The notes under the pieces: generated by a model
Told to the model about the DNA's origin: nothing
Database searches by the model: none
Seen by the model: the letters and a program-made list of their open reading frames with translations, nothing else
Program-made: the position numbers and the translations under genes
Shown: positions 1 to 64,000 of the stretch, piece after piece
Layout: every line of letters starts with the position of its first letter
Position numbering within the stretch: position 1 is the stretch's first letter
Assembly: GCF_900101595.1 (NCBI RefSeq)
Contig: NZ_FMYY01000004.1
Location: 248,001-312,000, forward strand
Length of the DNA stretch: 64,000 nucleotides
Direction: 5' to 3'
From: Paenibacillus sp. cl123
GTDB taxonomy: Bacteria; Bacillota; Bacilli; Paenibacillales; NBRC-103111

Positions 1-1
1 C

Positions 2-379
2 GGGATGATGACCGCTTTGTGCAGCAGCGAGGAGGCGGGACCGCGGGAGGGACGGTTTCGGGCTGCCGTCGTATCCGGCGTGCTTGTCATGATCTTCGGC
101 CTGTTCGCGTGGAAAGTGGCGGCGGTCATCGAGCTTGTCCCCCGATCGTTTATCGCGGTGATCACCGGCTTCTCGCTAATCGGTGTGCTGCTGAACAGCA
201 TGAAGTCAGCGTTCTCCGAGGTTTCGTACCGGTATTCCGTTTTATTTGCATTTGTCATCGCGATCTCGAATGTGGAGGTCTTCGGAATATCGGCGGCGGT
301 ATGGTCTCTTCTTATCGGCACGGTGACGGCCAAGCTGCTGAGGGAAGGTCCCGCTCCCAGTCCGTCCGCCGGATCGTAA
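2..379 (+). CDS. BenE-family transporter, C-terminal fragment (5' end outside window)
   Basis: The reading frame is open from the window edge, so only about the last 125 residues are seen. They contain three hydrophobic segments and an opening MTALCSSEEAG, which resembles the 'ITAAICTGPEAH' region that precedes the last helices of benzoate/proton symporters of the BenE family. The family is an inner-membrane importer of benzoate-like aromatic acids; the substrate here is not shown. The ATG at position 5 lies inside the domain and is unlikely to be the true start. It ends 129 bp before the nos operon, on the same strand, with no clear terminator between them. Other multi-pass transporters of the same superfamily remain possible because only the C-terminus is available. 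Confidence 0.6.
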   Translation, partial: GMMTALCSSEEAGPREGRFRAAVVSGVLVMIFGLFAWKVAAVIELVPRSFIAVITGFSLIGVLLNSMKSAFSEVSYRYSVLFAFVIAISNVEVFGISAAVWSLLIGTVTAKLLREGPAPSPSAGS

Positions 380-508
380 GCGAGCAAGAAGTTTATGCAG
401 TGTTCACACAATAGTAGATGGAATAGCCCGATCGGGTCATATGAATTCTCCAATCATTGGCTAGAATAAAAGAGAGATCAGACAAGGACATGGAAGAGGA
501 GGGATGCC

Positions 509-1885
509 GTGAACAGGCAGTTTCGCCGGTTAGGCTTCACGGGATGTCTGGCTGTATGCTTGTGGCTGGCGGCCGGAGCGGGCGTGCATGCCGCTGCGTC
601 GGCGGTTTTGCGGGCTGATCTGCAGCGGCAAATCGACGCTACGCCGGAGAACGGCACGCTCGTTCTTCAGGAGGGCGTGTATGCGGGAGGCGCAATCATC
701 GGCAAGCGGATACGCCTGGAGGCTCAGGGACAGGTGCGGATTGTCGGCGACGGAACGTCCCCGGCTCTGCATATTCAGGCAGATCGCGTGCATGTGCGCG
801 GAGTAGAGCTGGTTCAGGGCGGAGAGAGCGAGGAAGCGGCGGCGGTGCTGGTCACAGGCAGCGGGGCGCTGCTGGAGGAGCTCGACATTCGCACGCAAGC
901 GTTCGGCATTGTCATGCGGGACAATGAACGCTCAGAGATTCGCCGTACACAGATTCGCTGGCTTGGCGACGGAGAGGACGGGATGGCGGCCGGCCCCGGG
1001 GAGCTGCCGGACAAGCGCAATGGCATCGATTTGTTTAATTCCCACGACAACCGGATTCATGACAACGACGTATCGTCGATGAATGACGGCATTTATCTGG
1101 AGAGCAGCCACCGCAATCTGGTGGAAAACAACCGCATCGAGCATTCCCGCTACGGCATCCACTGCATGTATACGGATGGAACTGTAGTGCGGGGCAACCG
1201 GGGCGCGTTCAACATTACAGGGGCCATGGTGATGGGCGTGAAGGATGCGGAGGTTACGGGCAATACGTTCACCAAGCAAAGCGAGAGCGTAAATTCGCAG
1301 GGTCTGCTGTTCTTCGACGTGGAAACCTCCCGCATCGCCGGCAACAAGGTGGAAGGCAACCGGGTAGGACTGTATGTCGAGCAGTCGAACCGCAATGAAT
1401 TCAGCGGCAACGATGTGCTGCGAAATTTTGTCGGGGTACAGTTTCTTGAGTCGGAAGGCAACCGGCTGACAGGCAACCGGTTTATCGGCAATGTGATTGA
1501 GTCGCAGGCGGACGACAGCGCGAATAACGCCTTCTCAGGCAACTATTGGGAAGCTTTTAACGGGCTGGATACGAACGGCGATGGCAGCAGCGAGCTGGCG
1601 TATGCGATGAATCCCTTTTTCCAGCGGCTGACCTCGGCTGCGCCTGCGTACCAGCTGTTTTTCCAGTCGCCGGGGATGCTGTTTCTGGAAAGCATGTTCA
1701 CGGAAGGACGGGAAGGGTGGTCGGTAGACGACGCGCCGCTGATGCAGCCGGCGCTGGCGGGGACCGCTCTGCAAGAAGGAGATCGAAGCGGCGGGCCGGC
1801 CCGGAACGGTACTCTGGCGCTCGGTGTGCTTTTGCTGGCAGCTTCGGCAGGTACAACTTATTATTTGGGGGTTAGACGAAAATGA
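509..1885 (+). CDS. nosD: NosD, copper-maturation beta-helix protein of nitrous oxide reductase
   Basis: NosD is the extracytoplasmic partner of the NosFY ABC transporter needed to build the copper-sulfide centre of nitrous oxide reductase. The 458-residue product has an N-terminal signal segment (about residues 8-29), then a right-handed parallel beta-helix with many short G-N-x turns (about 40-370), and a hydrophobic C-terminal anchor followed by basic residues (about 433-458). The start is a GTG with a GAGGAGGG ribosome site 5-6 bases upstream. The gene overlaps nosL by four bases (ATGA), so the two are translationally coupled. Beta-helix proteins are hard to assign alone; the adjoining nosL, nosY and nosF make the call firm. 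Confidence 0.9.
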   Translation: MNRQFRRLGFTGCLAVCLWLAAGAGVHAAASAVLRADLQRQIDATPENGTLVLQEGVYAGGAIIGKRIRLEAQGQVRIVGDGTSPALHIQADRVHVRGVELVQGGESEEAAAVLVTGSGALLEELDIRTQAFGIVMRDNERSEIRRTQIRWLGDGEDGMAAGPGELPDKRNGIDLFNSHDNRIHDNDVSSMNDGIYLESSHRNLVENNRIEHSRYGIHCMYTDGTVVRGNRGAFNITGAMVMGVKDAEVTGNTFTKQSESVNSQGLLFFDVETSRIAGNKVEGNRVGLYVEQSNRNEFSGNDVLRNFVGVQFLESEGNRLTGNRFIGNVIESQADDSANNAFSGNYWEAFNGLDTNGDGSSELAYAMNPFFQRLTSAAPAYQLFFQSPGMLFLESMFTEGREGWSVDDAPLMQPALAGTALQEGDRSGGPARNGTLALGVLLLAASAGTTYYLGVRRK

Positions 1886-2478
1886 AAATGAAAAGACAAA
1901 TGGCGATTTTCATGGCAGCGCTGTTCTTGGTGGTTTTGGTTGCCGGCTGCGGCGCGAAGGAGAAGTACCCGGCACTCGCGATCAATGAGGCCGTCGATAA
2001 ATGTGCGATCTGCAACATGCAGGTGAAGGATGACGCATTTGCTACGCAGTTGACGACGACGGACGGCAAAAATTACAAGTTCGACGATCTGGGCTGCATG
2101 AACGAATGGAAGCAGAAGAACGCAGCGGCCGAGATCGGCGCTCAATACGTGCGGGATTACAACAGCAAGGAATGGATCGCTTTTGACAAGGCCACTTATG
2201 TGTACGATGCCACCTTTAAATCCCCGATGGCGTACGGCATCTATTCCTTCAAGGACCAGGGCGAAGCGCAGAAGTTTGTCGATGCGCAGAAGAAGGGCAA
2301 GCTGATGACCGCTTCCGAACTGGCTTCCCATACATGGGAACGGAGCAAAGGCGCAATGAATATGCACTCGCATGGCGAGGAGGCGCATTCGGAAAGCGGC
2401 GGTATGGCCAAGGCGGACGCGGGCAAGGGCGCGAACACGGCCACGGACACTGGCGCTAAAGGAATGCACGGCAAATGA
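1882..2478 (+). CDS. nosL: NosL, copper-binding lipoprotein
   Basis: NosL is a membrane-tethered Cu(I) chaperone for NosZ maturation. The 198-residue product has a lipoprotein signal ending in a VAGC lipobox (lipidated Cys23) and the family motif CAICNM, with Cys41, Cys44 and Met46 as likely copper ligands. The core domain runs to about residue 150. The last 45 residues are rich in His, Met, Gly and Ala (for example AMNMHSHGEEAH) and may add a metal-binding tail; that is inference. It overlaps nosD upstream and nosY downstream by four bases each. Confidence 0.92.
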   Translation: MKMKRQMAIFMAALFLVVLVAGCGAKEKYPALAINEAVDKCAICNMQVKDDAFATQLTTTDGKNYKFDDLGCMNEWKQKNAAAEIGAQYVRDYNSKEWIAFDKATYVYDATFKSPMAYGIYSFKDQGEAQKFVDAQKKGKLMTASELASHTWERSKGAMNMHSHGEEAHSESGGMAKADAGKGANTATDTGAKGMHGK

Positions 2479-3293
2479 ACCTGCTGCATATCGCGCTAAG
2501 AGAGATCAAGATCGGATTTCGCAATCCTTGGGCCTATTCGTTTATGGCCCTTTTTGCACTATTCAGCCTGTCGCTGCTGCTCATCAACACTCAGCGGTTC
2601 GCGGAGGGCTACTCCAGCACCACGTCATCGATGCTGAATTTGATTCTGTACCTGCTGCCGCTGATGACGCTGCTGCTCGGGTCGTTTTCTCTGACGGCGG
2701 AGAAGGAGGAGGGGAGCTGGCAGCTGCTGGCGACGTATCCGCTGAGCACCTTCTCGTTTATCGGGGGCAAATACGTGGGGCTGACGGCTCTGCTGATCAC
2801 GATCGTGGCTTTCGGCTACGGCTTGACGGGCGTCGCCGGGTCCTTGACAGGCAGAGGGCTGGATAGCCGGACGCTCGGCATGTTTCTCGCCTTTTCGTTT
2901 GGGCTGATTGTGCTGTTTCTGGCCATCGCCCTCGTCATCGGCACGTTGGCCCGCAACCGCTGGCAGGCGTTGACCATTGGCGTCGCCGTCTGGTTTTTCG
3001 CCGTTATCGGCTGGCCGACTCTGCTCATTGCCCTGCTCGGACTTATGCCTTATATGTGGATCAAGCCGGTTCTGGTTGCCCTCACGTTTCTGAACCCGGC
3101 CGAGCTGGTTCGCTTGTTCGTAGTCATCAAGCTGGGAGGGGGATCGGCGCTCGGTCCCGAGTATTATCAATGGGTTGGCTGGGTTTCGCGCCCTTCCGGA
3201 GGCTGGCTGTTTCTGCTGATCTGCGCGCTATGGGCAGCTGCGGCGATCGGCTGGGCTCATCTGGTCTGGGAAAGGGGGCGTTCGCGTGGATAA
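2475..3293 (+). CDS. nosY: NosY, ABC transporter permease for NosZ assembly
   Basis: The 272-residue protein has about six hydrophobic helices: one near residues 17-37, a pair at 52-75 and 95-115, and several from 140 to 265. It matches the NosY/ABC-2 permease plan, including the short 'EKEEGSW' loop after the second helix that is typical of this group. It works with the NosF ATPase and NosD, probably supplying a sulfur species for the copper centre. It begins inside nosL (ATGA overlap) and its last codons overlap the nosF start by eight bases, so all four nos genes are probably translated from one message. Confidence 0.88.
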   Translation: MNLLHIALREIKIGFRNPWAYSFMALFALFSLSLLLINTQRFAEGYSSTTSSMLNLILYLLPLMTLLLGSFSLTAEKEEGSWQLLATYPLSTFSFIGGKYVGLTALLITIVAFGYGLTGVAGSLTGRGLDSRTLGMFLAFSFGLIVLFLAIALVIGTLARNRWQALTIGVAVWFFAVIGWPTLLIALLGLMPYMWIKPVLVALTFLNPAELVRLFVVIKLGGGSALGPEYYQWVGWVSRPSGGWLFLLICALWAAAAIGWAHLVWERGRSRG

Positions 3294-4029
3294 GCATGTG
3301 CTTCAATTGCATGGAGTTGGCAAAGATATCGGCAAGCGGACGATACTCGGCTCCGTCGACCTTCAGCTGGGCCGTGGGGAGTCGCTGGCGCTCTGCGGAG
3401 GCAACGGAGTCGGCAAAAGCACGCTGCTGCGTATGATCGCAGGGATCCTGAGGCCGACGCGCGGGTCTATTACGATAGGCGGCATCCAGTGGGCGGCCGA
3501 CCGGAAGCGCTACGCGGAACAGCTCGGCTATATGCCGGACGATTATTTGTTCGGGCAGGGGCTGTCCGCCGAGGAGACGCTGGCCTTCTGGGCGTCTCTG
3601 CGCAAGGTGTCTCCGGCGCGCGTCAGCGAAACGCTGGAGCTGGTCGGACTGAGCGAAGTCCGCCGCAATCCGGTCACCTCGTTCTCCAAAGGAATGCGTC
3701 AACGGCTGCTGTTCGCGCAGGCGCTGCTTGCGAAGCCGGCCCTGCTGCTGATGGATGAGCCGACAAACGGGCTTGATCCGTATTGGATGGAGTCATTCGC
3801 CGAGCTTGTCCGCTTTGCGAAGCGGGAAGGGCATGCCGTGCTGTTCTCCACTCATCAGCTGCAAATTGCGGAGGCGGCCGCCGATCGGGTCGTGTTCCTG
3901 AAAGACGGCGGCGTCGCCGAACAAGGACCGACGGCAGCGTTTCTGGAAGCTTACGGATCGTATGGTCTGCAGGCGGTGTTCAGTCGGCTGTTCGGCGGCG
4001 GCTCATCCGCGCAGGAGCGGACGCGATGA
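3286..4029 (+). CDS. nosF: NosF, ABC transporter ATPase
   Basis: This is a 247-residue ABC ATPase that energises the NosDFY complex on the cytoplasmic face. Visible motifs are Walker A GGNGVGKST (about residues 38-46), the signature region SFSKGMRQR (about 132-140), Walker B LLLMDEPTNGLDP and a switch histidine in FSTHQ. The start is GTG, with an AAAGGGGGCG ribosome site inside the end of nosY. A C-terminal stretch after residue 220 is short, as in other NosF proteins. Taken alone it could be any ABC-2 ATPase; the operon sets the assignment. Confidence 0.9.
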   Translation: MDKHVLQLHGVGKDIGKRTILGSVDLQLGRGESLALCGGNGVGKSTLLRMIAGILRPTRGSITIGGIQWAADRKRYAEQLGYMPDDYLFGQGLSAEETLAFWASLRKVSPARVSETLELVGLSEVRRNPVTSFSKGMRQRLLFAQALLAKPALLLMDEPTNGLDPYWMESFAELVRFAKREGHAVLFSTHQLQIAEAAADRVVFLKDGGVAEQGPTAAFLEAYGSYGLQAVFSRLFGGGSSAQERTR

Positions 4030-4065
4030 GGGAGCGCGCCGGAGAACTCAGAGGAGGCAGGGAGA

Positions 4066-4650
4066 GTGCGGAAAGCAGGACAAAGTGTAGATCAGAGCGT
4101 GGAGCGGGGCCTCCTTGAGCTGAGTCGCCGAACGGGCCCGCGATCATATGTAAATATCGTCATCGTCGTTGCGCTAGCGGCCGTCTTGCTGTACACGCTG
4201 CTTCAAGCGCGGACTGGGCAGGACGGAGCGCTGCGAACGGGCGATCAAGCGCCTGAATTTAACGCAATGACCTTGGACGGGGGTTCCGTCTCCTTGGCTG
4301 AATACCAGGGTCAGGGCGTGCTGCTCAACTTCTGGGCTTCCTGGTGCGGCCCTTGTGTAAGCGAAATGCCGCGGATGAACGACGCTTACCGGGAAGGCGT
4401 TCCCGGCGTGGCGATGCTGGCCGTCAATGTCGGCGAATCCAGAGGCACAGCCGCCGAATTTGCCGCGAATCACGGCCTGTCTTTTCCTGTCCTGCTCGAT
4501 CCGAGCGGAGAGGCGGCGGGGCGTTACGGCCTGGTCGGTCTGCCCCGGACGTTCCTGATCGACGGCAGCGGGCGCATCGCCCGGATCGTCACGGGCGAGC
4601 TCGCAAGCGCGGAGCAGGTTCGCGGGCTGATGGAAAGCGTGAAGCCGTAG
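4066..4650 (+). CDS. Membrane-anchored TlpA/ResA-like thioredoxin
   Basis: This 194-residue protein has one N-terminal membrane segment (about 29-47) and an outward-facing thioredoxin fold of the TlpA/ResA type. The redox motif WCGPC gives active-site Cys94 and Cys97, and a cis-proline region (LPRTFLID) lies near residue 164. Proteins like this reduce cysteines in apo-cytochromes or copper-site proteins outside the membrane. As the last gene of the nos operon (36 bases after nosF, GTG start with a GAGGAGG site) it may keep copper ligands of NosL or NosZ reduced, or act like a Sco protein. That role is inference. Confidence 0.82.
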   Translation: MRKAGQSVDQSVERGLLELSRRTGPRSYVNIVIVVALAAVLLYTLLQARTGQDGALRTGDQAPEFNAMTLDGGSVSLAEYQGQGVLLNFWASWCGPCVSEMPRMNDAYREGVPGVAMLAVNVGESRGTAAEFAANHGLSFPVLLDPSGEAAGRYGLVGLPRTFLIDGSGRIARIVTGELASAEQVRGLMESVKP

Positions 4651-4673
4651 CTAGGCTAACCGCTTGGGCTAAG

Positions 4674-4718
4674 GCTGTCTCTCGAAGCAGAATGATCTGC
4701 TGCGGAGACAGCTTTTTT
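4674..4718 (+). terminator. Rho-independent terminator of the nos operon
   Basis: GCTGTCTC (4674-4681) pairs perfectly with GAGACAGC (4705-4712), with further pairing inside the loop (GCAGA/TCTGC), and is followed by six T residues. It lies 24 bases after the thioredoxin stop codon. Confidence 0.85.
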
Positions 4719-4814
4719 GCTTTGGCGGGTAGCCGCCGGGCTTATGTAAAGCCTGGCCCGCGGTCTTGCATCGCCAAACCACATTCTCCGCCCGTGTCCA
4801 TATGCGCTGCCTCT

Positions 4815-4907
4815 TTACTTGGACCCCTTTCGTTCCTCCAAGCCGTACGCCAATACAGCCAACAGAGCGAGCGCCCCGGCCAGCAGGCCTAATCCCAGCA
4901 GCCACAT
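4815..4907 (-). CDS. 30-residue single-pass membrane protein, unknown function
   Basis: A minus-strand frame of 30 codons starts at an ATG with an AAGGGGGA ribosome site about seven bases upstream. It encodes MWLLGLGLLAGALALLAVLAY followed by a short charged tail ending in lysine. The hydrophobic run of about 19 residues and the charged C-terminus fit a small integral membrane protein, comparable in size to accessory subunits such as KdpF or CydX, but I see no family-specific motif. It is the only coding candidate in the 660-bp gap between the nos operon and the two-component operon. Translation is unproven. Confidence 0.45.
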   Translation of the reverse strand: MWLLGLGLLAGALALLAVLAYGLEERKGSK

Positions 4908-5135
4908 GAGGATTCCCCCTTAGCGATTCGAGTGTCCTTACAGATTATGCGCTCAGCGGCACAACGCTTGGACGAGTGCACAGCAGCTGAGTGTCACTTG
5001 GCGCAGATGTCCGAATCGGCCACTAGCATCGACGCGTTCCTCGGTTTTAAATGTATTCGCTCCATGTCCTAGCTTCGATCATGATCCGGCTGGCCTTAGG
5101 TTTGCATACATGCACTAGCAACACGCTGTAATTTT

Positions 5136-5189
5136 GAACATAATTGTCGTTTTCATGTATAGTGGGAAGGAAAGAAGACGTGGTATAGT
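5136..5189 (+). promoter_or_regulatory. Activator box plus -10 element upstream of the two-component operon
   Basis: The box reads GAACA, three variable bases, then TTGTCGTTTTCATGTATA (5144-5161). A -10-like TATAGT lies at 5184-5189, with no good -35 hexamer, which fits an activator-dependent promoter. The same 26-bp box occurs at 8692-8717, where its end is again 23 bases from the first base of a -10 element. The likely binder is the AraC-type response regulator encoded just downstream (autoregulation); this is inference from the repeat. Confidence 0.65.
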
Positions 5190-5205
5190 AATGGTTTAGT
5201 CAGAA

Positions 5206-5219
5206 TGACAACGCTTACA
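5206..5219 (+). promoter_or_regulatory. Candidate cre (CcpA) site
   Basis: TGACAACGCTTACA matches the consensus TGWAANCGNTNWCA at 13 of 14 positions. It lies just downstream of the -10 element at 5184, where CcpA binding would block transcription. A second near-consensus site sits in the same place at the 8.7-kb promoter. Confidence 0.55.
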
Positions 5220-5314
5220 AAATTGTAACTTGTAATTCTGGCTTCGTACCTTGCCAATTCGTAGCTCGTAATCCGAGCCTTCTAACTCGCAGCTTATATA
5301 AAGGAGAGACGCTT

Positions 5315-6901
5315 ATGTATAAAAGATGGCTGAACGTGATCGTGGTCGACGATGAACTGCCCTTGCGCCAGGAGCTGCGGTCTTTTCCGTGGGCCGAATG
5401 GGGAGCGGTGCTCGCCGGCGAGGCCGAGAACGGGACGGAGGCGCTGCAGTTATGCCGGGACAGCGTTCCCGATGTGGTGGTCACGGATATCACGATGCCG
5501 CTGATGAACGGACTTGAGCTGACGGAGCATATCCGGCGCGAATTTCCCGCTGTCCAGGTCATTCTGCTGACCTGCCACAGCGATTTTCATTATGCCCGCG
5601 AGGCGCTGAAGCTTGGGGCGCTCGAATATCTCGTCAAGGTGACGCTGGAAGAGGAGGAGCTGGAGCGGGCGATAGCCCGGGCGCGGGAGGCGATCGAGCG
5701 CGAGTGGGCTCACCGCAAAAGCGCGCTGGAGCAGCGCAGGCGCGAGCAGTCCAAGGTAATCGGCCGATTGCTTAAGGATAAGCTCGGGGAAGAGCCTGCG
5801 ATGGTCGCGGAGCTGGTCCGCTGCGGACTGCTCCAGCAGCTGCCCGCACGCCTTGTCATGCTGAAGGTGCAGAGCAGCGAGGAGGACCGCGTTTATGTCG
5901 AGCAGGAGCTGCAAACGGTGCTGGAGGAGCTGGAGACGACCGCCGGTCCGAGCTTCTGCTGGGTTCCCGTGAGCGGCGCGGAGTATGCCGTCTTCTTCCA
6001 GGGGGAGCAGCTGCCGGTTCCGCAGCTGAAGCTCAGGCTGGAGGCGATTATCCGGAGCTTGACGCAAGCGCTTGACGATAATCTGCCGTTTCTCGCGCAT
6101 GAAGTGGATGTATACGGGGTCATCAGCGAGTCGCTTGCCAGCGGCAGCGAATTCAGGCGCGCCTTCGGTCAGATCAAGCTCTGGCAGGAGGCGAAGTTCT
6201 ATGAGAGCGAAGCGCCGCAGTCGATCTTCGTCGGCAAGCCCGTTGCGCTGACGGCGCTGGATAAAAGCCAGGCGGCGCAGCTGCACAGCCAGCTGCATCG
6301 TGCTGCGGGCGAAGACAGCGAGGCGCTCAGCCTCTATATACAGACAGAACTCGTCCGGGACTGTCTGAAGCACCGGTACCGACCCGAGGAATTAAAGCAG
6401 CTCGTAAGTTCGTTTCTGGAGGAGTACGCCAAAGGGGAACCGGCGGGAGGCCATGAGCTGCAGGATGTGCGCGATGCGGCGACCTTGAGCCAGCTGTCAG
6501 CCGCGGCTGTCCGCTTTATCCGGCGGAAGCATGATGCCCGAGGCAGGCTGCGTAAGGAGGTGCTTGAGGCCAAGCAATATATCGCGGAGCATCTGGCCGA
6601 TCCGATCACCCTTCATCTGCTGGCCGAGCAGGTGGGCTTAAGCCCGCATTATATAAGCAAGCTGTTCCGCGAGGAGGTGGGCGAGTCGGTCAATGAATAT
6701 ATGACGCGCCTGCGGATGGAGCGCGCTGTCCAATTGCTGCAGGAGACGAATCTGAAGGTGTACGAGGTGGCGGACCGCGTCGGCATCCCGAGCTACCGCT
6801 ACTTTACCACGATGTTCCGCAGCCGGACCGGCGTATCGCCTACCGATTACAAGCGGCAGCAGGGCGGCCAAGTCTGGGAGGAAGGAGGAGAACCGCGGTG
6901 A
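5315..6901 (+). CDS. AraC-type response regulator (YesN-like)
   Basis: This is the cytoplasmic output protein of a two-component system for carbohydrate genes. The 528-residue product has a receiver domain (about 6-125) with the acidic pair Asp12-Asp13, phosphoacceptor Asp58 (VVTDITMP) and a conserved lysine near 110. A long middle region (about 140-410) has no recognised motif. The C-terminal AraC/XylS double helix-turn-helix (about 425-520) contains LAEQVGLSPHYISKLFREE and a second helix pair near VADRVGI. The ATG follows an AAAGGAGAG site. It overlaps the kinase gene by four bases (GTGA), so the two are coupled. The box upstream of its own gene and of the next operon is the best candidate target. 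Confidence 0.88.
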   Translation: MYKRWLNVIVVDDELPLRQELRSFPWAEWGAVLAGEAENGTEALQLCRDSVPDVVVTDITMPLMNGLELTEHIRREFPAVQVILLTCHSDFHYAREALKLGALEYLVKVTLEEEELERAIARAREAIEREWAHRKSALEQRRREQSKVIGRLLKDKLGEEPAMVAELVRCGLLQQLPARLVMLKVQSSEEDRVYVEQELQTVLEELETTAGPSFCWVPVSGAEYAVFFQGEQLPVPQLKLRLEAIIRSLTQALDDNLPFLAHEVDVYGVISESLASGSEFRRAFGQIKLWQEAKFYESEAPQSIFVGKPVALTALDKSQAAQLHSQLHRAAGEDSEALSLYIQTELVRDCLKHRYRPEELKQLVSSFLEEYAKGEPAGGHELQDVRDAATLSQLSAAAVRFIRRKHDARGRLRKEVLEAKQYIAEHLADPITLHLLAEQVGLSPHYISKLFREEVGESVNEYMTRLRMERAVQLLQETNLKVYEVADRVGIPSYRYFTTMFRSRTGVSPTDYKRQQGGQVWEEGGEPR

Positions 6902-8688
6902 ACCGTTTGCTTCAAAGATATCATAGTGTTGGCATAGCCACGAAGCAGTTCGTCTTTCTGTTCGTCGTCACCTTCATCATGTTCATCGCCCTCGCGCTGA
7001 ATAATCTGCGGGATGCCGAAGCCTTGTTCCGCGATCAGGTGGTGCGCGACTCCCAGCAGCTGATCGGCCGGACGAACCAGTACATCGACTCATACCTCGA
7101 CAATGTGCAGAACATGCTGCTGCTGCTCTCCACCCGGGACGATCTGCTGCTTGAAGGCCATGAGGAAGAGGCGCGCCGGACGCTCAAAAACTTTGCCGAC
7201 TACAACAGCTCCGCCGCCCGGACGCTATACCTGATCAGCGAGGACGGAAGGGTATTCTCGAACAATCAGGTGTACTACGAGATTATCGGCAATCCGCATC
7301 TGGCGTCGCTGTACAAGCTGGCCATGTCCAATTACGGAGCGATGAATGTCAGCGAGCCCTATGACTCCCCGATGTCCGGGAAAACGATCGCTTATGTGCT
7401 GCCGGTAACAGGCAAAGACAAGCTTCATTCCAAGGGCGTGGCCGTGGTTGAGATCGATCTGGAGCGATTGACCGGCTTGGTGGCTCCGCTGCTGCTGAAC
7501 GAGAACCAGACGTTCACGATTATCTCCAAAAATAACAATGTGATCACCTACACCGATCCGAACGACAAGCTGCTGCCTTATGTGGAAGGAACCTTCCTTC
7601 CGCAGCTGCAACCGGCCTTCCTCGACAGTCTCAGCGAACTGCCGGTCGGCGTCCGCACCATAACGGGTAACGAAAATTCGCTGGTGGTGATCAAATCCTC
7701 AAGCAACCGGCTGGGCTGGACGCTGATCTGCTTCATCAAGGAAGATTTTTTCTATCAAAATGTGCTGAAGCTGTACCAAAACTACCGGGACGCCGGCATT
7801 ATCTGGATGATCGTATTGTTTTTCAGCACCTGGATCATGACGCGCCACTTCACGAAGCCGGTCCGCGGGCTGGCGGCCAAAATGGACCGCGTTCGCGACC
7901 TTGGCGTGCTTTCTTATATCTCGGTAGACCGCTCCGACGAGATCGGGACGCTCGCCAAGAGCTATAATGCGATGATGGAGCGGGTTCATATGCTGCTGAG
8001 CGAAACGAAAGAGATGGAGGCCAAGAAGAAGCAGTTCGAGCTCAAGATGCTGCAGAGCCAGATAGCGCCGCATTTTCTGTACAACACGCTGGCCTGCATC
8101 AGCTCTCTCGCCAGACAGGGCCGGATCGACGATGTGCGCGAGACGATCAAGTCGCTCGTCGCTCTGCTGTCGTTCAGCTTCAACAAGACGACCGAGTTCG
8201 TGACGCTTGCGGAGGAGCTGGAGGGGCTGCAGCGGTATGTGCAGATTCAGCGGGTCAGGTACGGAGACGCTTTTACGCTGACAACGGATGTGGACCCGGC
8301 CGTCCTGCAGGCCAAGCTGCTCAAGCTGACGCTGCAGCCGATCGTGGAGAATGCGATTTTTCACGGCATCGTGCCGAAAAAAGCCAAGGGGCATATTCAT
8401 GTGCGCGGACGGCTGGAACAGGGTGTGCTCAAGCTGCTCGTCTGCGATAACGGATTGGGCATGTCGCCCGAAGTGGTGAGCAAGCTGCTTGTCCAGCGCA
8501 AAGCGGAGCATTCCAAGTATTCGTTCACAGGGATGGGCGTGATCAATGTGCATGAACGGCTGCGCATCCACTTCGGGTCCGCCTATGGTCTCAAGATAAG
8601 GTCGCGGGAGGGGGAAGGAACGGTGGTCAGGCTTCGAATACCTTACGAGGAATGGGAAGAAGTGTCTATTTTCCAGGAAAAGCCGTAA
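6898..8688 (+). CDS. Membrane sensor histidine kinase (YesM-like)
   Basis: The partner kinase has 596 residues. An N-terminal helix (about 17-34) is followed by a large extracellular sensor region (about 35-295, Cache-like), a second helix (about 300-316), and a HAMP linker. The His-kinase domain has phosphoacceptor His392 in IAPHFLYNTL, and the HATPase domain shows the N-box PIVENAIFHG and the G-box motif DNGLGM. This is the LytS/YesM class, common beside sugar transporters in Paenibacillus and Bacillus. The start is GTG after GGAGGAG, overlapping the regulator stop. The signal sensed is probably an oligosaccharide or its binding-protein complex; the sequence does not show which. Confidence 0.88.
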   Translation: MNRLLQRYHSVGIATKQFVFLFVVTFIMFIALALNNLRDAEALFRDQVVRDSQQLIGRTNQYIDSYLDNVQNMLLLLSTRDDLLLEGHEEEARRTLKNFADYNSSAARTLYLISEDGRVFSNNQVYYEIIGNPHLASLYKLAMSNYGAMNVSEPYDSPMSGKTIAYVLPVTGKDKLHSKGVAVVEIDLERLTGLVAPLLLNENQTFTIISKNNNVITYTDPNDKLLPYVEGTFLPQLQPAFLDSLSELPVGVRTITGNENSLVVIKSSSNRLGWTLICFIKEDFFYQNVLKLYQNYRDAGIIWMIVLFFSTWIMTRHFTKPVRGLAAKMDRVRDLGVLSYISVDRSDEIGTLAKSYNAMMERVHMLLSETKEMEAKKKQFELKMLQSQIAPHFLYNTLACISSLARQGRIDDVRETIKSLVALLSFSFNKTTEFVTLAEELEGLQRYVQIQRVRYGDAFTLTTDVDPAVLQAKLLKLTLQPIVENAIFHGIVPKKAKGHIHVRGRLEQGVLKLLVCDNGLGMSPEVVSKLLVQRKAEHSKYSFTGMGVINVHERLRIHFGSAYGLKIRSREGEGTVVRLRIPYEEWEEVSIFQEKP

Positions 8689-8691
8689 CTC

Positions 8692-8745
8692 GAACAGTTT
8701 TGTCGTTTTCATGTATATCCACCGAAAGCGCCGGGTTGCTATACT
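8692..8745 (+). promoter_or_regulatory. Activator box plus -10 element of the first transporter operon
   Basis: GAACA, three variable bases, then TTGTCGTTTTCATGTATA (8700-8717) is the same box as at 5136-5161, with 23 of 26 positions identical. The -10-like TATACT is at 8740-8745, again 23 bases after the end of the box. It starts four bases after the kinase stop codon, so the transporter genes have their own promoter. Confidence 0.68.
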
Positions 8746-8758
8746 GGGGACCAGGAAA

Positions 8759-8772
8759 TGAAAGCGCAAACA
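8759..8772 (+). promoter_or_regulatory. Candidate cre (CcpA) site before the transporter operon
   Basis: TGAAAGCGCAAACA matches the cre consensus at 13 of 14 positions. It lies between the -10 element and the ribosome site of the first permease gene. Confidence 0.5.
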
Positions 8773-8786
8773 AACGAGGTGATAGC

Positions 8787-9752
8787 ATGAAGCAAGCATC
8801 GGCTGCGGCCGTCGCAGCAACAGAATCTTCCCGCTTGTCCAGGGCGCGGGCCTTCGGACAGGCGGTGTGGCAGCATAAGGCATTTTATCTCATGCTGCTG
8901 CCCGGTGTCATTTATTATGTGATCTTCAAGTACATCCCCATGTATGGCGTCGTCATTGCTTTCAAGGACTTCAACATGCTGGAGGGGGTGCTTGGCAGCA
9001 GCTGGGCCGACCCGTGGTACCGCCATTTCGAAACCTTCTATAACTCGCCGTATTTCGGACAGCTGCTGACCAATACGCTGCTGATCAGCATCTACAAGCT
9101 CGTATTCGGCACGATTCCCCCGATCGTCATGGCGCTGCTGCTGAACGAATGCCGGGTGCGCTGGTTCAAGTCTCTCGTGCAGACCTTGACCTATATGCCG
9201 CACTTTCTGTCGTGGGTCATCATCTACGGCATCATGCTGGCCCTGTTCGGACAAAGCTCCGGTCTGTTCAATCGCTGGATTGTAGAGGCGGGCGGCCAGT
9301 CGATTCCATTCCTGACGTCGACCGATTACTTCCGCAGTCTGCTCGTCGGCTCCTCAATCTGGCAGAACCTCGGCTGGGGAGCGATCATCTATCTGGCAGC
9401 GATCGCCGGCATCGATCCGACCCTGTACGAGGCGGCGCGGGTGGATGGCGCTAGCAGGCTGAGAATGATCTGGCATATTACGCTGCCGGGCATCCGGACG
9501 GTCATCGTCCTGCTGTTTATTCTGAATCTGGGCCATATCATGGACGCCGGCTTCGACCAGATCTACATTCTGTACAATATTCAGGTGTATCCGGTGGCCG
9601 ACATCCTTGATACCTGGGTATTCCGCACCGGTCTGCAGCAGCTGAACTTCAGTCTGGCCTCCGCCGTCGGTCTGTTCAAATCAGCCATCGGATTGATCCT
9701 AGTCGTGCTGTCGAATCAGCTTGCGAAGAGATGGGGGGAGAATATATGGTAA
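8787..9752 (+). CDS. Sugar ABC transporter permease, LplB type
   Basis: This 321-residue inner-membrane permease imports oligosaccharides with its partner and lipoprotein. It has six predicted helices, the first ending near IFKYIPMYGVVIAF (a hallmark of LplB/YtcP-system permeases), and the EAA loop EAARVDGASRLRMIWHITLP that docks the ATPase. The ATG at 8787 is chosen over upstream in-frame codons because of the GAGGTGAT ribosome site and the family's usual length. No ATPase gene lies in the operon, which is normal for transporters that share an MsmX-type ATPase. It overlaps the next permease by seven bases. Confidence 0.9.
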   Translation: MKQASAAAVAATESSRLSRARAFGQAVWQHKAFYLMLLPGVIYYVIFKYIPMYGVVIAFKDFNMLEGVLGSSWADPWYRHFETFYNSPYFGQLLTNTLLISIYKLVFGTIPPIVMALLLNECRVRWFKSLVQTLTYMPHFLSWVIIYGIMLALFGQSSGLFNRWIVEAGGQSIPFLTSTDYFRSLLVGSSIWQNLGWGAIIYLAAIAGIDPTLYEAARVDGASRLRMIWHITLPGIRTVIVLLFILNLGHIMDAGFDQIYILYNIQVYPVADILDTWVFRTGLQQLNFSLASAVGLFKSAIGLILVVLSNQLAKRWGENIW

Positions 9753-10606
9753 AGGGCTTCGAGGACCGCATCGTCAACAGCATCGTTATCGCCATTCTGA
9801 CATTGGCGGCCGTGTCCGCTATCTTCCCCTTGCTGTACGTCGTCTCGGTCTCGCTGACGCCGTTCGCCGAGGTGCTGAAGAACGGCGGTTTCATCCTGCT
9901 GCCCAAAAAGATAACTTTTGACGCGTATGCCAAGCTGCTGACCGAGTCCAATATTCCGCAGGCGTTCTGGGTGACGATCTTTATCACTATCGTAGGCACT
10001 GCCGCGAATCTGCTGCTTACAACGCTGATGGCCTATCCGCTAAGCCGCAAGAAGCTGCCTGGCCGGAGCGTGTTCCTGATGATGGTCGTGTTCACGATGC
10101 TGTTCAGCGGAGGGCTGATCCCTACTTATCTGGTGGTGAAGGCGGTCGGGCTGCTTGACTCCGTATGGGCGATGATCGTGCCGAATGTGATCTGGAGCTT
10201 TAATATTCTCATCATGAAAAGCTTCTTCGAAGGGCTGCCGGAGGAATTGTTCGAGTCAGCCCGGATGGACGGGGCAGGGGAATTCCGCATCCTGTGGCAA
10301 ATCGTCATCCCGCTGTCCGTTCCCTCGATGCTGACTGTCGGACTGTTCTATATGGTCGGCCACTGGAACGAGTTTTTCCAGGCCATCATGTATGTGACGG
10401 ACCGGACGCTGTTCCCGCTGCAGGTCGTGGTGCGTGAGATTCTGATGCTGACCCAGCAGCCGCTGGAATCGGTGGAGAACATGACCCCGACGGAGACGAT
10501 GCAGATGGCGTCCGTCATCCTGGCGAGCCTGCCGATCATTATCGTGTATCCGTTCATCCAAAAGCATTTTACGAAGGGCATGCTGCTCGGGTCCATCAAG
10601 GGGTAG
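9746..10606 (+). CDS. Sugar ABC transporter permease, YtcP type
   Basis: This is the second permease of the heterodimer, 286 residues with six helices. The opening 'VSAIFPLLYVVSVSLTPFAE' and the EAA loop 'ESARMDGAGEFRILWQIVIP' are typical of the CUT1 partner of LplB-like proteins. The ATG at 9746 is preferred over the one at 9731 because GGGGGGAG sits five bases before it. Its start lies inside the end of the first permease gene, which implies coupled translation. Confidence 0.9.
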   Translation: MVKGFEDRIVNSIVIAILTLAAVSAIFPLLYVVSVSLTPFAEVLKNGGFILLPKKITFDAYAKLLTESNIPQAFWVTIFITIVGTAANLLLTTLMAYPLSRKKLPGRSVFLMMVVFTMLFSGGLIPTYLVVKAVGLLDSVWAMIVPNVIWSFNILIMKSFFEGLPEELFESARMDGAGEFRILWQIVIPLSVPSMLTVGLFYMVGHWNEFFQAIMYVTDRTLFPLQVVVREILMLTQQPLESVENMTPTETMQMASVILASLPIIIVYPFIQKHFTKGMLLGSIKG

Positions 10607-10675
10607 GTTGAGCGACCGGCTTGAGTAAACAGGTGAGTCCAGGAGCTGCGGTATCATGTGATCCTCCGATCGCTG

Positions 10676-10725
10676 TTGAAAACGGATTCTTTTGAATGAA
10701 GGATGAGGTGGGAATCCGTTTTCAA
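10676..10725 (+). other. Long intercistronic hairpin between permease and binding-protein genes
   Basis: TTGAAAACGGATTC (10676-10689) is the exact reverse complement of GAATCCGTTTTCAA (10712-10725), a 14-bp stem with a 22-base loop. There is no T-run after it, so it is more likely an RNA-processing or stability element that sets the ratio of binding protein to permease than a terminator. Confidence 0.6.
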
Positions 10726-10839
10726 AGGCGAACGCTGGTGCTTCTGCAGATTCAATTGATACCTCCGCATGCGACTCACGGAACATAAAACCTCAACCGG
10801 TCTTCAATAGAAAATTACAAGGAGAAAGAAGGGGTAAGC

Positions 10840-12393
10840 ATGAATAAAAACGGTAAAGCAAGCATTTCGGTGGCGCTTTCGACGATACTGCTCGGCGGAG
10901 CGGTGCTGGCAGGCTGCAGCGGCCAGAAGCCGGAGGCTCCGGCAGGCGGCGCCGCGCCAGGAGACAGCTCCAAGCAGGAAGCGCCCGCACCCGCCAAGCC
11001 TGTCAAGCTGGAGGTTATCGAGACGGGCAGCGGACTGCCGGCTCCGGATCAGGATCAGATCAAGCAGGAGCTGGATAAGGCGCTTGGCATCGAGATGAAT
11101 TTGACGGTATACGCATCGGGCGACGACTATAAAAATCAGTTGAACGTGCGGATGGCGTCAGGCAACTTCCCGGACATGTTCGCAGTTGACCGCGCTCAGC
11201 TCAAGCAGTATGCCGAGCAGGGCTTGCTGCTGGACCTTACTCCGTACAAGGATAAGCTGAAAACAACGATTGATTTTATCGGAGAGGACAGCATCAAGAA
11301 AGGAAGTCTGAACAACAAATTCTACGCGGTGGCGAAGGCGCCGAATATTCCCTACAACACCTTCTGGGTCCGCAAGGATTGGCTCGACAAGGTGGGGATG
11401 AAGCCTCCGACTACGATCGATGAGCTGTTGGAGGTGTCCAAGGCGTTTGCGGAGAAGGACCCGGACGGCAACGGCAAGAAGGACACGTTCGGGATAACCG
11501 GGGGCAAGCTAGGCGCCTTCAATCCGATCTTCGGCTCGTTTGGCGTCGGGTCTCCGAACAATTTCTACGAGAAGGACGGCAAGGTCGTCAATGCGTTCTA
11601 TGATCCGGCCTTCAAGGACGCGCTTGCCTTTATCAAGAAAATAATTGACACCGGCTCCGTCGACCCCGAGCTGCTGTCCAACAACAGCACGCCGCAATAT
11701 CAGCAGAAGGGCATCAAGGGCCAGGCGGGGATCATGTGGATCGACTGGCCGAATGTGACCAAGGATGAATTCGCCGCACAGATCAAGGCGGTGAATCCGA
11801 ATGCCGAATGGATCCAGCTCCCCGCTCTGCAGGGACCGGGCGGCCAGTTCGAGGCTTCCTACGATATCGGCGGCAACTCCGGCCTCTACGCGATTCCGAA
11901 AAGCCTGGAGAAAACGCCCGAGAAGCTGAACAAGGTTATCGAGCTGCTGAACTATGTCTCCACGAAGGATACCGGCTCCGCGCTCGTGCAGTTCGGCATC
12001 AAGGGCAAGCATTACAATGTGGAGAACGGCAAGGTCGTGCCGACGGAGCTGATGGCGAAGGAAATGAACTACTCCTGGCTGTACCAGTTCACCGGCCGTC
12101 CCGAGATGGAATATTTGTTCGTCAAGTTCGCCAAGCAGGCGCCATTTATCGAGTTCGCCAACAAGCAGCCCCGGATCAAGGCGCTGAACGGCTTCGTGGA
12201 TAATCCGAACGGCTACAACAGCGCAGATGCGCTCCGGTATATCGACGAGGAGCTGGCGAAGTTCGTCTACGGCAAACGTCCGCTGACCGAGTACGACGCT
12301 TTCCTCAAGACGCTGGAGACGTCGATGAACTATAAGGTTTATGTGGACGCCGGGATGAAGCAGCTGGCGGACCTCGGCTTCGGAAAGAAGTAG
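10840..12393 (+). CDS. Extracellular sugar-binding lipoprotein of ABC transporter 1
   Basis: The 517-residue product carries a lipoprotein signal with the lipobox LAGC (Cys26), a Pro/Ala-rich linker (about 30-50) and a family-1 solute-binding fold (about 55-517). Segments such as NFPDMFAVDR, 'PYNTFWVRKDWLDKVG' and 'DPDGNGKKDTFGI' are typical of LplA/YtcQ-type proteins. The DPDGNGKKDTFG stretch resembles the calcium-binding loop seen in many of them. It delivers an oligosaccharide to the two permeases upstream. The start is ATG, 11 bases after AAGAAGGGG. Confidence 0.9.
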   Translation: MNKNGKASISVALSTILLGGAVLAGCSGQKPEAPAGGAAPGDSSKQEAPAPAKPVKLEVIETGSGLPAPDQDQIKQELDKALGIEMNLTVYASGDDYKNQLNVRMASGNFPDMFAVDRAQLKQYAEQGLLLDLTPYKDKLKTTIDFIGEDSIKKGSLNNKFYAVAKAPNIPYNTFWVRKDWLDKVGMKPPTTIDELLEVSKAFAEKDPDGNGKKDTFGITGGKLGAFNPIFGSFGVGSPNNFYEKDGKVVNAFYDPAFKDALAFIKKIIDTGSVDPELLSNNSTPQYQQKGIKGQAGIMWIDWPNVTKDEFAAQIKAVNPNAEWIQLPALQGPGGQFEASYDIGGNSGLYAIPKSLEKTPEKLNKVIELLNYVSTKDTGSALVQFGIKGKHYNVENGKVVPTELMAKEMNYSWLYQFTGRPEMEYLFVKFAKQAPFIEFANKQPRIKALNGFVDNPNGYNSADALRYIDEELAKFVYGKRPLTEYDAFLKTLETSMNYKVYVDAGMKQLADLGFGKK

Positions 12394-12500
12394 CGGCTTG
12401 CGGGGAACCGCAGGCAGGAGAGCAATACGGCAGAAGAATCATAGAGCAAGAGACTCATAAAGCAGAGGACTTCGGAAGACCATGTTAGGAGGATAAGGCA

Positions 12501-13355
12501 ATGACCACACAGCAGGCAATCCAATTGACGGAAGAGATGAAAGAACAGCTCCAAGGGTGGATGACACAGTTTCACAAGGACGGCTATCTGATCTTGCCCG
12601 GCGTCTTGACGCCCGAGAAGGTGGCAAGGCTTAATGCGGCCATTGACGATATTCTTGGGGAGGAGCCGGACAGCCTGGCCCATAACATCTATAATTCGGT
12701 GGAGCGCCACCCCGAGATCGCTTCCCTGATCGACGAGCCGACGATTTTGCCGCTGATTGTCAACCTGCTGGGGTATAATATTCAGCTGCACATCTCGCAT
12801 CTGACGATCAGGAAGCCGAATCCGGACAAGGTGAAGACGGAGACCAACAGCTTCATCAACTGGCATCAAGACGGTCCTCATCCCCAGTTCCCGAGTATCG
12901 GCGGCGTAACCTCGACGTATTACATCAAGGCTTGCTACATTCTCAGCGACATGTCGGAGCCGAACCGCGGGAACACCAAGGTGATTCCGGGCAGCCATAA
13001 CCGTCCGTTCAAGCCGGAGCATACGGATGTTGAAGGGATGCTGGAAAACGAGGTTCAAGTATGCGGCAAGCCCGGAGACGTGTTCGTCTTTCCGCAAAAT
13101 CTGTGGCATTCCGGCGCGCCGAATCACTCAAGCTTCACCAGGCGTCAGCTGTTCTTCGGGTACAGCCCGATCTGGATGCGGCCGATCGACTACCGCGTCG
13201 CTTCCGATCGCTTGCTGGACGAAGCGTCGCCGTTCCGCAGGCAGCTGCTGGGCGTGATCGATGATAATCCGTTCAAATATTATGTGCCGCAGGAGTCGAT
13301 GACTCCATTGAAGAGCTTGTACTTCGGCGGCGGCTCGCATAGCGTATACACCTAA
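12501..13355 (+). CDS. Phytanoyl-CoA dioxygenase (PhyH)-family Fe(II)/2-oxoglutarate oxygenase
   Basis: This cytoplasmic 284-residue protein has the double-stranded beta-helix core of PhyH oxygenases. The iron ligands are visible as His122 and Asp124 in WHQDGP and His203 in LWHSGAPN; Arg214 or Arg215 probably binds 2-oxoglutarate. Such enzymes hydroxylate small molecules, including sugars-derived compounds and fatty acids; the substrate here is unknown. It lies 107 bases after the binding-protein gene, has an AGGAGG site, and ends at a terminator, so it is probably the last gene of the transporter operon. A role in modifying an imported substrate is inference. Confidence 0.8.
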   Translation: MTTQQAIQLTEEMKEQLQGWMTQFHKDGYLILPGVLTPEKVARLNAAIDDILGEEPDSLAHNIYNSVERHPEIASLIDEPTILPLIVNLLGYNIQLHISHLTIRKPNPDKVKTETNSFINWHQDGPHPQFPSIGGVTSTYYIKACYILSDMSEPNRGNTKVIPGSHNRPFKPEHTDVEGMLENEVQVCGKPGDVFVFPQNLWHSGAPNHSSFTRRQLFFGYSPIWMRPIDYRVASDRLLDEASPFRRQLLGVIDDNPFKYYVPQESMTPLKSLYFGGGSHSVYT

Positions 13356-13371
13356 CCCCAGGCGCAAACTC

Positions 13372-13407
13372 AGACTCTCTGTCGTGCAAACGATGGGGAG
13401 TCTTTTT
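13372..13407 (+). terminator. Terminator after the PhyH gene
   Basis: AGACTC (13372-13377) pairs with GAGTCT (13398-13403), with the T-rich tract TCTTTTT beginning within the second arm. It closes the first transporter operon. Confidence 0.65.
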
Positions 13408-13592
13408 CTTGTCGGCTGCTGCCAAAGGGACATTTTCGGGAAAATCATACAGCCGGATGGTACAAAAATGCCGGAAGCAAACTGGCGGGAATAAACAAAC
13501 ATCTGCCAATATAGAGGGAGAGAGGAGGAGATAGGCGGCAAGTGAGAGCGTGACGCTATATCCAATGAAAAGAAAGGAAGGTCGAATTCATA

Positions 13593-16500
13593 ATGCGAAA
13601 ACCAGTCCACAGGCGGTTGGCGGCAGCACTCAGTTTTTTAATTTTGGCAAGCGTTTACAATTGTCCGGTTCCCCAAGCTGCGGCCTCTGCAGCGGCTCCT
13701 GTCATTGTGCAAGCAGCTCCGGGGAATGTGCAGCCGGATAGCACGGTTCAGTTGATCGGAGATGGCTTGGAGGACGTCGTTGTCGGCATCCGGCGTCTGG
13801 AAGACGGAGACCCCGGAGCCCATACGGCCGAACAGCTTGCCTCGCCCAAGACGGAGCAACATTTGTCCGCAGGACCGGAAATGCTGATTACGCCTTTGTT
13901 TACGGATGCGAATGCCGCTTCGGCGGTCGTTCCGGCCAGCCTGGATTTTGGCCAGTACGCCCTTTATGCACAGAAAGCGGACGGTGCGGCCAGTGAGCCG
14001 GTATTCGTCAACAAAACCGATGTTTTCTATGTATATCCGAATGTGTTGAACCTGGCCAAATCCCGGGAGGCGACAGTCATTGGCGCCAACCTGACCCGGA
14101 ACAATGGCAGCCTTGCCGGGGACAGCCGGGTTGTGCTCCGAAACAAGGCCACGTCCGCTATCGCCGAAGCGTCGGTAACCTCCGCCTCCCCTTATGAGGT
14201 GGTCTTTCAGGTGCCGGCAACGGCGGAGGCGGGCCAGTTTGACGAGGTATGGGTGCATAACCGCCACGGAGGCGAATACGGCTGGAGCAAAGCCGAGATC
14301 AGCCTGGTGAATATGCCTGGGCCCGCCGCTGTGTTTGATGTCACAGCTTATGGGGCTGTGGCGGATGACGAGGAGGACGATACGCAGGCCATCCAGGCGG
14401 CCATCGATGCAGCGGCTGCTGCGGGCGGGGGGACGGTTTTGTTGTCCGCAGGCGTCTTCCACCTGGACAAGGAGCAGGCTCCTCCTGCTGCTGGTCTCGT
14501 TAAGCTGGTTCCGGCCAGCACCTTCGGGGGTGCGCCTTCTTACGGCACGGACCGGGAATATTTCCGGGCCTTCGATTCCAACAGCACCACCTTCTACGAC
14601 TATAACGGCACGGGCTCCGGCCATGTAGGCATCGATCTGGGAGAAGGCGGAGCGCAGCCGGTGACGGCTATCCGGTATTTCCCGCGCCCGGCCACTAATG
14701 CGACCATCGACGCGGATATGATCGGCGGCAAATTCCAGGGCTCCAATGACGGCGTTGCTTATACCGATCTTTATACGATCCCGGCGAAGCCTTCTTTTAA
14801 CGGAAATGTGGCGGCAGTCAGCAACCCTGCCGCATTCCGCTACCTGCGATATGTCCCCGCCGAAGGCAAAAAAGGATATATCGCAGAGCTGGAATTTTTC
14901 ACCGGCACGGCTTCCGGAGTCCTGACGGCAGGAGCAAAGCCCGAAGCCGGCCTGCAGAAGCTGACTATCAAGGCCGGTGTTACCCTGAAGGGAGAGGGGC
15001 CGGAAACCACGGTCCTGAAGTATCTGGATACAGGCCCTATTGGAGGCAGGGATAGCGGAGAAGGTCCCGAGATGATAACGATCGCCGGCTCAGATTCGGG
15101 CATTGAGGGAATCCGGATTGTAGGCAGCGCCAGTGTGGACAGGGGCATCGTATTGAAGGAAGCCCTCCATGATGTGACTATCCGGAACATTGAGCTGCGG
15201 ACCTGGTATCCGGGCCCGGCGAAAAAGGGAATGTTCGGCGGCATCTGGGGCGACGGCGGCAATGCGGGCTTCAGCCGGATCGCCGTTCTGGACAGCACGA
15301 TTGAATCGGGCGGGACTATTACATTGAACAAGATGTCCAACAGCCGGATATCCGGCAATACCTTCCTGGGCAAAAGCTGGACCCCGGCCAACTTCGGCAA
15401 TTCGTACCAGAACCTGTTCACCGACAACCGGATAGACGGCCGGGACGACAATGGCAAACGCGGAGGCTCCCGGGGCTTTAATTTCAACCTGCATCCCCGC
15501 TGGGGCGGCTTCAAGCCTACGGCTATGAATTATATCGCCCGCAACGATACCCAGTATATCGGCAATGAAACCTCTCCCACGAACGATGGAGAAATTTTGC
15601 TGTTCGACGCGCTGGTGGATGTGGATGCGGATTTTACCGGCGACGGCAATAAAATTCTTCATTACGGCAATGTCTATGCGGCAGGGGCTTCCTCCGCCAG
15701 CATCAAGGGCATGAAGTGGGACGCCAATGTGCTGAAGGATGAATATGTGCTGATTGTGGAAGGCAAGGGGCTGGGCCAGTACCGCCGGATTACCGGCAAC
15801 ACGTCGGATGCCATTGCTGTGGACCGGGACTGGACTATCGTGCCGGACGCCACGTCCCGGGTATCGGTAAGCCGTTTTTTCTACAAAAATATTGTGACGG
15901 ATAACACCGCTTCCAACAACAAAGGCAATGACATGCGAATGTACGGGCAGGCATTGGGCAACATTTTCGACAACAACCGCTCGGAGCTGGGCAGCGGGGG
16001 CTCTCCTACGGCGGGCAACGGGGGGACGGTCATCAACAGCTTTGACCGGAACCTGACGACTTTTCACCCTTCTTATTACAATGTGATCAAGCATTCTACC
16101 GGCTCCCGGGCGTACATAGCCTTCGGAGGCGGGCTGCGCATTGACTCGCCCCGCTCCGTGGCGGCCATGGGCAATGTGATTGCGGACAATAGCGTCCGGT
16201 CCCTTTATATGGAATCGGGCGGTTACAATTTCTTCCCGGCTCCCAAGGGAAACATCCGGTATAACGTATTCGAGCATAATACCGCCGAGACCCAACTGAA
16301 GCTCGACAGTCCCGTGGCGGCCCATACGGTCTTGAGGGAAAATCAGGTGCCCGGGGATACGGGGGAGAAACGGTATTATGACTTCGGCACAGGCACGATC
16401 ATCATCGAAAACGGCAACCGCCTTGCGGTCCAGCGGCCAACGCCGCCTGCGCCGCCGGAAATTCCGGGGGACGGTCCCATGCCGAACCCGCCCGGCAACA

Positions 16501-18455
16501 AAATGGTGCTGCAAGCGGGAGTGAACGGGTATAACGGAGCGGCAGATGCCAGCCTCATGTCCCACTGGCAGGGCGTCGGCAACAATAACGGCGCCTACGG
16601 GGAGTTTGAGATGGCCAGGTACAACGGCACGGGTACGGACGACAAATATGCCCTGATCCGCTTTGACCTGTCGGGAATTCCGGCAGACCGGACCATAACG
16701 GGAGCCTTCATCGAGCTGTATCATACCCAAACCAGGGCCTCGTCGGAAAATTTCAAAACGGTGGATGTACATCGGGTTACCAGTCCCTGGGAGGAGGGGA
16801 ACGGATACGGCGGCGGCACCTCCATTGACGGAAATCCGGTTGGGACGGTGGTGGACGGAGAGCTGATCACCGGCGTCAGCTTGAACACGAAGCCCAGCTG
16901 GGAGACCGGGCCGGAAACAGCGCTGGACCATGTGGTTACCTCTTATGTGCCAGGCAGATGGTATCACTTTGATGTGACGGCGGCGGCCCGGGACTGGATC
17001 GCACAGCCGGAGCTGAACTTCGGAGTTGTGCTGCTGGAGGATGTTCCGTCCACGGCTAACGGGACCAGAACCTTTGCGTCCTCCCAGTATTCCAGCGTGA
17101 CGCTCCGTCCCAAGATTACCGTCTTCTACTCCGGCGATCCTATCGCATTGCCGCCGGACTCGATTCCTCCGGGAGATGTTTCGGATCCAGCCGTATCCAA
17201 CGGGGATAGGGGAGCCGTCCTTACCTGGAAGGACGCGGGAGATTCCGACATAATGAAGGTGCGGATTTACAACGGGGAGCAAGTGGTTGCGGAGGCGGAG
17301 CGCGGGGTGCAGAAGGCGGAGGTAACCGGACTGGCAAACGGCCAGCCGGTTGCGCTTAGGCTGGTCAACGTGGACGGCTCCGGCAATGAGTCTCCCGGCG
17401 TGACGGTGCAGGTCTGGCCCCGGGCAGACCGATCCGTATTCTGGAAAGGCATCAATCTCAACGGGGAAGCCGTGACGATAGGGGGCCGGAGCTGGCTGTC
17501 CTACAATGCGGCCAGGGGGGAAGGCTTTGCGGCGGCGACCGGAGCCGGCGCTGCGCCGACAACAGGGAAAACCGCCAGCTTCCCGCTGCCTTTCCTGGAT
17601 GATTACGATCTGACGCATATGATGAACACCAACCTGAGCGCATCCAAGCAATCGCTCAAGCTGGAGCAGACGGCGTCCAATGGCTTTTACCGGGTATATT
17701 TGTGGTTTATGGAGCCATCCGCCGACCGGAGCCGTTCCTTCCACATCGATGTAGAGGGCGGTCGCGCGGCCACCATGGCGGGCAGCGAGCTGCGGAACCA
17801 TACGGTGCGGTACGGACCGTATGACGCTGTGGTGCAAGACGGCAAACTGACGGTGGAGCTGCTGAATGTGAAGGGCGACCCGCTGCTGCAGGGCATGGAA
17901 ATTTACAAGGATTATTACCCGGCCGTCACCCTGAAGGATTTGCGGGCGGGAGGCACGACGGTCACGGGCTTCGTATACGAGGCGGGCGACTATACGGTGA
18001 TGCTGCCTTACGGTACGACGGCGGCGCCGGAAGTGACCGCGGAGGCATTTGATCCTGTCTCGGCGGTAACGGTGACTCAGGCCGTATATGCTCCGGGGAC
18101 GGCGATAATTTCTGTCGTATCCGGGGACCTGACACAATCCGCCGAATACCGGATTGCCTTCCGTTGGGAAGCTCCCTCATCCGATGCTTCCCTTGCCAGC
18201 GTCAGCTTTGCCGGGCAAACGGTTCCGGGCAGCGCCTTTAAGCTGCACGCCAACCGCAAGTGGTATGAGCTGGAGGCCGTGCTGCCCAAAGCCAAGGAGG
18301 GGCCTGTGATTACAGCAGTCCCCTCCCGGGCCGGAGCCTCGGCAGTGATCGAGCAGCCCAAGGGAGTGCCGGGCAAAGCGGTTATAAAAGTGACAGCCGA
18401 GGATGGGACTACTACCAGAGAGTACCGTCTCAGCTTCAAGCAAACGAAGCATTAG
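13593..18455 (+). CDS. Large secreted multidomain pectate-lyase-like beta-helix protein
   Basis: The 1620-residue protein has a signal peptide (cleavage near AAASA, residue 33) and no membrane or SLH anchor. Domains in order: an IPT-like region (about 36-240); the start of a pectate-lyase-3 beta-helix at about 248 (FDVTAYGAVADDEEDDTQAI); a discoidin (F5/8C)-like insert of about 140 residues (302-442); the rest of the beta-helix (about 450-905); a DNRLRE/CBM96-like module (970-1180); fibronectin III (1190-1275); a malectin-like module (1280-1445); and two cadherin-like beta-sandwich modules (1448-1620). It is probably a polysaccharide lyase or hydrolase acting outside the cell on a pectin-like glycan. 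Catalytic residues cannot be assigned by eye. The GH35 gene follows. Confidence 0.75.
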   Translation: MRKPVHRRLAAALSFLILASVYNCPVPQAAASAAAPVIVQAAPGNVQPDSTVQLIGDGLEDVVVGIRRLEDGDPGAHTAEQLASPKTEQHLSAGPEMLITPLFTDANAASAVVPASLDFGQYALYAQKADGAASEPVFVNKTDVFYVYPNVLNLAKSREATVIGANLTRNNGSLAGDSRVVLRNKATSAIAEASVTSASPYEVVFQVPATAEAGQFDEVWVHNRHGGEYGWSKAEISLVNMPGPAAVFDVTAYGAVADDEEDDTQAIQAAIDAAAAAGGGTVLLSAGVFHLDKEQAPPAAGLVKLVPASTFGGAPSYGTDREYFRAFDSNSTTFYDYNGTGSGHVGIDLGEGGAQPVTAIRYFPRPATNATIDADMIGGKFQGSNDGVAYTDLYTIPAKPSFNGNVAAVSNPAAFRYLRYVPAEGKKGYIAELEFFTGTASGVLTAGAKPEAGLQKLTIKAGVTLKGEGPETTVLKYLDTGPIGGRDSGEGPEMITIAGSDSGIEGIRIVGSASVDRGIVLKEALHDVTIRNIELRTWYPGPAKKGMFGGIWGDGGNAGFSRIAVLDSTIESGGTITLNKMSNSRISGNTFLGKSWTPANFGNSYQNLFTDNRIDGRDDNGKRGGSRGFNFNLHPRWGGFKPTAMNYIARNDTQYIGNETSPTNDGEILLFDALVDVDADFTGDGNKILHYGNVYAAGASSASIKGMKWDANVLKDEYVLIVEGKGLGQYRRITGNTSDAIAVDRDWTIVPDATSRVSVSRFFYKNIVTDNTASNNKGNDMRMYGQALGNIFDNNRSELGSGGSPTAGNGGTVINSFDRNLTTFHPSYYNVIKHSTGSRAYIAFGGGLRIDSPRSVAAMGNVIADNSVRSLYMESGGYNFFPAPKGNIRYNVFEHNTAETQLKLDSPVAAHTVLRENQVPGDTGEKRYYDFGTGTIIIENGNRLAVQRPTPPAPPEIPGDGPMPNPPGNKMVLQAGVNGYNGAADASLMSHWQGVGNNNGAYGEFEMARYNGTGTDDKYALIRFDLSGIPADRTITGAFIELYHTQTRASSENFKTVDVHRVTSPWEEGNGYGGGTSIDGNPVGTVVDGELITGVSLNTKPSWETGPETALDHVVTSYVPGRWYHFDVTAAARDWIAQPELNFGVVLLEDVPSTANGTRTFASSQYSSVTLRPKITVFYSGDPIALPPDSIPPGDVSDPAVSNGDRGAVLTWKDAGDSDIMKVRIYNGEQVVAEAERGVQKAEVTGLANGQPVALRLVNVDGSGNESPGVTVQVWPRADRSVFWKGINLNGEAVTIGGRSWLSYNAARGEGFAAATGAGAAPTTGKTASFPLPFLDDYDLTHMMNTNLSASKQSLKLEQTASNGFYRVYLWFMEPSADRSRSFHIDVEGGRAATMAGSELRNHTVRYGPYDAVVQDGKLTVELLNVKGDPLLQGMEIYKDYYPAVTLKDLRAGGTTVTGFVYEAGDYTVMLPYGTTAAPEVTAEAFDPVSAVTVTQAVYAPGTAIISVVSGDLTQSAEYRIAFRWEAPSSDASLASVSFAGQTVPGSAFKLHANRKWYELEAVLPKAKEGPVITAVPSRAGASAVIEQPKGVPGKAVIKVTAEDGTTTREYRLSFKQTKH
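13646..13659 (+). promoter_or_regulatory. Weak cre-like site inside the start of the beta-helix gene
   Basis: GGCAAGCGTTTACA matches 12 of 14 cre positions and lies in the signal-peptide region, a place where intragenic cre sites do occur. It could be chance. Confidence 0.25.
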
Positions 18456-18472
18456 AAAGCGGGTTATCCAGA

Positions 18473-18499
18473 GCTGCCGGCATTGCGCCGGCGGCTTTT
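18473..18499 (+). terminator. Terminator after the large beta-helix gene
   Basis: GCTGCCGGC (18473-18481) pairs with GCCGGCGGC (18487-18495), with one G-U pair, a five-base loop and four T residues after it. It lies 17 bases after the stop. Confidence 0.65.
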
Positions 18500-18551
18500 G
18501 GATTTTCGGCGGCTCCGGGAGCGTGTTTGAAAGCTGGCCGGGAACTGCTAT

Positions 18552-18573
18552 TTTTGTCTCCAGGCGGACAAAA
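18552..18573. promoter_or_regulatory. Dyad upstream of the GH35 gene, possible operator
   Basis: TTTTGTC and GACAAAA form a perfect 7-bp inverted repeat with an 8-base spacer, about 140 bp before the GH35 start. It has the size of a repressor or activator operator; the binder is unknown. Confidence 0.35.
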
Positions 18574-18713
18574 GTTTAAAAATCACACAGCCTGTGCGCA
18601 CAATTGTCGAACATGAGGACTTTCTGTGCTGCCGGGTTGAAGTGGACAATATAGACAAAGCTGCACAGCCGGCGATAAGCCGGCGACTAACGACAAAAAC
18701 AGGGGGAACAACG

Positions 18714-21200
18714 ATGGGAACTATTCGCATTGAAGGACGAAGCATCCGGATTGACGGCAGAGAGGTGATTTTGCGTTCCGGAGAAATTCACTACTTCCGC
18801 ATTTACCGCAAGCATTGGAAAAATATGTTAGACAAAGCCAGGACCAATCATCTGAATACAATCGCTACCTATATTCCCTGGGATTTTCACGAGCCGCAGG
18901 AAGGGATGTTTGATTTTACCGGGGAAACGTCCCCGGAACGGGACCTGATCTCCTTTATGAATTTGGCGTCGTCGATGGGGCTGTATGTCATCGCCAAACC
19001 CGGGCCTTTTATCAATGCGGAATATGTGGACGGAGGGCATCCCCGCTGGATGTACCGGGATTATCCGGAGACCGTCAGCGCCAAGCCGGACGGCAGTCCC
19101 GCCTTTTGGGTAGGGCAAGGCAATCATGTCCCCCAGCAGCTGGGGGACCGGTTCCTGGAGCGGGCGGAGCGCTGGTATGCCCAAGTCATTCCGCTGTTGG
19201 CGCAGTTTTCCATCGATAACGGCGGGCCGGTTATTCTGCATCAGCCGGATAATGAAATGAATTTGCTGTTTACCGGACTTGATCCGGACGGGTCGTTGTA
19301 TGACGCCAAGGTGCTGGGCAACGGGGAGACGGCAGGCATGTTCCAGCAGCGTCTTCTGGAGAGGTTTGGCAGCCTAGAGGCGCTTAACCGGCGTTACGGA
19401 ACGAATTGCGCCAGTCTGGCAGCCGTTCATCCGAAGCTGCAGGAGGCGGATGCCGAGGGGAGAAGGAGGCTTTATCTGGACTGGATGCGATTCCGTATGG
19501 AATATGTTTACCGGTATGCGGCGCTATTGGCCGGCTGGACCCGGAAGTACGGACTCCGGATTCCCAATACCTATAACGAGCCGATTAACGGTTTTTTCCG
19601 CGGCCCGGGCAATCACGCGGCGTTTGCTTCCTATATGAAGGAGCAGGGGGAGGAGGTTCTCACCACCTGCCACTCCTATCTGAAGTACGGCTACCATATG
19701 GATGCCAACGGGCTGCCCAAGACCGTTTTCCGGCTGGAGGCGCTGAAGATGCAGGCGCCGGCCCGGCCCGCGATCGCCATCGAGGTGGGAGCGGGGTGGA
19801 TGACATTGGACCAGGTGCCGAACCACGTCAACTACCCGGTTCATCTCCGCACGCTGCTGGGCCACGGCATGGACGGGTACAACTACTTTATTTTCGCATC
19901 GGGGGAGAAGGGCTTCAGCCGGACTTATGTGACGGATGCCTATGATCTGTTCGCCGACCCGGTATCGGCATCCGGCGAGGAGCATACCGTTTACCGGATG
20001 ACGGGGGAATTCAACCGTTTTGCTGCCCGGTGGGAGCGGGAGCTGGCGGGCACAGCCAAAGCTTATGACGTTGTTATCGGCCTGTCATCGGATTTGTACC
20101 TGCTGGCCCAATATGCAGGCGGCGAGCTTGCCGTATTCGAAGACCATTCCTCCGGGGCGTCTACGCTGTCGGTCAACCGCTCCAAGCAGGTGGCGGACAG
20201 CATCGAGGCTTTGACCAAAATGCTGGCTATGAGCAATATCCAGTTCGCGCTGATGGATCTGGACGCTCCGAACCGGGAGCATGGCTTTCAAGAGCTGCTG
20301 ATTGTACCCAACGATGGCACATTGTCCGAAGAAGCCATGGCGTATATCATGCGTCACGGGGAAAAGGGAGGGCGGGTGGTCTTTTATCCGGAGGTTCCGG
20401 TACGGACGCCGGATGGGCGGGCCATCTCGCTGTTGGCAGAAGCAACGGGCTTCCGCCTCCGGCGGGAAATTCCGCGGTTCGGACTCTCCGCGGGGGATAT
20501 CGGCCGCCGCTTCCTGCGGATGAGGGAGCTGGACGGCATTCCGGCGGATCAGCTGGTTACGCTGGAGCTTCCCCGGGAAGGCCGCTCCGTTATCGCCTAC
20601 GAGGGGGAAACTTCGGGGTACCGGCATCCCTTCGGAAGCGGCGAGGCGCTGGTGCTGGGATTTGCCCCGCAGTTTACTGGCATGGACAATGTGGAGTCGC
20701 TGAAGCTGCTTCTCCTTCTCATGCTGCCGGGAGGGAGAGCGGTCTACGCAGAGGAGGACTGCTACCACACGGTAGTCCGGGGCAAGGACGGCTTCCGTCT
20801 GGTTACAGCCGTTAACATGACAGGCGTTGAGCGCCACGACCGCATTCGGCTCCAACTGGAGGACGGGCACTTGCAGTTCCCCAAACGGTCGCGTCTTTAT
20901 ATCGCGCCGCTTACGGCGCGCATGATGCCCGTCAAGGTTCGCTTGCCCTATGGCGAGCTGGTTTACTGCACCAGCGAGCTGGTGCCGCTGGATGACGGCT
21001 ATGCCTTATGGGAGGCGATCGGGACGCCGGGAAGCAGCGGCGAGATCGCGTTCGACCGGCCTGTCCGTCTATTGGCTGACGGATGCTGTATCCCCGTTTC
21101 CCTGCATGAGGGATTGTATATCGGGGTATACTCCCACGGCCTGGAGCCGGTGTCCTTAAAGGTGGAGGCGGCTGGTACGGATCGGGACCGCATGATATAA
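18714..21200 (+). CDS. GH35-like beta-galactosidase, intracellular
   Basis: The 828-residue product has no signal peptide. Its first 370 residues form the TIM barrel of glycoside hydrolase family 35: LRSGEIHYFRIYRKHW, TYIPWDFHEPQEG and KPGPFINAEY are clear family motifs. The likely acid/base is Glu181 in LHQPDNEMN, where typical GH35 enzymes have ENEYG, and the likely nucleophile is Glu357 in IEVGAGW, where they have ESGW. Accessory beta-domains fill about 450-828. It would cleave terminal beta-galactose or a related sugar from imported oligosaccharides. The ATG at 18714 is chosen for the AGGGGGAA site. The altered motifs suggest a diverged substrate. It precedes the AraC regulator gene by 32 bases. 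Confidence 0.8.
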   Translation: MGTIRIEGRSIRIDGREVILRSGEIHYFRIYRKHWKNMLDKARTNHLNTIATYIPWDFHEPQEGMFDFTGETSPERDLISFMNLASSMGLYVIAKPGPFINAEYVDGGHPRWMYRDYPETVSAKPDGSPAFWVGQGNHVPQQLGDRFLERAERWYAQVIPLLAQFSIDNGGPVILHQPDNEMNLLFTGLDPDGSLYDAKVLGNGETAGMFQQRLLERFGSLEALNRRYGTNCASLAAVHPKLQEADAEGRRRLYLDWMRFRMEYVYRYAALLAGWTRKYGLRIPNTYNEPINGFFRGPGNHAAFASYMKEQGEEVLTTCHSYLKYGYHMDANGLPKTVFRLEALKMQAPARPAIAIEVGAGWMTLDQVPNHVNYPVHLRTLLGHGMDGYNYFIFASGEKGFSRTYVTDAYDLFADPVSASGEEHTVYRMTGEFNRFAARWERELAGTAKAYDVVIGLSSDLYLLAQYAGGELAVFEDHSSGASTLSVNRSKQVADSIEALTKMLAMSNIQFALMDLDAPNREHGFQELLIVPNDGTLSEEAMAYIMRHGEKGGRVVFYPEVPVRTPDGRAISLLAEATGFRLRREIPRFGLSAGDIGRRFLRMRELDGIPADQLVTLELPREGRSVIAYEGETSGYRHPFGSGEALVLGFAPQFTGMDNVESLKLLLLLMLPGGRAVYAEEDCYHTVVRGKDGFRLVTAVNMTGVERHDRIRLQLEDGHLQFPKRSRLYIAPLTARMMPVKVRLPYGELVYCTSELVPLDDGYALWEAIGTPGSSGEIAFDRPVRLLADGCCIPVSLHEGLYIGVYSHGLEPVSLKVEAAGTDRDRMI

Positions 21201-21232
21201 TCGGTTCACATTAACCGGATGGAGGGAGTCGG

Positions 21233-23572
21233 ATGAGTTTTTTGTCTGTCTACCGTTCGAGAAAGTACCTGCAGCGGATTCTGCTGTCCATTTCGCTTCT
21301 GATCACGCTCTCGCTCTCCCTCACCGCACTGACGCTGTATCAGTACTCGGAGAAAATCGTCAGGGAGACACAATATGACGCCAACATGAAGGTGCTCTCC
21401 CAGGTCAACTCCAATATCGGACTCCTGGGCAAGATGATCGATACCCAGGCTTTTAACCTGTTTGTGGACCATGACATCATCTCGATGCTGTACGGGGCGC
21501 AGCTGGATTCCTTCGAGCAGGCCAACAAGCAGTATAAGCTGGATAAATGGGTGAACAGCAATACCTACATAGACTCGGTTATTTTATACAATGCCAGAAC
21601 GGACGGCTTTTATGCCGGGGGCAGCCTGGATATCCAATATGAAACGGCGCTGATGGCCCAGATCCGCCAGTACTTGTCGGATTCGGGGGCGGTGTCCAAG
21701 GCGGAGCTGGTGCCGATGATCCTGAAGACAGCGGCCAATCCGGAGCACCGGGTGTTCAGCTATATTTTGTATGAGTCCAACACGGCTTACAAGCCCGGCA
21801 GCAGCGCGCTCGTCATCAATGTGAAGCCGGACTGGGTATTTGACAATATCCGGAGACTGAATAACATCGGTACGGAGCAAGCAGGCAAGCTGCTTGTTAT
21901 CGGCAAGGATGGCAGCGCTTTTAGCGGGGATCTGAAGCCTCAAGAGCTTGATCCGGCCTTGGCTCGGGCTATTAAGGAAAACCGCGGGCAGGAAGGGGGC
22001 AGACCGGGGCTCTTTTCCCTGGACCTGGAGGGCGAGAGGCAGCTCGTGACCTACATGCCCACGGATGCGTTCCGGTGGACTATCGTCAGCCTGCAGCCGT
22101 ATGACACGATTTTCGGTGCCCTCACCAGGTGGAAAACGACGACTCTCGCGCTGACGGCCGGTTTTTTTCTGCTGTCCCTGGTGCTGTCCGTCCTGGTATC
22201 TCACCGGCTGTACGGTCCTATCCGCAATCTGGTCCGGCAGATTAAGGTAAGCGGCGGGGTGCCGGGCGAAGACGCAACCGCGCCCAAGGACGATCTGGAC
22301 ATTCTGTCCGAAACCTATACCCGGATGCTGGAGATCAAAGAAGCTGCGGCGGACTCCAAAATGCCAGAGACCGATTTGCGGCTCATCCGCAACTACAACC
22401 TGCGCGGCCTATTGGCCGACAGCAGCTCGGTTTCCCGGGCAGAGCTGCTGGAGCAGATCAGAGAGCACGGTCTGGAGCTGGACCCGGACTCTTCCATGCT
22501 CGTGGCGATACTGTCCATCGACCATTATCGGCAGTTCGAGCAGACGGCGTCCAAAGCGGAGAAGCGGCTGTATGCCTTTGCAGTCATGAATATTGCCGGG
22601 GAAGTGATTTCCCGGCGTTACCGCTGCGAAAGCGTGGACATGCGGAGCGGTCATTTTGTGATGATCATCAGCGGCTTCCAGCCTGAAGGCTTCGGGGAGA
22701 AAATCGGGGAATCCATGCGGGAGATCATCGGAATCGTGGAGGCGTATTACCGCGTCAGCCTCTCCGTTGCGCTGGGTCCAATTTTCAAAAGCCATGAGGA
22801 CATGTCCAAGAGCTACGAGTTGGCCCAGCAGGTGCTGGAATACCGGATGGTGTACGGCCCCCGCTCCATCATTTCTTACGAAATGGTGAAGGCCCGTTTG
22901 GACAACCGGGATTTCACTCTGCCTCCGGAGCTGGAGAAGAAGCTGGCGGAAGCCATCAAATCCGGCAATGCCTCCGCTTTCGGGGAAACGATCCAGAAGC
23001 TGTTCCAGTTTATGGGGCGTCTGCATCCGGACAACATCTATCATGCGGTGCTGCTGGTACTCACGGCCGTCAAGCAGGCGGTGGGCGAGATGAATGTCAA
23101 CAAGCTGAAGCCCGTGTCCGTGGACTGGAACCACCTGCAGAAGCAGCTTCTGGAGAAAGAAACCCTGGACAGCATGGCGGAGGAGCTGACGGTCTTGTTC
23201 CGGGAGCTTCAGCAGCAGCAGGAGGATGGAGACGCCGGTAAAAACCGGATTCTCTTTGATACCATTAAGGAATATATCGAGGATCGCTACGAGGATCCCA
23301 ATCTGAGCCTCCAGGGAATCGCCTCCATGCTGAAGATGTCCTCCGCTCATGTGGGCAAGCTGTTCAAGCAAAGCGAGGGCATGTCGGTGGCCGAATATAT
23401 TACTGAAATCCGGCTGGCTCATACGGTGCGTTTGCTGGAAACGACGGACCGGAGCGTGTCCGAGGTGATGGAGCGGGTAGGCTTTATCAACCGCAGCAAT
23501 TTCTATAAGCTGTTCAAAAGCAAGTTCGGCGTGACGCCTAATGAATACCGCTTGAAAAAGGTGATTTATTAG
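21233..23572 (+). CDS. Membrane-bound AraC-family regulator with extracellular sensor (YesS-like)
   Basis: This 779-residue one-component regulator has a transmembrane helix at about 14-36, an extracellular Cache-like sensor to about 300, a second helix (about 304-323), a HAMP-like segment and a cytoplasmic region. The C-terminal AraC helix-turn-helix (about 680-775) shows LQGIASMLKMSSAHVGKLFK and NRSNFYKLFKSKFGVTP. It may sense a sugar outside and control the adjacent beta-helix gene and second transporter directly. It lies 32 bases after the GH35 gene in the same direction (GGAGGGAG site), so it is probably co-transcribed with it. Confidence 0.85.
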   Translation: MSFLSVYRSRKYLQRILLSISLLITLSLSLTALTLYQYSEKIVRETQYDANMKVLSQVNSNIGLLGKMIDTQAFNLFVDHDIISMLYGAQLDSFEQANKQYKLDKWVNSNTYIDSVILYNARTDGFYAGGSLDIQYETALMAQIRQYLSDSGAVSKAELVPMILKTAANPEHRVFSYILYESNTAYKPGSSALVINVKPDWVFDNIRRLNNIGTEQAGKLLVIGKDGSAFSGDLKPQELDPALARAIKENRGQEGGRPGLFSLDLEGERQLVTYMPTDAFRWTIVSLQPYDTIFGALTRWKTTTLALTAGFFLLSLVLSVLVSHRLYGPIRNLVRQIKVSGGVPGEDATAPKDDLDILSETYTRMLEIKEAAADSKMPETDLRLIRNYNLRGLLADSSSVSRAELLEQIREHGLELDPDSSMLVAILSIDHYRQFEQTASKAEKRLYAFAVMNIAGEVISRRYRCESVDMRSGHFVMIISGFQPEGFGEKIGESMREIIGIVEAYYRVSLSVALGPIFKSHEDMSKSYELAQQVLEYRMVYGPRSIISYEMVKARLDNRDFTLPPELEKKLAEAIKSGNASAFGETIQKLFQFMGRLHPDNIYHAVLLVLTAVKQAVGEMNVNKLKPVSVDWNHLQKQLLEKETLDSMAEELTVLFRELQQQQEDGDAGKNRILFDTIKEYIEDRYEDPNLSLQGIASMLKMSSAHVGKLFKQSEGMSVAEYITEIRLAHTVRLLETTDRSVSEVMERVGFINRSNFYKLFKSKFGVTPNEYRLKKVIY

Positions 23573-23580
23573 ACAAATAG

Positions 23581-23643
23581 GCCGGCATGACATCCCGGCG
23601 AAGCTTGGCTCCTCCAAAAAGCTTCGCCGGCTTCCGTGCCGGC
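23581..23643 (+). other. Nested hairpin after the AraC gene
   Basis: An inner 12-bp perfect stem, CCGGCGAAGCTT (23595-23606) with AAGCTTCGCCGG (23619-23630), is enclosed by GCCGGCA (23581-23587) and TGCCGGC (23637-23643). No T-run follows, so it may be an atypical terminator or an mRNA-protecting structure. Confidence 0.55.
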
Positions 23644-23839
23644 CTGTCCATGCCGCCGACCGGGCTGCGTATATGCCTGGCTCAGAGGACAAATATGCAG
23701 GAATCATATGCCAACCAAGACAAAACCGGATTTTTCACACTGTTCCCGTGGCTGCGGAATCAGGCATGATGGCTGTACGCGGAAAATGGAGCGCTTACAT
23801 CCCCATGTCCGCGATACAGGCAAAGGGAGTGATGAAAGG

Positions 23840-25798
23840 ATGGAAAAGGTTTGGAGACAGGCGGGTTGGTTAGGTATGGCGATTGTATTCTTATGGTCTG
23901 CGGCGGCATTCGGCATTCCGCCTGCGGCGCAGGCAGCGGGAGCCTATTACGTGGCTCTCAATGGAAACGACAGCTGGTCAGGCACGCTGGCAGCCCCGAA
24001 CAGCGGCGGGACGGACGGTCCCTTCCGCACCCTCGCCAAAGCCCGCGATGCGATGCGGACGGGGACGACCAAAACCACCCTCATCCGTGCCGGCACCTAC
24101 TACATGACCTCCACGCTGGTGCTGACGGCAGCGGACAGCGGTACGAAGTACCGGGCTTATGACGGGGAAACCGTCATTCTGAGCGGAGGGGAAAGGGTGA
24201 CCGGCTTCGCAGCGGAGGCAAACGGCATTTATGCCGCTTCCTTGCCCACTCCCACCGACATGGAGCTGATTTTCGACGGCGCCCGCCAGCGGATCGCCGA
24301 GAAAAAAGCTTATGACGCCGCAAGCCCCTACACCTACGGTCATTCCTTTGCCGCCGCCAATACGGACATGAACAAGGTCAAATTCAAGGCGGCGGAAGTT
24401 ACGGCGGCCGATTATGCGCCCCATCTGAAGGTGGAGACCTTCGCCGTCCGCCGCTGGGAAAATGATCTCCTGAACGTCACCTCCATCGATGTCGCCAATA
24501 ACTTGCTGAATCTCTCCGGCAACGTCCGCTACGTTATTTCCACCAATGGCACCTATCGCCTTCTGAACAATCCCGCCTATCTGGATGAAATCGGCGAATT
24601 CGCCTACCGGGCCTCCGACGGCAAGCTGCTGTTCAAGCCCTCCGACAGCGCCAAACTGCTAAGCCAAGGGGCAGTGGTCCCCCGCAGAACGATCCTGTCT
24701 CTGGACGGAGCCGGCCAGGTGGTGGTGGAGCGGCTTACCTTCTCCGATACGCCTTACGCTCTGCCTGCCATTGAGCTGAAAAATGGCTCCAACGGCAACG
24801 GCTTTTACAATAACAGGTTTCTGAATGTGGGCAAGGGCCTTATCCTCACCGGCTCCGCAAGCAATAATGTAAACCATAACGAAATGGCCCAAATCGGCAC
24901 TACCGGCGTGGAGCTGGCTTACGGGGCGGACGCCAACGCTGTCAACTGGAATTACATGCATCATATCGGCTTGGTCAAAAAAAATGGCGGCGCCGTGATG
25001 GCTTACGGCGTCAAGAACAACCGGATTGACCATAACCGGATCGAATATACAGCCCGTTACGGAATTTCCATCAAGCGCTGGGACGCAGCGACCATCCATA
25101 CCGGCAATACGGTGGAATACAACAAAATCCGCTTCACCAACCGGGAAACCCAGGATACCGGCGCCATCGAAATGCTGGGCCGGGGGGGCAACGATACGGA
25201 CACGATCATCCGCTACAACTATATTGAGGATACCGGCGGACGCATGAGCGACTGGACCAATCCGTATTTTCAATATCCTTACGGGGCCGACGGCATCTAT
25301 CTGGACGATGAAACCAGCGGCGTGGAGGTGATCGGAAACTTTATCAAGGATCACAGCCGGGCGGCTGTGTTCGTTCATGGCGGGGACAACAACGTCATCC
25401 GCAATAATGTAGGCATCATCGGCCGGACCATCTGGAAGGGGCTGGGCCATGAGGACGGCAAGGACAAATTCGTCCGCCTGGAATGGGGAACTACCCAGCA
25501 TGTTCCTTCCAATACGGTTATCGAGAAGAACATCATTTATTCCAAAACCTCCGCTTGGCCCAAATATCTGGATTTCTTCACCGGCGGAACCTATACCAGC
25601 GACTGGAATGTGCTCTATCAGGTACCCAAGATCAGCGGCAAGGATGCCAATTCCATAGTGGCGAACCCGCTGTTCGTAAGCCCCTCCTCCAACAACTACA
25701 AGCTGCAGGCTGGGTCTCCGGCCTTCGCTCAGGGCTTCGTGGAGCTGCCTTGGACCGAATGGAGCACCGTGCATTCCTTGGCCGGCATCCAGCCTTGA
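23840..25798 (+). CDS. Secreted right-handed beta-helix protein
   Basis: The 652-residue product has a signal peptide cleaved near AQAAG (about residue 34) and starts its mature part with YYVALNGNDSWSGTL, the opening of many PL9-like and DUF1565-type parallel beta-helix proteins. Repeated N-x-I/V coils run from about 250 to 560. It is probably a polysaccharide lyase or an epimerase-like carbohydrate protein acting outside the cell. Aspartates such as those in GIYLDDETSG (about residue 490) could serve catalysis or calcium binding, but I cannot assign them. The ATG at 23840 is favoured by the GGGAGTGAT site and by giving a clean signal peptide. It lies between the AraC regulator and the second transporter. 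Confidence 0.75.
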   Translation: MEKVWRQAGWLGMAIVFLWSAAAFGIPPAAQAAGAYYVALNGNDSWSGTLAAPNSGGTDGPFRTLAKARDAMRTGTTKTTLIRAGTYYMTSTLVLTAADSGTKYRAYDGETVILSGGERVTGFAAEANGIYAASLPTPTDMELIFDGARQRIAEKKAYDAASPYTYGHSFAAANTDMNKVKFKAAEVTAADYAPHLKVETFAVRRWENDLLNVTSIDVANNLLNLSGNVRYVISTNGTYRLLNNPAYLDEIGEFAYRASDGKLLFKPSDSAKLLSQGAVVPRRTILSLDGAGQVVVERLTFSDTPYALPAIELKNGSNGNGFYNNRFLNVGKGLILTGSASNNVNHNEMAQIGTTGVELAYGADANAVNWNYMHHIGLVKKNGGAVMAYGVKNNRIDHNRIEYTARYGISIKRWDAATIHTGNTVEYNKIRFTNRETQDTGAIEMLGRGGNDTDTIIRYNYIEDTGGRMSDWTNPYFQYPYGADGIYLDDETSGVEVIGNFIKDHSRAAVFVHGGDNNVIRNNVGIIGRTIWKGLGHEDGKDKFVRLEWGTTQHVPSNTVIEKNIIYSKTSAWPKYLDFFTGGTYTSDWNVLYQVPKISGKDANSIVANPLFVSPSSNNYKLQAGSPAFAQGFVELPWTEWSTVHSLAGIQP

Positions 25799-25826
25799 GG
25801 AGGAGAAGAACTTTTAACGATCCTAT

Positions 25827-25919
25827 TTTCATACACTTGACCGGTTCCTGCACACATCCTCCTGAGGGCGCATACAGCTTCTCCTGATTGATACATGCTC
25901 CAAACCTTAATTTCATACA
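25827..25919 (+). promoter_or_regulatory. Paired TTTCATACA motifs before the second transporter
   Basis: TTTCATACA occurs at 25827-25835 and again at 25911-25919, 84 bp apart (eight helical turns), in the 202-bp gap before the permease gene. It partly resembles the TTTTCATGTATA end of the 5.1- and 8.7-kb boxes. This could be a regulator-binding pair or chance. Confidence 0.25.
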
Positions 25920-26000
25920 AAGGCTGATTTTTCGGACTTTTCCGGAGGGAGCCGGTTTGGCATGATAAGGGGGCAAGGAGCAAAGGGAAGGGGGGACAAC

Positions 26001-26972
26001 ATGGAACGCATTTTGAAACCGGCGGCGGGAAGGGCGGAGGTCCCGAAGAAAGCTTCGCGGCTGGTCCGTGAGTGGAGGCATCTGAAAAAAAACATCGAGA
26101 TGATCGGACTGATCTCTCCGGGGCTTTTGTACATCATCATTTTCTCCTACCTGCCTATGTTCGGGATCGTGCTGGCGTTTAAGCAGTATCGGTTTGACAA
26201 GGGTATCTGGGGCAGCGAATGGGTGGGACTCCAAAACTTCACATTTTTTTTCGTATCCGAGGATGCCTGGCGGATTACACGCAACACGGTGGCCTACGAG
26301 CTGGGCTATATTTTTCTGACCACATTGTTTGCGCTGCTGTTCGCCATTTTGCTGAATGAAATCAGCAGGAAAAGCACAAAGATTTACCAGACGGCACTGT
26401 TTTTCCCTTATTTCCTGTCCTGGGTGGTGGTCAGCTATATCACCTATGCTTTTTTGGATCATCAGACCGGGTATCTGAACACCATTCTGGGCTGGTTTGG
26501 CGCGGAGCCGCATAAGTGGTTTCTGGAAAAAGAACCGTGGCCGATCATTCTGAATGTGGTCAGCTTGTGGAAAAAGGTAGGCTTCTCCGCGCTGGTGTAC
26601 TACGCCGGGATCATGGGCCTCAACCAGGAGTATTATGAGGCTGCGCGGATGGACGGGGCCAGCCGCTTCCAGATGGCGGTCAAAATTACAGTGCCGTTGC
26701 TTGCGCCGCTCATTACGATTCTCCTGATCCTGTCGATAGGAGGCATCTTCAACGGGGATTTCGGGCTGCACTACTTTATTCCCAACAACGCCGGCATGAC
26801 TTATCCGACTACGGATATTATCGACACGTATGTGTACAGGGCGCTGCGGAGCGTAGGCGACGTGGGCATGTCAGCGGCCGTGGGACTGTATCAATCCATC
26901 GTCGGGCTGATCCTGGTGGTGGCCGCCAATGCGGCAGTACGAAAGCTGGATAAGGAAAATTCACTTTGGTAG
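26001..26972 (+). CDS. Sugar ABC transporter permease (LplB type), transporter 2
   Basis: The 323-residue permease has six helices, the marker IIFSYLPMFGIVLAFKQY and the EAA loop EAARMDGASRFQMAVKITVP. It imports an oligosaccharide with the next two gene products. The ATG at 26001 has an AGGGAAGGGGGG site, so it is preferred to the ATG at 25962. It is clearly a paralogue of the 8787 permease but not a recent duplicate. Confidence 0.9.
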   Translation: MERILKPAAGRAEVPKKASRLVREWRHLKKNIEMIGLISPGLLYIIIFSYLPMFGIVLAFKQYRFDKGIWGSEWVGLQNFTFFFVSEDAWRITRNTVAYELGYIFLTTLFALLFAILLNEISRKSTKIYQTALFFPYFLSWVVVSYITYAFLDHQTGYLNTILGWFGAEPHKWFLEKEPWPIILNVVSLWKKVGFSALVYYAGIMGLNQEYYEAARMDGASRFQMAVKITVPLLAPLITILLILSIGGIFNGDFGLHYFIPNNAGMTYPTTDIIDTYVYRALRSVGDVGMSAAVGLYQSIVGLILVVAANAAVRKLDKENSLW

Positions 26973-26987
26973 AAAGGGGAGAACCCT

Positions 26988-27881
26988 ATGCGCAACGCCA
27001 TGCAACCACATCGCATTTCGCAGGCGGTCATTCATGTTCTTTTCACTCTGGTCACCTTGTCCATGGTTCTGCCCTTTCTGCTGGTGGTATCCATTTCCTT
27101 CAGCGCGGAAGCGGAGCTTATCAGCAGCGGCTACTCGCTTTTGCCCAAGGTATTCAGCATGGAAGCATACCGCCTCGTGCTGCAAGCCCCCAAGGCTATC
27201 CTTCGGGCCTACGGGGTAACGGGTACGGTGACTGTCGCCGGAACCTGCTTAGGGCTGCTGCTGACCGCGATGACCGCTTACGTCATTTCCAGGCAGGATT
27301 TCCGGTACAACCGGATCGGCACCTTCATCATTTTTTTCACGATGCTGTTCAACGGCGGTCTGGTACCCTCCTATATTCTGATGACGCAGGTGCTTCATCT
27401 GAAGGACACCTTATGGGCGCTGATTTTGCCGGGGATGCTGACTCCGTTCAATATTATGGTTATGAAGGGCTTCCTGGGCAAAATACCCGGGGAGATTGTG
27501 GAATCCGCCAAGGTGGACGGAGCCCGGGAGCTGACGCTTTTCTTCCGGATTATTTTGCCCTTGGCGACGCCGGCTTTGGCTACCATCGGCTTGTTCATCT
27601 CCTTCGGATTCTGGAACGCCTGGTTTCCCGCCATGCTCTACATTGACAATCCTAACCTGGTGCCTCTGCAGCTGATGCTGGTCCGCATTATGGACAACAT
27701 CGAGTTTATGACCCAGAACGAGCAGATGCTTGCGCAAATGGGCGCAGCGCCTCAGGATTTCCCGGCGTTGTCCGCCCGGATGGCGATGGTGATTTTGGCT
27801 GCAGGCCCCATGCTTCTTGTCTTTCCGTTCTTCCAGCGGTATTTTGTGCAAGGATTGACGGTAGGGTCGTTAAAGGGGTGA
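26988..27881 (+). CDS. Sugar ABC transporter permease (YtcP type), transporter 2
   Basis: This is the 297-residue partner permease, with six helices, the EAA loop ESAKVDGARELTLFFRIILP and the conserved C-terminal QRYFVQGLTVGSLKG. It lies 15 bases after the first permease gene with an AAAGGGGAG site. No ATPase gene is present, as with transporter 1. Confidence 0.9.
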   Translation: MRNAMQPHRISQAVIHVLFTLVTLSMVLPFLLVVSISFSAEAELISSGYSLLPKVFSMEAYRLVLQAPKAILRAYGVTGTVTVAGTCLGLLLTAMTAYVISRQDFRYNRIGTFIIFFTMLFNGGLVPSYILMTQVLHLKDTLWALILPGMLTPFNIMVMKGFLGKIPGEIVESAKVDGARELTLFFRIILPLATPALATIGLFISFGFWNAWFPAMLYIDNPNLVPLQLMLVRIMDNIEFMTQNEQMLAQMGAAPQDFPALSARMAMVILAAGPMLLVFPFFQRYFVQGLTVGSLKG

Positions 27882-27998
27882 CACTGCGGCAGGTCGCAAG
27901 CGAGGCATGCGCTTGAAAGGGGGATTGGCTTCGAGAGTTTTGCTGGATCCATGAAGTCATGAACAAGTAAAATACATGAAAAGGGGAGGTTGTTTTCC

Positions 27999-29507
27999 AT
28001 GAATGTGATTAAAAAACGAATATATTTCGGTATGATCGCGGCCAGTTTGGCTTTGACGGGTTGCGGCGGCAACAACAGCGAAAGTCCAGCTGCAACAAAT
28101 GAATCGGCCGCGCCGTCTGCGGCAGCTTCTTCGGCCAGCACCCTGCCTCCGGCTGATCTGGTATGGTATTATCTGGACGGGACGGCGCAGCCTGATCTGG
28201 CCTCGGTGGAAACGGAGGTTAACAATTACATCAAGCCCAAGCTCAACGCCACCGTGAAGCTGAAGCCCATCGCCGGCTCGGATTACGAACAGAAGATGAA
28301 TACGATTCTGGCAGCGGGAGAAGCCTTTGACATCGTCTGGACCTCGGACTGGAGATTCAACTTCAGCTCCAATGCCCAGAAGGGGGCTTTCCTGGAGCTG
28401 GACGCCCTGCTGGATAAAAACGGGGCCAAGCTAAAGGCAAGTCTGCCTTCCTCTGCGTGGGACGATGTCAAGATCGGCGGCAAAATCTACGGCGTGCCCA
28501 ACTACCAGATTGCGGCCAAATCCGCCGGCTTTGTCATCCAGAAGCGCTTTGCCGACAAATACAAGCTGGACACCGCCAAGATCAAAACGTATAAGGATAT
28601 CGAACCGTTCTTTGAAGAAATCAAGAAAAATGAGCCGGGCATCATTCCTTTCGGGCTTAATAATGATTTCTACTCGCCGTCTGTGTACGGATTAAGCAGC
28701 CATGGCAATGTCATCTCCTACCAAGTAAACGGCGGCAAAGTGGAGGTGGAAGATTATTTCGCCACGGCGGCGTACAAGAAGCATGTAACTATGGCCCATG
28801 AATGGTATACGAAGGGCTACATCAACGAGGATGCCTCCACTTTGAAGAACAAGGCTGATGTGGAGAAAAAGGGCGTTTACGCCACCACCTTCGACTTCAC
28901 CCAGAAGCCGGGCGGCGAAGCTGCCGCCAAGGCAGGCAACGGAGGCAACGATGTGATTTTTGTGCCGCTTATGGAACCGGAATTTACCGGCGTGACAGCT
29001 ACCATCTCGGCCATTAGCCGCACCTCCAAAAATCCGGAACGGGCTATGATGCTCCTGGAGCTGGTAAACACCGATCCGGCCCTGTACAACCTGCTGTCCT
29101 TCGGCATTGAGAACAAGCATTATACCAAAACCGGCGCCAACACCATCAAGGATATTGCCGGCGGCGGCTACGCGCCCAACATGAATTGGGTGATGGGCAA
29201 TGTGACCATCGGTTATCTGATGGACGGACAGGCGCCAGACACCTGGGAGCGGACCAAGAAGGCCAACGACACAGCGAAAAAGCCTTATCTGTACGGCTTC
29301 AAATTCAACAGTGAGCCGGTTAAGGCGGAGATGGCCAATCTGAAGGCTGTGGAAAATGAGTTCCGCAAGGTGATCGAAACCGGAACTGTCGATCCGGAGA
29401 AATATTTGCCCCAATTCCTGGACAAACGCCTCAAAGCCGGTTCCGAAAAGGTGCTGGCGGAATATCGGACGCAAATCGAAGCATTCTTGAAGACCAAGGC
29501 CCAATAA
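27999..29507 (+). CDS. Extracellular sugar-binding lipoprotein of ABC transporter 2
   Basis: The 502-residue protein has a lipoprotein signal with LTGC (Cys22), a Ser/Ala-rich linker and a family-1 solute-binding fold. Segments ILAAGEAFDIVWTSDW and the 'VYGLSSHG' region are typical of this class (often annotated DUF3502-containing). The ATG at 27999 is preferred to the TTG at 27990 because AAGGGGAGG sits nine bases upstream. It is the last gene of the transporter-2 operon and ends before the repeated purine-rich terminator element. Confidence 0.88.
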   Translation: MNVIKKRIYFGMIAASLALTGCGGNNSESPAATNESAAPSAAASSASTLPPADLVWYYLDGTAQPDLASVETEVNNYIKPKLNATVKLKPIAGSDYEQKMNTILAAGEAFDIVWTSDWRFNFSSNAQKGAFLELDALLDKNGAKLKASLPSSAWDDVKIGGKIYGVPNYQIAAKSAGFVIQKRFADKYKLDTAKIKTYKDIEPFFEEIKKNEPGIIPFGLNNDFYSPSVYGLSSHGNVISYQVNGGKVEVEDYFATAAYKKHVTMAHEWYTKGYINEDASTLKNKADVEKKGVYATTFDFTQKPGGEAAAKAGNGGNDVIFVPLMEPEFTGVTATISAISRTSKNPERAMMLLELVNTDPALYNLLSFGIENKHYTKTGANTIKDIAGGGYAPNMNWVMGNVTIGYLMDGQAPDTWERTKKANDTAKKPYLYGFKFNSEPVKAEMANLKAVENEFRKVIETGTVDPEKYLPQFLDKRLKAGSEKVLAEYRTQIEAFLKTKAQ

Positions 29508-29673
29508 AAGGCGGAGATAGAACGGAAGGAAGGGCGAAAGAAGAACGGAGAAGGGTCGAAAAAAGATCGGCCTGCAAGTGAGCAAGAAATCCGTCCTTCG
29601 GCCGTATGCCATCCGCTGCAGTGACCATAGAACCTGGAATCTCCCCGGTAAACGGGAGGCTCCAGGTTTTTTG
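29508..29673 (+). repeat. Purine-rich 3' element with terminator, copy A
   Basis: A strongly purine-rich tract (29508-29568) is followed by GGCCTGCAA, a CCGTATG block and the hairpin AACCTGGA/TCCAGGTT with a T-run. The same order of blocks is found at 51590-51797 (copy B). Both copies follow large plus-strand genes. Confidence 0.6.
29631..29672 (+). terminator. Terminator of the transporter-2 operon
   Basis: AACCTGGA (29631-29638) pairs with TCCAGGTT (29661-29668), with extra pairing TCCCC/GGGA inside, and six T residues end the element. Confidence 0.8.
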
Positions 29674-29716
29674 GCATGCCAGAAAAATGTAGGATTCATG
29701 GAGACAAATACTAGCT

Positions 29717-29816
29717 GGAAGTCCGGTGAATAAGAGGCCGGAGAGCCGATGGGGAGTTGAAGCAGCGAGTGGAAACCCCGATCGGCCGCAGGCCGCGCAT
29801 TATTGACCGGACTTCC
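29717..29816. repeat. Inverted-repeat element, about 100 bp, MITE-like (copy 1)
   Basis: GGAAGTCCGGTGAATAA (29717-29733) and TTATTGACCGGACTTCC (29800-29816) are complementary at 16 of 17 positions. The core GTCCGGTCAATA is shared with the ends of the element at 44425-44546. It lies between two convergent genes and could also serve as a terminator for the minus-strand GntR gene. Confidence 0.45.
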
Positions 29817-29874
29817 GGAACCTGGATGACGACAGGAAGTGCTCCGATTAGGTGTTTTCTTAGGAAGCGGCCTG

Positions 29875-31263
29875 CTAATACACAGAGATGCGCGCCCCCG
29901 AGGCCAAGCGGGCGGCGACATCCTCAGCCTGCTCCAGATTGGACCAGAACAGCTTCAGCTCATGCCTCAGATGATCCAGCTCCCGGATAGGCAAGTTCAG
30001 ATCCTCATAGCGTCCGTACGTAGGTACGATCTCCCGGTATACATGATATCTCGCCGGACGGTAGCCCTTCTCCGGCCCCGTCCATTCGGCGGAAGGCTTA
30101 TGCGCCGGGATGCTGAGCGTATGCTGCCGGATATGCAGCTGGGCGGCTTCTTGGGTCAGGAACTCAACCAGCTGCCGGGCAGCCTGCTTGTGCGGAGATT
30201 GGCGGCTGATGGCCAGCCCGGTAACCAGCAGCAGCGTTTTGGCGTTTTGCTGGTAGGGCAGCGGGGCCAAGTCATACTCAAACGTCGCGTCCTGCAGAAA
30301 TCTCAAGCTGTAATAGGTCGTCATCAGCATCGCCGCCTTGCGCGACACGAACAGCTTCTCCGCATCGGCATCCGATTCCGAGAGGAAGGACGGGAACAAA
30401 TCTTGTCCGTAGATCAGATCGCGAAAGCTTCGCAGGCTCTCCCACATCCTCGGATCGTCATACTTGTACCCGCTGTCCTGGCGTTCGAACCGGAAGCTGT
30501 TCTGCAGCAGCACGATCGGAAACCGGTTGGTCGAAGCGATGTGAGCGTAGAAGCCGATCGTATCATGCTCCTGCTTCAGCCGGACCGATAGATCGGCCAG
30601 ATCCGACCAGGACCAGCTGCTGTCTGGCTCCGGTATGCTCAGCTCGCGGAACAAGCTTTTGTTATAGCAAAGCACGACGGGCGAGAAGATGAACGGCCGA
30701 GCGTAGGACATGCCTTCATGGGCGAATACGGACGACAGAAACGAATAATGCTGAGGGTCGGTTTTCACAGGCTCGAACAAATCAAGCGCTCCGCTTTGGG
30801 CAGTCTCGAGAAAGTTCCAATTGTTGAGGGAAATGACGTCCAGCCAGCCATTGTCCAAATATTCGCGGATCGATTCCGGATATTGGGTGTAAGGCAGCGG
30901 CAGCGTATCCACCTTGACGTGCGGATACAGCCGTCCGAATTGCTTGAGCAGCTCGCGAAGATCGGTTTCTCCTTCCAGGGAAGGGTAGTAGCCGAGTCTT
31001 AGGGTGAGCTGAGGAGCGGCGGTTTTGGGTCCTATGATTTTATTGCCGACGCGGTGCTCCTTGACGATCAAGCCCTCGGCAACCAGCACGTCGAGTCCCT
31101 TGCGCACGGATTTTTTGCTCAGCTTGTACTGATCCGCGAGAGCCATCTCGGAGGGCAGGTATTCCCCGGCAGGTCGCTGCGCATTCTTGATTTCGCGGCG
31201 CAGGGAGGTGATCATGTCGTCCAGCCGGGACTGGAACGTAATCCGATCTGGTCTATTACTCAT
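29875..31263 (-). CDS. GntR-family regulator fused to a solute-binding-protein-like domain
   Basis: The 462-residue product has a GntR winged helix (about 12-78; YLPSEMALADQYKLSKKSVR is the recognition region) and then a long domain (about 90-440) that reads like a family-1 extracellular solute-binding protein (LRELLKQFGRLYPHVKVDTL; 'SWSWSDLADLSVRLKQ'). There is no signal peptide or membrane helix, so the sugar-binding fold must work in the cytoplasm as the effector sensor. The ATG at 31263 has an AAGGAG site. It is divergent from the cohesin-SLH gene and convergent with transporter 2. It probably controls the scaffold genes, itself, or both; a dyad lies in the shared intergenic region. Confidence 0.8.
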   Translation of the reverse strand: MSNRPDRITFQSRLDDMITSLRREIKNAQRPAGEYLPSEMALADQYKLSKKSVRKGLDVLVAEGLIVKEHRVGNKIIGPKTAAPQLTLRLGYYPSLEGETDLRELLKQFGRLYPHVKVDTLPLPYTQYPESIREYLDNGWLDVISLNNWNFLETAQSGALDLFEPVKTDPQHYSFLSSVFAHEGMSYARPFIFSPVVLCYNKSLFRELSIPEPDSSWSWSDLADLSVRLKQEHDTIGFYAHIASTNRFPIVLLQNSFRFERQDSGYKYDDPRMWESLRSFRDLIYGQDLFPSFLSESDADAEKLFVSRKAAMLMTTYYSLRFLQDATFEYDLAPLPYQQNAKTLLLVTGLAISRQSPHKQAARQLVEFLTQEAAQLHIRQHTLSIPAHKPSAEWTGPEKGYRPARYHVYREIVPTYGRYEDLNLPIRELDHLRHELKLFWSNLEQAEDVAARLASGARISVY

Positions 31264-31300
31264 GTGAAAACTCCTTGTCTGTAGACGGTCGATTAAAGGT

Positions 31301-31306
31301 AGTATA
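31301..31306 (-). promoter_or_regulatory. Extended -10 element of the gntR-like gene
   Basis: Read on the minus strand the sequence is TGGTATACT, an extended -10 (TGNTATACT) about 40 bases before the ATG. It lies within the short dyad GGTAGTATACC. Confidence 0.45.
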
Positions 31307-31434
31307 CCATAAATTTCTTTTTTACTACACAAGGGAACTACAAAGGAACCAGAGGAACGAAAAATGGCGAATAATGAGTGAAAATGGTGGATTCAGACGA
31401 AAAAAGATAGAAATAATGCGCTTACAAAAAAACG

Positions 31435-31464
31435 TTGACAGTCGAAAATGAGATCGCATATGAT
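31435..31464 (+). promoter_or_regulatory. Sigma-A promoter of the cohesin-SLH gene
   Basis: A consensus -35 TTGACA (31435-31440), an 18-base spacer and a -10 TATGAT (31459-31464) lie about 120 bases upstream of the start codon. This is the best-matched vegetative promoter in the window. Confidence 0.7.
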
Positions 31465-31470
31465 GAATTA

Positions 31471-31487
31471 GGATACTACATGTAACC
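31471..31487. promoter_or_regulatory. Candidate operator dyad, GGNTAC-N5-GTANCC
   Basis: GGATACTACATGTAACC is a dyad with matching arms GGNTAC and GTANCC. It lies where the transcript from the 31435 promoter should begin. The motif TACTACA followed by a CTACAAA block is also seen at 31323-31346. GntR-type repression is a reasonable reading but unproven. Confidence 0.4.
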
Positions 31488-31585
31488 TACAAAATGGAAA
31501 TCAGTAATGCATAAACAGGAGGTGGTAGTTGTTCGAATTTCTAGGCTCCGTATATTCTCCAAGTTAGGAAAGGAGGTTAGCGGTA

Positions 31586-33436
31586 TTGGGCAAAGAGAGG
31601 TGCTCCCTCGTTGTTGTCGCCGCATTGCTAGGGGGGCTGCTTATTCCGTCTTCCAGCTCAGCCGCTGAAGGGTCGATCCGTCTAATCCCGGAGGCCGGCC
31701 GCATCGCTAACGGCACAGAAGTCACGATCCGCATCACCGCGGAACAGGTTCGGGATTTGTACGGCATCCAGTTCCGTCTGCAGGCCGATCCGGATATTTG
31801 GCGGTATGAAAAACACGCCATATCCGGCCGCTACACGGAGTTTGCCTCTCCGCAGCAGAGCGGGGAGACGGGAGATCGCGCATTTGCGCTGATCCGCAGA
31901 AATATCGGCGACATCTCCGAGCAAGCGTCTGCGGAGATCGCCAGCATAACCTACAGAGCCCGCATACCGGGCGTTTCGGAGATTCGTCTTCACGACGTGC
32001 TGGCGGTAAGCTCCGAAACTTATATAAACGAACACGGCAAAAAGGATTTATCCGTTCTTCCTCTCAGCGTCTCTCAGTCCGTCAAGATAGAGGTTAGCGC
32101 AGCGGGCGACGTCGAACCGCCCTCTCCTGCGCCGGGCTCCGCCGCCCCGTCCCCAATCGGGCCTTCCCGATTCGACTCCGAGCTGCAGCGGTTGACCGGG
32201 CTGCTAAGCGACCGGGAGCAAGCGCTGGCGCTGGCCAGGCAATTGATCCGCCGTACCGAGCTTGCGGCCGCTGCGGGCGAAGAGAACGGCCGCCGAATCG
32301 GCACATTGGACTCCGGCGAACTGGCCGATCGCCTGCGGCAGCTGCAGCAGCTGCAGAGGCTGCTGCGTCAGAACGGCTTGACGGTGCCGCTGTCGGTGAC
32401 GGTTCCGATGGAGCAAGGCTCCTTCGCGGAGGTAAGGCTGACAGCAGCCGACTGGCAGCTGCTCTCCGACGCGGGCGTCGATCTGCTGCTGGCTGCCGGT
32501 CAGATGGACTTGCGCGTGCCTGCCGGCTCCTTCCGCGCCCGGGAGGGCGAGGAGATCGCATGGACGGCAGAGCCGATATCCGCAGCAGCAGCGGCCGGTT
32601 CCGGCGATGCAAGCGCGGACTATATGCCGCTGACGGCTTATCGGCTGGAAGCGGAGGCCATTGGCGCCGACGGCAACCGCAAGAAGATTGCGGGCTTTGA
32701 CAAGCCTGTCGGCCTTGAGCTTCGCTATAAGCCGGGCGCTGGAAGGGAAGAGCTGCTTGGCCTGTATACGCGGGAGGATCGCGCAGACAACTGGACCTAC
32801 ATACCGGCGGGCAAGCAGGATACCGGCAGCGGCAGCTTCACGGCCGAGCTGGAGCATTTCAGCGAATATGCCGTCATCGAGTATGCGAAGCGCTACTCGG
32901 ACACGGCGGATGTATATGCCGAAGCGCGGAAGGCTATTGAGGTTCTGACGGCGAGGCATGTGATCGAAGGCGTGGACGCCGAGCGGTTCGCTCCCCGCCA
33001 AGCTGTGACGAGAGCGGAATTCACCGCGCTGCTGGTCCGTTCGCTGCAGCTGCCGCTTCCCGAAATGGCGGCTGCGGGCTTCGCCGATGCAGAGCCGGAT
33101 AAGTGGTACACCCGTTATATCCGCTCCGCCTTTGAAGCCGGATTGATCGAAGGAGACGCCGAAGGACGCATGAATCCCGAGGCCCCGATCACAAGGGAAC
33201 AACTGGCCGTCATGGCCGCTCGCGCCAGGAGCCTGATGCCAGAGCAGTCCCGCTCGCCGGAAGCGGCTTACACGCCATACGCCGACGACGCGCAGATCAG
33301 CGGCTGGGCTCGGTCTGCCGTATATGAAGCGCAGGCGAGCGGTCTTCTCGTCGGGATGGAGCAAAGCCGATTCGCGCCGCTTGCGGAGACGACAAGAGCC
33401 GATGCCGCTGTCTTTCTGCTCAGACTCGCCAAATGA
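31586..33436 (+). CDS. Surface-anchored cohesin protein with three SLH domains
   Basis: The 616-residue product has a signal peptide (cleavage near SSSAA, residue 27), a cohesin-like domain (about 30-170; TEVTIRITAEQVRDLYGIQF is the usual start), a Pro-rich linker (about 178-200), a helical middle region, a beta-rich region (about 265-430), and three C-terminal SLH domains (about 437-490, 498-550, 562-616) with TRAEF, TREQL and TRADA motifs. SLH domains bind the pyruvylated secondary cell-wall polymer; the cohesin could hold a dockerin protein at the surface. The start is TTG, with AAAGGAGGT eight bases before it. The next gene, 36 bases on, ends in a dockerin, which fits a paired anchor and ligand. 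Confidence 0.78.
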   Translation: MGKERCSLVVVAALLGGLLIPSSSSAAEGSIRLIPEAGRIANGTEVTIRITAEQVRDLYGIQFRLQADPDIWRYEKHAISGRYTEFASPQQSGETGDRAFALIRRNIGDISEQASAEIASITYRARIPGVSEIRLHDVLAVSSETYINEHGKKDLSVLPLSVSQSVKIEVSAAGDVEPPSPAPGSAAPSPIGPSRFDSELQRLTGLLSDREQALALARQLIRRTELAAAAGEENGRRIGTLDSGELADRLRQLQQLQRLLRQNGLTVPLSVTVPMEQGSFAEVRLTAADWQLLSDAGVDLLLAAGQMDLRVPAGSFRAREGEEIAWTAEPISAAAAAGSGDASADYMPLTAYRLEAEAIGADGNRKKIAGFDKPVGLELRYKPGAGREELLGLYTREDRADNWTYIPAGKQDTGSGSFTAELEHFSEYAVIEYAKRYSDTADVYAEARKAIEVLTARHVIEGVDAERFAPRQAVTRAEFTALLVRSLQLPLPEMAAAGFADAEPDKWYTRYIRSAFEAGLIEGDAEGRMNPEAPITREQLAVMAARARSLMPEQSRSPEAAYTPYADDAQISGWARSAVYEAQASGLLVGMEQSRFAPLAETTRADAAVFLLRLAK

Positions 33437-33472
33437 CACATATGGATACGTATGACATGAGGAGGGAAATCC

Positions 33473-36400
33473 ATGTTCAACCCCCGTTTGCGTAAGAGTA
33501 TGGCAGCCCTGTTATCCGCCGCGATGCTGACGTCGCTGCTGCTCGTTCCGGCAGGCGCGTCAGCGGCTGTCGAGGAACTTCCGGTAACGAACCCCGGCTT
33601 CGAGGAGCCGGTCCAGGGCAAATCGATCCCGGGCTGGACCAGCATGTTTGCCGTTACCGACGCAGTCTATTACGAACACTCGCTCGTCCGGAGCAGCAGC
33701 GGCGCAGGCAGCCTTAAACTCGTAGATACGCTGACCAACCAATCCGTTGCGCTGATGAGCGACAAGCTGCCTGTCACGCCGGGCATCTCCTACACGGCCG
33801 AAGCGAAGCTTTTCATCGAGAGCGGAGGCACGGCCAGTCTGAATCTGCGGTACTTCAACGCCAGCGATAAGTCGGTCGGGGAGCTTCCTTACCATGCCGA
33901 TCCCAATAAAGGGTTCACACGCGGGCAATGGAATCCGGTCGTCACCACGATGAAAGCGCCGGCCGATGCCGCATATGCCCGGATTATTGCCTATACGACT
34001 GCCTACAGCACGTCTACGGCTTATTATGACGACATTGCCTTCCGCTATGAGAAGCCCGAAGTCCACGCCGGATCGCTGGAGCTGACTGCGCCTTCCTCCG
34101 CCGTCAAGGGACAGGAAATCACCGCGACGGTCCGGGTGTCGGACGTAAAGGACTTATCGACGGTAGCCGCCAGCGTCTATTACGATAAGACCAGGCTGCA
34201 GGTCATGCAGGTGACGGCGGCAGGCGCTTTCGCCGGAGCGGATGCGACCTTCTCCGCCGTGCAGGAGGAAGGGGGCGTGAAGCTGAACGCCCGTCAGAAT
34301 GGCGCAGCCTTGAATGACGCGACGGATATCGCCGTCATTACCTTCAAGGTGCTCGGCGAAAGCGGCGGCGCTTGGGCGATGCTCGGCAAGGGAGCGGCGC
34401 TGAACGGCAGCGAAGCGCTCAAATCGGATCAGGTTGTGCTGATCCGGATCGGGAACGGGAACGAAATTCCAGGCGTAAACCTGTCCGAGATCAAGTTCGG
34501 CGAACCTGAATACAAGCTCGCGCCTATCGCTGACGCCGTTGGCGTTATGGATGGCGAAGCGGGGATCGAGGACGGCAAAAATGTCATGTATACGACCGTC
34601 AAGGGCATACCGCCGATGCTTCACGTCGTCGATCTGGACGATTACCAGCTCGTGCGGAGCCTTCCGCTTGAGGGCGGAGGCGAAGCCTGGAACCATGCTA
34701 TCGCTCCGGACGGCACCGTCTATCTGACCTCGGCCGGACAATTGTGGGCGTATTCGCCCGTCACCAAGCAGGCGGAGAAAGTATTTACGTTTGGCGGCGA
34801 AAGCACGTTCTGGTGTCTCGCCATCGATGAGCAGGGGATGGTCTACGTCGGCACCGGCCCCGGGGGCAAAGTGCTGAGGTATGATCCCGTCACCAAGCAA
34901 AGCCGGGATTACGGCCGTCTGATCACGGACGTCAATCAAGTGTACGTGCGTTCCATCGATTACAGCAACGGATACATTTACGCAGGTACTTCTCACAGCA
35001 AAGTGTATAAGCTGAATGTGGTGACCGGCGAGAAGGAGGAAATCGCCGCGTCCCTTCAGGAGAAGGGCTATGTGTACGATCTGAACATAGTGGACGACAA
35101 GTTCGTGATCGTGCGGTTCGACACGCCGCAGAAGCGTTATATCTACGATATCGAGCAGGGCAAGTGGCTGGATCTGGTGATCGAGAACAGCTCTTCGGGA
35201 CTTCAATTGCCCAAACAATCGTTAAACGGCAAAATTTATTTCCCGGCCGACAAAAAAATTAAAACCTTCGACGTTCAGACGCACGCGATCGAGGATTCCG
35301 GAATGGTCTATGAGACGGCTTTCCGCGGAGCCAACTGGGTGCAGGTCGATGATCCGGATCTTCCAGGCACAAGTCTTGTAACGATGAACTTTGCCGGCAT
35401 TATCGTATTTTTCAATCCGCAGACGAATATCGTGAAGAGATACAACAACCTGCTGCCGCCGAACGCGACGATTACGAATAAATTCGAAAGCGGACCTGAC
35501 GGCAAAATCTATGTCACCGGGATGCAGGCGTCGAAGGCGTCGGCCTACGATATCGCAACGAACACGGCGACGACATTCCCGATGGGGCAGGCCGGCGCGG
35601 TAGTTCCGTACGGCAACAAGCTTTATTTCGGGGTATATCCCGGCGGAGATATTTTCGAGTACAATCTGTCGGAGCCAGTTGGAGCAAACAATCCGAAGCG
35701 GCTGTTTTACCTGCATCACGATCAGGATCGCATCGGGGCAAAAGCGGTTGGCGACGGCAAGATTTACTTCGGTTCCGTAGCTACGTACGGGGCGCTCGGC
35801 GGAGCCGTCACCGTATTCGATCCTGCAAATCCGGATGTCGAGTCATCCTATCAGGTGTACCGGAATATCGTTCAGGATCAAAGTGTCATCTCGCTCGCTT
35901 ACCGGGACGGCAAGCTGTACGGCTCCACTAGCATCAACGGCGGAGTCGCCGCCGATCCGAAGGCGGATGAAGCGAAGCTGTTCGTCTGGGATACCGCGGA
36001 AGCCCGGAAGCTGACAGAAGTATCCCTGGATATTCCGGGCTTATCGAAGCCGCCGGCGATCGGTGGACTGGTTTTTGGTCCGGACGGTCTGCTATGGGGC
36101 GGAGCGAACGGGTATGTATTCGCTATGGACCCGGAAAGCCTGCGAGTGGTCAAATACCAGGAGTTCAATCCGCAGGATAACGGAACCGGCTTCAGATGGG
36201 GAAGCTTCCAGTTGAAGTTTACGAAGGAAGGGCTGCTGCTCGCCAATCTGGGCAAAAAGCTGTATGCAGTCGATCCGCAGACGCTGGAATCCAAGCTGCT
36301 CGTCGAGACGGAATCGTTCACAGTCGGGGAAGACGGCCATATTTACTACGCGCCTTCCGCCAACCGGACATTGATGTACCGGATCACGATCAATGCGGAT

Positions 36401-37012
36401 GCGCAAACCGCGGCTCCGGCCCGGCTGGATGTATCCGTCCCCGCCGAGGCAGGGAAGGGCGAGGAATTTACTGTCGCGCTGAAGGCGGCAGAAGCGAAGG
36501 ATCTGTACAGCATCCAAGCCGCGCTCAGCTATGATGCAGCCAGGCTGGAGCTGCTCGGAGTGGAGGCGGCCGGACCGTTCGCCGGCAGCAGCGGTTATCT
36601 GGGCTACAAGAAGGGCGCGGGCAGCGTCCGGATTACGGCGACCCAGCTGGGCGCAAACAAGGTTCAGGGCGATCACGATTGGGCGCTCCTCCGCTTCAAA
36701 GCGCTGGATAACCTGGGTACGGCAGAGATTCGGTTAAGCGGGGAATCGGTGACCGCATTCGCCGATGCCGATGAGACAGGCAAATTGTATCCGCTGGGCG
36801 ATGACCTGGTCCGTACAGTGACGATTAAGCGAAGTGTGGCGGAGGATGTCAACGATGACGGCCGGGTCGATCTGATCGATGTCGTCACGGTGGCGAAGCT
36901 GGTCGGAGCGGCGGTGAACGACACTAACCGCGCGATGGATATTAACGGAGACGGCCTGCTGGATGTGAAGGATGTAGGTTTGGTCGTCATGAAGATGTAC
37001 GAGGATAAATAG
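33473..37012 (+). CDS. CBM-cohesin-propeller-cohesin-dockerin surface protein
   Basis: The 1179-residue protein has a signal peptide (AGASA, about residue 31), a CBM4/9-like beta-sandwich (about 36-196; NPGFEEPVQGKSIPGWT), a cohesin-like domain (about 200-325), a long region of beta-propeller blades with DG-x-(I/V)-Y repeats (about 342-965), a second cohesin-like domain (about 980-1120) and a type I dockerin (1122-1179). The dockerin shows two calcium loops, D1125-V-N-D-D-G and D1156-I-N-G-D-G. I see no catalytic signature; propellers of this kind can be lyases or binding modules. With the preceding SLH-cohesin gene it could build a surface complex, and its own cohesins would let it chain. 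The ATG follows GGAGGGAA. Confidence 0.78.
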   Translation: MFNPRLRKSMAALLSAAMLTSLLLVPAGASAAVEELPVTNPGFEEPVQGKSIPGWTSMFAVTDAVYYEHSLVRSSSGAGSLKLVDTLTNQSVALMSDKLPVTPGISYTAEAKLFIESGGTASLNLRYFNASDKSVGELPYHADPNKGFTRGQWNPVVTTMKAPADAAYARIIAYTTAYSTSTAYYDDIAFRYEKPEVHAGSLELTAPSSAVKGQEITATVRVSDVKDLSTVAASVYYDKTRLQVMQVTAAGAFAGADATFSAVQEEGGVKLNARQNGAALNDATDIAVITFKVLGESGGAWAMLGKGAALNGSEALKSDQVVLIRIGNGNEIPGVNLSEIKFGEPEYKLAPIADAVGVMDGEAGIEDGKNVMYTTVKGIPPMLHVVDLDDYQLVRSLPLEGGGEAWNHAIAPDGTVYLTSAGQLWAYSPVTKQAEKVFTFGGESTFWCLAIDEQGMVYVGTGPGGKVLRYDPVTKQSRDYGRLITDVNQVYVRSIDYSNGYIYAGTSHSKVYKLNVVTGEKEEIAASLQEKGYVYDLNIVDDKFVIVRFDTPQKRYIYDIEQGKWLDLVIENSSSGLQLPKQSLNGKIYFPADKKIKTFDVQTHAIEDSGMVYETAFRGANWVQVDDPDLPGTSLVTMNFAGIIVFFNPQTNIVKRYNNLLPPNATITNKFESGPDGKIYVTGMQASKASAYDIATNTATTFPMGQAGAVVPYGNKLYFGVYPGGDIFEYNLSEPVGANNPKRLFYLHHDQDRIGAKAVGDGKIYFGSVATYGALGGAVTVFDPANPDVESSYQVYRNIVQDQSVISLAYRDGKLYGSTSINGGVAADPKADEAKLFVWDTAEARKLTEVSLDIPGLSKPPAIGGLVFGPDGLLWGGANGYVFAMDPESLRVVKYQEFNPQDNGTGFRWGSFQLKFTKEGLLLANLGKKLYAVDPQTLESKLLVETESFTVGEDGHIYYAPSANRTLMYRITINADAQTAAPARLDVSVPAEAGKGEEFTVALKAAEAKDLYSIQAALSYDAARLELLGVEAAGPFAGSSGYLGYKKGAGSVRITATQLGANKVQGDHDWALLRFKALDNLGTAEIRLSGESVTAFADADETGKLYPLGDDLVRTVTIKRSVAEDVNDDGRVDLIDVVTVAKLVGAAVNDTNRAMDINGDGLLDVKDVGLVVMKMYEDK

Positions 37013-37026
37013 CCTTAAGCAGACGC

Positions 37027-37055
37027 GCCCTCTTCCGGTTCCGGGAGAGGGCTTT
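37027..37055 (+). terminator. Terminator after the cohesin-dockerin pair
   Basis: GCCCTCTTCCGG (37027-37038) pairs with CCGGGAGAGGGC (37041-37052) across a two-base loop with one wobble, followed by TTT. Confidence 0.7.
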
Positions 37056-37074
37056 AGCGTTTGGGCAGCGGTTT

Positions 37075-37584
37075 TTAGGGAGCAGACTCATTGCTACTCT
37101 TTTCGGGGCGATTTTCGATCCTGGCAGTCCCAAGCGTGAAGTGATGCCATAAAATCTCTTCCACAATGTCGCCCTTCGCTTCATCGCATTCCACGATGAA
37201 GATGACCTGAGGAATTTCCCCTCGTAATAGACGACGCTGCTTTTTAATGACCTTGTAATAGAACAGGTCGATCATGAAGCCCGTAAGAAAGCCGGTTGCC
37301 GTTCCGATTAGCCCCCAATAGATCGGACCCCAGGCAAGCTTGAATCCGACGCTTGCGCCGATGACGGCCAAGGCGGTCCCCAGAGCCGCTCCCGTGCTGA
37401 TAAGCGAGATCCCATCCGCATTGTGAATCGAATCGAACAGTCTTCGGTCGGTTTTACGGTTCGTTAAGGGGACGGCGAACATGGCGTTTTTACTGATCCC
37501 GCTCTTCTCCAGCGAGCTGATCGCCAATTCTAAGTGGATCGAATGCTCAAAGGTCGAAAATATTTGTATCACGTTTCGTCCCAC
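37075..37584 (-). CDS. Small membrane protein with a two-helix hairpin, unknown function
   Basis: The 169-residue product has a soluble N-terminus (about 1-55), two close hydrophobic helices rich in Gly and Ala (about 60-105), and a soluble C-terminus. The layout resembles stress-type proteins with a central membrane hairpin, but I recognise no specific family. The GTG at 37584 has an AAGGA site; a second GTG at 37572 would give a four-base GTGA overlap with the gene upstream. Either way it overlaps that gene and is likely co-translated with it. Confidence 0.6.
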   Translation of the reverse strand: MGRNVIQIFSTFEHSIHLELAISSLEKSGISKNAMFAVPLTNRKTDRRLFDSIHNADGISLISTGAALGTALAVIGASVGFKLAWGPIYWGLIGTATGFLTGFMIDLFYYKVIKKQRRLLRGEIPQVIFIVECDEAKGDIVEEILWHHFTLGTARIENRPEKSSNESAP

Positions 37585-38366
37585 CGCGTTTCCTTCTTAA
37601 TTCGAAATTCGGGGCTTTGAAAATGCTTCATAAGGAAGTTTCTCTGTTCCGAATCGTAGAGTTTGTTATTCTCGACCGTGTTCGTGTAAGAATCGTAAGC
37701 GGCAAACCCCCACATGGAAGGCATATACAAGAGCCACTGCTTGTCCAACACCGATGTAGCTTTTACCATATCTCCGAGAAACAAATGGTGGACAGCGACA
37801 AGCGTCTTGGAGAAATATAAAAAAATGATCGTCCAGACTACGCAGAAAAAAGCTGTTAATAGCCGGTGAATATGCAATTGGCCAAGTCCCGGCATAAAGA
37901 GCGACCATATGACGGACATAACCGGGTTCCGCTTGTCCAAATAATTGATTTCGAGTGTGCCGATGGCGAATGAACTAAAGGGGGCGTTTTCCCTTACAGT
38001 GAGCAAATAGACTTTGTTCATATCCATACTGGTGCGATAGCTGTCCCATATCCCGAATAAGTATACAGGGATATACATCAACGTCCACCTGACATCAAGG
38101 GTTTCTTTGGCCAGTTGAATGTCTCCGCAGAAGCTGTGAACCATGGCAAGGTTAATTTTCGCATTGTAGTTAACGACAACTTCCCAGATAAACAGCACGA
38201 GACCGCGCAAATATTTGCTGAGCAGGAGATGTCCGAAGCCCGGAAAGGCCGCTGACCACCAGGCGATGATATAAGGATTCCGTATATGAAACTGCGTCGT
38301 TCCGCCAAGGCTCACATGGGCCCCATAACGCCGGAACTTATTATCGATGTTTCGGTAATTATTCAT
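37569..38366 (-). CDS. Multi-pass membrane protein with an internal duplication, TM2-like
   Basis: The 265-residue product is made of two similar halves (about 30-120 and 147-237). Each runs N-P, a helix, a PGxG(H/Q)L motif, a second helix, an H-x-x-GD segment, LDxxW, and ends with DSY...NK(V/L)Y. The PGFGHLLLSKYLRG motif recalls the TM2 family, whose function is unknown. The ATG at 38366 is chosen for a GGAGGGCC site. It is the first gene of a two-gene minus-strand unit and has lower GC than the flanks. Confidence 0.65.
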   Translation of the reverse strand: MNNYRNIDNKFRRYGAHVSLGGTTQFHIRNPYIIAWWSAAFPGFGHLLLSKYLRGLVLFIWEVVVNYNAKINLAMVHSFCGDIQLAKETLDVRWTLMYIPVYLFGIWDSYRTSMDMNKVYLLTVRENAPFSSFAIGTLEINYLDKRNPVMSVIWSLFMPGLGQLHIHRLLTAFFCVVWTIIFLYFSKTLVAVHHLFLGDMVKATSVLDKQWLLYMPSMWGFAAYDSYTNTVENNKLYDSEQRNFLMKHFQSPEFRIKKETRWDET

Positions 38367-38487
38367 AGGCCCTCCGGATAAACGCTGCGACACTGCATAG
38401 TATTTCTGATTATACAGGGGATATTCCAATTGCATGCAACAACAACGGGCTGATCATGTAGCCGGATGCCTTCTGAATTTCATTTGC

Positions 38488-39057
38488 TTATCTTTCCGCG
38501 TTAGTCGAAGCGTTTTGTTTCCTAATTATGATTTCGAATAGCCGCTTCATCATCACCGCTTTGAGTATGTATATCGGAAATGAGTAAATGTGCGCCCAAT
38601 TGAGCATTTTGTAAATTCCAAGCCAGACACTGATCGGCTCACAAATAAAGGCCAGGACGGCGGCTAGCAAGGTGTTCGCTATTATAAACGATTTCCATTC
38701 TCTAAAGTATTGGAAAACCAACATATGTAAAATAGGCAGTATCCCCAAATCGAGTATGAAGGCTTCCGGTAAAATTCGCATGAATTTATGAGGATACAAC
38801 CATAAATTCAGCTCATACCCTACATGGTCTAAAATATAGATCAAATAACTCATGGAAACACCAAAGGAGGCCACCTCTTTAAGCCTATGTTTATCAACGA
38901 GCCTCCACCATACAACCCAAGAAATAACAAACACCGTCAGAAGCAGCCACCACTGATAAGAAAATAAATCATAGTGAAGCCAGTATTCTTGTCTTAAATC
39001 CGTCAGATTTTTATGAACCCGCTCTATCTCCTCAATTAATACATCCTTCTCCGGCAT
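38488..39057 (-). CDS. CBO0543-like multi-pass membrane protein
   Basis: The 189-residue product has about five hydrophobic helices after a charged N-terminal segment. Its aromatic-rich plan (WWLLLTVFVISWVVWW; LPEAFILDLGILPILHMLVF) matches the Firmicutes membrane family annotated as CBO0543, of unknown role. A related protein is encoded at 54922-55392. The ATG at 39057 is chosen over the GTG at 39066 because AAGGGTGGG precedes it at a good distance. It is relatively AT-rich. Confidence 0.6.
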   Translation of the reverse strand: MPEKDVLIEEIERVHKNLTDLRQEYWLHYDLFSYQWWLLLTVFVISWVVWWRLVDKHRLKEVASFGVSMSYLIYILDHVGYELNLWLYPHKFMRILPEAFILDLGILPILHMLVFQYFREWKSFIIANTLLAAVLAFICEPISVWLGIYKMLNWAHIYSFPIYILKAVMMKRLFEIIIRKQNASTNAER

Positions 39058-39313
39058 GCGACCCACCCTTATTTACATCAATGGGGTTATTCTCCCCATC
39101 CTCGCAAGCAAAATACCCAATTTCCAACCCTGGATATTTATGTAATCCGGTAAGTTTGCTTCAGAAGCAATGTAGAAGTAGAAACACAAAAAAAAGCCGC
39201 CGGAGAACCTCCAACAGCTTATGCTCGATCAGGAATAGTCCGGCAGCCCGGCATCCATACTATGTGATATTGTAGAAGGTGAGTCTAAAAGATAGATGGA
39301 GGTGGCTGATAGA

Positions 39314-39868
39314 ATGCGCGTTTTTATTGCATTGCCATTGCCCGGCGAAATATCCGCTGAGCTGGAGCGCTGGACCCGGCTGCACAAGTCCAAGCTGCCG
39401 TTCCGCAAATGGGTGCACCCCCGGGATTATCACATCACGCTGCAGTTTCTGGGCGAAGCTGCGCCGGAGCGGGTCGAAGCCGTGCAAGCCAGCTTGCGCA
39501 GCATCCGCAGCGAGCCTATCTCCCTGGCGCTGAACGGAGCGGGCACATTCGGCTCTCCGAAAGCTCCCCGGGTGCTGTGGTCGGCTGTATCCGGACAGAC
39601 GGATAAGCTGCGGACGCTGCAAGCCGAGGTTGTGCGCGCTATGCGGCCTCACGGCTTTGTTCCGGAGGAGCGTCCGTACTCGCCGCATATTACCCTTGCC
39701 CGCACCTTCGCCGGAGAGGGAGGTTCTCCGGGGCTGGACGTTTTGTCAAAGGATTTGCCGGCAACCGGCTGGACAGCGGACCGGTGCGTGCTGATGCAGA
39801 CGCATATGGGCGCCTCGCCGATGTATAAAGCGATCGGGGAGTACCCGTTTGCTCTTCCGTCTGTCTGA
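39314..39868 (+). CDS. thpR: RNA 2',3'-cyclic phosphodiesterase (ThpR)
   Basis: The 184-residue protein has the two HxTx motifs of the 2H phosphoesterase fold, HITL in DYHITLQFLG (about residue 45) and HITL in SPHITLARTF (about residue 128). It opens 2',3'-cyclic phosphates on RNA and was named 2'-5' RNA ligase in older work. The start RVFIALPLP is typical. The ATG at 39314 is chosen for the GGAGGTGG site seven bases upstream. It stands alone and converges with the next gene. Confidence 0.92.
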   Translation: MRVFIALPLPGEISAELERWTRLHKSKLPFRKWVHPRDYHITLQFLGEAAPERVEAVQASLRSIRSEPISLALNGAGTFGSPKAPRVLWSAVSGQTDKLRTLQAEVVRAMRPHGFVPEERPYSPHITLARTFAGEGGSPGLDVLSKDLPATGWTADRCVLMQTHMGASPMYKAIGEYPFALPSV

Positions 39869-40017
39869 TCCATCCGTGAAGCTTCTCCGCCGAGGAGCCA
39901 AGCCGACTGCCGAGCTTGGGTCGCGCGTGTTCAGCATGCTCGCCGGCCGGTCCGGGGAACGCACAGGCGAGGCTGCGGCATACAGCCTCATGCCTGGGCG
40001 CCCCCGGCAAATCTTCC

Positions 40018-41460
40018 TCAATCCCCGAGCTCGTTCAGGCTGAGATGCTCCAGCCGGCGATCGCCCATATCCCACTTCGGAAAATACAGCTCCTCGCCCG
40101 CCCAATACAGCGCGGTTGCCCGCGCTTCAAACAATGGTTCCCGCCCGGAGCCGTCGATCCGAATCCGCTCTACGCTTGCTGAGCCATGGACGCCGAAGCC
40201 TCCGCTCACATAATACAGCCAGCCGTCCCGGTAATTGAAGGAGGATAGCGGGGATCTGGAGGATGTATGCAAATCAATGGAAACCGAGCCGTCCAGACTC
40301 AGCTTGCCCAGCCTGTTTTCCCCGTTCGTATAGTAAATCCAGTCGTCGACGATGATGAAGGAGCGGACGCCGTCCCGTACCTTCGCCGGAGCCGACCCGT
40401 CCAGACCGGCGGCATACAGCCTTTGCCGGCCGTCCTCTTCCCGCACATAATAGATGCGGTCATCCTGCAGGAACATGCTCCTCACATCCGCCGCATCCGT
40501 CAGTCTCTGCCCGCCTGTGCCGTCGGTTTTCATCCGGTACAGACCATCCGCGATATAATAAAGCCAGCCGTCCTGAACCCATAACGCTTTGGCTTCCGGG
40601 CTGGCGATAACGTTTCTGCCGGTCCCGTCCGTCCGCATCTTGTAGATCGCGGCCTTCCGGTCGGCGGCGGGAGCGATGTAGTACAACCAGTCTCCGGCCA
40701 CATTGATCCAGGTCGCCCCATCCTCCGACAGCCGTTTTTCCTCCGAACCGTCCGCTCTGGCCTTCACCAGCGTTTGGGGACCGCCTGAGCTGAGCAGCGG
40801 AGTTTTGTACACCCAGCCGCCTCGCTCGGCCACCTGTCCGCCTCCGGCCAGATTGAGCCGGTCCTGCCGGCTTGCTGCATTCGGCGCTTGCTCGGCAGAA
40901 GGGCAGGCCCGGATATCCAGGCCGCGAACGGCGTCCCAAGAGGTGGTCCAGCCGAAGGCGTCATGCGTAAATTTCCAGGTCATCGGAAAATAAACGATAT
41001 TGCGATACAGCAGGGGCGGGTACATTTCTTCCTGGGCGATGATCTGCTGCCCGTTCACCTGAACCGGGAATGGAACGGGAATCGCATACAGCGGATATGC
41101 GACGCCGCCAGCCGCCTGTGCCAGATTTTGCTTGAGCGGCCCGCAGGCAGCTCCCGAGCGGAGAGAAAAACCGTCACGCTCATTCCATGCGATGGACAAT
41201 CCGAGCGCTGTGGCATAATTCCAAGTCATCGGAAAATACGTAATATCCCGGTATAGCAGCAGCGGATATTCGCTGTTCAGCTGATCTGTCGCTACGGTAC
41301 TCACAGTTACAGGGAAAGGAGGCAGGGCGACGGCCAGCTCCGTCGATTGCGCTGCAGTTGCCGGTCCTGCCGGACAGGTCAAAGCAAGGGCGGCAGCGCA
41401 TGATAAGGCGAGAGCGGCTGTTCGAGCCAGAGCGGGTATGGTAGCGTTTAGTTGAAGCAT
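40018..41460 (-). CDS. Secreted stalk-domain protein with a DUF5050-like propeller
   Basis: The 480-residue product has a signal peptide (about 1-37), two copies of a short 'stalk' unit (about 50-100 and 118-165, each with LLYR(D/N)I(T/V)YFPMTW), and a propeller-like C-terminus (about 200-480) of repeated W(L/I)YY and RTDG(T/S)G motifs, as in DUF5050. The two stalk units are a clear internal repeat. It is probably exported and may bind cell-wall or ligand molecules; no enzyme motif is seen. The ATG has an AAGGAGCT site. It is divergent from the next stalk-domain gene across 144 bp. Confidence 0.7.
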   Translation of the reverse strand: MLQLNATIPALARTAALALSCAAALALTCPAGPATAAQSTELAVALPPFPVTVSTVATDQLNSEYPLLLYRDITYFPMTWNYATALGLSIAWNERDGFSLRSGAACGPLKQNLAQAAGGVAYPLYAIPVPFPVQVNGQQIIAQEEMYPPLLYRNIVYFPMTWKFTHDAFGWTTSWDAVRGLDIRACPSAEQAPNAASRQDRLNLAGGGQVAERGGWVYKTPLLSSGGPQTLVKARADGSEEKRLSEDGATWINVAGDWLYYIAPAADRKAAIYKMRTDGTGRNVIASPEAKALWVQDGWLYYIADGLYRMKTDGTGGQRLTDAADVRSMFLQDDRIYYVREEDGRQRLYAAGLDGSAPAKVRDGVRSFIIVDDWIYYTNGENRLGKLSLDGSVSIDLHTSSRSPLSSFNYRDGWLYYVSGGFGVHGSASVERIRIDGSGREPLFEARATALYWAGEELYFPKWDMGDRRLEHLSLNELGD

Positions 41461-41604
41461 GAATTCAGCTCCTTCGCAGCCGGATAGGTTTTGTCTAAAT
41501 GAATTCGACGACGGGCGTGTCCGGATTGTTGCATACTTCCCATTTGTTGTTTATTTAGGTATGTCGCAACTTATGCGGATTACAAGCGTTTAGGGAGTAT
41601 GTCA

Positions 41605-43350
41605 ATGATTAAACAAGATGGGGATGATGAAACGATGCAAGTCTGGAAAACTCTTCGTATCGTTGCTGCCGGAGCCTGCCTGCTGTCGGCGTCCGCTTGG
41701 CCGCTGCAGAGCGGAGCTGCGCTCGTTTCGGCTGCCGCCGTCTCCGATACGTCGCTTGCCGTCAAGCGGCAAATTGGCGATGATGTGGGCGATGTGCTCG
41801 CAACCGATATTCGCGCTTATGTCAATGGGCATTTGATCCGATCGATGAACATTGACGGCTATACGGCCGTTGTGGCGGAGGATCTCAGAGACTACGGCTT
41901 CGACGTCGTCTGGACGGCCGCCGACCGGAAGGTCACGATACTGAACAAGACGGCCAAGCCCGTGCAACCGCATGATGCAGCGGCGGAATCCGGCAAGCCG
42001 GTGGGCGCCAGGCTCGGGGATGTGCTGTATACGGATATCTCCGCTTATTACGGCGATACGCGGATTCCTTCGTACAACATCGGGGGACAGACGGCGATCC
42101 GGCTGAACGATCTGAACGCGCTCGGTACGGTGGATTGGGACCCGGTGAACAAAAAGATCGCCTTCAAGGCGGCGGCGCAAACGGCCGGGGAGGATAGTGC
42201 GGCGGAAGACAGTCCGGTTGTCGTCTACGAGCGAAAGGAAATTCGTGTGCAAGGCATCCATGTTCAAGATAAAACGGTGACTTATGAAGGGAAAACGGTC
42301 GGCAAGGTTGTGGAAGGCCAGCCGCATATCTCGCTAGCTTTTATGGGAGAGGCATTGGGTTACCGGCTGGAAGACAAGGAGCTTCTCGGCTGCGGCCAGG
42401 CGGCCGTATGCTTGACCAACGGCACGTACGGCTTCCGGGTATATCCGGATCAGCTCGAGATGAGTCCCGGGTATCCCTTGAGAGCGACGCTCGTCTGGAT
42501 GGGCGGGGATGACCAAGGCGTGGATGTGAAAGCCTCTGCAGCCGATACGAAGCAGGATGTGCTGATCGAGGAGAGCGACCTGAAGAAGCTGTTCGGCTAT
42601 GCCTCCACCTGGAATCCCGACACCAAGATGCTGGATATCCGGTATGCGGACTATGTCGCCGATGAATACGGCTTCCCGAAAACCTGGAACAATTATGTCC
42701 ACCCTATACGGATCAAAGGATATATGAACGGTCAGACTTCCGTTATGCCAGGATTGAACATTCTGAGCATCGGCACCCGGATGCCAAGCACCGGGGCGGT
42801 TTCCTCCGCACTCGTCGGCGAGATCGGCACCAAATCGTACAAAGAAGCCCGCGGCTTGAGCGAGTATACTTACCAGACCGATCTGAGCTACGATACCGGC
42901 TGGGCCGCCAATGAAATCCGGATGACGGTCGGAGAGCGGATTTTGTTCGTTCGCCAGCTGGAGTATCTCCTCACGCCCGAGAGCATGGAGCCGGTGATCG
43001 GCTATCCCGAGCCTTTCTCAAGGGGAGAGATCAGCCGGATTTCCTTCGACCAGCCGACCGGCGGATACATCCGCACGGAGGATGCCAAGGTTCGCTTCAG
43101 CGGCAAGGCGTCGAAACGGGTCGGCAGCGCCTTGACTATCATCGTCGAGCATCAGGTGTACGGCGGCGGCTATGAGAAGGTAAAGCAGTTCGACGTGCCG
43201 TTCGACGGGGAGCGCTTCTCGTTCGAAGTTGAGCCTCAGAAAGACCCGCGCTATTTGACAAAGATTACCGTGCAAAGCACGCTGTCCTTCCCTCGCGGAA
43301 CATCGGCAGTCGATGCGGCCAGGTTTTATATCGAAAAGCCGGCCAAGTAA
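41605..43350 (+). CDS. Secreted copper-amine-oxidase-like stalk-domain protein
   Basis: The 581-residue product has a signal peptide and two adjacent stalk units (about 60-118 and 135-190), each with the pattern GDVL.TDI.AY...I.S.NI.G.TA, as in copper amine oxidase N-terminal-like domains. A third, longer stalk region follows (about 215-360). These modules are surface or secreted protein parts, not oxidases. The ATG at 41605 is favoured by GGGAG seven bases upstream; ATG 41635 would also leave a good signal peptide. Function is unknown. Confidence 0.68.
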   Translation: MIKQDGDDETMQVWKTLRIVAAGACLLSASAWPLQSGAALVSAAAVSDTSLAVKRQIGDDVGDVLATDIRAYVNGHLIRSMNIDGYTAVVAEDLRDYGFDVVWTAADRKVTILNKTAKPVQPHDAAAESGKPVGARLGDVLYTDISAYYGDTRIPSYNIGGQTAIRLNDLNALGTVDWDPVNKKIAFKAAAQTAGEDSAAEDSPVVVYERKEIRVQGIHVQDKTVTYEGKTVGKVVEGQPHISLAFMGEALGYRLEDKELLGCGQAAVCLTNGTYGFRVYPDQLEMSPGYPLRATLVWMGGDDQGVDVKASAADTKQDVLIEESDLKKLFGYASTWNPDTKMLDIRYADYVADEYGFPKTWNNYVHPIRIKGYMNGQTSVMPGLNILSIGTRMPSTGAVSSALVGEIGTKSYKEARGLSEYTYQTDLSYDTGWAANEIRMTVGERILFVRQLEYLLTPESMEPVIGYPEPFSRGEISRISFDQPTGGYIRTEDAKVRFSGKASKRVGSALTIIVEHQVYGGGYEKVKQFDVPFDGERFSFEVEPQKDPRYLTKITVQSTLSFPRGTSAVDAARFYIEKPAK

Positions 43351-43486
43351 GCCGCGGGCTGTATCGGCTTGGCGTATGGGGCATCAAGCTGCAAGGGAGC
43401 TTGCCGCGGAAGGTCCCGGACATGGTATAATGAGCGGGATGTCATCCATGGGCGATGAGCCGATCAGACGGGGAGGGTATTCGAAA

Positions 43487-44269
43487 ATGGAATTGGGCTT
43501 GAGCGGCAAAAGAGCGCTTGTAACCGGAGGAAGCAAAGGAATCGGACTCGCGACGGCGTTGACTCTGGCGGCGGAAGGGGCCAAGATGGCTATCGTGGCC
43601 CGAAACCGCGAGACGCTGCGGGAGGCGGCGGCGCGTATCCTGGAGCAAACGGGGCAGGAGCCGATTTGGATCCCGGCGGACGTATCCGTGGAGGAAGAGG
43701 CCCGCCGGGCAGTAGCCGAAGCGGCCGAACGGCTGGGCGGTCTGGATATTCTCGTCAACAACGCCGGCACGTCGGCGGCGCGTCCCTTCGCAGAGGTGGA
43801 GAAGGACGCCTGGACGGCAGACCTGGACTTGAAGCTGTTCGGAGCCGTTCACTTCGCGCGCGCCGCGCTGCCGCATATGAAGCAGGCCGGAGGCGGGGCT
43901 ATCGTTAATGTAACGGCGATCGGCGGGAAAACCCCGGGCGCCTCGTCGCTTCCGACCTCGGTCAGCCGGGCGGCGGGGCTCGCGCTGACGAAGGCGATGA
44001 GCAAGGATCTGGCGGCAGACCGCATCCGGGTGAATGCCGTTTGCATCGGGCTTATCCGCAGCGATCAGATTGAGCGGATGTGGAAGGCGAAGGCGCCGGA
44101 GCAGACGTGGGAGGAGTTTTCCCGCGATCCGAAGCATAACATACCGCTCGGAAGAATCGGCGAGGCGCAGGAGGCGGCCAATGTGATCGCCTTTCTTGTC
44201 TCGGGTGCCGCATCCTTCGTAACAGGCACCTCTGTCAATATTGACGGCGGAATTGCCGCGGTGCTGTAA
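43487..44269 (+). CDS. Short-chain dehydrogenase-like protein with altered active site
   Basis: The 260-residue protein has the SDR fold with the cofactor motif TGGSKGIG (residues 13-20) and NNAG (91-94). At the places where SDR enzymes carry Asn-Ser-Tyr-Lys, this protein seems to have Lys116, Thr143/Ala144, Thr157 and Arg161 (TSVSR instead of YxxxK). The structural scaffold looks intact (RIRVNAVCIGLI; FVTGTSVNIDGG). It may bind NAD(P) without reducing a normal carbonyl, or use another mechanism. The ATG at 43487 is chosen for the GGGGAGGG site. A terminator follows. Residue matching was done by eye. Confidence 0.8.
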   Translation: MELGLSGKRALVTGGSKGIGLATALTLAAEGAKMAIVARNRETLREAAARILEQTGQEPIWIPADVSVEEEARRAVAEAAERLGGLDILVNNAGTSAARPFAEVEKDAWTADLDLKLFGAVHFARAALPHMKQAGGGAIVNVTAIGGKTPGASSLPTSVSRAAGLALTKAMSKDLAADRIRVNAVCIGLIRSDQIERMWKAKAPEQTWEEFSRDPKHNIPLGRIGEAQEAANVIAFLVSGAASFVTGTSVNIDGGIAAVL

Positions 44270-44385
44270 GCCGGCTGCAGCGCTTTCCATGCAGAACCAA
44301 AGCACTTGCGGGATTTTCCGCCTCTGGATGAAACGGCGCGGTTGAATAAGGCAACGCGCCGCGCCGGCTTCATCCATCCCCCCTG

Positions 44386-44418
44386 AGCCTGACGGCCGTA
44401 GACGCCGTCAGGCTTTGT
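44386..44418 (+). terminator. Terminator after the SDR gene
   Basis: AGCCTGACGGC (44386-44396) pairs perfectly with GCCGTCAGGCT (44404-44414), with a seven-base loop and a T-rich tail. Confidence 0.75.
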
Positions 44419-44424
44419 GTTGTT

Positions 44425-44546
44425 GTCCGGTCAATAGCGGGGAGAAGGGGGAGGATGGCCCCTATTCTCATAAGCTACCCCGGTTTTTTTTGGATTTTCT
44501 GACTCACAAGCAGCCGAAATCCAAAAAAAACCTGCGTTGACCGGAC
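44425..44546. repeat. Inverted-repeat element, about 122 bp, MITE-like (copy 2)
   Basis: Outer arms GTCCGGTCAA (44425-44434) and TTGACCGGAC (44537-44546) enclose a 16-bp perfect inner stem, 44482-44497 with 44517-44532 (GG, eight T, GGATTT and its complement). The outer arms match those of the element at 29717-29816. It is in the 522-bp gap before the giant SLH gene. Confidence 0.5.
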
Positions 44547-44677
44547 TATTATCGTCGATTATGATTATTTACAAGTTAGATATGAGTCATTTCAAGAAGG
44601 GATGGATGCGACGGCGAAATAAAACCAGCTTTTCCCGGAGTTGAAGGACGGTTTGCTTTATTTATGTTCAATCCGTT

Positions 44678-44691
44678 TGTAAGCGCTATCA
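44678..44691 (+). promoter_or_regulatory. Perfect cre (CcpA) site
   Basis: TGTAAGCGCTATCA matches all 14 positions of TGWAANCGNTNWCA. It lies about 100 bp before the giant SLH lyase-esterase gene, which should therefore be repressed on preferred sugars. Confidence 0.7.
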
Positions 44692-44791
44692 TTTATAGGC
44701 GAGCATGTTCCTCCGCAAGAAGGATGGTGTTGGGCTGGCTGAAGGCTTGTAGAACGTATCTTATTTTATTTTGAGGAATGAGGGATGTTTC

Positions 44792-47700
44792 GTGATCACT
44801 CTGCTAAGATCCAAAACGGTAAGCGTTTTGCTGTGTCTGCTCCTCATCGCTTCGCTGCTGCCGACGTTTGCGCCGGCTGCTGCAGCCGGTGATGCGGCAG
44901 CCGCCGGCGATACGCGGCTATTTTATGACAGCTTCGAGTACGGCAGCAATGTGGCGGTCCCCGTAGCCGCTCCGTCGCTCTGGACGCAGGACGGGGCGAA
45001 CGGAAGTCTGGTCAGAACGATAACGAGCGGCATGCACAGCGGCTTGTACGGCGTCAAGCTCGATGCGACGGATGCGCTGACGCTGCATCTGGCTACGACC
45101 GGCTACGAGGATATTCAGTTCAGCTATTGGTATAAAGCGGGCAGCGTCACGGCCGGCGGCGTCCGTGTGGAATATTCCGTGGACGGCGGTAACGCTTGGA
45201 CGGCGCTTGATCCGATCATGGCCAATCAAGGGACGTTCAAGCAGCGCTCCTATCAGTTGGCGGCTTCCGGACATGTCCCGGCCGGCAATCTCGATGAGCT
45301 GCAGATTCGCTTTCGGGTGGGCGGCGAGCAGACGCTGGCCGGTAACATCTACATCGACGATGTTGAGGTCAGAGGAAGAGCGTCCGCCGCTCCGCCGACC
45401 GACCCGCCGCTGCCTGATCCCGAAGGGCCGGAGCTGGAAATTTTCTCCGATTATTTCGATGATCCGGATAACTACGGCTCAACCGGGTCGGTCACGATTC
45501 CGTATCCCTGGAGTCAGGAAGGAGAAGGCCGCAGCGTCGCCAAAACCTCGGCGTCGGGCACAGCTCCTTCACTGCCGAACCTGGTGAAGATCGATTCGAC
45601 CGATGCGCTTGCCCTATCGCTCAATTTGACCGGCTACGGCAATATCAAGCTGAGCTACTACACGCGGGCGTCCTCCTATATAAGCGGCAGCATCGTAACG
45701 GAGTGGTCGGACAACGGCGGGGCGGACTGGACGACGCTGGAGGAATACAAGCTGCCTCCGGGCACGGCCGAGCAGAAAAACAGCGAGCCCAACCGGCTCA
45801 AATCCTGGACCTTGGGCGCTTCGGCCAACAGCAACAAGCAGGTGAAGCTCCGCTTCCGGGTCGGCGATCCGATGCAAGCCAATATGTATATTGACAGCGT
45901 GGTCGTAACCGGGCAGGCGATTCCGGGCATACCGCCGGCAGCCTCGCCGCTTCCCGACCCTCCGACAGAGCCGGAGACGCCGCCATTCACGCCGCCGGCC
46001 GGGGTTAAGCTTCATGAGGACGTGCTGATCGGAACAGCTGGCTCTCGGCCGATCTATACGTCGATCGCCGTGCCGGAGACGCCGCCGGCCGAGCCCATGC
46101 CGGTTATCGTCTACATTCATGGCGGAGGCTGGAATCACGGCGACCGCAAGCAGGCGCTGGGCAGCATCAGCAACTATGTGGCCAAGCGTGGTTATATCGG
46201 CGTATCGCTGGATTACCGGCTGACGCCGGAAGCGCCTTACCCGGCGCAAATACAGGATGTAAAGCTGGCGATTCGCTTCCTGCGGGCGCATGCCGGCGAA
46301 TATGGCATTGATCCGAGCCGGATCGGGGTATGGGGCTCGTCGGCCGGAGGGCATCTCGCGGCTTTGCTCGGCACAACCGGAGATTTAACGGCACAGGAGC
46401 AAGTAATGCTGGACAACGGACATCTGGTTGACGTACCCGATCTGGAGGGAAGCGGAGGCTGGCCCGAATATTCGACCCGGGTGCAGGCGGTAGCGGACTG
46501 GTACGGTCCGGCCGATTTTACGACGGCTTTCGCCGATCAGTACAGCTCGGTCACCGCTCTGCTCGGAGGCAAGCGCGCGCTGTCCGCGCCGGATGAAGCA
46601 AGACTGGCGATGCCTGGCACTTATGCGACGCCGGATGACGCGCCCATCTGGATCAGACACGGCGAGGCGGATTCGACGATTCCCTACGAGAATAGCGTAA
46701 AGCTGGCCAATCAGCTGATGGCAGCAGGCGTACCTGTCGTTGATTTCAAAACCGTGCCGGGTCAAGGACACGGGTTTACAGGAACCGCCTCAGAGGAGGC
46801 GAATGCCGAGGCTTGGGCTTTCCTGGACCAGCATGTCAAAAACAGGATCGTTACGACGCCGATTCTGTTCAAGCCGGGTTATCCGGGAGGAAACCCAGGC
46901 ACGGAGCCTGGAAGCGGACAGCCGAAGCCCGGTCCGGAGTCTATGACGCTGCAGCCCGCAAGCGCTGTGATGACGACAGGCGAGACGAAAGCGCTGACGG
47001 CGACCATCGCTCCGGCAGACGCCGATCCGGCCACAGTCACGTGGATAACGTATGACAGCGCTGTCGCAACGGTCGTCCCCACGGGACCGCTGAGCGCTGC
47101 AGTGACGGGAGTCGGCGCGGGGATGACGAAGATCCGGGCGACGGTGGCGGATGCGGTATACGCGCATGTCTATGCGGAGAGCTGGATTACCGTGCAGCAG
47201 CCGACTTCTCCGGGCGAGATCATCGAGACGGAGATAGCCGCTCTGCCGCCAACGGATGACGCCGCCGTTGACAGCAGCAAGCCGGATACGAACTTCAATG
47301 CCGCTACCGGCTCCAGCAACGGCCTGTTCAGCGTCTCCTCGGGCAGCACAAACAAAAAGTATGTGTATTTCGGATACGATATCTCGTCCTTCAGCGACCC
47401 GAACCATAAGTATATATTCCAGGTCGGGGCCAAAAAAGGCTCCACCAACACCGATGTCGAGCTGTCCTTGTACGGGGTGACCGCCGACGGCTGGTCCGAG
47501 AACAGCCTGACCTGGAACAATGCGCCTGTGACGGTTCTGAGCCCGCTGACGCCGCTCGGGACATTTACGGTAACGGCGGACAAAGGCTCGAATCCCCAGG
47601 TCTACAGCGTGGATGTGACCGATTATGTCCGGGGACAGCTTGCCGGGGGCAAGGTCGCCTTCCTGTTGGGCGATGCGGCCGGCACAGGGGTTTCGCTGAA

Positions 47701-50700
47701 CATTTATTCCAAGGAAGCCAATGGCACCAGCAATCCGCGTCCCGAGCTGATCGTCAAGAAGGTGACGGATTTGTCCGCGGATACGCAAGCGCCCGAGTGG
47801 CCGGCCGGAGCCGGGCTGAAGGCGGCGAATCTGGGCGAAGACTTCGTCCTGCTGCGCTGGCCGGCGGCTACGGACGATACGGCGGTGAAGCAGTACCGGA
47901 TCTACCGCGACGGAGTCCTGCTTGATGTCGTGCCGGGGCATGCCGATTACTTGGCCGGCTCGCTGGAGCGCGGAACAGCCTATACGTTCAAGGTGGAAGC
48001 GGAGGACGAAGCAGGCCATGTGACTGCGACGCCGCTGACGCTTACCCGCACGACGCTTAGCGCTCCGATCGCCCCGATCCCGGTTGAAGGTGTGGTGGCG
48101 AGCAGCAGCGACGGCAATATCGAGATTCATACGATTGACAATAACAGCTATACCCGATGGTCGGCGGCCGGAGACGGTCAGTGGATTATGTACGATCTGG
48201 GCGGGAAGGTGCAAATCGGTTATGTCGGCATCGGCTTCTACAAGGGCGATGTCCGCTCGACCCTTATCGATATCGAAACCTCCGATGACGGCGTCCTCTG
48301 GACGAACCGCTTCAGCGGCTCCAGCAGCGGCAAGACGACGGAAATGCAGCCGTTCGATATACCCGATACGGAGGCGAGATATGTTCGTATCGTCGGTCAC
48401 GGCAATTCTGACAATACGGCGTTTACGAGCTTGACGGATGTCCATATTTATCCGCCGTTTGCGAACGGAGATACGCCGGTGGCCGCGATCCCGTACACGG
48501 TGCCGGGACCGCCTCCGGGCGCTGTGCCGTTCACCAAGCCGGGACTGCGGAAGCCGGACGGTTCCTTGCATCCCGTGCATACGCCGCATCCGGTAACCGG
48601 CCGAACGCTTAACGCGCTGGACTATGGCGCCGATCCGGCCGATAACGGCCAGGACGACCGGCCGGCCATTCAAGCGGCGATCGACGCAGCCGTTTCCGGC
48701 GATGAGGTATATTTGCCGCCGGGCACGTACAATCTGCTGAGCTCGCCGGACGGGGTGATCAACCTGTCGCTGAGAAGCGGCGTCAATATCCGGGGCGCGG
48801 GCAAGGACGAGACGATACTGAAAACATCGCTGAACTTGATGAAAAACAGCACGGTGCTCAAAGCCGCCGGCCAGCATGATATCGTCATCTCGCATATGAC
48901 GCTCACGTCCATGTGGAACGGAACTTATACAACCGAGCACAAGATCAATAACCCGGATGCCGGCGGTCCGGACAGCCTGATCGTCATCGGCAACTATGGC
49001 GACGAGCCATCGTACCGGATAACCGTCGAGGGCATTGCGGCCGAGAAATTCCGCCGGATGGCCGTTCGCATCGACAACAGCCGTGACATCGTTGTCCGGG
49101 GCAGTGTCTTCCGCAATGCGACGGACGTCGGTCCGGGCGGCTCAGGCTACGGCGTCTCGATCCAAGGGATCGCCAAGACGGACCGGTTAGGCTACGCCAA
49201 CGATACGCTGTGGAACCTGGTGGAGGACTCCTCCTTCGAAGGCCCGTATTTGCGCCATGGCGCGCTGATCCAGTTCGTCGCGCATAACAATACGGTGCGC
49301 AACAACCGGTTCGACCGGCTTAAGCTCGATGCGATCGATCTGCATGGCGAGCTGGAATATTTGAATGAAATTTACGGCAATCTGGTGACCAATATTCTCA
49401 CGGGTGGTGCCGTAGGCTTGGGCAACACGGGCGGGACTGCGCCAAGCAATCACAGCAAGTCCGGTCCCGGCAACTATATTCACGACAACATCATCCGCAA
49501 TTCGCGGGAAGGCGTCGTAGTCACGATGGGGACGCCGGACACCTTGATCGAAAACAATGTGATCGAGCTGACGACGGATGTAGAGAAGGCATCGGGCATC
49601 AAGGTGCTCAACGGTCCTGGCACTGTCATCCGCGGCAACATGATACGGGGCAATACCGCACCCGGCTTCTGGGGCATCGTGCTGGAGCATGATAACGGAG
49701 ATACGAATGCCAACTATATCGGCGCGGGCGATCCGGAGCGAGTGCGCATTGCCGGCAATATCATCACCGGCAATACGAACGGCATCGACCTGCGGGCAGG
49801 CAAGGACATCGTGCTGCGGGCGAATGTACTGGACAATACAGGCGTTAACTATGCGAAGGCGCCCGGCGTTACGGTAACGGAGGAGCAGGCGTCGGGCAAC
49901 AATGAGCTGAGCGCTCTTGCGATAAGCGCAGGTACGCTGGAGCCGGCGTTTGAGCCGGGCAGACTGAGCTACAGCGCTCAGGTTCCTTATGAGACGGAAA
50001 GCGTAGAGATAACTCCAACTGCTGCCGACAGCCTTGCGGAGCTCTACATGGGCGGCGAGTGGACAGCCAGCGGACACGCTTGGCCATGGAGCCTGAACGT
50101 CGGGGATAATACGCTGCAGGTAACGGTGGTTGCGGAGAATCAAGCCGTCAACACCTATACCTTGTCTATCCGGCGGCTTGCCGAAGAGGAGCAGGGCGGT
50201 GGTTCGCCAGGCACGGAAGACCCGGACGACGATCCAAGCCCATCCCCGGAGGATGAGCAGACCGGTCCGGCCTCACCCGGGCAAGGCGGCGGGCTTAGCG
50301 GGGCCGGCTCCGCGGGCGGCACGGGCGGAACAGCACCGGGATGGGCCGATCTCGCCGCCGTCACCTCGGAGCAGCTGGAGCTGGCGATGCGTGAAGCATC
50401 CGGCGGCGTCGTGACGCTCCAGGCTGGCGGAGGAACGGAGGCCGGTGCTCCGGCGGCGGGAGTGAAGCTGACAGCCGAGCTGCTGCAGAAGCTCGCAGCC
50501 GATACGTCTGTCACATCCGTCCGCGTGACGAGTCAGGCCGGCAGCTACACGCTGCCGGCGGGCCAGCTGGCTGCGGAGCAGTGGGCCGCCCGCCTTGGCG
50601 TCCCGGCTGGCGAGCTTCAGCTGGAGGTGATCATCCGCCGCAACGAAGCGGCCCGCGTACAGGCTGCGGCGCCGGATACGACTGTGCTCGGGGCCGCGGA

Positions 50701-51517
50701 CTTCGAAGTGCTCGTCACGGCTCCCGGCGGCAAGTCGATGAAGCTGGATGCCTTCAATCAATATGTGCCAAGATCCATCAGCCTTGGAGCGGCTCCGGCG
50801 GGAACCGGTCTGGCGGCGCTTCGCGCCGGGACGACCGCCGATGGGGCGCCCATCTATGAGCCTGTTCCGTTCACGGTCAGCGGGAACGAGGTTACGATCT
50901 ACAGCCGGACGAACAGCACCTACCTGGTCGTGGACAGCAAGCTTAGCTTCTCCGATATTCGCGGCCACTGGGCGCAGCCGGATATTGAGAAGATGGCGGC
51001 CAGACGCATCGCGCTCGGCACTGCATCGGGGCAATTCGAGCCGGATGCGCCCGTCACCCGGGCCGAATTCGCCGCCCTGATCGTCCGCTCGCTCGGTCTG
51101 TCGGCATCTGCGCCCGGGCTGCAGGCCGGAGCCGTGCCGAACGACGTAGCGGAGGACGACTGGTTCGCCGGAGCGGTTCAAGCAGCCTCGGCCGCGGGGA
51201 TTGTCAGCGGCTATGGAGACGGCAGCTTCCGCCCACAGCAGATCATCAGCCGCCAAGAGATGGCGGTTATGCTTGACCGGGCGCTCGGCTTTGCCGGACG
51301 CAATCCGGTTGACCCTTCGGCCCCTGCCTCCGCTGCGGTGTTTGCCGATGAGGATCGGCTGGCCGACTGGGCGCGCGAGGCGGTAAGCCGTCTGTCTGCC
51401 GCCGGGCTGGTGCAAGGCGAAGAGGGCGGGCTGTTCGCTCCCGAAGCGGCTGCGACCCGCGCGCAGAGCGCGGCCATCCTGCTGCGAATGAGCGGCCAGC
51501 TGACATTTGCCGGCTGA
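44792..51517 (+). CDS. Giant SLH-anchored esterase and beta-helix lyase-like protein
   Basis: The 2241-residue protein has a signal peptide, two carbohydrate-binding-like sandwiches (about 46-196, 216-376), an alpha/beta-hydrolase (about 404-680) with HGGGW oxyanion loop and nucleophile Ser517 in GSSAG plus a late His in GQGHGF, a BIG2 domain (716-803), a DNRLRE/CBM96-like module (808-993), fibronectin III (1000-1087), F5/8C (1098-1220), a pectate-lyase-3 beta-helix (1267-1702), a cadherin-like domain (1705-1800), a Gly/Pro-rich linker and three SLH domains (about 2052-2241). It could deacylate and cut the same glycan at the cell surface. The GTG at 44792 is preferred to the TTG at 44771 because GAGGGA lies six bases upstream. 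Confidence 0.78.
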   Translation: MITLLRSKTVSVLLCLLLIASLLPTFAPAAAAGDAAAAGDTRLFYDSFEYGSNVAVPVAAPSLWTQDGANGSLVRTITSGMHSGLYGVKLDATDALTLHLATTGYEDIQFSYWYKAGSVTAGGVRVEYSVDGGNAWTALDPIMANQGTFKQRSYQLAASGHVPAGNLDELQIRFRVGGEQTLAGNIYIDDVEVRGRASAAPPTDPPLPDPEGPELEIFSDYFDDPDNYGSTGSVTIPYPWSQEGEGRSVAKTSASGTAPSLPNLVKIDSTDALALSLNLTGYGNIKLSYYTRASSYISGSIVTEWSDNGGADWTTLEEYKLPPGTAEQKNSEPNRLKSWTLGASANSNKQVKLRFRVGDPMQANMYIDSVVVTGQAIPGIPPAASPLPDPPTEPETPPFTPPAGVKLHEDVLIGTAGSRPIYTSIAVPETPPAEPMPVIVYIHGGGWNHGDRKQALGSISNYVAKRGYIGVSLDYRLTPEAPYPAQIQDVKLAIRFLRAHAGEYGIDPSRIGVWGSSAGGHLAALLGTTGDLTAQEQVMLDNGHLVDVPDLEGSGGWPEYSTRVQAVADWYGPADFTTAFADQYSSVTALLGGKRALSAPDEARLAMPGTYATPDDAPIWIRHGEADSTIPYENSVKLANQLMAAGVPVVDFKTVPGQGHGFTGTASEEANAEAWAFLDQHVKNRIVTTPILFKPGYPGGNPGTEPGSGQPKPGPESMTLQPASAVMTTGETKALTATIAPADADPATVTWITYDSAVATVVPTGPLSAAVTGVGAGMTKIRATVADAVYAHVYAESWITVQQPTSPGEIIETEIAALPPTDDAAVDSSKPDTNFNAATGSSNGLFSVSSGSTNKKYVYFGYDISSFSDPNHKYIFQVGAKKGSTNTDVELSLYGVTADGWSENSLTWNNAPVTVLSPLTPLGTFTVTADKGSNPQVYSVDVTDYVRGQLAGGKVAFLLGDAAGTGVSLNIYSKEANGTSNPRPELIVKKVTDLSADTQAPEWPAGAGLKAANLGEDFVLLRWPAATDDTAVKQYRIYRDGVLLDVVPGHADYLAGSLERGTAYTFKVEAEDEAGHVTATPLTLTRTTLSAPIAPIPVEGVVASSSDGNIEIHTIDNNSYTRWSAAGDGQWIMYDLGGKVQIGYVGIGFYKGDVRSTLIDIETSDDGVLWTNRFSGSSSGKTTEMQPFDIPDTEARYVRIVGHGNSDNTAFTSLTDVHIYPPFANGDTPVAAIPYTVPGPPPGAVPFTKPGLRKPDGSLHPVHTPHPVTGRTLNALDYGADPADNGQDDRPAIQAAIDAAVSGDEVYLPPGTYNLLSSPDGVINLSLRSGVNIRGAGKDETILKTSLNLMKNSTVLKAAGQHDIVISHMTLTSMWNGTYTTEHKINNPDAGGPDSLIVIGNYGDEPSYRITVEGIAAEKFRRMAVRIDNSRDIVVRGSVFRNATDVGPGGSGYGVSIQGIAKTDRLGYANDTLWNLVEDSSFEGPYLRHGALIQFVAHNNTVRNNRFDRLKLDAIDLHGELEYLNEIYGNLVTNILTGGAVGLGNTGGTAPSNHSKSGPGNYIHDNIIRNSREGVVVTMGTPDTLIENNVIELTTDVEKASGIKVLNGPGTVIRGNMIRGNTAPGFWGIVLEHDNGDTNANYIGAGDPERVRIAGNIITGNTNGIDLRAGKDIVLRANVLDNTGVNYAKAPGVTVTEEQASGNNELSALAISAGTLEPAFEPGRLSYSAQVPYETESVEITPTAADSLAELYMGGEWTASGHAWPWSLNVGDNTLQVTVVAENQAVNTYTLSIRRLAEEEQGGGSPGTEDPDDDPSPSPEDEQTGPASPGQGGGLSGAGSAGGTGGTAPGWADLAAVTSEQLELAMREASGGVVTLQAGGGTEAGAPAAGVKLTAELLQKLAADTSVTSVRVTSQAGSYTLPAGQLAAEQWAARLGVPAGELQLEVIIRRNEAARVQAAAPDTTVLGAADFEVLVTAPGGKSMKLDAFNQYVPRSISLGAAPAGTGLAALRAGTTADGAPIYEPVPFTVSGNEVTIYSRTNSTYLVVDSKLSFSDIRGHWAQPDIEKMAARRIALGTASGQFEPDAPVTRAEFAALIVRSLGLSASAPGLQAGAVPNDVAEDDWFAGAVQAASAAGIVSGYGDGSFRPQQIISRQEMAVMLDRALGFAGRNPVDPSAPASAAVFADEDRLADWAREAVSRLSAAGLVQGEEGGLFAPEAAATRAQSAAILLRMSGQLTFAG

Positions 51518-51589
51518 ACGGACCGCCCGCGGCTTGCTACTAAAGAAGCGCCGCCCGCGCGAGTCGTGAGCATTCCTTTGTGATGGCGA

Positions 51590-51797
51590 GTGAAAAGCGA
51601 AAGAAGGACGGAAGAAGAATCGGAAGAAGAGCGAAAAAGGAATGACAGAAGAACGGAATGGGGCGGAAGGAGCGGAAAAGGAACGGAAAAAGGTGGGCCT
51701 GCAAATGTTAAAAAGGCCGTTACTCGACCGTATGTCAGCCGCCGTACGCCCATGGAACCTGGAGTCTTCCCGAAAGCGGAGGGCTCCAGGTTTTTTG
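51590..51797 (+). repeat. Purine-rich 3' element with terminator, copy B
   Basis: A tract of about 110 bases that is nearly all A and G (51590-51694) is followed by GGGCCTGCAA, a CCGTATGTCA block and a terminator hairpin, AACCTGGA (51756-51763) with TCCAGGTT (51785-51792) and six T. It matches copy A at 29508-29673 block by block and probably terminates the giant SLH gene. Confidence 0.6.
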
Positions 51798-51921
51798 AAC
51801 CATTATAGGGTTTCCGGGTGGATAGTGTCTTCCGCCTCGTTTTTGTTTATGGAAAGCAGGATTGGGTTCGAAAACAGGGGTACGGAAGTTCTGTGCGCGG
51901 AACGGTTCGCTCGGGATCGGT

Positions 51922-51955
51922 TGTACCGTCTGTACCAGCCTGTACCTCCTGTACC
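51922..51955. repeat. Four tandem TGTACC repeats
   Basis: TGTACC occurs at 51922, 51931, 51941 and 51950, at 9-, 10- and 9-base intervals, about one DNA turn each, so all copies face the same side of the helix. It lies about 90 bp before the 39-codon gene. It may be an operator array or slippage product. Confidence 0.5.
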
Positions 51956-52041
51956 AAAGGAGGCCGGTTGAACACGGCAACTTTCGGGGCTGAATGACCG
52001 TCTATTCAGTGAAAATCTGTAAACAAGCGGAGGGGATTAAG

Positions 52042-52161
52042 ATGAGCTCACGGAGGATGAGCAAGCTTGTCGTGCTGGCGCTGGTGATCGGCTGCGTCAT
52101 CCCGTTCATTCTTTACATAGGCTGGGTTCAGCTGATGAACGCGCCGCTTATTCCGGAATAA
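52042..52161 (+). CDS. 39-residue membrane protein, unknown function
   Basis: The frame starts at an ATG with GGAGGGG about seven bases before it and ends at a terminator-like hairpin. It encodes a short basic start (MSSRRMSK), one hydrophobic helix (about 8-28) and a short outward-facing tail ending in LIPE. Good ribosome site, membrane helix and terminator together support a real small gene. No family is recognised. Confidence 0.55.
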   Translation: MSSRRMSKLVVLALVIGCVIPFILYIGWVQLMNAPLIPE

Positions 52162-52162
52162 G

Positions 52163-52194
52163 AACCGGCGGTCATGCTCGTATCGCCGGTTTAT
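52163..52194. terminator. Terminator between convergent genes
   Basis: AACCGGCG (52163-52170) pairs with CGCCGGTT (52184-52191), with T-rich flanks, between the 39-codon gene and the minus-strand AraC gene. It may act in both directions. Confidence 0.55.
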
Positions 52195-53021
52195 TCCTGA
52201 ATCCATAGGCCGAACTGTTGTCTGTACTGCTGGGGAGTCAAGCCGGTTTTGCCCTTGAACAGCCGGGTGAAATAATTGGCGTTATTTACCCCAAGCTGAT
52301 CGGCAATCAGCGAGATCGGTTTGGCGGTGGATGCCAGCAGCTTTTTGGCTTGCTCGATCTTCAGCTGATGTACGAAAGGCAGCGGAGCCAGCCCGGTATG
52401 CTGGATGAATAATTTGCGCAGATGCGATTCGCTTAGCTCTGCCAGTTCCGCGAGCTCCGCCACTTCGGGCATCCTGTCCGGATGGGCGAGCAAATGGCGG
52501 ACGACCGTATGGATACGCGGGTCCTTGAACCCTTGGATCGCCAACGCTTGCTCCGCGGGAAGCCGCTCGACCAGATGGAACAGGATGCGCAGCAGACCGG
52601 ACTGCATCAGCAGTAAGAGGAAGGGTGAGGGATTTCCCGCGTTCGCCAGCATTTCGGCTGCTGCCAATCGGACGTCGGCTCCTCCCTGGGAGAAAACGAC
52701 CGGCAGGTCGATGGCCTGCTCCCAGGAGCGGTCGCCCAGCCAAGTGACTTTGGCGTCAAAGTTAATGCTGATCAGCCGGATATCCGAAGAAATGGCGCGG
52801 CAGCCGATTGTTCCTTGGGCGGGAAGCACGCAAACATCTCCCGGCTGGCAGGAGTAGGAGGTCCCGTTGACGACAAGGGAGAAGGCCCCTTGCTCCACCA
52901 GCCAGAGCACGGAATGGCGAAGCACCCGGTCCCGTATATGCCAGCGATAGTCCAGCAGATGCTCGGTAATATGAAGGAAACGTACTTCTAACGTATCCAG
53001 CACCAACTGATAAGGATTCAC
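52191..53021 (-). CDS. AraC-family regulator with N-terminal cupin
   Basis: The 276-residue cytoplasmic regulator has a cupin-like effector domain (about 10-140; QPGDVCVLPAQGTIGC) and a C-terminal AraC double helix-turn-helix (about 170-270; LSESHLRKLFIQHTG and NNANYFTRLFKGKTGLTP). The start is GTG at 53021. It lies 48 bases downstream of the PhyH gene on the same strand, so the two probably share a message, with the regulator acting on that gene or on a sugar locus. The ligand is unknown. Confidence 0.85.
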   Translation of the reverse strand: MNPYQLVLDTLEVRFLHITEHLLDYRWHIRDRVLRHSVLWLVEQGAFSLVVNGTSYSCQPGDVCVLPAQGTIGCRAISSDIRLISINFDAKVTWLGDRSWEQAIDLPVVFSQGGADVRLAAAEMLANAGNPSPFLLLLMQSGLLRILFHLVERLPAEQALAIQGFKDPRIHTVVRHLLAHPDRMPEVAELAELAELSESHLRKLFIQHTGLAPLPFVHQLKIEQAKKLLASTAKPISLIADQLGVNNANYFTRLFKGKTGLTPQQYRQQFGLWIQE

Positions 53022-53069
53022 GCCGCCACCGCCTGTTCTCGTATAAAAAAACTTCCCGCCTCGTCCCGC

Positions 53070-53834
53070 TCACTCTTCCGGAACTACGCCACGAATCGAT
53101 TCATTCCGCTTCAGCGTATCCTCCCCGTGAACCAGAAATGTACGGATGCGGCTTGTGTCGCCTCCCCACTCGTCCATCAGAAACCGGACCTCCGGCGTCG
53201 TGTACCGAACGGAGAAAGCAACGCGCGGTATATTGGAGCTGTTGATCTCGGACCCGTGGAAGATGGCTTCATTAAAAAAAGCCATCTGTCCGGGAGACAT
53301 TTCCAAGTCGATGGCTTGCGATTCATCCACCAGTTCCCCCGGCAGTCCCTCGCTGAACATGCTCTGGGCGTCTCCGGTCGAAATATGTTCGACGACGGAC
53401 CGGTGGGTGCCGGGAATCACCCGCAAGCAGCCGTTCTCCCGGATCGACCATCCGAGGCTGACCCAGGCCGAAGCATTGATCGCAGGCTCCATCGGCCAGT
53501 AGTTGATATCTTGATGCCAGGGGATAAACTTGTCGTTGTTCGGCTCCTTGTACCAGAACTGCATCGCCCACAGCACCAGATCCTCGCCGAGAATCTGCCT
53601 CATCGCCCCGACGATGCTCGGGTGGGTAGCCAGCTCATAGGCCCAGCGGTGCCGGTGATGCCAGGCGGACAAGCTAATCCGGGCAGGCCCCGGCTCGAAC
53701 CTGGATTGTCCGAGCGTATCGAAGAATAACCGGTAATAGTTGTCCGCCTCCTCCAGCGTCAGCCCCTGTACGGGCCCGCTGTAACCCTCCTCCTGAAATT
53801 GAGCGGCTGAAAACAAGCTTCCTTTCGTAATCAT
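53070..53834 (-). CDS. Second PhyH-family Fe(II)/2-oxoglutarate dioxygenase
   Basis: The 254-residue protein carries iron ligands His107 and Asp109 in WHQDINYW and His193 in FHGSEINSS, with Arg204 as the likely 2-oxoglutarate ligand. It is only distantly similar to the PhyH protein at 12501. The ATG at 53834 is chosen over an upstream TTG because GGGAGGT lies eight bases before it. Its substrate is unknown. It heads a two-gene unit with the AraC regulator and is divergent from the TetR gene across 336 bp. Confidence 0.8.
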   Translation of the reverse strand: MITKGSLFSAAQFQEEGYSGPVQGLTLEEADNYYRLFFDTLGQSRFEPGPARISLSAWHHRHRWAYELATHPSIVGAMRQILGEDLVLWAMQFWYKEPNNDKFIPWHQDINYWPMEPAINASAWVSLGWSIRENGCLRVIPGTHRSVVEHISTGDAQSMFSEGLPGELVDESQAIDLEMSPGQMAFFNEAIFHGSEINSSNIPRVAFSVRYTTPEVRFLMDEWGGDTSRIRTFLVHGEDTLKRNESIRGVVPEE

Positions 53835-54096
53835 CCCTAGAACCTCCCTCAATGGTCATGCTCAGCGAAACGTTTGCTTGCTTATTCGCCGGTAAGACTA
53901 TTGTATCGGAGCCTCGTTGCCGAAGTCAGAGTTGAAACCGATCATTTCTAGCACAAATCGCTTTTTTGAACCTGTGAAGCGCTTGAGAGGCCTTGCGGAA
54001 CCGCTGGAAATACCCGGTATTCCTTGATAGTAGGATACCATACGGCATGAGGGAGCGGGAAGACGAATCAAGCGGGTTGTATAAGACAGATGGACA

Positions 54097-54140
54097 AACT
54101 AACAGTCGTTCGCTTAAAATTGGGATAACGGGTGTTAGTT
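54097..54140. promoter_or_regulatory. Large dyad before the TetR gene, candidate operator
   Basis: AACTAACAGTCGTT (54097-54110) and AACGGGTGTTAGTT (54127-54140) are complementary at 12 of 14 positions with a 16-base centre. It lies 30 bp before the TetR start and could bind a TetR dimer pair or form a leader hairpin. Confidence 0.5.
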
Positions 54141-54170
54141 AGTTGGATCGGGGAGGGAGTTTCAACAAAA

Positions 54171-54824
54171 ATGGACAATTACATCGATTTGTCGAACAGA
54201 CCGATTGTGAATGCGAATAAGCTCAAATTGCTGGAGATTGCGATTGACGCTTTTTCCCGTCATGGATTTAACGGGGTATCGATCCGGGATATGACCCGGG
54301 AGGCGGGGATTAAGGAAAGCTCGTTCTATAATCATTACGGCAGCAAGGAGGAGCTTCAGGACACGATCTTCGCCAACTTCCGGATCAGCATCGGACATAT
54401 GATGCCGCCCCTCCATCAACTGGACCGCATCGTGGGGGCGATGACGCCCGAAGCGCTTATGCGTCACAGCTATATGAATCTGCGCAATCATCTGCGGAGC
54501 CCCAAGATGGAGGAGATCTGGCGCATTTTGCTGCTTGAACAGTTCCGCAACGCCGCCGCGCGCGATATTTACATGAACGAAGTCATGAAGAGGTCGATCG
54601 ACTTCATGGAAGCCGCATTTGCAAAATATGCGGAGCGAGGAAGCATTCGTCCGCTGCCGCCGCGCACGCTAGCCGCCGGGTATCAATACCCGCTCTTCGG
54701 CATGGTTGCCGAGTTTTTGCTGCATCGCCTCGATCGGCTGAGTACAGCGGCTATCGAAGAACGGATGGAAAACCACGTTGCTTTGTATGCGCAGCTGATT
54801 GGATTGGAGAAGAAGACATCTTGA
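54171..54824 (+). CDS. TetR-family regulator
   Basis: The 217-residue protein has a TetR helix-turn-helix at about 18-62 (AFSRHGFNGVSIRDM; IKESSFYNHYGSKEEL) and an all-helical ligand and dimer domain. The ATG at 54171 is chosen as the start that places the domain normally; an upstream GTG at 54132 lies inside the dyad and has no clear ribosome site. The GGGAGGGAG site is 11 bases away, a little far. Autoregulation through the dyad upstream is likely. The divergent PhyH-araC unit is a possible target. Confidence 0.82.
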   Translation: MDNYIDLSNRPIVNANKLKLLEIAIDAFSRHGFNGVSIRDMTREAGIKESSFYNHYGSKEELQDTIFANFRISIGHMMPPLHQLDRIVGAMTPEALMRHSYMNLRNHLRSPKMEEIWRILLLEQFRNAAARDIYMNEVMKRSIDFMEAAFAKYAERGSIRPLPPRTLAAGYQYPLFGMVAEFLLHRLDRLSTAAIEERMENHVALYAQLIGLEKKTS

Positions 54825-54921
54825 CCAAGCTTGCCCTGCGCTGCGAAATAGCTGCAGGCGCCTGTTCCACCCCAAGGTTCGGGTTCCGCCGGCGCGTATA
54901 CAGGTACGTACCTGCTTAGAG

Positions 54922-55392
54922 CTAGTGGTCTCCTGCAATCCGGATGACGTCGAATTTGACCAAGCGCAGGTAATACAAGTAGACGAGTCCGTAAGCGAAA
55001 ATATAGGAAAGGAATGTCCAGCCCAGGTTCCAGCCGTTCCCGTACTCCAGCTTGCCTGCCAGAAAGCAGATATATTCCAGTGCGGTGGTAAGCAAGCTTA
55101 TGCCGCCGATTTTCATCGAGACATGCCGGTTGTTTTTTCTGATCCACAAGATCAGGCAGTAGGCCATAACCGGATAGAAGCCCAGATCGAAGGGGAGGGC
55201 CGATAAAGTTTCATCGTTTTCGATCTCGGGAGTAAAATCCCAAACATTGAGATGGTAGCCGATATCGTTGATAAGTGCTGAAATCGTTGCTGCGAAGGGG
55301 CAGATCAGCCATACCATAGCGGGTGACTTTCTATACAGGAATAAGCCGACGATCCAAGGAACCAGAAAACCGATGATTAGATTGACGATCAT
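54922..55392 (-). CDS. Second CBO0543-like membrane protein
   Basis: The 156-residue product has about five hydrophobic helices. Its aspartate and aromatic pattern (INDIGYHLNVWDF; LPFDLGFYPVMAYCLI) is like that of the 38488 gene, supporting one family with no known role. The ATG has an exact GGAGGTG site six bases upstream. It converges with the TetR gene and lies before the ctaB region. Confidence 0.6.
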   Translation of the reverse strand: MIVNLIIGFLVPWIVGLFLYRKSPAMVWLICPFAATISALINDIGYHLNVWDFTPEIENDETLSALPFDLGFYPVMAYCLILWIRKNNRHVSMKIGGISLLTTALEYICFLAGKLEYGNGWNLGWTFLSYIFAYGLVYLYYLRLVKFDVIRIAGDH

Positions 55393-55690
55393 AATGTCAC
55401 CTCCGTCATCAGTATTCCCATATTTTAGAAGGAATAGCCCTCGCGAAAAAAAGTGTACATAACAAATATTATGTAAACTAGTTTATTCATTAAATTCAAT
55501 CCCGCCCGATGTCGGCGTCCGGCGACGATATGGTTTCCGGTTTCAGGGGATACTCTTATCGCCGAACAGCTGCAGGCCGGTATTGTCCCCGGACAACGCA
55601 AGCTGTTTCCTGAGCTTGACAATTGCATCCGGCGGAACTAATATACCGAATAGTGCATCTCACATCATAGAGAAAAGTCAGGGGGTTCCC

Positions 55691-56614
55691 ATGCCGAAAG
55701 AAGCAGGCTTGACAGCGAATAAAAAGTTGTCCTTATCCCAGATTTTGGCACAAACCGTCAAGACGGGGATTATCAAATCGAATTTGGTTACGATGTTTGC
55801 CGGCTTGACTTTGGCCTTATATACGTATGATCTCAGTCTGCTGGAAAAGCTGCCCGATATGCTGTACGCCCTGATCGGTTCCATCTTGGTCATGGGCGCG
55901 GCGGGCGCCTGGAATAACTTGTATGACCGTGACATCGACGCCATCATGCAGAGAACGAAAAACAGGCCGACGGTGACCGGCGACATATCGCCGAAAGCGG
56001 TATTTTGGCTTGGCTTGCTGATGTCCGTGTCGGGGATTGCCGTGCTTGCGCTGGCTACTCCGCTCGCGGCCTTGCTCGGATTTCTCGGATTGTTTTTCTA
56101 CGTCGTTCCTTATACGATGTGGACCAAGAGAAGAACGATATACAACACCGAGGTCGGCAGCATCTCGGGAGCTATGCCGCCCTTGATCGGCTGGGCCGCG
56201 ATGTATCCGGACGTTACGCATCCTGCGATACTTGGTCTCTTCGTCATTGCAGTCATTTGGCAGATGCCGCATTTCTATGCGATAGCTATTCGGAAGCATG
56301 ATGAGTACAAGGCTGCGAATGTTCCTATGCTGCCGGTCGTCAAGGGCGTGCGGAGAACCTACATTCAGACGAATGTTTATTTGGTTCTGTTAGTGGCCAT
56401 CAGCTTTTTGTTCTGGTCCTTGAGTCTCGGCCTTGTGCTGGTATCGCTTCTGCTCAGTCTCGCCTGGCTGTTCCTCAGCTTGTTCGGCTTCAGGTCGATG
56501 GACTCCGAGAAATGGGCCAAGTCCATGTTTATTTACTCGCTCGTCCATATGACGGTCCTGTTTTCCACTGTTATCATTTATTCGTTAATGGGCGTTTTAT
56601 TTTTGAAGCCTTGA
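55691..56614 (+). CDS. ctaB: Protoheme IX farnesyltransferase (heme O synthase)
   Basis: This 307-residue membrane enzyme adds a farnesyl group to heme B to make heme O for terminal oxidases. The first Asp-rich prenyl-diphosphate motif appears as NNLYDRDIDAIMQRTKNRP (about residue 78) and a second conserved region as KHDEYKAANVPMLPV (about 200); there are about nine helices. The ATG at 55691 is chosen for the AGGGGG site and family length. It stands alone here, away from ctaA and the cytochrome oxidase genes. A terminator follows. Confidence 0.92.
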   Translation: MPKEAGLTANKKLSLSQILAQTVKTGIIKSNLVTMFAGLTLALYTYDLSLLEKLPDMLYALIGSILVMGAAGAWNNLYDRDIDAIMQRTKNRPTVTGDISPKAVFWLGLLMSVSGIAVLALATPLAALLGFLGLFFYVVPYTMWTKRRTIYNTEVGSISGAMPPLIGWAAMYPDVTHPAILGLFVIAVIWQMPHFYAIAIRKHDEYKAANVPMLPVVKGVRRTYIQTNVYLVLLVAISFLFWSLSLGLVLVSLLLSLAWLFLSLFGFRSMDSEKWAKSMFIYSLVHMTVLFSTVIIYSLMGVLFLKP

Positions 56615-56668
56615 TGCTCGGGAACAGCGACAGGCCAGAGCCATAACCTCATAATTCTGCCTTTCATA

Positions 56669-56706
56669 AAAAGAGGGTGTCCGCCGCATGGGGACAGCCT
56701 CTTTTC
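56669..56706 (+). terminator. Terminator after ctaB
   Basis: AAAGAGG...GTCC pairs with GGAC...CCTCTTT across GCCGCAT-type loop bases, ending in a T-run; it lies about 55 bases after the stop. Confidence 0.7.
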
Positions 56707-56826
56707 GTTTGTCATGTTTGCGCCAGCATGCTATGACAAATATCTACTACGGGGGCAAACGTCCAAACCAGTTTGCAACCCTTTACATACTTTATCTCGA
56801 GGAGAGGCAGGACAGGAGGGAGCTGT

Positions 56827-58029
56827 GTGCCGGATGTAGGTGTGGTGATGCCTGTCTATATTCAGCGTGCGGACTATCTGGCTGCAGCCGTCCAGTCGAT
56901 ACGGAATCAAACTTATGAACAGTACCGTTTGGTCATCGTCATCGACGGAGCTCCGGACATGGAGCGTTTGTGCCGGGAGCTTGCCGGGGACGATCCGCGC
57001 GTGGAATTTATTGTAAACGAGTCGAACCTGGGCGTGGCGAAGACGCTGAATCGAGGCTTCAAGCCGCTCTTGGAGGACCCGGATATCCGCTACGTGACCT
57101 GGGCTTCCAGCGATAACTTCTATGCCCCGGACTTTATCCGGGTTCTGCGGCATGCGCTGGTCAAAGGACCGGATTCGCTTGGACTTGTGTACAGCTCCTA
57201 CCGATCTATCGACGGTCGGGGAGAAGTCGCCCATACGGAGCAGGAATTCGCCTGCCAGAGACTGTTTCAAGGCCAGCCGAAGGAAGCTTTGCTGCAGGGC
57301 AACACCATCGGCGCCTCTTTCATGTACAAAGCTTGTTATGCGAGACAGCTCGACGGTTACCGCATGGAGCCGGTGGAGGACTATGACTATTGGCTGCGGT
57401 TGACGGAGCTGTGCGAAACCCGGTTTATCCCGGTTGATCTGGCGGATTACCGGTCATTGTCGGATCACAGCATATCTTCAACACTGAGGTCGGCAGAGAA
57501 GAGGCGGGGATGGCGGTACGCCTTTCATCTGGCGCGGCATGAAGCAAGAACGAGAAGGGGGATCCCTGCCCAGGTCGCTTTCCTGTTTGTTCTGACAGAG
57601 GCAAGCGAAGCTCCGGCAAACCGTCTGGAAAAAGTGTACGACCAGCAATACAGCAATTATCGGGTATACGCGCTTGACCATACTGAGGATTTCCGTTATG
57701 GGAAAGAGCTGGCGGAGATTAAGCATCCGACCTTCGAGGCGCGCTGGTTCCCGCATGTCCCGGTGAAAGCTGCCCTGCTCGCCACCTTGCGTCATATCCG
57801 CTCGCCATACACGATGCTGCTCGGCCCTGAAACATTTGTCAGCACGCTGGATCTGTCTGTGCTCGTGCAGCAGATGGACAGGGCGGACGCGGTTGCGGTT
57901 GCGAGCTATTACACGGCAGACAGGCTTGTCAGCTATCGGCAGACCTATGATGACAGCCGGCCTCATGCCCATGAGCTGTTTCGTACGGATGCTTTCGTAA
58001 GGCTGCTCGGAAAGTGGGATGAAGAGTAA
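56827..58029 (+). CDS. Family 2-type glycosyltransferase
   Basis: The 400-residue protein opens with a GT-A fold (about 1-220): VGVVMPVYIQRADYLAAAVQSI, the IDGAPD nucleotide region, NESNLGVAKTLNRG and DYDYWLRL. A C-terminal half (about 230-400) contains a second, weaker nucleotide-like region that may be another glycosyltransferase-like domain. It would use an NDP-sugar at the membrane for a cell-surface glycan. The GTG at 56827 is chosen because AGGAGGGAG lies five bases upstream. The next gene begins 14 bases after its stop, so both are one unit. Confidence 0.8.
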   Translation: MPDVGVVMPVYIQRADYLAAAVQSIRNQTYEQYRLVIVIDGAPDMERLCRELAGDDPRVEFIVNESNLGVAKTLNRGFKPLLEDPDIRYVTWASSDNFYAPDFIRVLRHALVKGPDSLGLVYSSYRSIDGRGEVAHTEQEFACQRLFQGQPKEALLQGNTIGASFMYKACYARQLDGYRMEPVEDYDYWLRLTELCETRFIPVDLADYRSLSDHSISSTLRSAEKRRGWRYAFHLARHEARTRRGIPAQVAFLFVLTEASEAPANRLEKVYDQQYSNYRVYALDHTEDFRYGKELAEIKHPTFEARWFPHVPVKAALLATLRHIRSPYTMLLGPETFVSTLDLSVLVQQMDRADAVAVASYYTADRLVSYRQTYDDSRPHAHELFRTDAFVRLLGKWDEE

Positions 58030-58043
58030 AGGTGGGGAGCCCC

Positions 58044-59120
58044 GTGAAAATTTTATTTACCTTCTATAATCCAAGCGGGGGGATGGAGACGCTGAATCGA
58101 ATTCGCTGCGAAATTCTTCAATCCCAAGGGATCGAGTGCCAGCTGCTGTACCGATATTCGGATGAAGGGATAAAAAATATCCGGAAAACCCGAACGCATA
58201 TTACGAACTGTCCCGAAGAAATAGCGAGGATTATCCGTGCGGAACGCTTCGATGTTATCGTCGTCTGCACCGACGTGATGCTCGTTCAGACCATCCGGGC
58301 ATCCGGTTATGACAAGACTCTTATTTATGAGGTGCATGGTCTTGGAACCCCGGAGGCGGCTGCAGCGATAGTCGATCAAGCAGTTCCGATCGTATCCCGC
58401 TGCGCGTCTGGCTTGCTGTATCCGAAGACCTCGCACTTGGTTAAGCTGATGACCGGCGGATTTCCTCAGCTGCGCCATTATTGCTTCGATAATCCGCTCG
58501 ATACGGAAAACTTCGGATATGAAGCATATCCGGCGCGCAGCGCGCCTGTCCTGGCCTGGGTCGGACGGCTTCAGTCCAATAAAAATTGGGAGGAGCTTCT
58601 GGAGATCGGAGCGCGGCTGCTGCAGACGGTTCCCGGTTTGTCGCTGTGGATGTTCGGAGACGACAGCTTGACGGAAGGCGATCAGCAGGAACGATTCAAG
58701 GTCAGGCTCTTTGAGCTGGGGATACAGAAGCGGGTTGTTTTATATCCGAACGTGCCCCACGTCAATATGGCCGACTACTTGTCCATCGTTGGCGATTCGG
58801 GAGGGTTTCTTTGCTCAACTTCCTTGGCAGAAGGGTTCGGATATGCGGTTGCCGAGGCTCTGCTATGCCGGTGTCCGGTCCTGACCACGGATTCGGATGG
58901 GGTGCGGAGCTTTATCGTGGACGGGCAAACCGGCTTGTTTTACCCGCGCGGGGATGTGGACCGCGCCGTCTTCCAAGCTACGCGGCTGCTGTATAATCAT
59001 GACCTCAGGCGCCGTCTTCGCAGCCGGGGGGAGCGGTACATTCGCACCCGGTTCACCCCCAGGCGGTTCGTCCGCAAATTTACGGCGATGCTTCGGGACT
59101 TGGATATCTCACGCAGCTAA
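58044..59120 (+). CDS. GT4-type glycosyltransferase
   Basis: The 358-residue protein has a GT-B fold. The N-terminal part opens with KILFTFYNPSGGMETLNRI, and the C-terminal Rossmann domain has WVGRLQSNKNWEELLE and the catalytic EX7E region in AEGFGYAVAEALLC. It transfers a sugar from a nucleotide donor, probably to the same glycan as its neighbour. The GTG at 58044 is preferred to the one at 58032 on account of the GGTGGGGAG site. The downstream SpoIIP-like gene is in the same direction, 146 bp away. Confidence 0.85.
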   Translation: MKILFTFYNPSGGMETLNRIRCEILQSQGIECQLLYRYSDEGIKNIRKTRTHITNCPEEIARIIRAERFDVIVVCTDVMLVQTIRASGYDKTLIYEVHGLGTPEAAAAIVDQAVPIVSRCASGLLYPKTSHLVKLMTGGFPQLRHYCFDNPLDTENFGYEAYPARSAPVLAWVGRLQSNKNWEELLEIGARLLQTVPGLSLWMFGDDSLTEGDQQERFKVRLFELGIQKRVVLYPNVPHVNMADYLSIVGDSGGFLCSTSLAEGFGYAVAEALLCRCPVLTTDSDGVRSFIVDGQTGLFYPRGDVDRAVFQATRLLYNHDLRRRLRSRGERYIRTRFTPRRFVRKFTAMLRDLDISRS

Positions 59121-59266
59121 GAGGCTGTGGCTTGGATAACCCGGCAATGTTCGCCCTGTTCTGATGGCGATCGAGTCATTTTTCACGGCGTGCGGGAAGG
59201 ATTTCGTCTGTCTGTGTCGAATTCAAGATGTTGATCTTATTTTCAAACGCAGAGGAGAGGAGCTTC

Positions 59267-60532
59267 TTGTTTCGTTACAAAATCGGAAGCGCAGTGGTCA
59301 GTGTATGCCTCCTGCTAGGCACGGCCGATGCTGCAAGCGGGCAAGCGGCCTCCCCCAAGGAGAGCGGCGGCAAAGCGACAGTCAAGATTAGCGCCGCTCA
59401 GACGGACAAAGCCTATGCCCACAGTACGGTAGACCGGCTGAACGTCCGCACATCGCCCAAGCTTACGGCAGCGGTCATCCAGCAGATCGGCAAGAGCGGG
59501 AGCTACGAAATTTTGGCCGAGCAGAAGGAATGGCTGAAGATTCGGCTGACGGACCAGACGGCCGGCTGGGTGTTCCACGAATACGTCGAGAGGACAAAAG
59601 CTGCGCCCAAGACCGCTGCTGCCAAGTCGGACTCCAAGCCTGCTGTCAAACAGCCGGAGCCAACGCCGGCCAAGCAAACCGTCGTCAAGATTATCGATCG
59701 AACCAACCTGCGCAAGGGACCGGGCACCGATCAGGAGATTGTAGGCAAGGGCATGCCGGGCGAGACTTACCCGATCGTAGCCAAGGAGGGAGACTGGTAT
59801 CAGATCCGGCTTGGGGCTAAAGCGACCGCTTATGTCGCCTCCTGGGTCGTAGAAACCGATATCGCGGGCCGCTCGGCTAACGAGGATTCAAGCGCCAACA
59901 AGCAAGTATACATATATCATACGCATAACCGTGAATCCTGGAAAAATGTAGCCAGTCAAACGAAGGGCGCCTCCGTAGACGATCGGAACGTCAACATTAC
60001 GCTGGTCGGCAAGCAAGTAGGCGCGGAGCTTCAGCGCAGGGGCATTTCCGCCCTGGCGGCTCAAGATGATTTTGCCGAGAGGCTGGCGGAGAAAAAGCTT
60101 GGCTACGCCCATTCCTATGCCGAATCGCGCAAAGCGGTACAAGCGGCGGCGAAAGCGAACCCGTCCCTGGGGTATTTTTTCGATATTCACCGGGATGGCG
60201 AAGTTCCGAAAGCGCAGACCACCGTTACGCTGAACGGCAAAACCTATGCTCGCCTCCTGTTCGTCATAGGGACGGGACATGCCAACTATAAGCAAAACAA
60301 AAAGCTCGCCGAAGCGTTGAACAGCCGTCTGGAGAAGAAATACCCGGGCTTGTCGCGCGGCGTGCTGTTGAAGGACGCCGAGCATGGAGACGGCGAGTAC
60401 AATCAGTCCCTCTCTCCGGGAAGCCTCCTGCTGGAATTCGGGAGCGCGAACAATACGCTGCAGGAAAGCTTGAGAACGGCGGAAGCTTTCGCCGAAGTGT
60501 TCGCCGATTATTATGAGGCGAACAACAAATAA
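59267..60532 (+). CDS. SpoIIP-like cell-wall hydrolase with two SH3 domains
   Basis: The 421-residue product has a signal peptide (about 1-25), two bacterial SH3 domains (about 52-115 and 138-195), and a C-terminal SpoIIP-like amidase/endopeptidase domain (about 214-412). VYIYHTHNRESW, FFDIHRDGE and SLLLEFGS hold the likely zinc ligands and acidic residue. SpoIIP proteins remodel peptidoglycan during engulfment; this one has no transmembrane anchor beyond the signal and gains SH3 wall-binding domains, so it may act in growing cells. The TTG at 59267 is chosen for the GGAGAGGAG site; an upstream ATG at 59228 is possible but has none. Confidence 0.8.
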   Translation: MFRYKIGSAVVSVCLLLGTADAASGQAASPKESGGKATVKISAAQTDKAYAHSTVDRLNVRTSPKLTAAVIQQIGKSGSYEILAEQKEWLKIRLTDQTAGWVFHEYVERTKAAPKTAAAKSDSKPAVKQPEPTPAKQTVVKIIDRTNLRKGPGTDQEIVGKGMPGETYPIVAKEGDWYQIRLGAKATAYVASWVVETDIAGRSANEDSSANKQVYIYHTHNRESWKNVASQTKGASVDDRNVNITLVGKQVGAELQRRGISALAAQDDFAERLAEKKLGYAHSYAESRKAVQAAAKANPSLGYFFDIHRDGEVPKAQTTVTLNGKTYARLLFVIGTGHANYKQNKKLAEALNSRLEKKYPGLSRGVLLKDAEHGDGEYNQSLSPGSLLLEFGSANNTLQESLRTAEAFAEVFADYYEANNK

Positions 60533-60623
60533 CTGCCGGGGACGACGCAGGCCGTCTTTCACCTTAGAAATCGAACGATCCCTGGAGCATATACTTGCTG
60601 GGAATTAAACAAACAAAGGCACG

Positions 60624-60664
60624 AAAACAGACGGATGCTCCGCATGGGGCGTCCGTCTGTTTTT
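60624..60664. terminator. Terminator after the SpoIIP-like gene
   Basis: AAAACAGACGGA (60624-60635) pairs with TCCGTCTGTTTT (60652-60663). Arms flanked by A and T make it potentially bidirectional. Confidence 0.75.
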
Positions 60665-60833
60665 GTATCGCCTGAAAGCGCGGAGGATGCCGGCGGCTTT
60701 TGCGACGAGGAGCTTATGAGGCGCCGGAGGATGTCTAATTATCGTAGGGGATGAAACTTTTGCGCAGCCTCCAACGTCTTGGGTAGGGAGATTAGGCGTT
60801 AAGCGAAGCTCATGGAGCGGGGAGAGGATGCAC

Positions 60834-60932
60834 ATGAAACGAAGCTCAAAGGGATGGCTGCTGCTGGTTGTCCTATGCGTAGGCGCTGCAGCTTGGGCCG
60901 CGGCGGACCGGCAGCAGGGGGAGCAGGGGTAG
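60834..60932 (+). CDS. 32-residue secreted or membrane peptide
   Basis: The frame begins at an ATG with GGGAGAGG seven bases before it and encodes a basic start (MKRSSKGW), one hydrophobic run (about 8-24) and a short polar tail (DRQQGEQG). A strong terminator lies about 50 bases beyond its stop. The elements support a real small gene; function is unknown. Confidence 0.45.
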   Translation: MKRSSKGWLLLVVLCVGAAAWAAADRQQGEQG

Positions 60933-60979
60933 TACCAGCGTTGCTGACACCAGGTGCAAACATATGGATATAAATGTAA

Positions 60980-61006
60980 AAACCCTCCAATCCGGAGGGT
61001 TTTTTC
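60980..61006. terminator. Bidirectional terminator
   Basis: AACCCTCC (60981-60988) pairs with GGAGGGTT (60994-61001), flanked by A and T runs on both sides. It serves the plus-strand small gene and the minus-strand anti-sigma gene. Confidence 0.8.
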
Positions 61007-61050
61007 TAAACTGACTGTACTATTATAGCTGCTAGGGTATAGTTTTTTGC

Positions 61051-62412
61051 TTACTCTACAATGAGTTTAAGCGTTAACTCCTCTAGAAGCTTAAGATCCG
61101 TCTGTATCATCGTACCTAACACATATGACTCATTGGGGTTAAGAGCAGGGTATTCTAATACGTAACTATAGGTGGAATCACTGATTCGCTTACGGTTGCC
61201 AGGCCCGGAAATAACCATCTGACCGTCTGATGTCTCCATCCATAATGAAGCGGATTGGATATGAGGGTTTTTTCCTATCACCTCATAATAAATCAGTGTC
61301 TTTTCAGATTGAAATTCTACGTTGTTTACCCGGATCTCTCCAACGTTTCCTTGAGATAAAGTAATGGGGTAATTGTCCGTCAGGTTGACTTTGACTTTCT
61401 TTAGTTCCTCATCAACAATATCGGGGAGCAAGTAATACGGCGTTACAAAAATCTCCTTCGTTCCTTCGGGAAGAGGAACATACCTAGAAGTACCGATAAC
61501 TCCATTCGCTGTTGTGTCAGAACGACTATTTAGCCAGTCAATAATCATTCCTTGTCCGTCTTTGACTTGAAATCTCAGCCATTCTGTATTTCCTTCAAAA
61601 CGATATCCCAATTTTGTCGTTATTGGTGTAATCAAATAATCCGTCAATTGAAACTCTCCGTCTTCAGATTTTGCTGAAGGCCCCTTTACTAGCTTTTTAT
61701 ATTTGCTATTCTCTAAGGCATGATTTTCAATGGGTAGCTTAAAACTCCACTTTCCAGCGATTTTACTTGTTTCACCTAGGTCTGCGGCTCTTATTTGGTT
61801 TATGTTTAGCTCCAATATAAATTTTTCTATCCATTCCATCTGATCCATATCGACAGTTAAGATGCCTATGGACTGATTTGCATTTATTTGACGAGGCTTT
61901 GTCTCAAATGTAGCTGCTTTTAGCGGGCCTCCATTAACTGCTACAGTAATGTTCTGGATAAACATTAGGTTATCAGGCTTTGCAGAATTAATTTCATAGC
62001 TAATAGAAAGTCTGGCTCCATCAAACAATGCATCTTGCAGCTTAATAGTCACGCCTTGATCGCTATCTATTAAAGGAACCTCAGTAGACAGGCCAGCGTT
62101 CTGGCCAATATGAATGCCGCTATCCCCAGCAATTGTGAAGATATTCCCAGAGAACAGTTTTCCAATGAGTGGTATCCTTTGGAGTTGCTCCGCTGAAACC
62201 GGGAGGTAGGATACAGCCCCTGCAAGCAGGACAATAACTAAAAAGCTAATTCCTGCTAACACCCATTTGTGAGGAACCATCTTTCTTAATTTAGCAGTTT
62301 TGTGTGTATGCTCGATTATCTGAAATTTTGCTTCCAAATGGATTGGTGGTAATTTTGTTTCATTAAACATATCTTTTAGTTCAAGTTCATCAGTATGAAA
62401 AGCTTCGTCCAT
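61051..62412 (-). CDS. DUF4179-type anti-sigma factor
   Basis: The 453-residue product has a short cytoplasmic N-terminus (about 1-40), one membrane helix (about 49-70, WVLAGISFLVIVLLAGAVSYL) and a large outer domain of beta structure, as in DUF4179 proteins encoded beside ECF sigma factors. It most likely holds the adjoining sigma factor until an external signal arrives. The ATG at 62412 has AAGGAGG nine bases upstream and lies inside the sigma gene, a 23-base overlap. GC content is well below that of the central locus. Confidence 0.75.
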   Translation of the reverse strand: MDEAFHTDELELKDMFNETKLPPIHLEAKFQIIEHTHKTAKLRKMVPHKWVLAGISFLVIVLLAGAVSYLPVSAEQLQRIPLIGKLFSGNIFTIAGDSGIHIGQNAGLSTEVPLIDSDQGVTIKLQDALFDGARLSISYEINSAKPDNLMFIQNITVAVNGGPLKAATFETKPRQINANQSIGILTVDMDQMEWIEKFILELNINQIRAADLGETSKIAGKWSFKLPIENHALENSKYKKLVKGPSAKSEDGEFQLTDYLITPITTKLGYRFEGNTEWLRFQVKDGQGMIIDWLNSRSDTTANGVIGTSRYVPLPEGTKEIFVTPYYLLPDIVDEELKKVKVNLTDNYPITLSQGNVGEIRVNNVEFQSEKTLIYYEVIGKNPHIQSASLWMETSDGQMVISGPGNRKRISDSTYSYVLEYPALNPNESYVLGTMIQTDLKLLEELTLKLIVE

Positions 62413-62959
62413 CTTTATCATCCTCCTTAATGGTGATGGTACGTCTTAATCTGTCCTTTGCTCGCTCATATCTTTTTCTTACCGCTGCATAACTCATATT
62501 CATTTGAATTGCTATGTCTTCGAAACGGTTCTCCTCAACAATACGCAGCCAAATGATGTGGCGGTCCTTTAGGTTCAGTTGCAACATTGCTCCATGCAAC
62601 TCTTGATTAAATTGAAATTTCGGAATAATCGATTCAGCTTGCACCGCGGTAGTTGACCAACTGAGTATTCGTAATAGCCTTTTATATGTCTTAGCTCGAT
62701 TAATTCTATTCAGACACTCATGGTAAGCAATTTTATACAGCCATGCACTAAACGATGTTCCTTCTTGATACTGATCTAGCCGTTCAAGTCCTTTCAAAAA
62801 TATATCTTGTGTCACATCCTCAGCTTCCTGCAACTGCCCAAGCATATGAAAGCAGTACTTAAATATTTGTTGTTGAAAATTAAAGACGAGTTGTCCATAA
62901 AGGCCACTCTCCCCTTTTTTTACAGACCGTACTATTTGGTCTAATTCTGACGGTTTCAC
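62390..62959 (-). CDS. ECF-type RNA polymerase sigma factor
   Basis: The 189-residue protein has sigma region 2 (about 20-90; EAEDVTQDIFLKGLERLDQY) and region 4 (about 125-175; EENRFEDIAIQMNMSYAAVRKRYERA), without regions 1 or 3. It directs polymerase to a small regulon, normally including its own gene. The start is GTG with GAGGAGGGAAGG upstream. It overlaps the probable anti-sigma gene, so the two are made together. The region is AT-rich. Confidence 0.9.
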   Translation of the reverse strand: MKPSELDQIVRSVKKGESGLYGQLVFNFQQQIFKYCFHMLGQLQEAEDVTQDIFLKGLERLDQYQEGTSFSAWLYKIAYHECLNRINRAKTYKRLLRILSWSTTAVQAESIIPKFQFNQELHGAMLQLNLKDRHIIWLRIVEENRFEDIAIQMNMSYAAVRKRYERAKDRLRRTITIKEDDKDGRSFSY

Positions 62960-63296
62960 GTCCTTCCCTCCTCAGCATTGACTCTTTAACTTATATAACA
63001 ACTAGGCAAGCAATTTTGGGACATTGGATTGCAAAAATAAAGGCAATCGGTGAAAAAAGGCATCTTCAAAAGTCGTTCCTAGGAGATTATGGAGATTGCG
63101 TTCGTATGCAGTAATGAAAAATAGAGCAGTTGCCACGCCGGCTTCTGCTCTAAAAAAACAACTGATTCTAGCGCATATTGGAGGTGCCTCGCGAATAAGC
63201 GAGCATTCGTGAGAAAACTAAATCGTACCGACGGAGCTTAGGAATTAGGAAATGTAAAGTTCCGTTTTTACTCTTGAAAATGGAACATCAAGCTAT

Positions 63297-63324
63297 TTGA
63301 GATTCTTATTGTCTAAAATATACA
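63297..63324 (+). promoter_or_regulatory. Possible promoter in the gap before the transposase remnant
   Basis: TTGAGA (63297-63302) and TATACA (63319-63324) are separated by 16 bases. The surrounding 440-bp gap (62960-63397) is AT-rich and otherwise holds only short inverted repeats such as AGTTCC/GGAACT (63353-63379). Confidence 0.35.
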
Positions 63325-63397
63325 GCTTAGCTATACTGTTTTCAACTATATAGTTCCGATACTAACTATTTTAGGAACTTCGCTCGGAGGGGATAAT

Positions 63398-64000
63398 GTG
63401 AAACCAAATGAGGCGCGTTTCCCCATTCATAAGTTTGAGGTTTCGAAACCGGTCATTGTCTATATCGCTAAGCAGATTTTCTGCGAATCCGAGCTATATA
63501 CGCAGTACGAATGGAGTGGGAGGGGGTTAAGGATTCGGTATACGGTCGGTTCCGCGAAATGAAAGTGGAGCCGCCGACACCCGACCGTATTAAGCGCCTT
63601 ATCCGTTCTGCTATACATACACATGAAGAACAGTTCTTTCAGACTACGTTCCAGAAACTGCCCCCATCAACGCCCACAAAATTGGATGCCTTGATTGAGA
63701 GCATAGCCATGCTCGACGATACCAGTGAAGATTTGCCTCGGGAGGATAGCAGCCAAGTTACGTTCCATGAACTGAAGGCCGATCCTGGTCGGCCAGGTTT
63801 AGAAAGCTTTATGAAAGAAGTTCATAAACTGCGTACCCTGCCGCCCCCCCATCCAATCCGCTATGCGCTTTTGTGTGCTTGTTTCTGGCTCCGAAATCAG
63901 GAGATTACAGATAACCTTGTGGACTTGCTGGTACAAATCATTCACCGGATCAGCGTTCGCGCTGAACGGAAGGTGGAGAAAGAAATCTTGAATGCCCTTC
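63398..64000 (+). pseudogene. Decayed Tn3-family transposase, continues beyond the window
   Basis: A GTG with GGAGGGG upstream opens a frame reading VYIAKQIFCESELYTQYEWSGR, the N-terminal (DUF4158) region of Tn3-type TnpA, but this frame stops at about 63561. From 63523 a different frame reads 'EMKVEPPTPDRIKRLIRSA', then 'LKADPGRPGLESFMKEV', 'HPIRYALLCACFWLRNQEI' and 'DLLVQIIHRISVRAERKVEK', all typical TnpA blocks. About 60-100 residues normally present after the WSGR block, and the part between KEVHKL and HPIRYALL, are missing. At least one frameshift and two deletions make an active enzyme unlikely. Confidence 0.8.

Follow-up and report, generated by a model that had tools for sequence, protein, structure and literature searches.

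The window, a 64,000-nucleotide stretch of the Paenibacillus sp. cl123 genome, contains two ORFs on the same strand and in the same frame, separated by 36 bases and each directly preceded by AGGAGG (Table 1). The divergent GntR-type regulator is conserved, adjoining the propeller gene in three of four named relatives. A preliminary description of this DNA had proposed that the pair holds three cohesins and one dockerin. This domain layout was confirmed by Pfam, our own profiles, structure models and fold search; cohesin and dockerin matches in the HMM searches were significant, with the gene 1 cohesin recognized by profile and fold only and not by Pfam.

Table 1. Features of the gene pair and its divergent neighbor (positions in the window).
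Feature	Position	Strand	Basis
GntR-type regulator fused to solute-binding domain, divergent to the gene pair	29875..31332	-	Sequence and relatives' loci
Gene 1, secreted anchor, cohesin and three SLH, 616 aa, TTG start	31586..33436	+	ORF, Pfam, profiles, fold search
Anchor-type cohesin of gene 1, residues 30-147	31673..32026	+	Own HMM (2e-17), leave-out profile, fold match 2jh2
Three SLH repeats of gene 1, residues 437-480, 499-541, 565-608	32894..33409	+	Pfam SLH (4.2e-24)
Gene 2, beta-sandwich, cohesin 1, double propeller, cohesin 2, dockerin, 1179 aa	33473..37012	+	ORF, Pfam, own HMMs, structure model
N-terminal beta-sandwich of gene 2, residues 33-193, CBM_4_9-like via orthologue	33569..34051	+	Structure model
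Cohesin 1 of gene 2, residues 201-317	34073..34423	+	Pfam, own HMM
Tandem double beta-propeller of gene 2, residues 333-978	34469..36406	+	Structure model, fold search
Cohesin 2 of gene 2, chain type, residues 984-1101	36422..36775	+	Own HMM (8e-23)
C-terminal dockerin of gene 2, residues 1123-1176, two intact calcium loops	36839..37000	+	Pfam, own HMM, loop pattern

SLH domains attach proteins to the secondary cell-wall polymer, and gene 1 combines three of them with a cohesin as SLH-anchoring scaffoldins do, the cohesin being assigned by profile and fold while far under the Pfam cut-off (E = 0.016; 15.9 versus 24.1 bits). Against a leave-out profile of 115 rows, which held no window, P. lactis or DMB20 sequences and whose rows were collected by profiles with a gene 2 cohesin among their first seeds, this cohesin scored 34.9 bits, compared to 0.6 for the top of 200 shuffles. 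The structure model of gene 1 is weak (pLDDT 54.6); in its fold search, the best 50 of 83 matches (E ≤ 0.001) were all cohesin/cellulosome or SLH proteins by title, with the cohesin 2jh2 as the top match (TM 0.80 of target). A single-sequence PDB search with the cohesin gave nothing under E 0.5, and a protein search (best 7995 candidates scored) found three relatives besides gene 1 itself, covering 23–29% of it and annotated with Pfam SLH, without Pfam cohesin. With profile and fold scores above the controls, chance pattern-reading of the domains was ruled out. Wall-polymer pyruvylation genes were also considered as backing for SLH binding, and the two PS_pyruv_trans matches say little because this family was found in 8 of 14 control genomes as well.

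Gene 2 matches Pfam Cohesin in two stretches (E = 6.7e-19), and its cohesin 2 scores 64.7 bits with a profile of chain-type (dockerin-adjoining) cohesins versus 36.3 bits with that of anchor-type (SLH-borne) cohesins. The order of cohesin, propeller, cohesin and intact two-loop dockerin given in the preliminary description was borne out by Pfam, model and loop pattern. The dockerin has two canonical 12-residue loops and can be classed as type I (two calcium loops plus Pfam Dockerin_1), with a Dockerin_1 score of 22.7 bits in hmmscan (cut-off 22.9) and of 27.8 bits, above the cut-off, in the genome search. No FIVAR domain, as in C. perfringens-type proteins, precedes the dockerin in gene 2. Having dockerin and cohesin in one protein, gene 2 corresponds to an adaptor scaffoldin, and as it carries two cohesins and one dockerin it is not monovalent. 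The N-terminal domain had been called a CBM; this label found no Pfam match in the protein itself at E 0.1, and is retained through the P. lactis orthologue, which matches CBM_4_9 (E = 2.6e-6).

The core of gene 2 is confidently modeled as a propeller, with conserved Y, W, R, H and Q positions across 40 aligned sequences. It matched no enzyme family in Pfam and NCBIfam, and we therefore dropped naming it an enzyme. The top Foldseek rows were the sensor domains of BT4663 and BT4673 at low TM (0.2/0.3), indicating the fold only. Related propellers are fused straight to SLH in two paralogues within the cl123 genome, in P. senegalensis, where the fusion adjoins the same GntR-type regulator, and in P0008, P0009, P0017, P0019 and P0020. 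In P. lactis, GH88 and heparinase II/III genes lie on the other side of the same regulator, and in the cl123 genome four of the nine dockerin ORFs bear heparinase-type cargos. At a related locus of sp. CC-CFT747 (L016), the examined DNA showed no cohesin, no SLH neighbor and no GntR-type regulator. As a separate observation, this propeller occurs within the single cl123 genome with an SLH, a FIMAH-like or a dockerin tail, which amounts to a natural experiment on why a plug is used instead of a fusion.

All nine dockerin ORFs found in this genome also carry a cohesin; FIVAR precedes the dockerin in five, and six have a cohesin-SLH ORF no more than 500 bp away. A scaffoldin with three or more cohesins was not found, as no ORF had more than two cohesins in the loci with the genome's 15 Pfam cohesin places (weak cohesins elsewhere could escape), and a true cellulosome was rejected on this ground. 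Of 25 genomes from the genus, 18 contain dockerins and 20 contain cohesins (both in 18, cohesin only in 2, dockerin only in 0, neither in 5; Fisher p about 4e-4, calculated by hand). In the first set of loci, 25 of 28 cohesin-SLH ORFs had a dockerin ORF on the same strand no more than 500 bp away, a figure that is biased because loci were picked by dockerin or cohesin matches. For cohesin-SLH ORFs with a genome-wide Pfam-listed cohesin, the ratio in this first set was 20 of 23 (21 with one dockerin visible to Pfam only), and with the additional loci L079–L096 (0 of 6) it becomes 20 of 29, a count that leaves out ten further cohesin places; 8 or 9 of the 29 have no dockerin neighbor. Under a strict pattern, two loops are present in only 29 of 75 dockerin domains, and thus not every one is a textbook calcium dockerin. 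Anchor cohesins and partner dockerins co-diversify (19 adjacent pairs, r = 0.625, p = 2e-4), as do anchor and chain cohesins (16 pairs, r = 0.854), a pattern that can also arise from linkage without binding.

Taken as a whole, the sequence evidence suggests that the gene pair is a two-part wall-display module in which the gene 2 dockerin plugs into the gene 1 cohesin, a reading to which we assign a probability of roughly 0.72. Gene 1 would be exported and, through its three SLH domains, stay attached to the secondary cell-wall polymer, displaying one cohesin, and gene 2 would likewise be exported, its C-terminal calcium dockerin binding that cohesin. Bound in this way, the propeller and the sugar-binding-like N-terminal domain would sit on the wall in a setting of polysaccharide uptake, most likely of a uronate-containing glycan to judge by the GH88 and heparinase-type genes. 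Both cohesins of gene 2 might perhaps stay free for further dockerin proteins, either other gene 2 copies or the genome's other dockerin cargos. The minimal SLH anchor of the preliminary description thus finds indirect support, from adjacency, co-diversification and the propeller-SLH fusions. The pair is also probably one of several locus-wise anchor-plus-cargo sets in a distributed surface system of the genus that has no large scaffoldin.

Outward chaining via self-compatible cohesins, as raised in the preliminary description, is possible. In such a scaffold the dockerin would also bind cohesin 2 (or 1) of other gene 2 copies, with a polymer growing outward from the wall, and we place this a little below even odds. 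Across 16 genomes a cohesin precedes the C-terminal dockerin in 64 of 74 dockerin ORFs, so that having both in one chain is the rule, and one 677-aa ORF (L075) has two cohesin-FIVAR-dockerin units by our own HMMs. In the FIVAR group, which is not that of the window, conservation is seen at the outward-facing residues of strand 3 (D/E in 21 of 25 at the position matching D39 of C. thermocellum; T/S in 23 of 25 at position 41), fitting a working binding face if D39 plays the role that we take it to have. However, in the short-linker group of the window, position 39 is mixed (L 25 and D 11 of 44), and the window's three cohesins have Q39/R41, A39/S41 and Q39/A41. SLH-borne and dockerin-adjoining cohesins also form two largely diverged groups (anchorA 5 changes versus 18.9 shuffled; 28.8% mean identity between anchor and chain cohesin of the same locus), and a dockerin fitting one therefore need not fit the other. 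The best PDB match of chain cohesins is the NagJ cohesin 2jh2 (1.9e-8), and those of anchor cohesins are the cellulosomal adaptor/anchoring cohesins 3l8q (7.8e-10) and 5g5d (1.4e-6). Three genomes (G002, G008 and G023) in which most cohesin-dockerin ORFs have no nearby anchor were not accepted as proof of self-pairing, because distant cohesin-SLH proteins are present there.

More tentatively, the pair could assemble with partners of other loci in a promiscuous genome-wide surface network, instead of each locus pairing within itself. The nine dockerin ORFs coexist with at least five short anchors in one genome, and two of them have no anchor nearby (C11, with a cohesin-only neighbor, and C34, with none). 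This is countered by the locus-wise co-diversification, which includes paralogous pairs of this genome (C15/C30 and C10/C32) whose members are closest to each other by anchor, by dockerin and by chain cohesin alike. A genus-wide display system in which every polysaccharide locus supplies a socket (cohesin-SLH) and a plug (cargo-cohesin-dockerin) orthogonal to those of other loci, one cohesin class fixing the first cargo to the wall and the second letting cargos chain head to tail, we consider rather unlikely; chain length would then be set by expression and not by a scaffoldin.

It is rather doubtful that cohesin 2 is a structural buttress for the dockerin instead of a receptor, leaving the gene 1 cohesin as sole receptor. 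An X module stands in front of type II dockerins in a comparable manner, and the cohesin-dockerin spacing is near-constant: among the 26 short-linker ORFs from G002, G004, G008, G020 and G023, 25 have 14 residues (13–26 residues overall without FIVAR; 87–104 with FIVAR in 25 of 26). However, FIVAR intervenes in 26 of the 64 ORFs with the cohesin kept, the polar surface residues of strand 3 are conserved in the FIVAR group, and in gene 2 the other cohesin, cohesin 1, is remote from the dockerin. Least probable is that the proteins are independent, with gene order reflecting co-regulation only and gene 2 held elsewhere or free: the cohesin proteins adjoining the propeller gene in P. lactis and DMB20, and the neighboring one at L023 of this genome, have no SLH, but direct propeller-SLH fusions and the genome-level co-occurrence of cohesin and dockerin argue otherwise.

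A two-part module of this kind would illustrate how a cell can arrange its surface enzymes with no large scaffoldin, and would supply a set of natural cohesin-dockerin pairs of small size that could be used in surface display. To our knowledge, the cohesin/dockerin system of Archaeoglobus fulgidus has no SLH anchor and no propeller. That organism is unrelated, and its cohesin and dockerin are likewise non-cellulosomal, with binding shown there (PMC9705933). In ANME archaea, single proteins can combine a dockerin with as many as five cohesins, and for these surface attachment outside cellulose degradation was suggested; as far as the account extends, their S-layer domains are fused to dockerins, whereas in Paenibacillus SLH sits with the cohesin (PMC9012536). 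In C. perfringens, where cohesins (X82) sit on enzymes, cohesin-GHs and dockerin-GHs number five each, and a single GH31 has both (PMC12997984). Paenibacillus chain cohesins match NagJ of that system best and FIVAR precedes the dockerin in many relatives, while cohesin and dockerin generally share a chain and often have an SLH anchor next to them. The Acetivibrio complex cellulosome, as outlined in PMC11557425, likewise has a cohesin-SLH anchor receiving a C-terminal dockerin; in contrast, no multi-cohesin scaffoldin was found in the loci of this genome, and the cargo has its own cohesin.

Within the genus, four proteins of Paenibacillus sp. JDR-2 were classed as SLH plus cohesin in a 2010 survey that found no dockerin there and left this unexplained (PMC2838879), a puzzle that would become testable. 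The closest precedent is P. guangzhouensis, with 35 cohesin proteins, 28 of them having one cohesin-dockerin pair and many an N-terminal GH, and five SLH-anchoring scaffoldins, for which docking was proposed, giving a surface rich in enzymes that differs from conventional cellulosomes (PMC11557425). These monovalent adaptors and anchors are of the same kind as the window pair, and with nine cohesin-bearing dockerin ORFs in the cl123 genome the earlier impression that such pairs are unusual does not hold. In the parts considered here, that account covers one species and is silent on the pairing of genes, on co-diversification, on groups of cohesins and on propeller cargo, and our search of the open-licence PMC literature, in the portions of text returned, gave no account of locus-wise cohesin-SLH/cohesin-dockerin pairs or a propeller cargo. 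The cargo in the window is a double propeller with two cohesins, compared to the monovalent adaptors of P. guangzhouensis, and what is added beyond that report is the locus-wise anchor-cargo pairing, the propeller cargo and the genus-wide recurrence.

The two genes lie 36 bases apart on the plus strand, and each is preceded by an AGGAGG site and encodes, by eye, a signal-peptide-like N-terminus. In gene 1, Pfam recovered three SLH repeats (4.2e-24) and matched the N-terminal domain to cohesin at an E-value of 0.016 only. This domain scored 34.9 bits with our own cohesin profile (115 rows, with window, P. lactis and DMB20 sequences left out), against a maximum of 0.6 in 200 shuffles. The AlphaFold2 model of the protein is weak overall (pLDDT 54.6, alignment of six rows); its best 50 Foldseek rows (of 83 at E <= 0.001) were all cohesin/cellulosome or SLH entries by title, headed by the C. 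perfringens cohesin 2jh2 (TM 0.80 of target). Together these searches bear out the cohesin and three SLH domains read in gene 1 by the preliminary description, and the pairing of a cohesin-SLH gene with a cohesin-dockerin propeller gene was confirmed as an observation.

Coordinates of the gene pair, of its surroundings in the window and of features in other loci examined (L numbers)
Feature	Location	Strand	Description
Gene 1	31586-33436	+	616 aa, TTG start
Gene 2	33473-37012	+	1179 aa
Inverted repeat	about 37027-37052		imperfect, directly 3' of gene 2; resembles a terminator by eye, but the scan did not flag it
SLH protein	44771-51517		2248 aa; BD-FAE-type esterase, CBM96, F5/8 C, pectate-lyase-like beta-helix, cadherin-like domains
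Polysaccharide-locus-like run	13593-29507		CBM96/pectate-lyase-like protein, GH35, AraC-type regulator, beta-helix protein, two permeases, DUF3502 protein
Double-unit ORF	L075:9249-11282		677 aa; two cohesin-FIVAR-dockerin units, nothing else by four own profiles
Interrupted ORF	L059:16046-17290 (G012)		cohesin-FIVAR-dockerin, one in-frame stop
Long SLH proteins	L026:7375-13800; L078:5054-12067; L096:6075-12950		2141-2337 aa, one internal cohesin, no dockerin ORF seen near; NAGPA and metallophosphatase domains in L026
Propeller gene	L017:7935-11172 (DMB20)		two overlapping frames; looks broken or mis-assembled
GntR-solute-binding regulator	L100:3573-4964		directly upstream of an SLH-fused propeller paralogue of this genome

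Pfam placed dockerins at 6 and cohesins at 15 places in this genome, and our own profiles recovered nine dockerin ORFs in its fetched loci, with a cohesin on 9/9. A cohesin-SLH ORF (anchor) lies within 500 bp of six of them; a seventh has one in its own cluster, at a distance of 3.2 kb. Their cargo, the rest of the dockerin protein, is heparinase II/III-like on four and a propeller on three, and also includes GH59/30-like and beta-helix plus 3-keto-disaccharide-hydrolase-like domains. Among 25 genus genomes, Pfam found dockerin in 18 and cohesin in 20, including every dockerin genome; a class survey found dockerin in 17 of 101 genomes (this one included), as a single copy in 14 of the 17. Our profiles, of which the dockerin profile overlooked some Pfam dockerins (including those of genomes G010 and G016 and one in G018), gave 74 dockerin ORFs over 16 genomes in the first set of loci; a cohesin precedes the C-terminal dockerin in 64, with FIVAR between the two in 26 of these.

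In the first loci, a dockerin ORF lay within 500 bp of 25/28 cohesin+SLH ORFs, a proportion biased by the choice of loci on dockerin or cohesin hits. Restricted to cohesins on Pfam genome-wide lists, adjacency was 20/23 (21/23 counting a dockerin visible to Pfam alone). In the later loci L079-L096 it was 0/6, giving a combined 20/29 for the loci fetched; the genus listing contains ten additional cohesin places. The ORFs without a dockerin neighbour are mostly long proteins.

Distances of anchor cohesins and dockerins correlated across 19 adjacent pairs (r 0.625; 1 in 5001 by permutation), as did those of anchor cohesins and the cohesins beside dockerins (chain cohesins; 0.854, 16 pairs). Within this genome, the paralogous loci window C15/C30 and C10/C32 were mutually nearest in all three modules. 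These patterns fit anchor and cargo diverging together; linkage alone can be enough to yield an anchor/cargo correlation.

Three layouts were distinguished. The window belongs to layout A, in which cargo-cohesin-(FIVAR)-dockerin adjoins a one-cohesin SLH anchor. Layout B, a cohesin-free dockerin protein adjoining a two-cohesin SLH anchor, occupies six loci in G013, G014, G018 and G021; two-gene loci of this type are L061, L062, L065, L067, L069 and L070. Layout C (G002, G004, G008, G020, G023) has a cohesin, 14 residues and a dockerin with no anchor nearby. Further cohesins, once fetched, showed that G002, G008 and G023 encode long cohesin-SLH proteins at other sites, and the listing for G004 and G020 contains frames whose length would fit, so a missing nearby anchor does not mean a missing anchor. 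Judged by its domains, the L075 ORF is a candidate pure linker.

A quick tree was built from 126 columns for 123 cohesins (45/120 inner branches open). In it, short SLH-borne anchors required 5 changes versus 18.9 when shuffled, and cohesins beside dockerins mostly clustered apart from them. The gene-1 cohesin scored 43.9 bits with the anchor profile versus 19.8 with the chain profile, and gene-2 cohesin 2 scored 36.3 versus 64.7. Nearest in the PDB to the anchor profile were cellulosomal adaptor/anchoring cohesins (3l8q, 7.8e-10; 5g5d, 1.4e-6; NagJ, 4e-5), and to the chain profile C. perfringens NagJ (1.9e-8). Because the two kinds fall largely into separate groups, self-compatibility is not to be assumed. 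Putative outward chaining of gene-2 copies is a tentative reading, somewhat less probable than its opposite. Wall anchoring through docking of the gene-2 dockerin on the gene-1 cohesin is predicted as likely (probability about 0.7).

Matches to the gene-2 propeller occur at seven places in this genome: with cohesin-dockerin in the window and at two places on C30, and fused directly to SLH at two on C29. The C25 propeller has a C-terminal FIMAH match below threshold (18.3 vs 24.8 bits), and a 685-aa C30 propeller ORF has neither dockerin nor SLH. In P. senegalensis, an SLH-fused propeller adjoins the same GntR-type regulator as the window's gene pair does (41% identical); this conserved regulator bears a solute-binding domain. 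These fusions, a natural control for anchoring, suggest that the propeller is often wall-held directly, and that in the window it would be held by plug and socket (cohesin/dockerin). Other cases speak against this: the neighbouring cohesin protein lacks SLH in P. lactis, DMB20 and locus L023 of this genome, and the adjoining DNA examined for the propeller-dockerin ORF of sp. CC-CFT747 showed no such cohesin neighbour or regulator. In P. lactis, GH88 and heparinase II/III genes on the regulator's far side point to a uronate-containing polysaccharide as the probable target.

Related arrangements have been described. According to the respective papers, ANME archaea have cohesin/dockerin proteins of such a kind (PMC9012536), C. 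perfringens has catalogued cohesin-GHs and dockerin-GHs, one with both (PMC12997984), Paenibacillus sp. JDR-2 has SLH+cohesin proteins with dockerins absent (PMC2838879), and P. curdlanolyticus S1, formerly termed scaffoldin-like, has neither cohesin nor dockerin (PMC6823336). For P. guangzhouensis, a published account reports 28 cohesin-dockerin proteins, many with GH, and five SLH-anchoring scaffoldins, on which its authors propose the same docking (PMC11557425). Cohesin-dockerin proteins with SLH anchors are thus a kind already known, to which the pairing locus by locus, the propeller as cargo and the division of the cohesins into two groups are additions.
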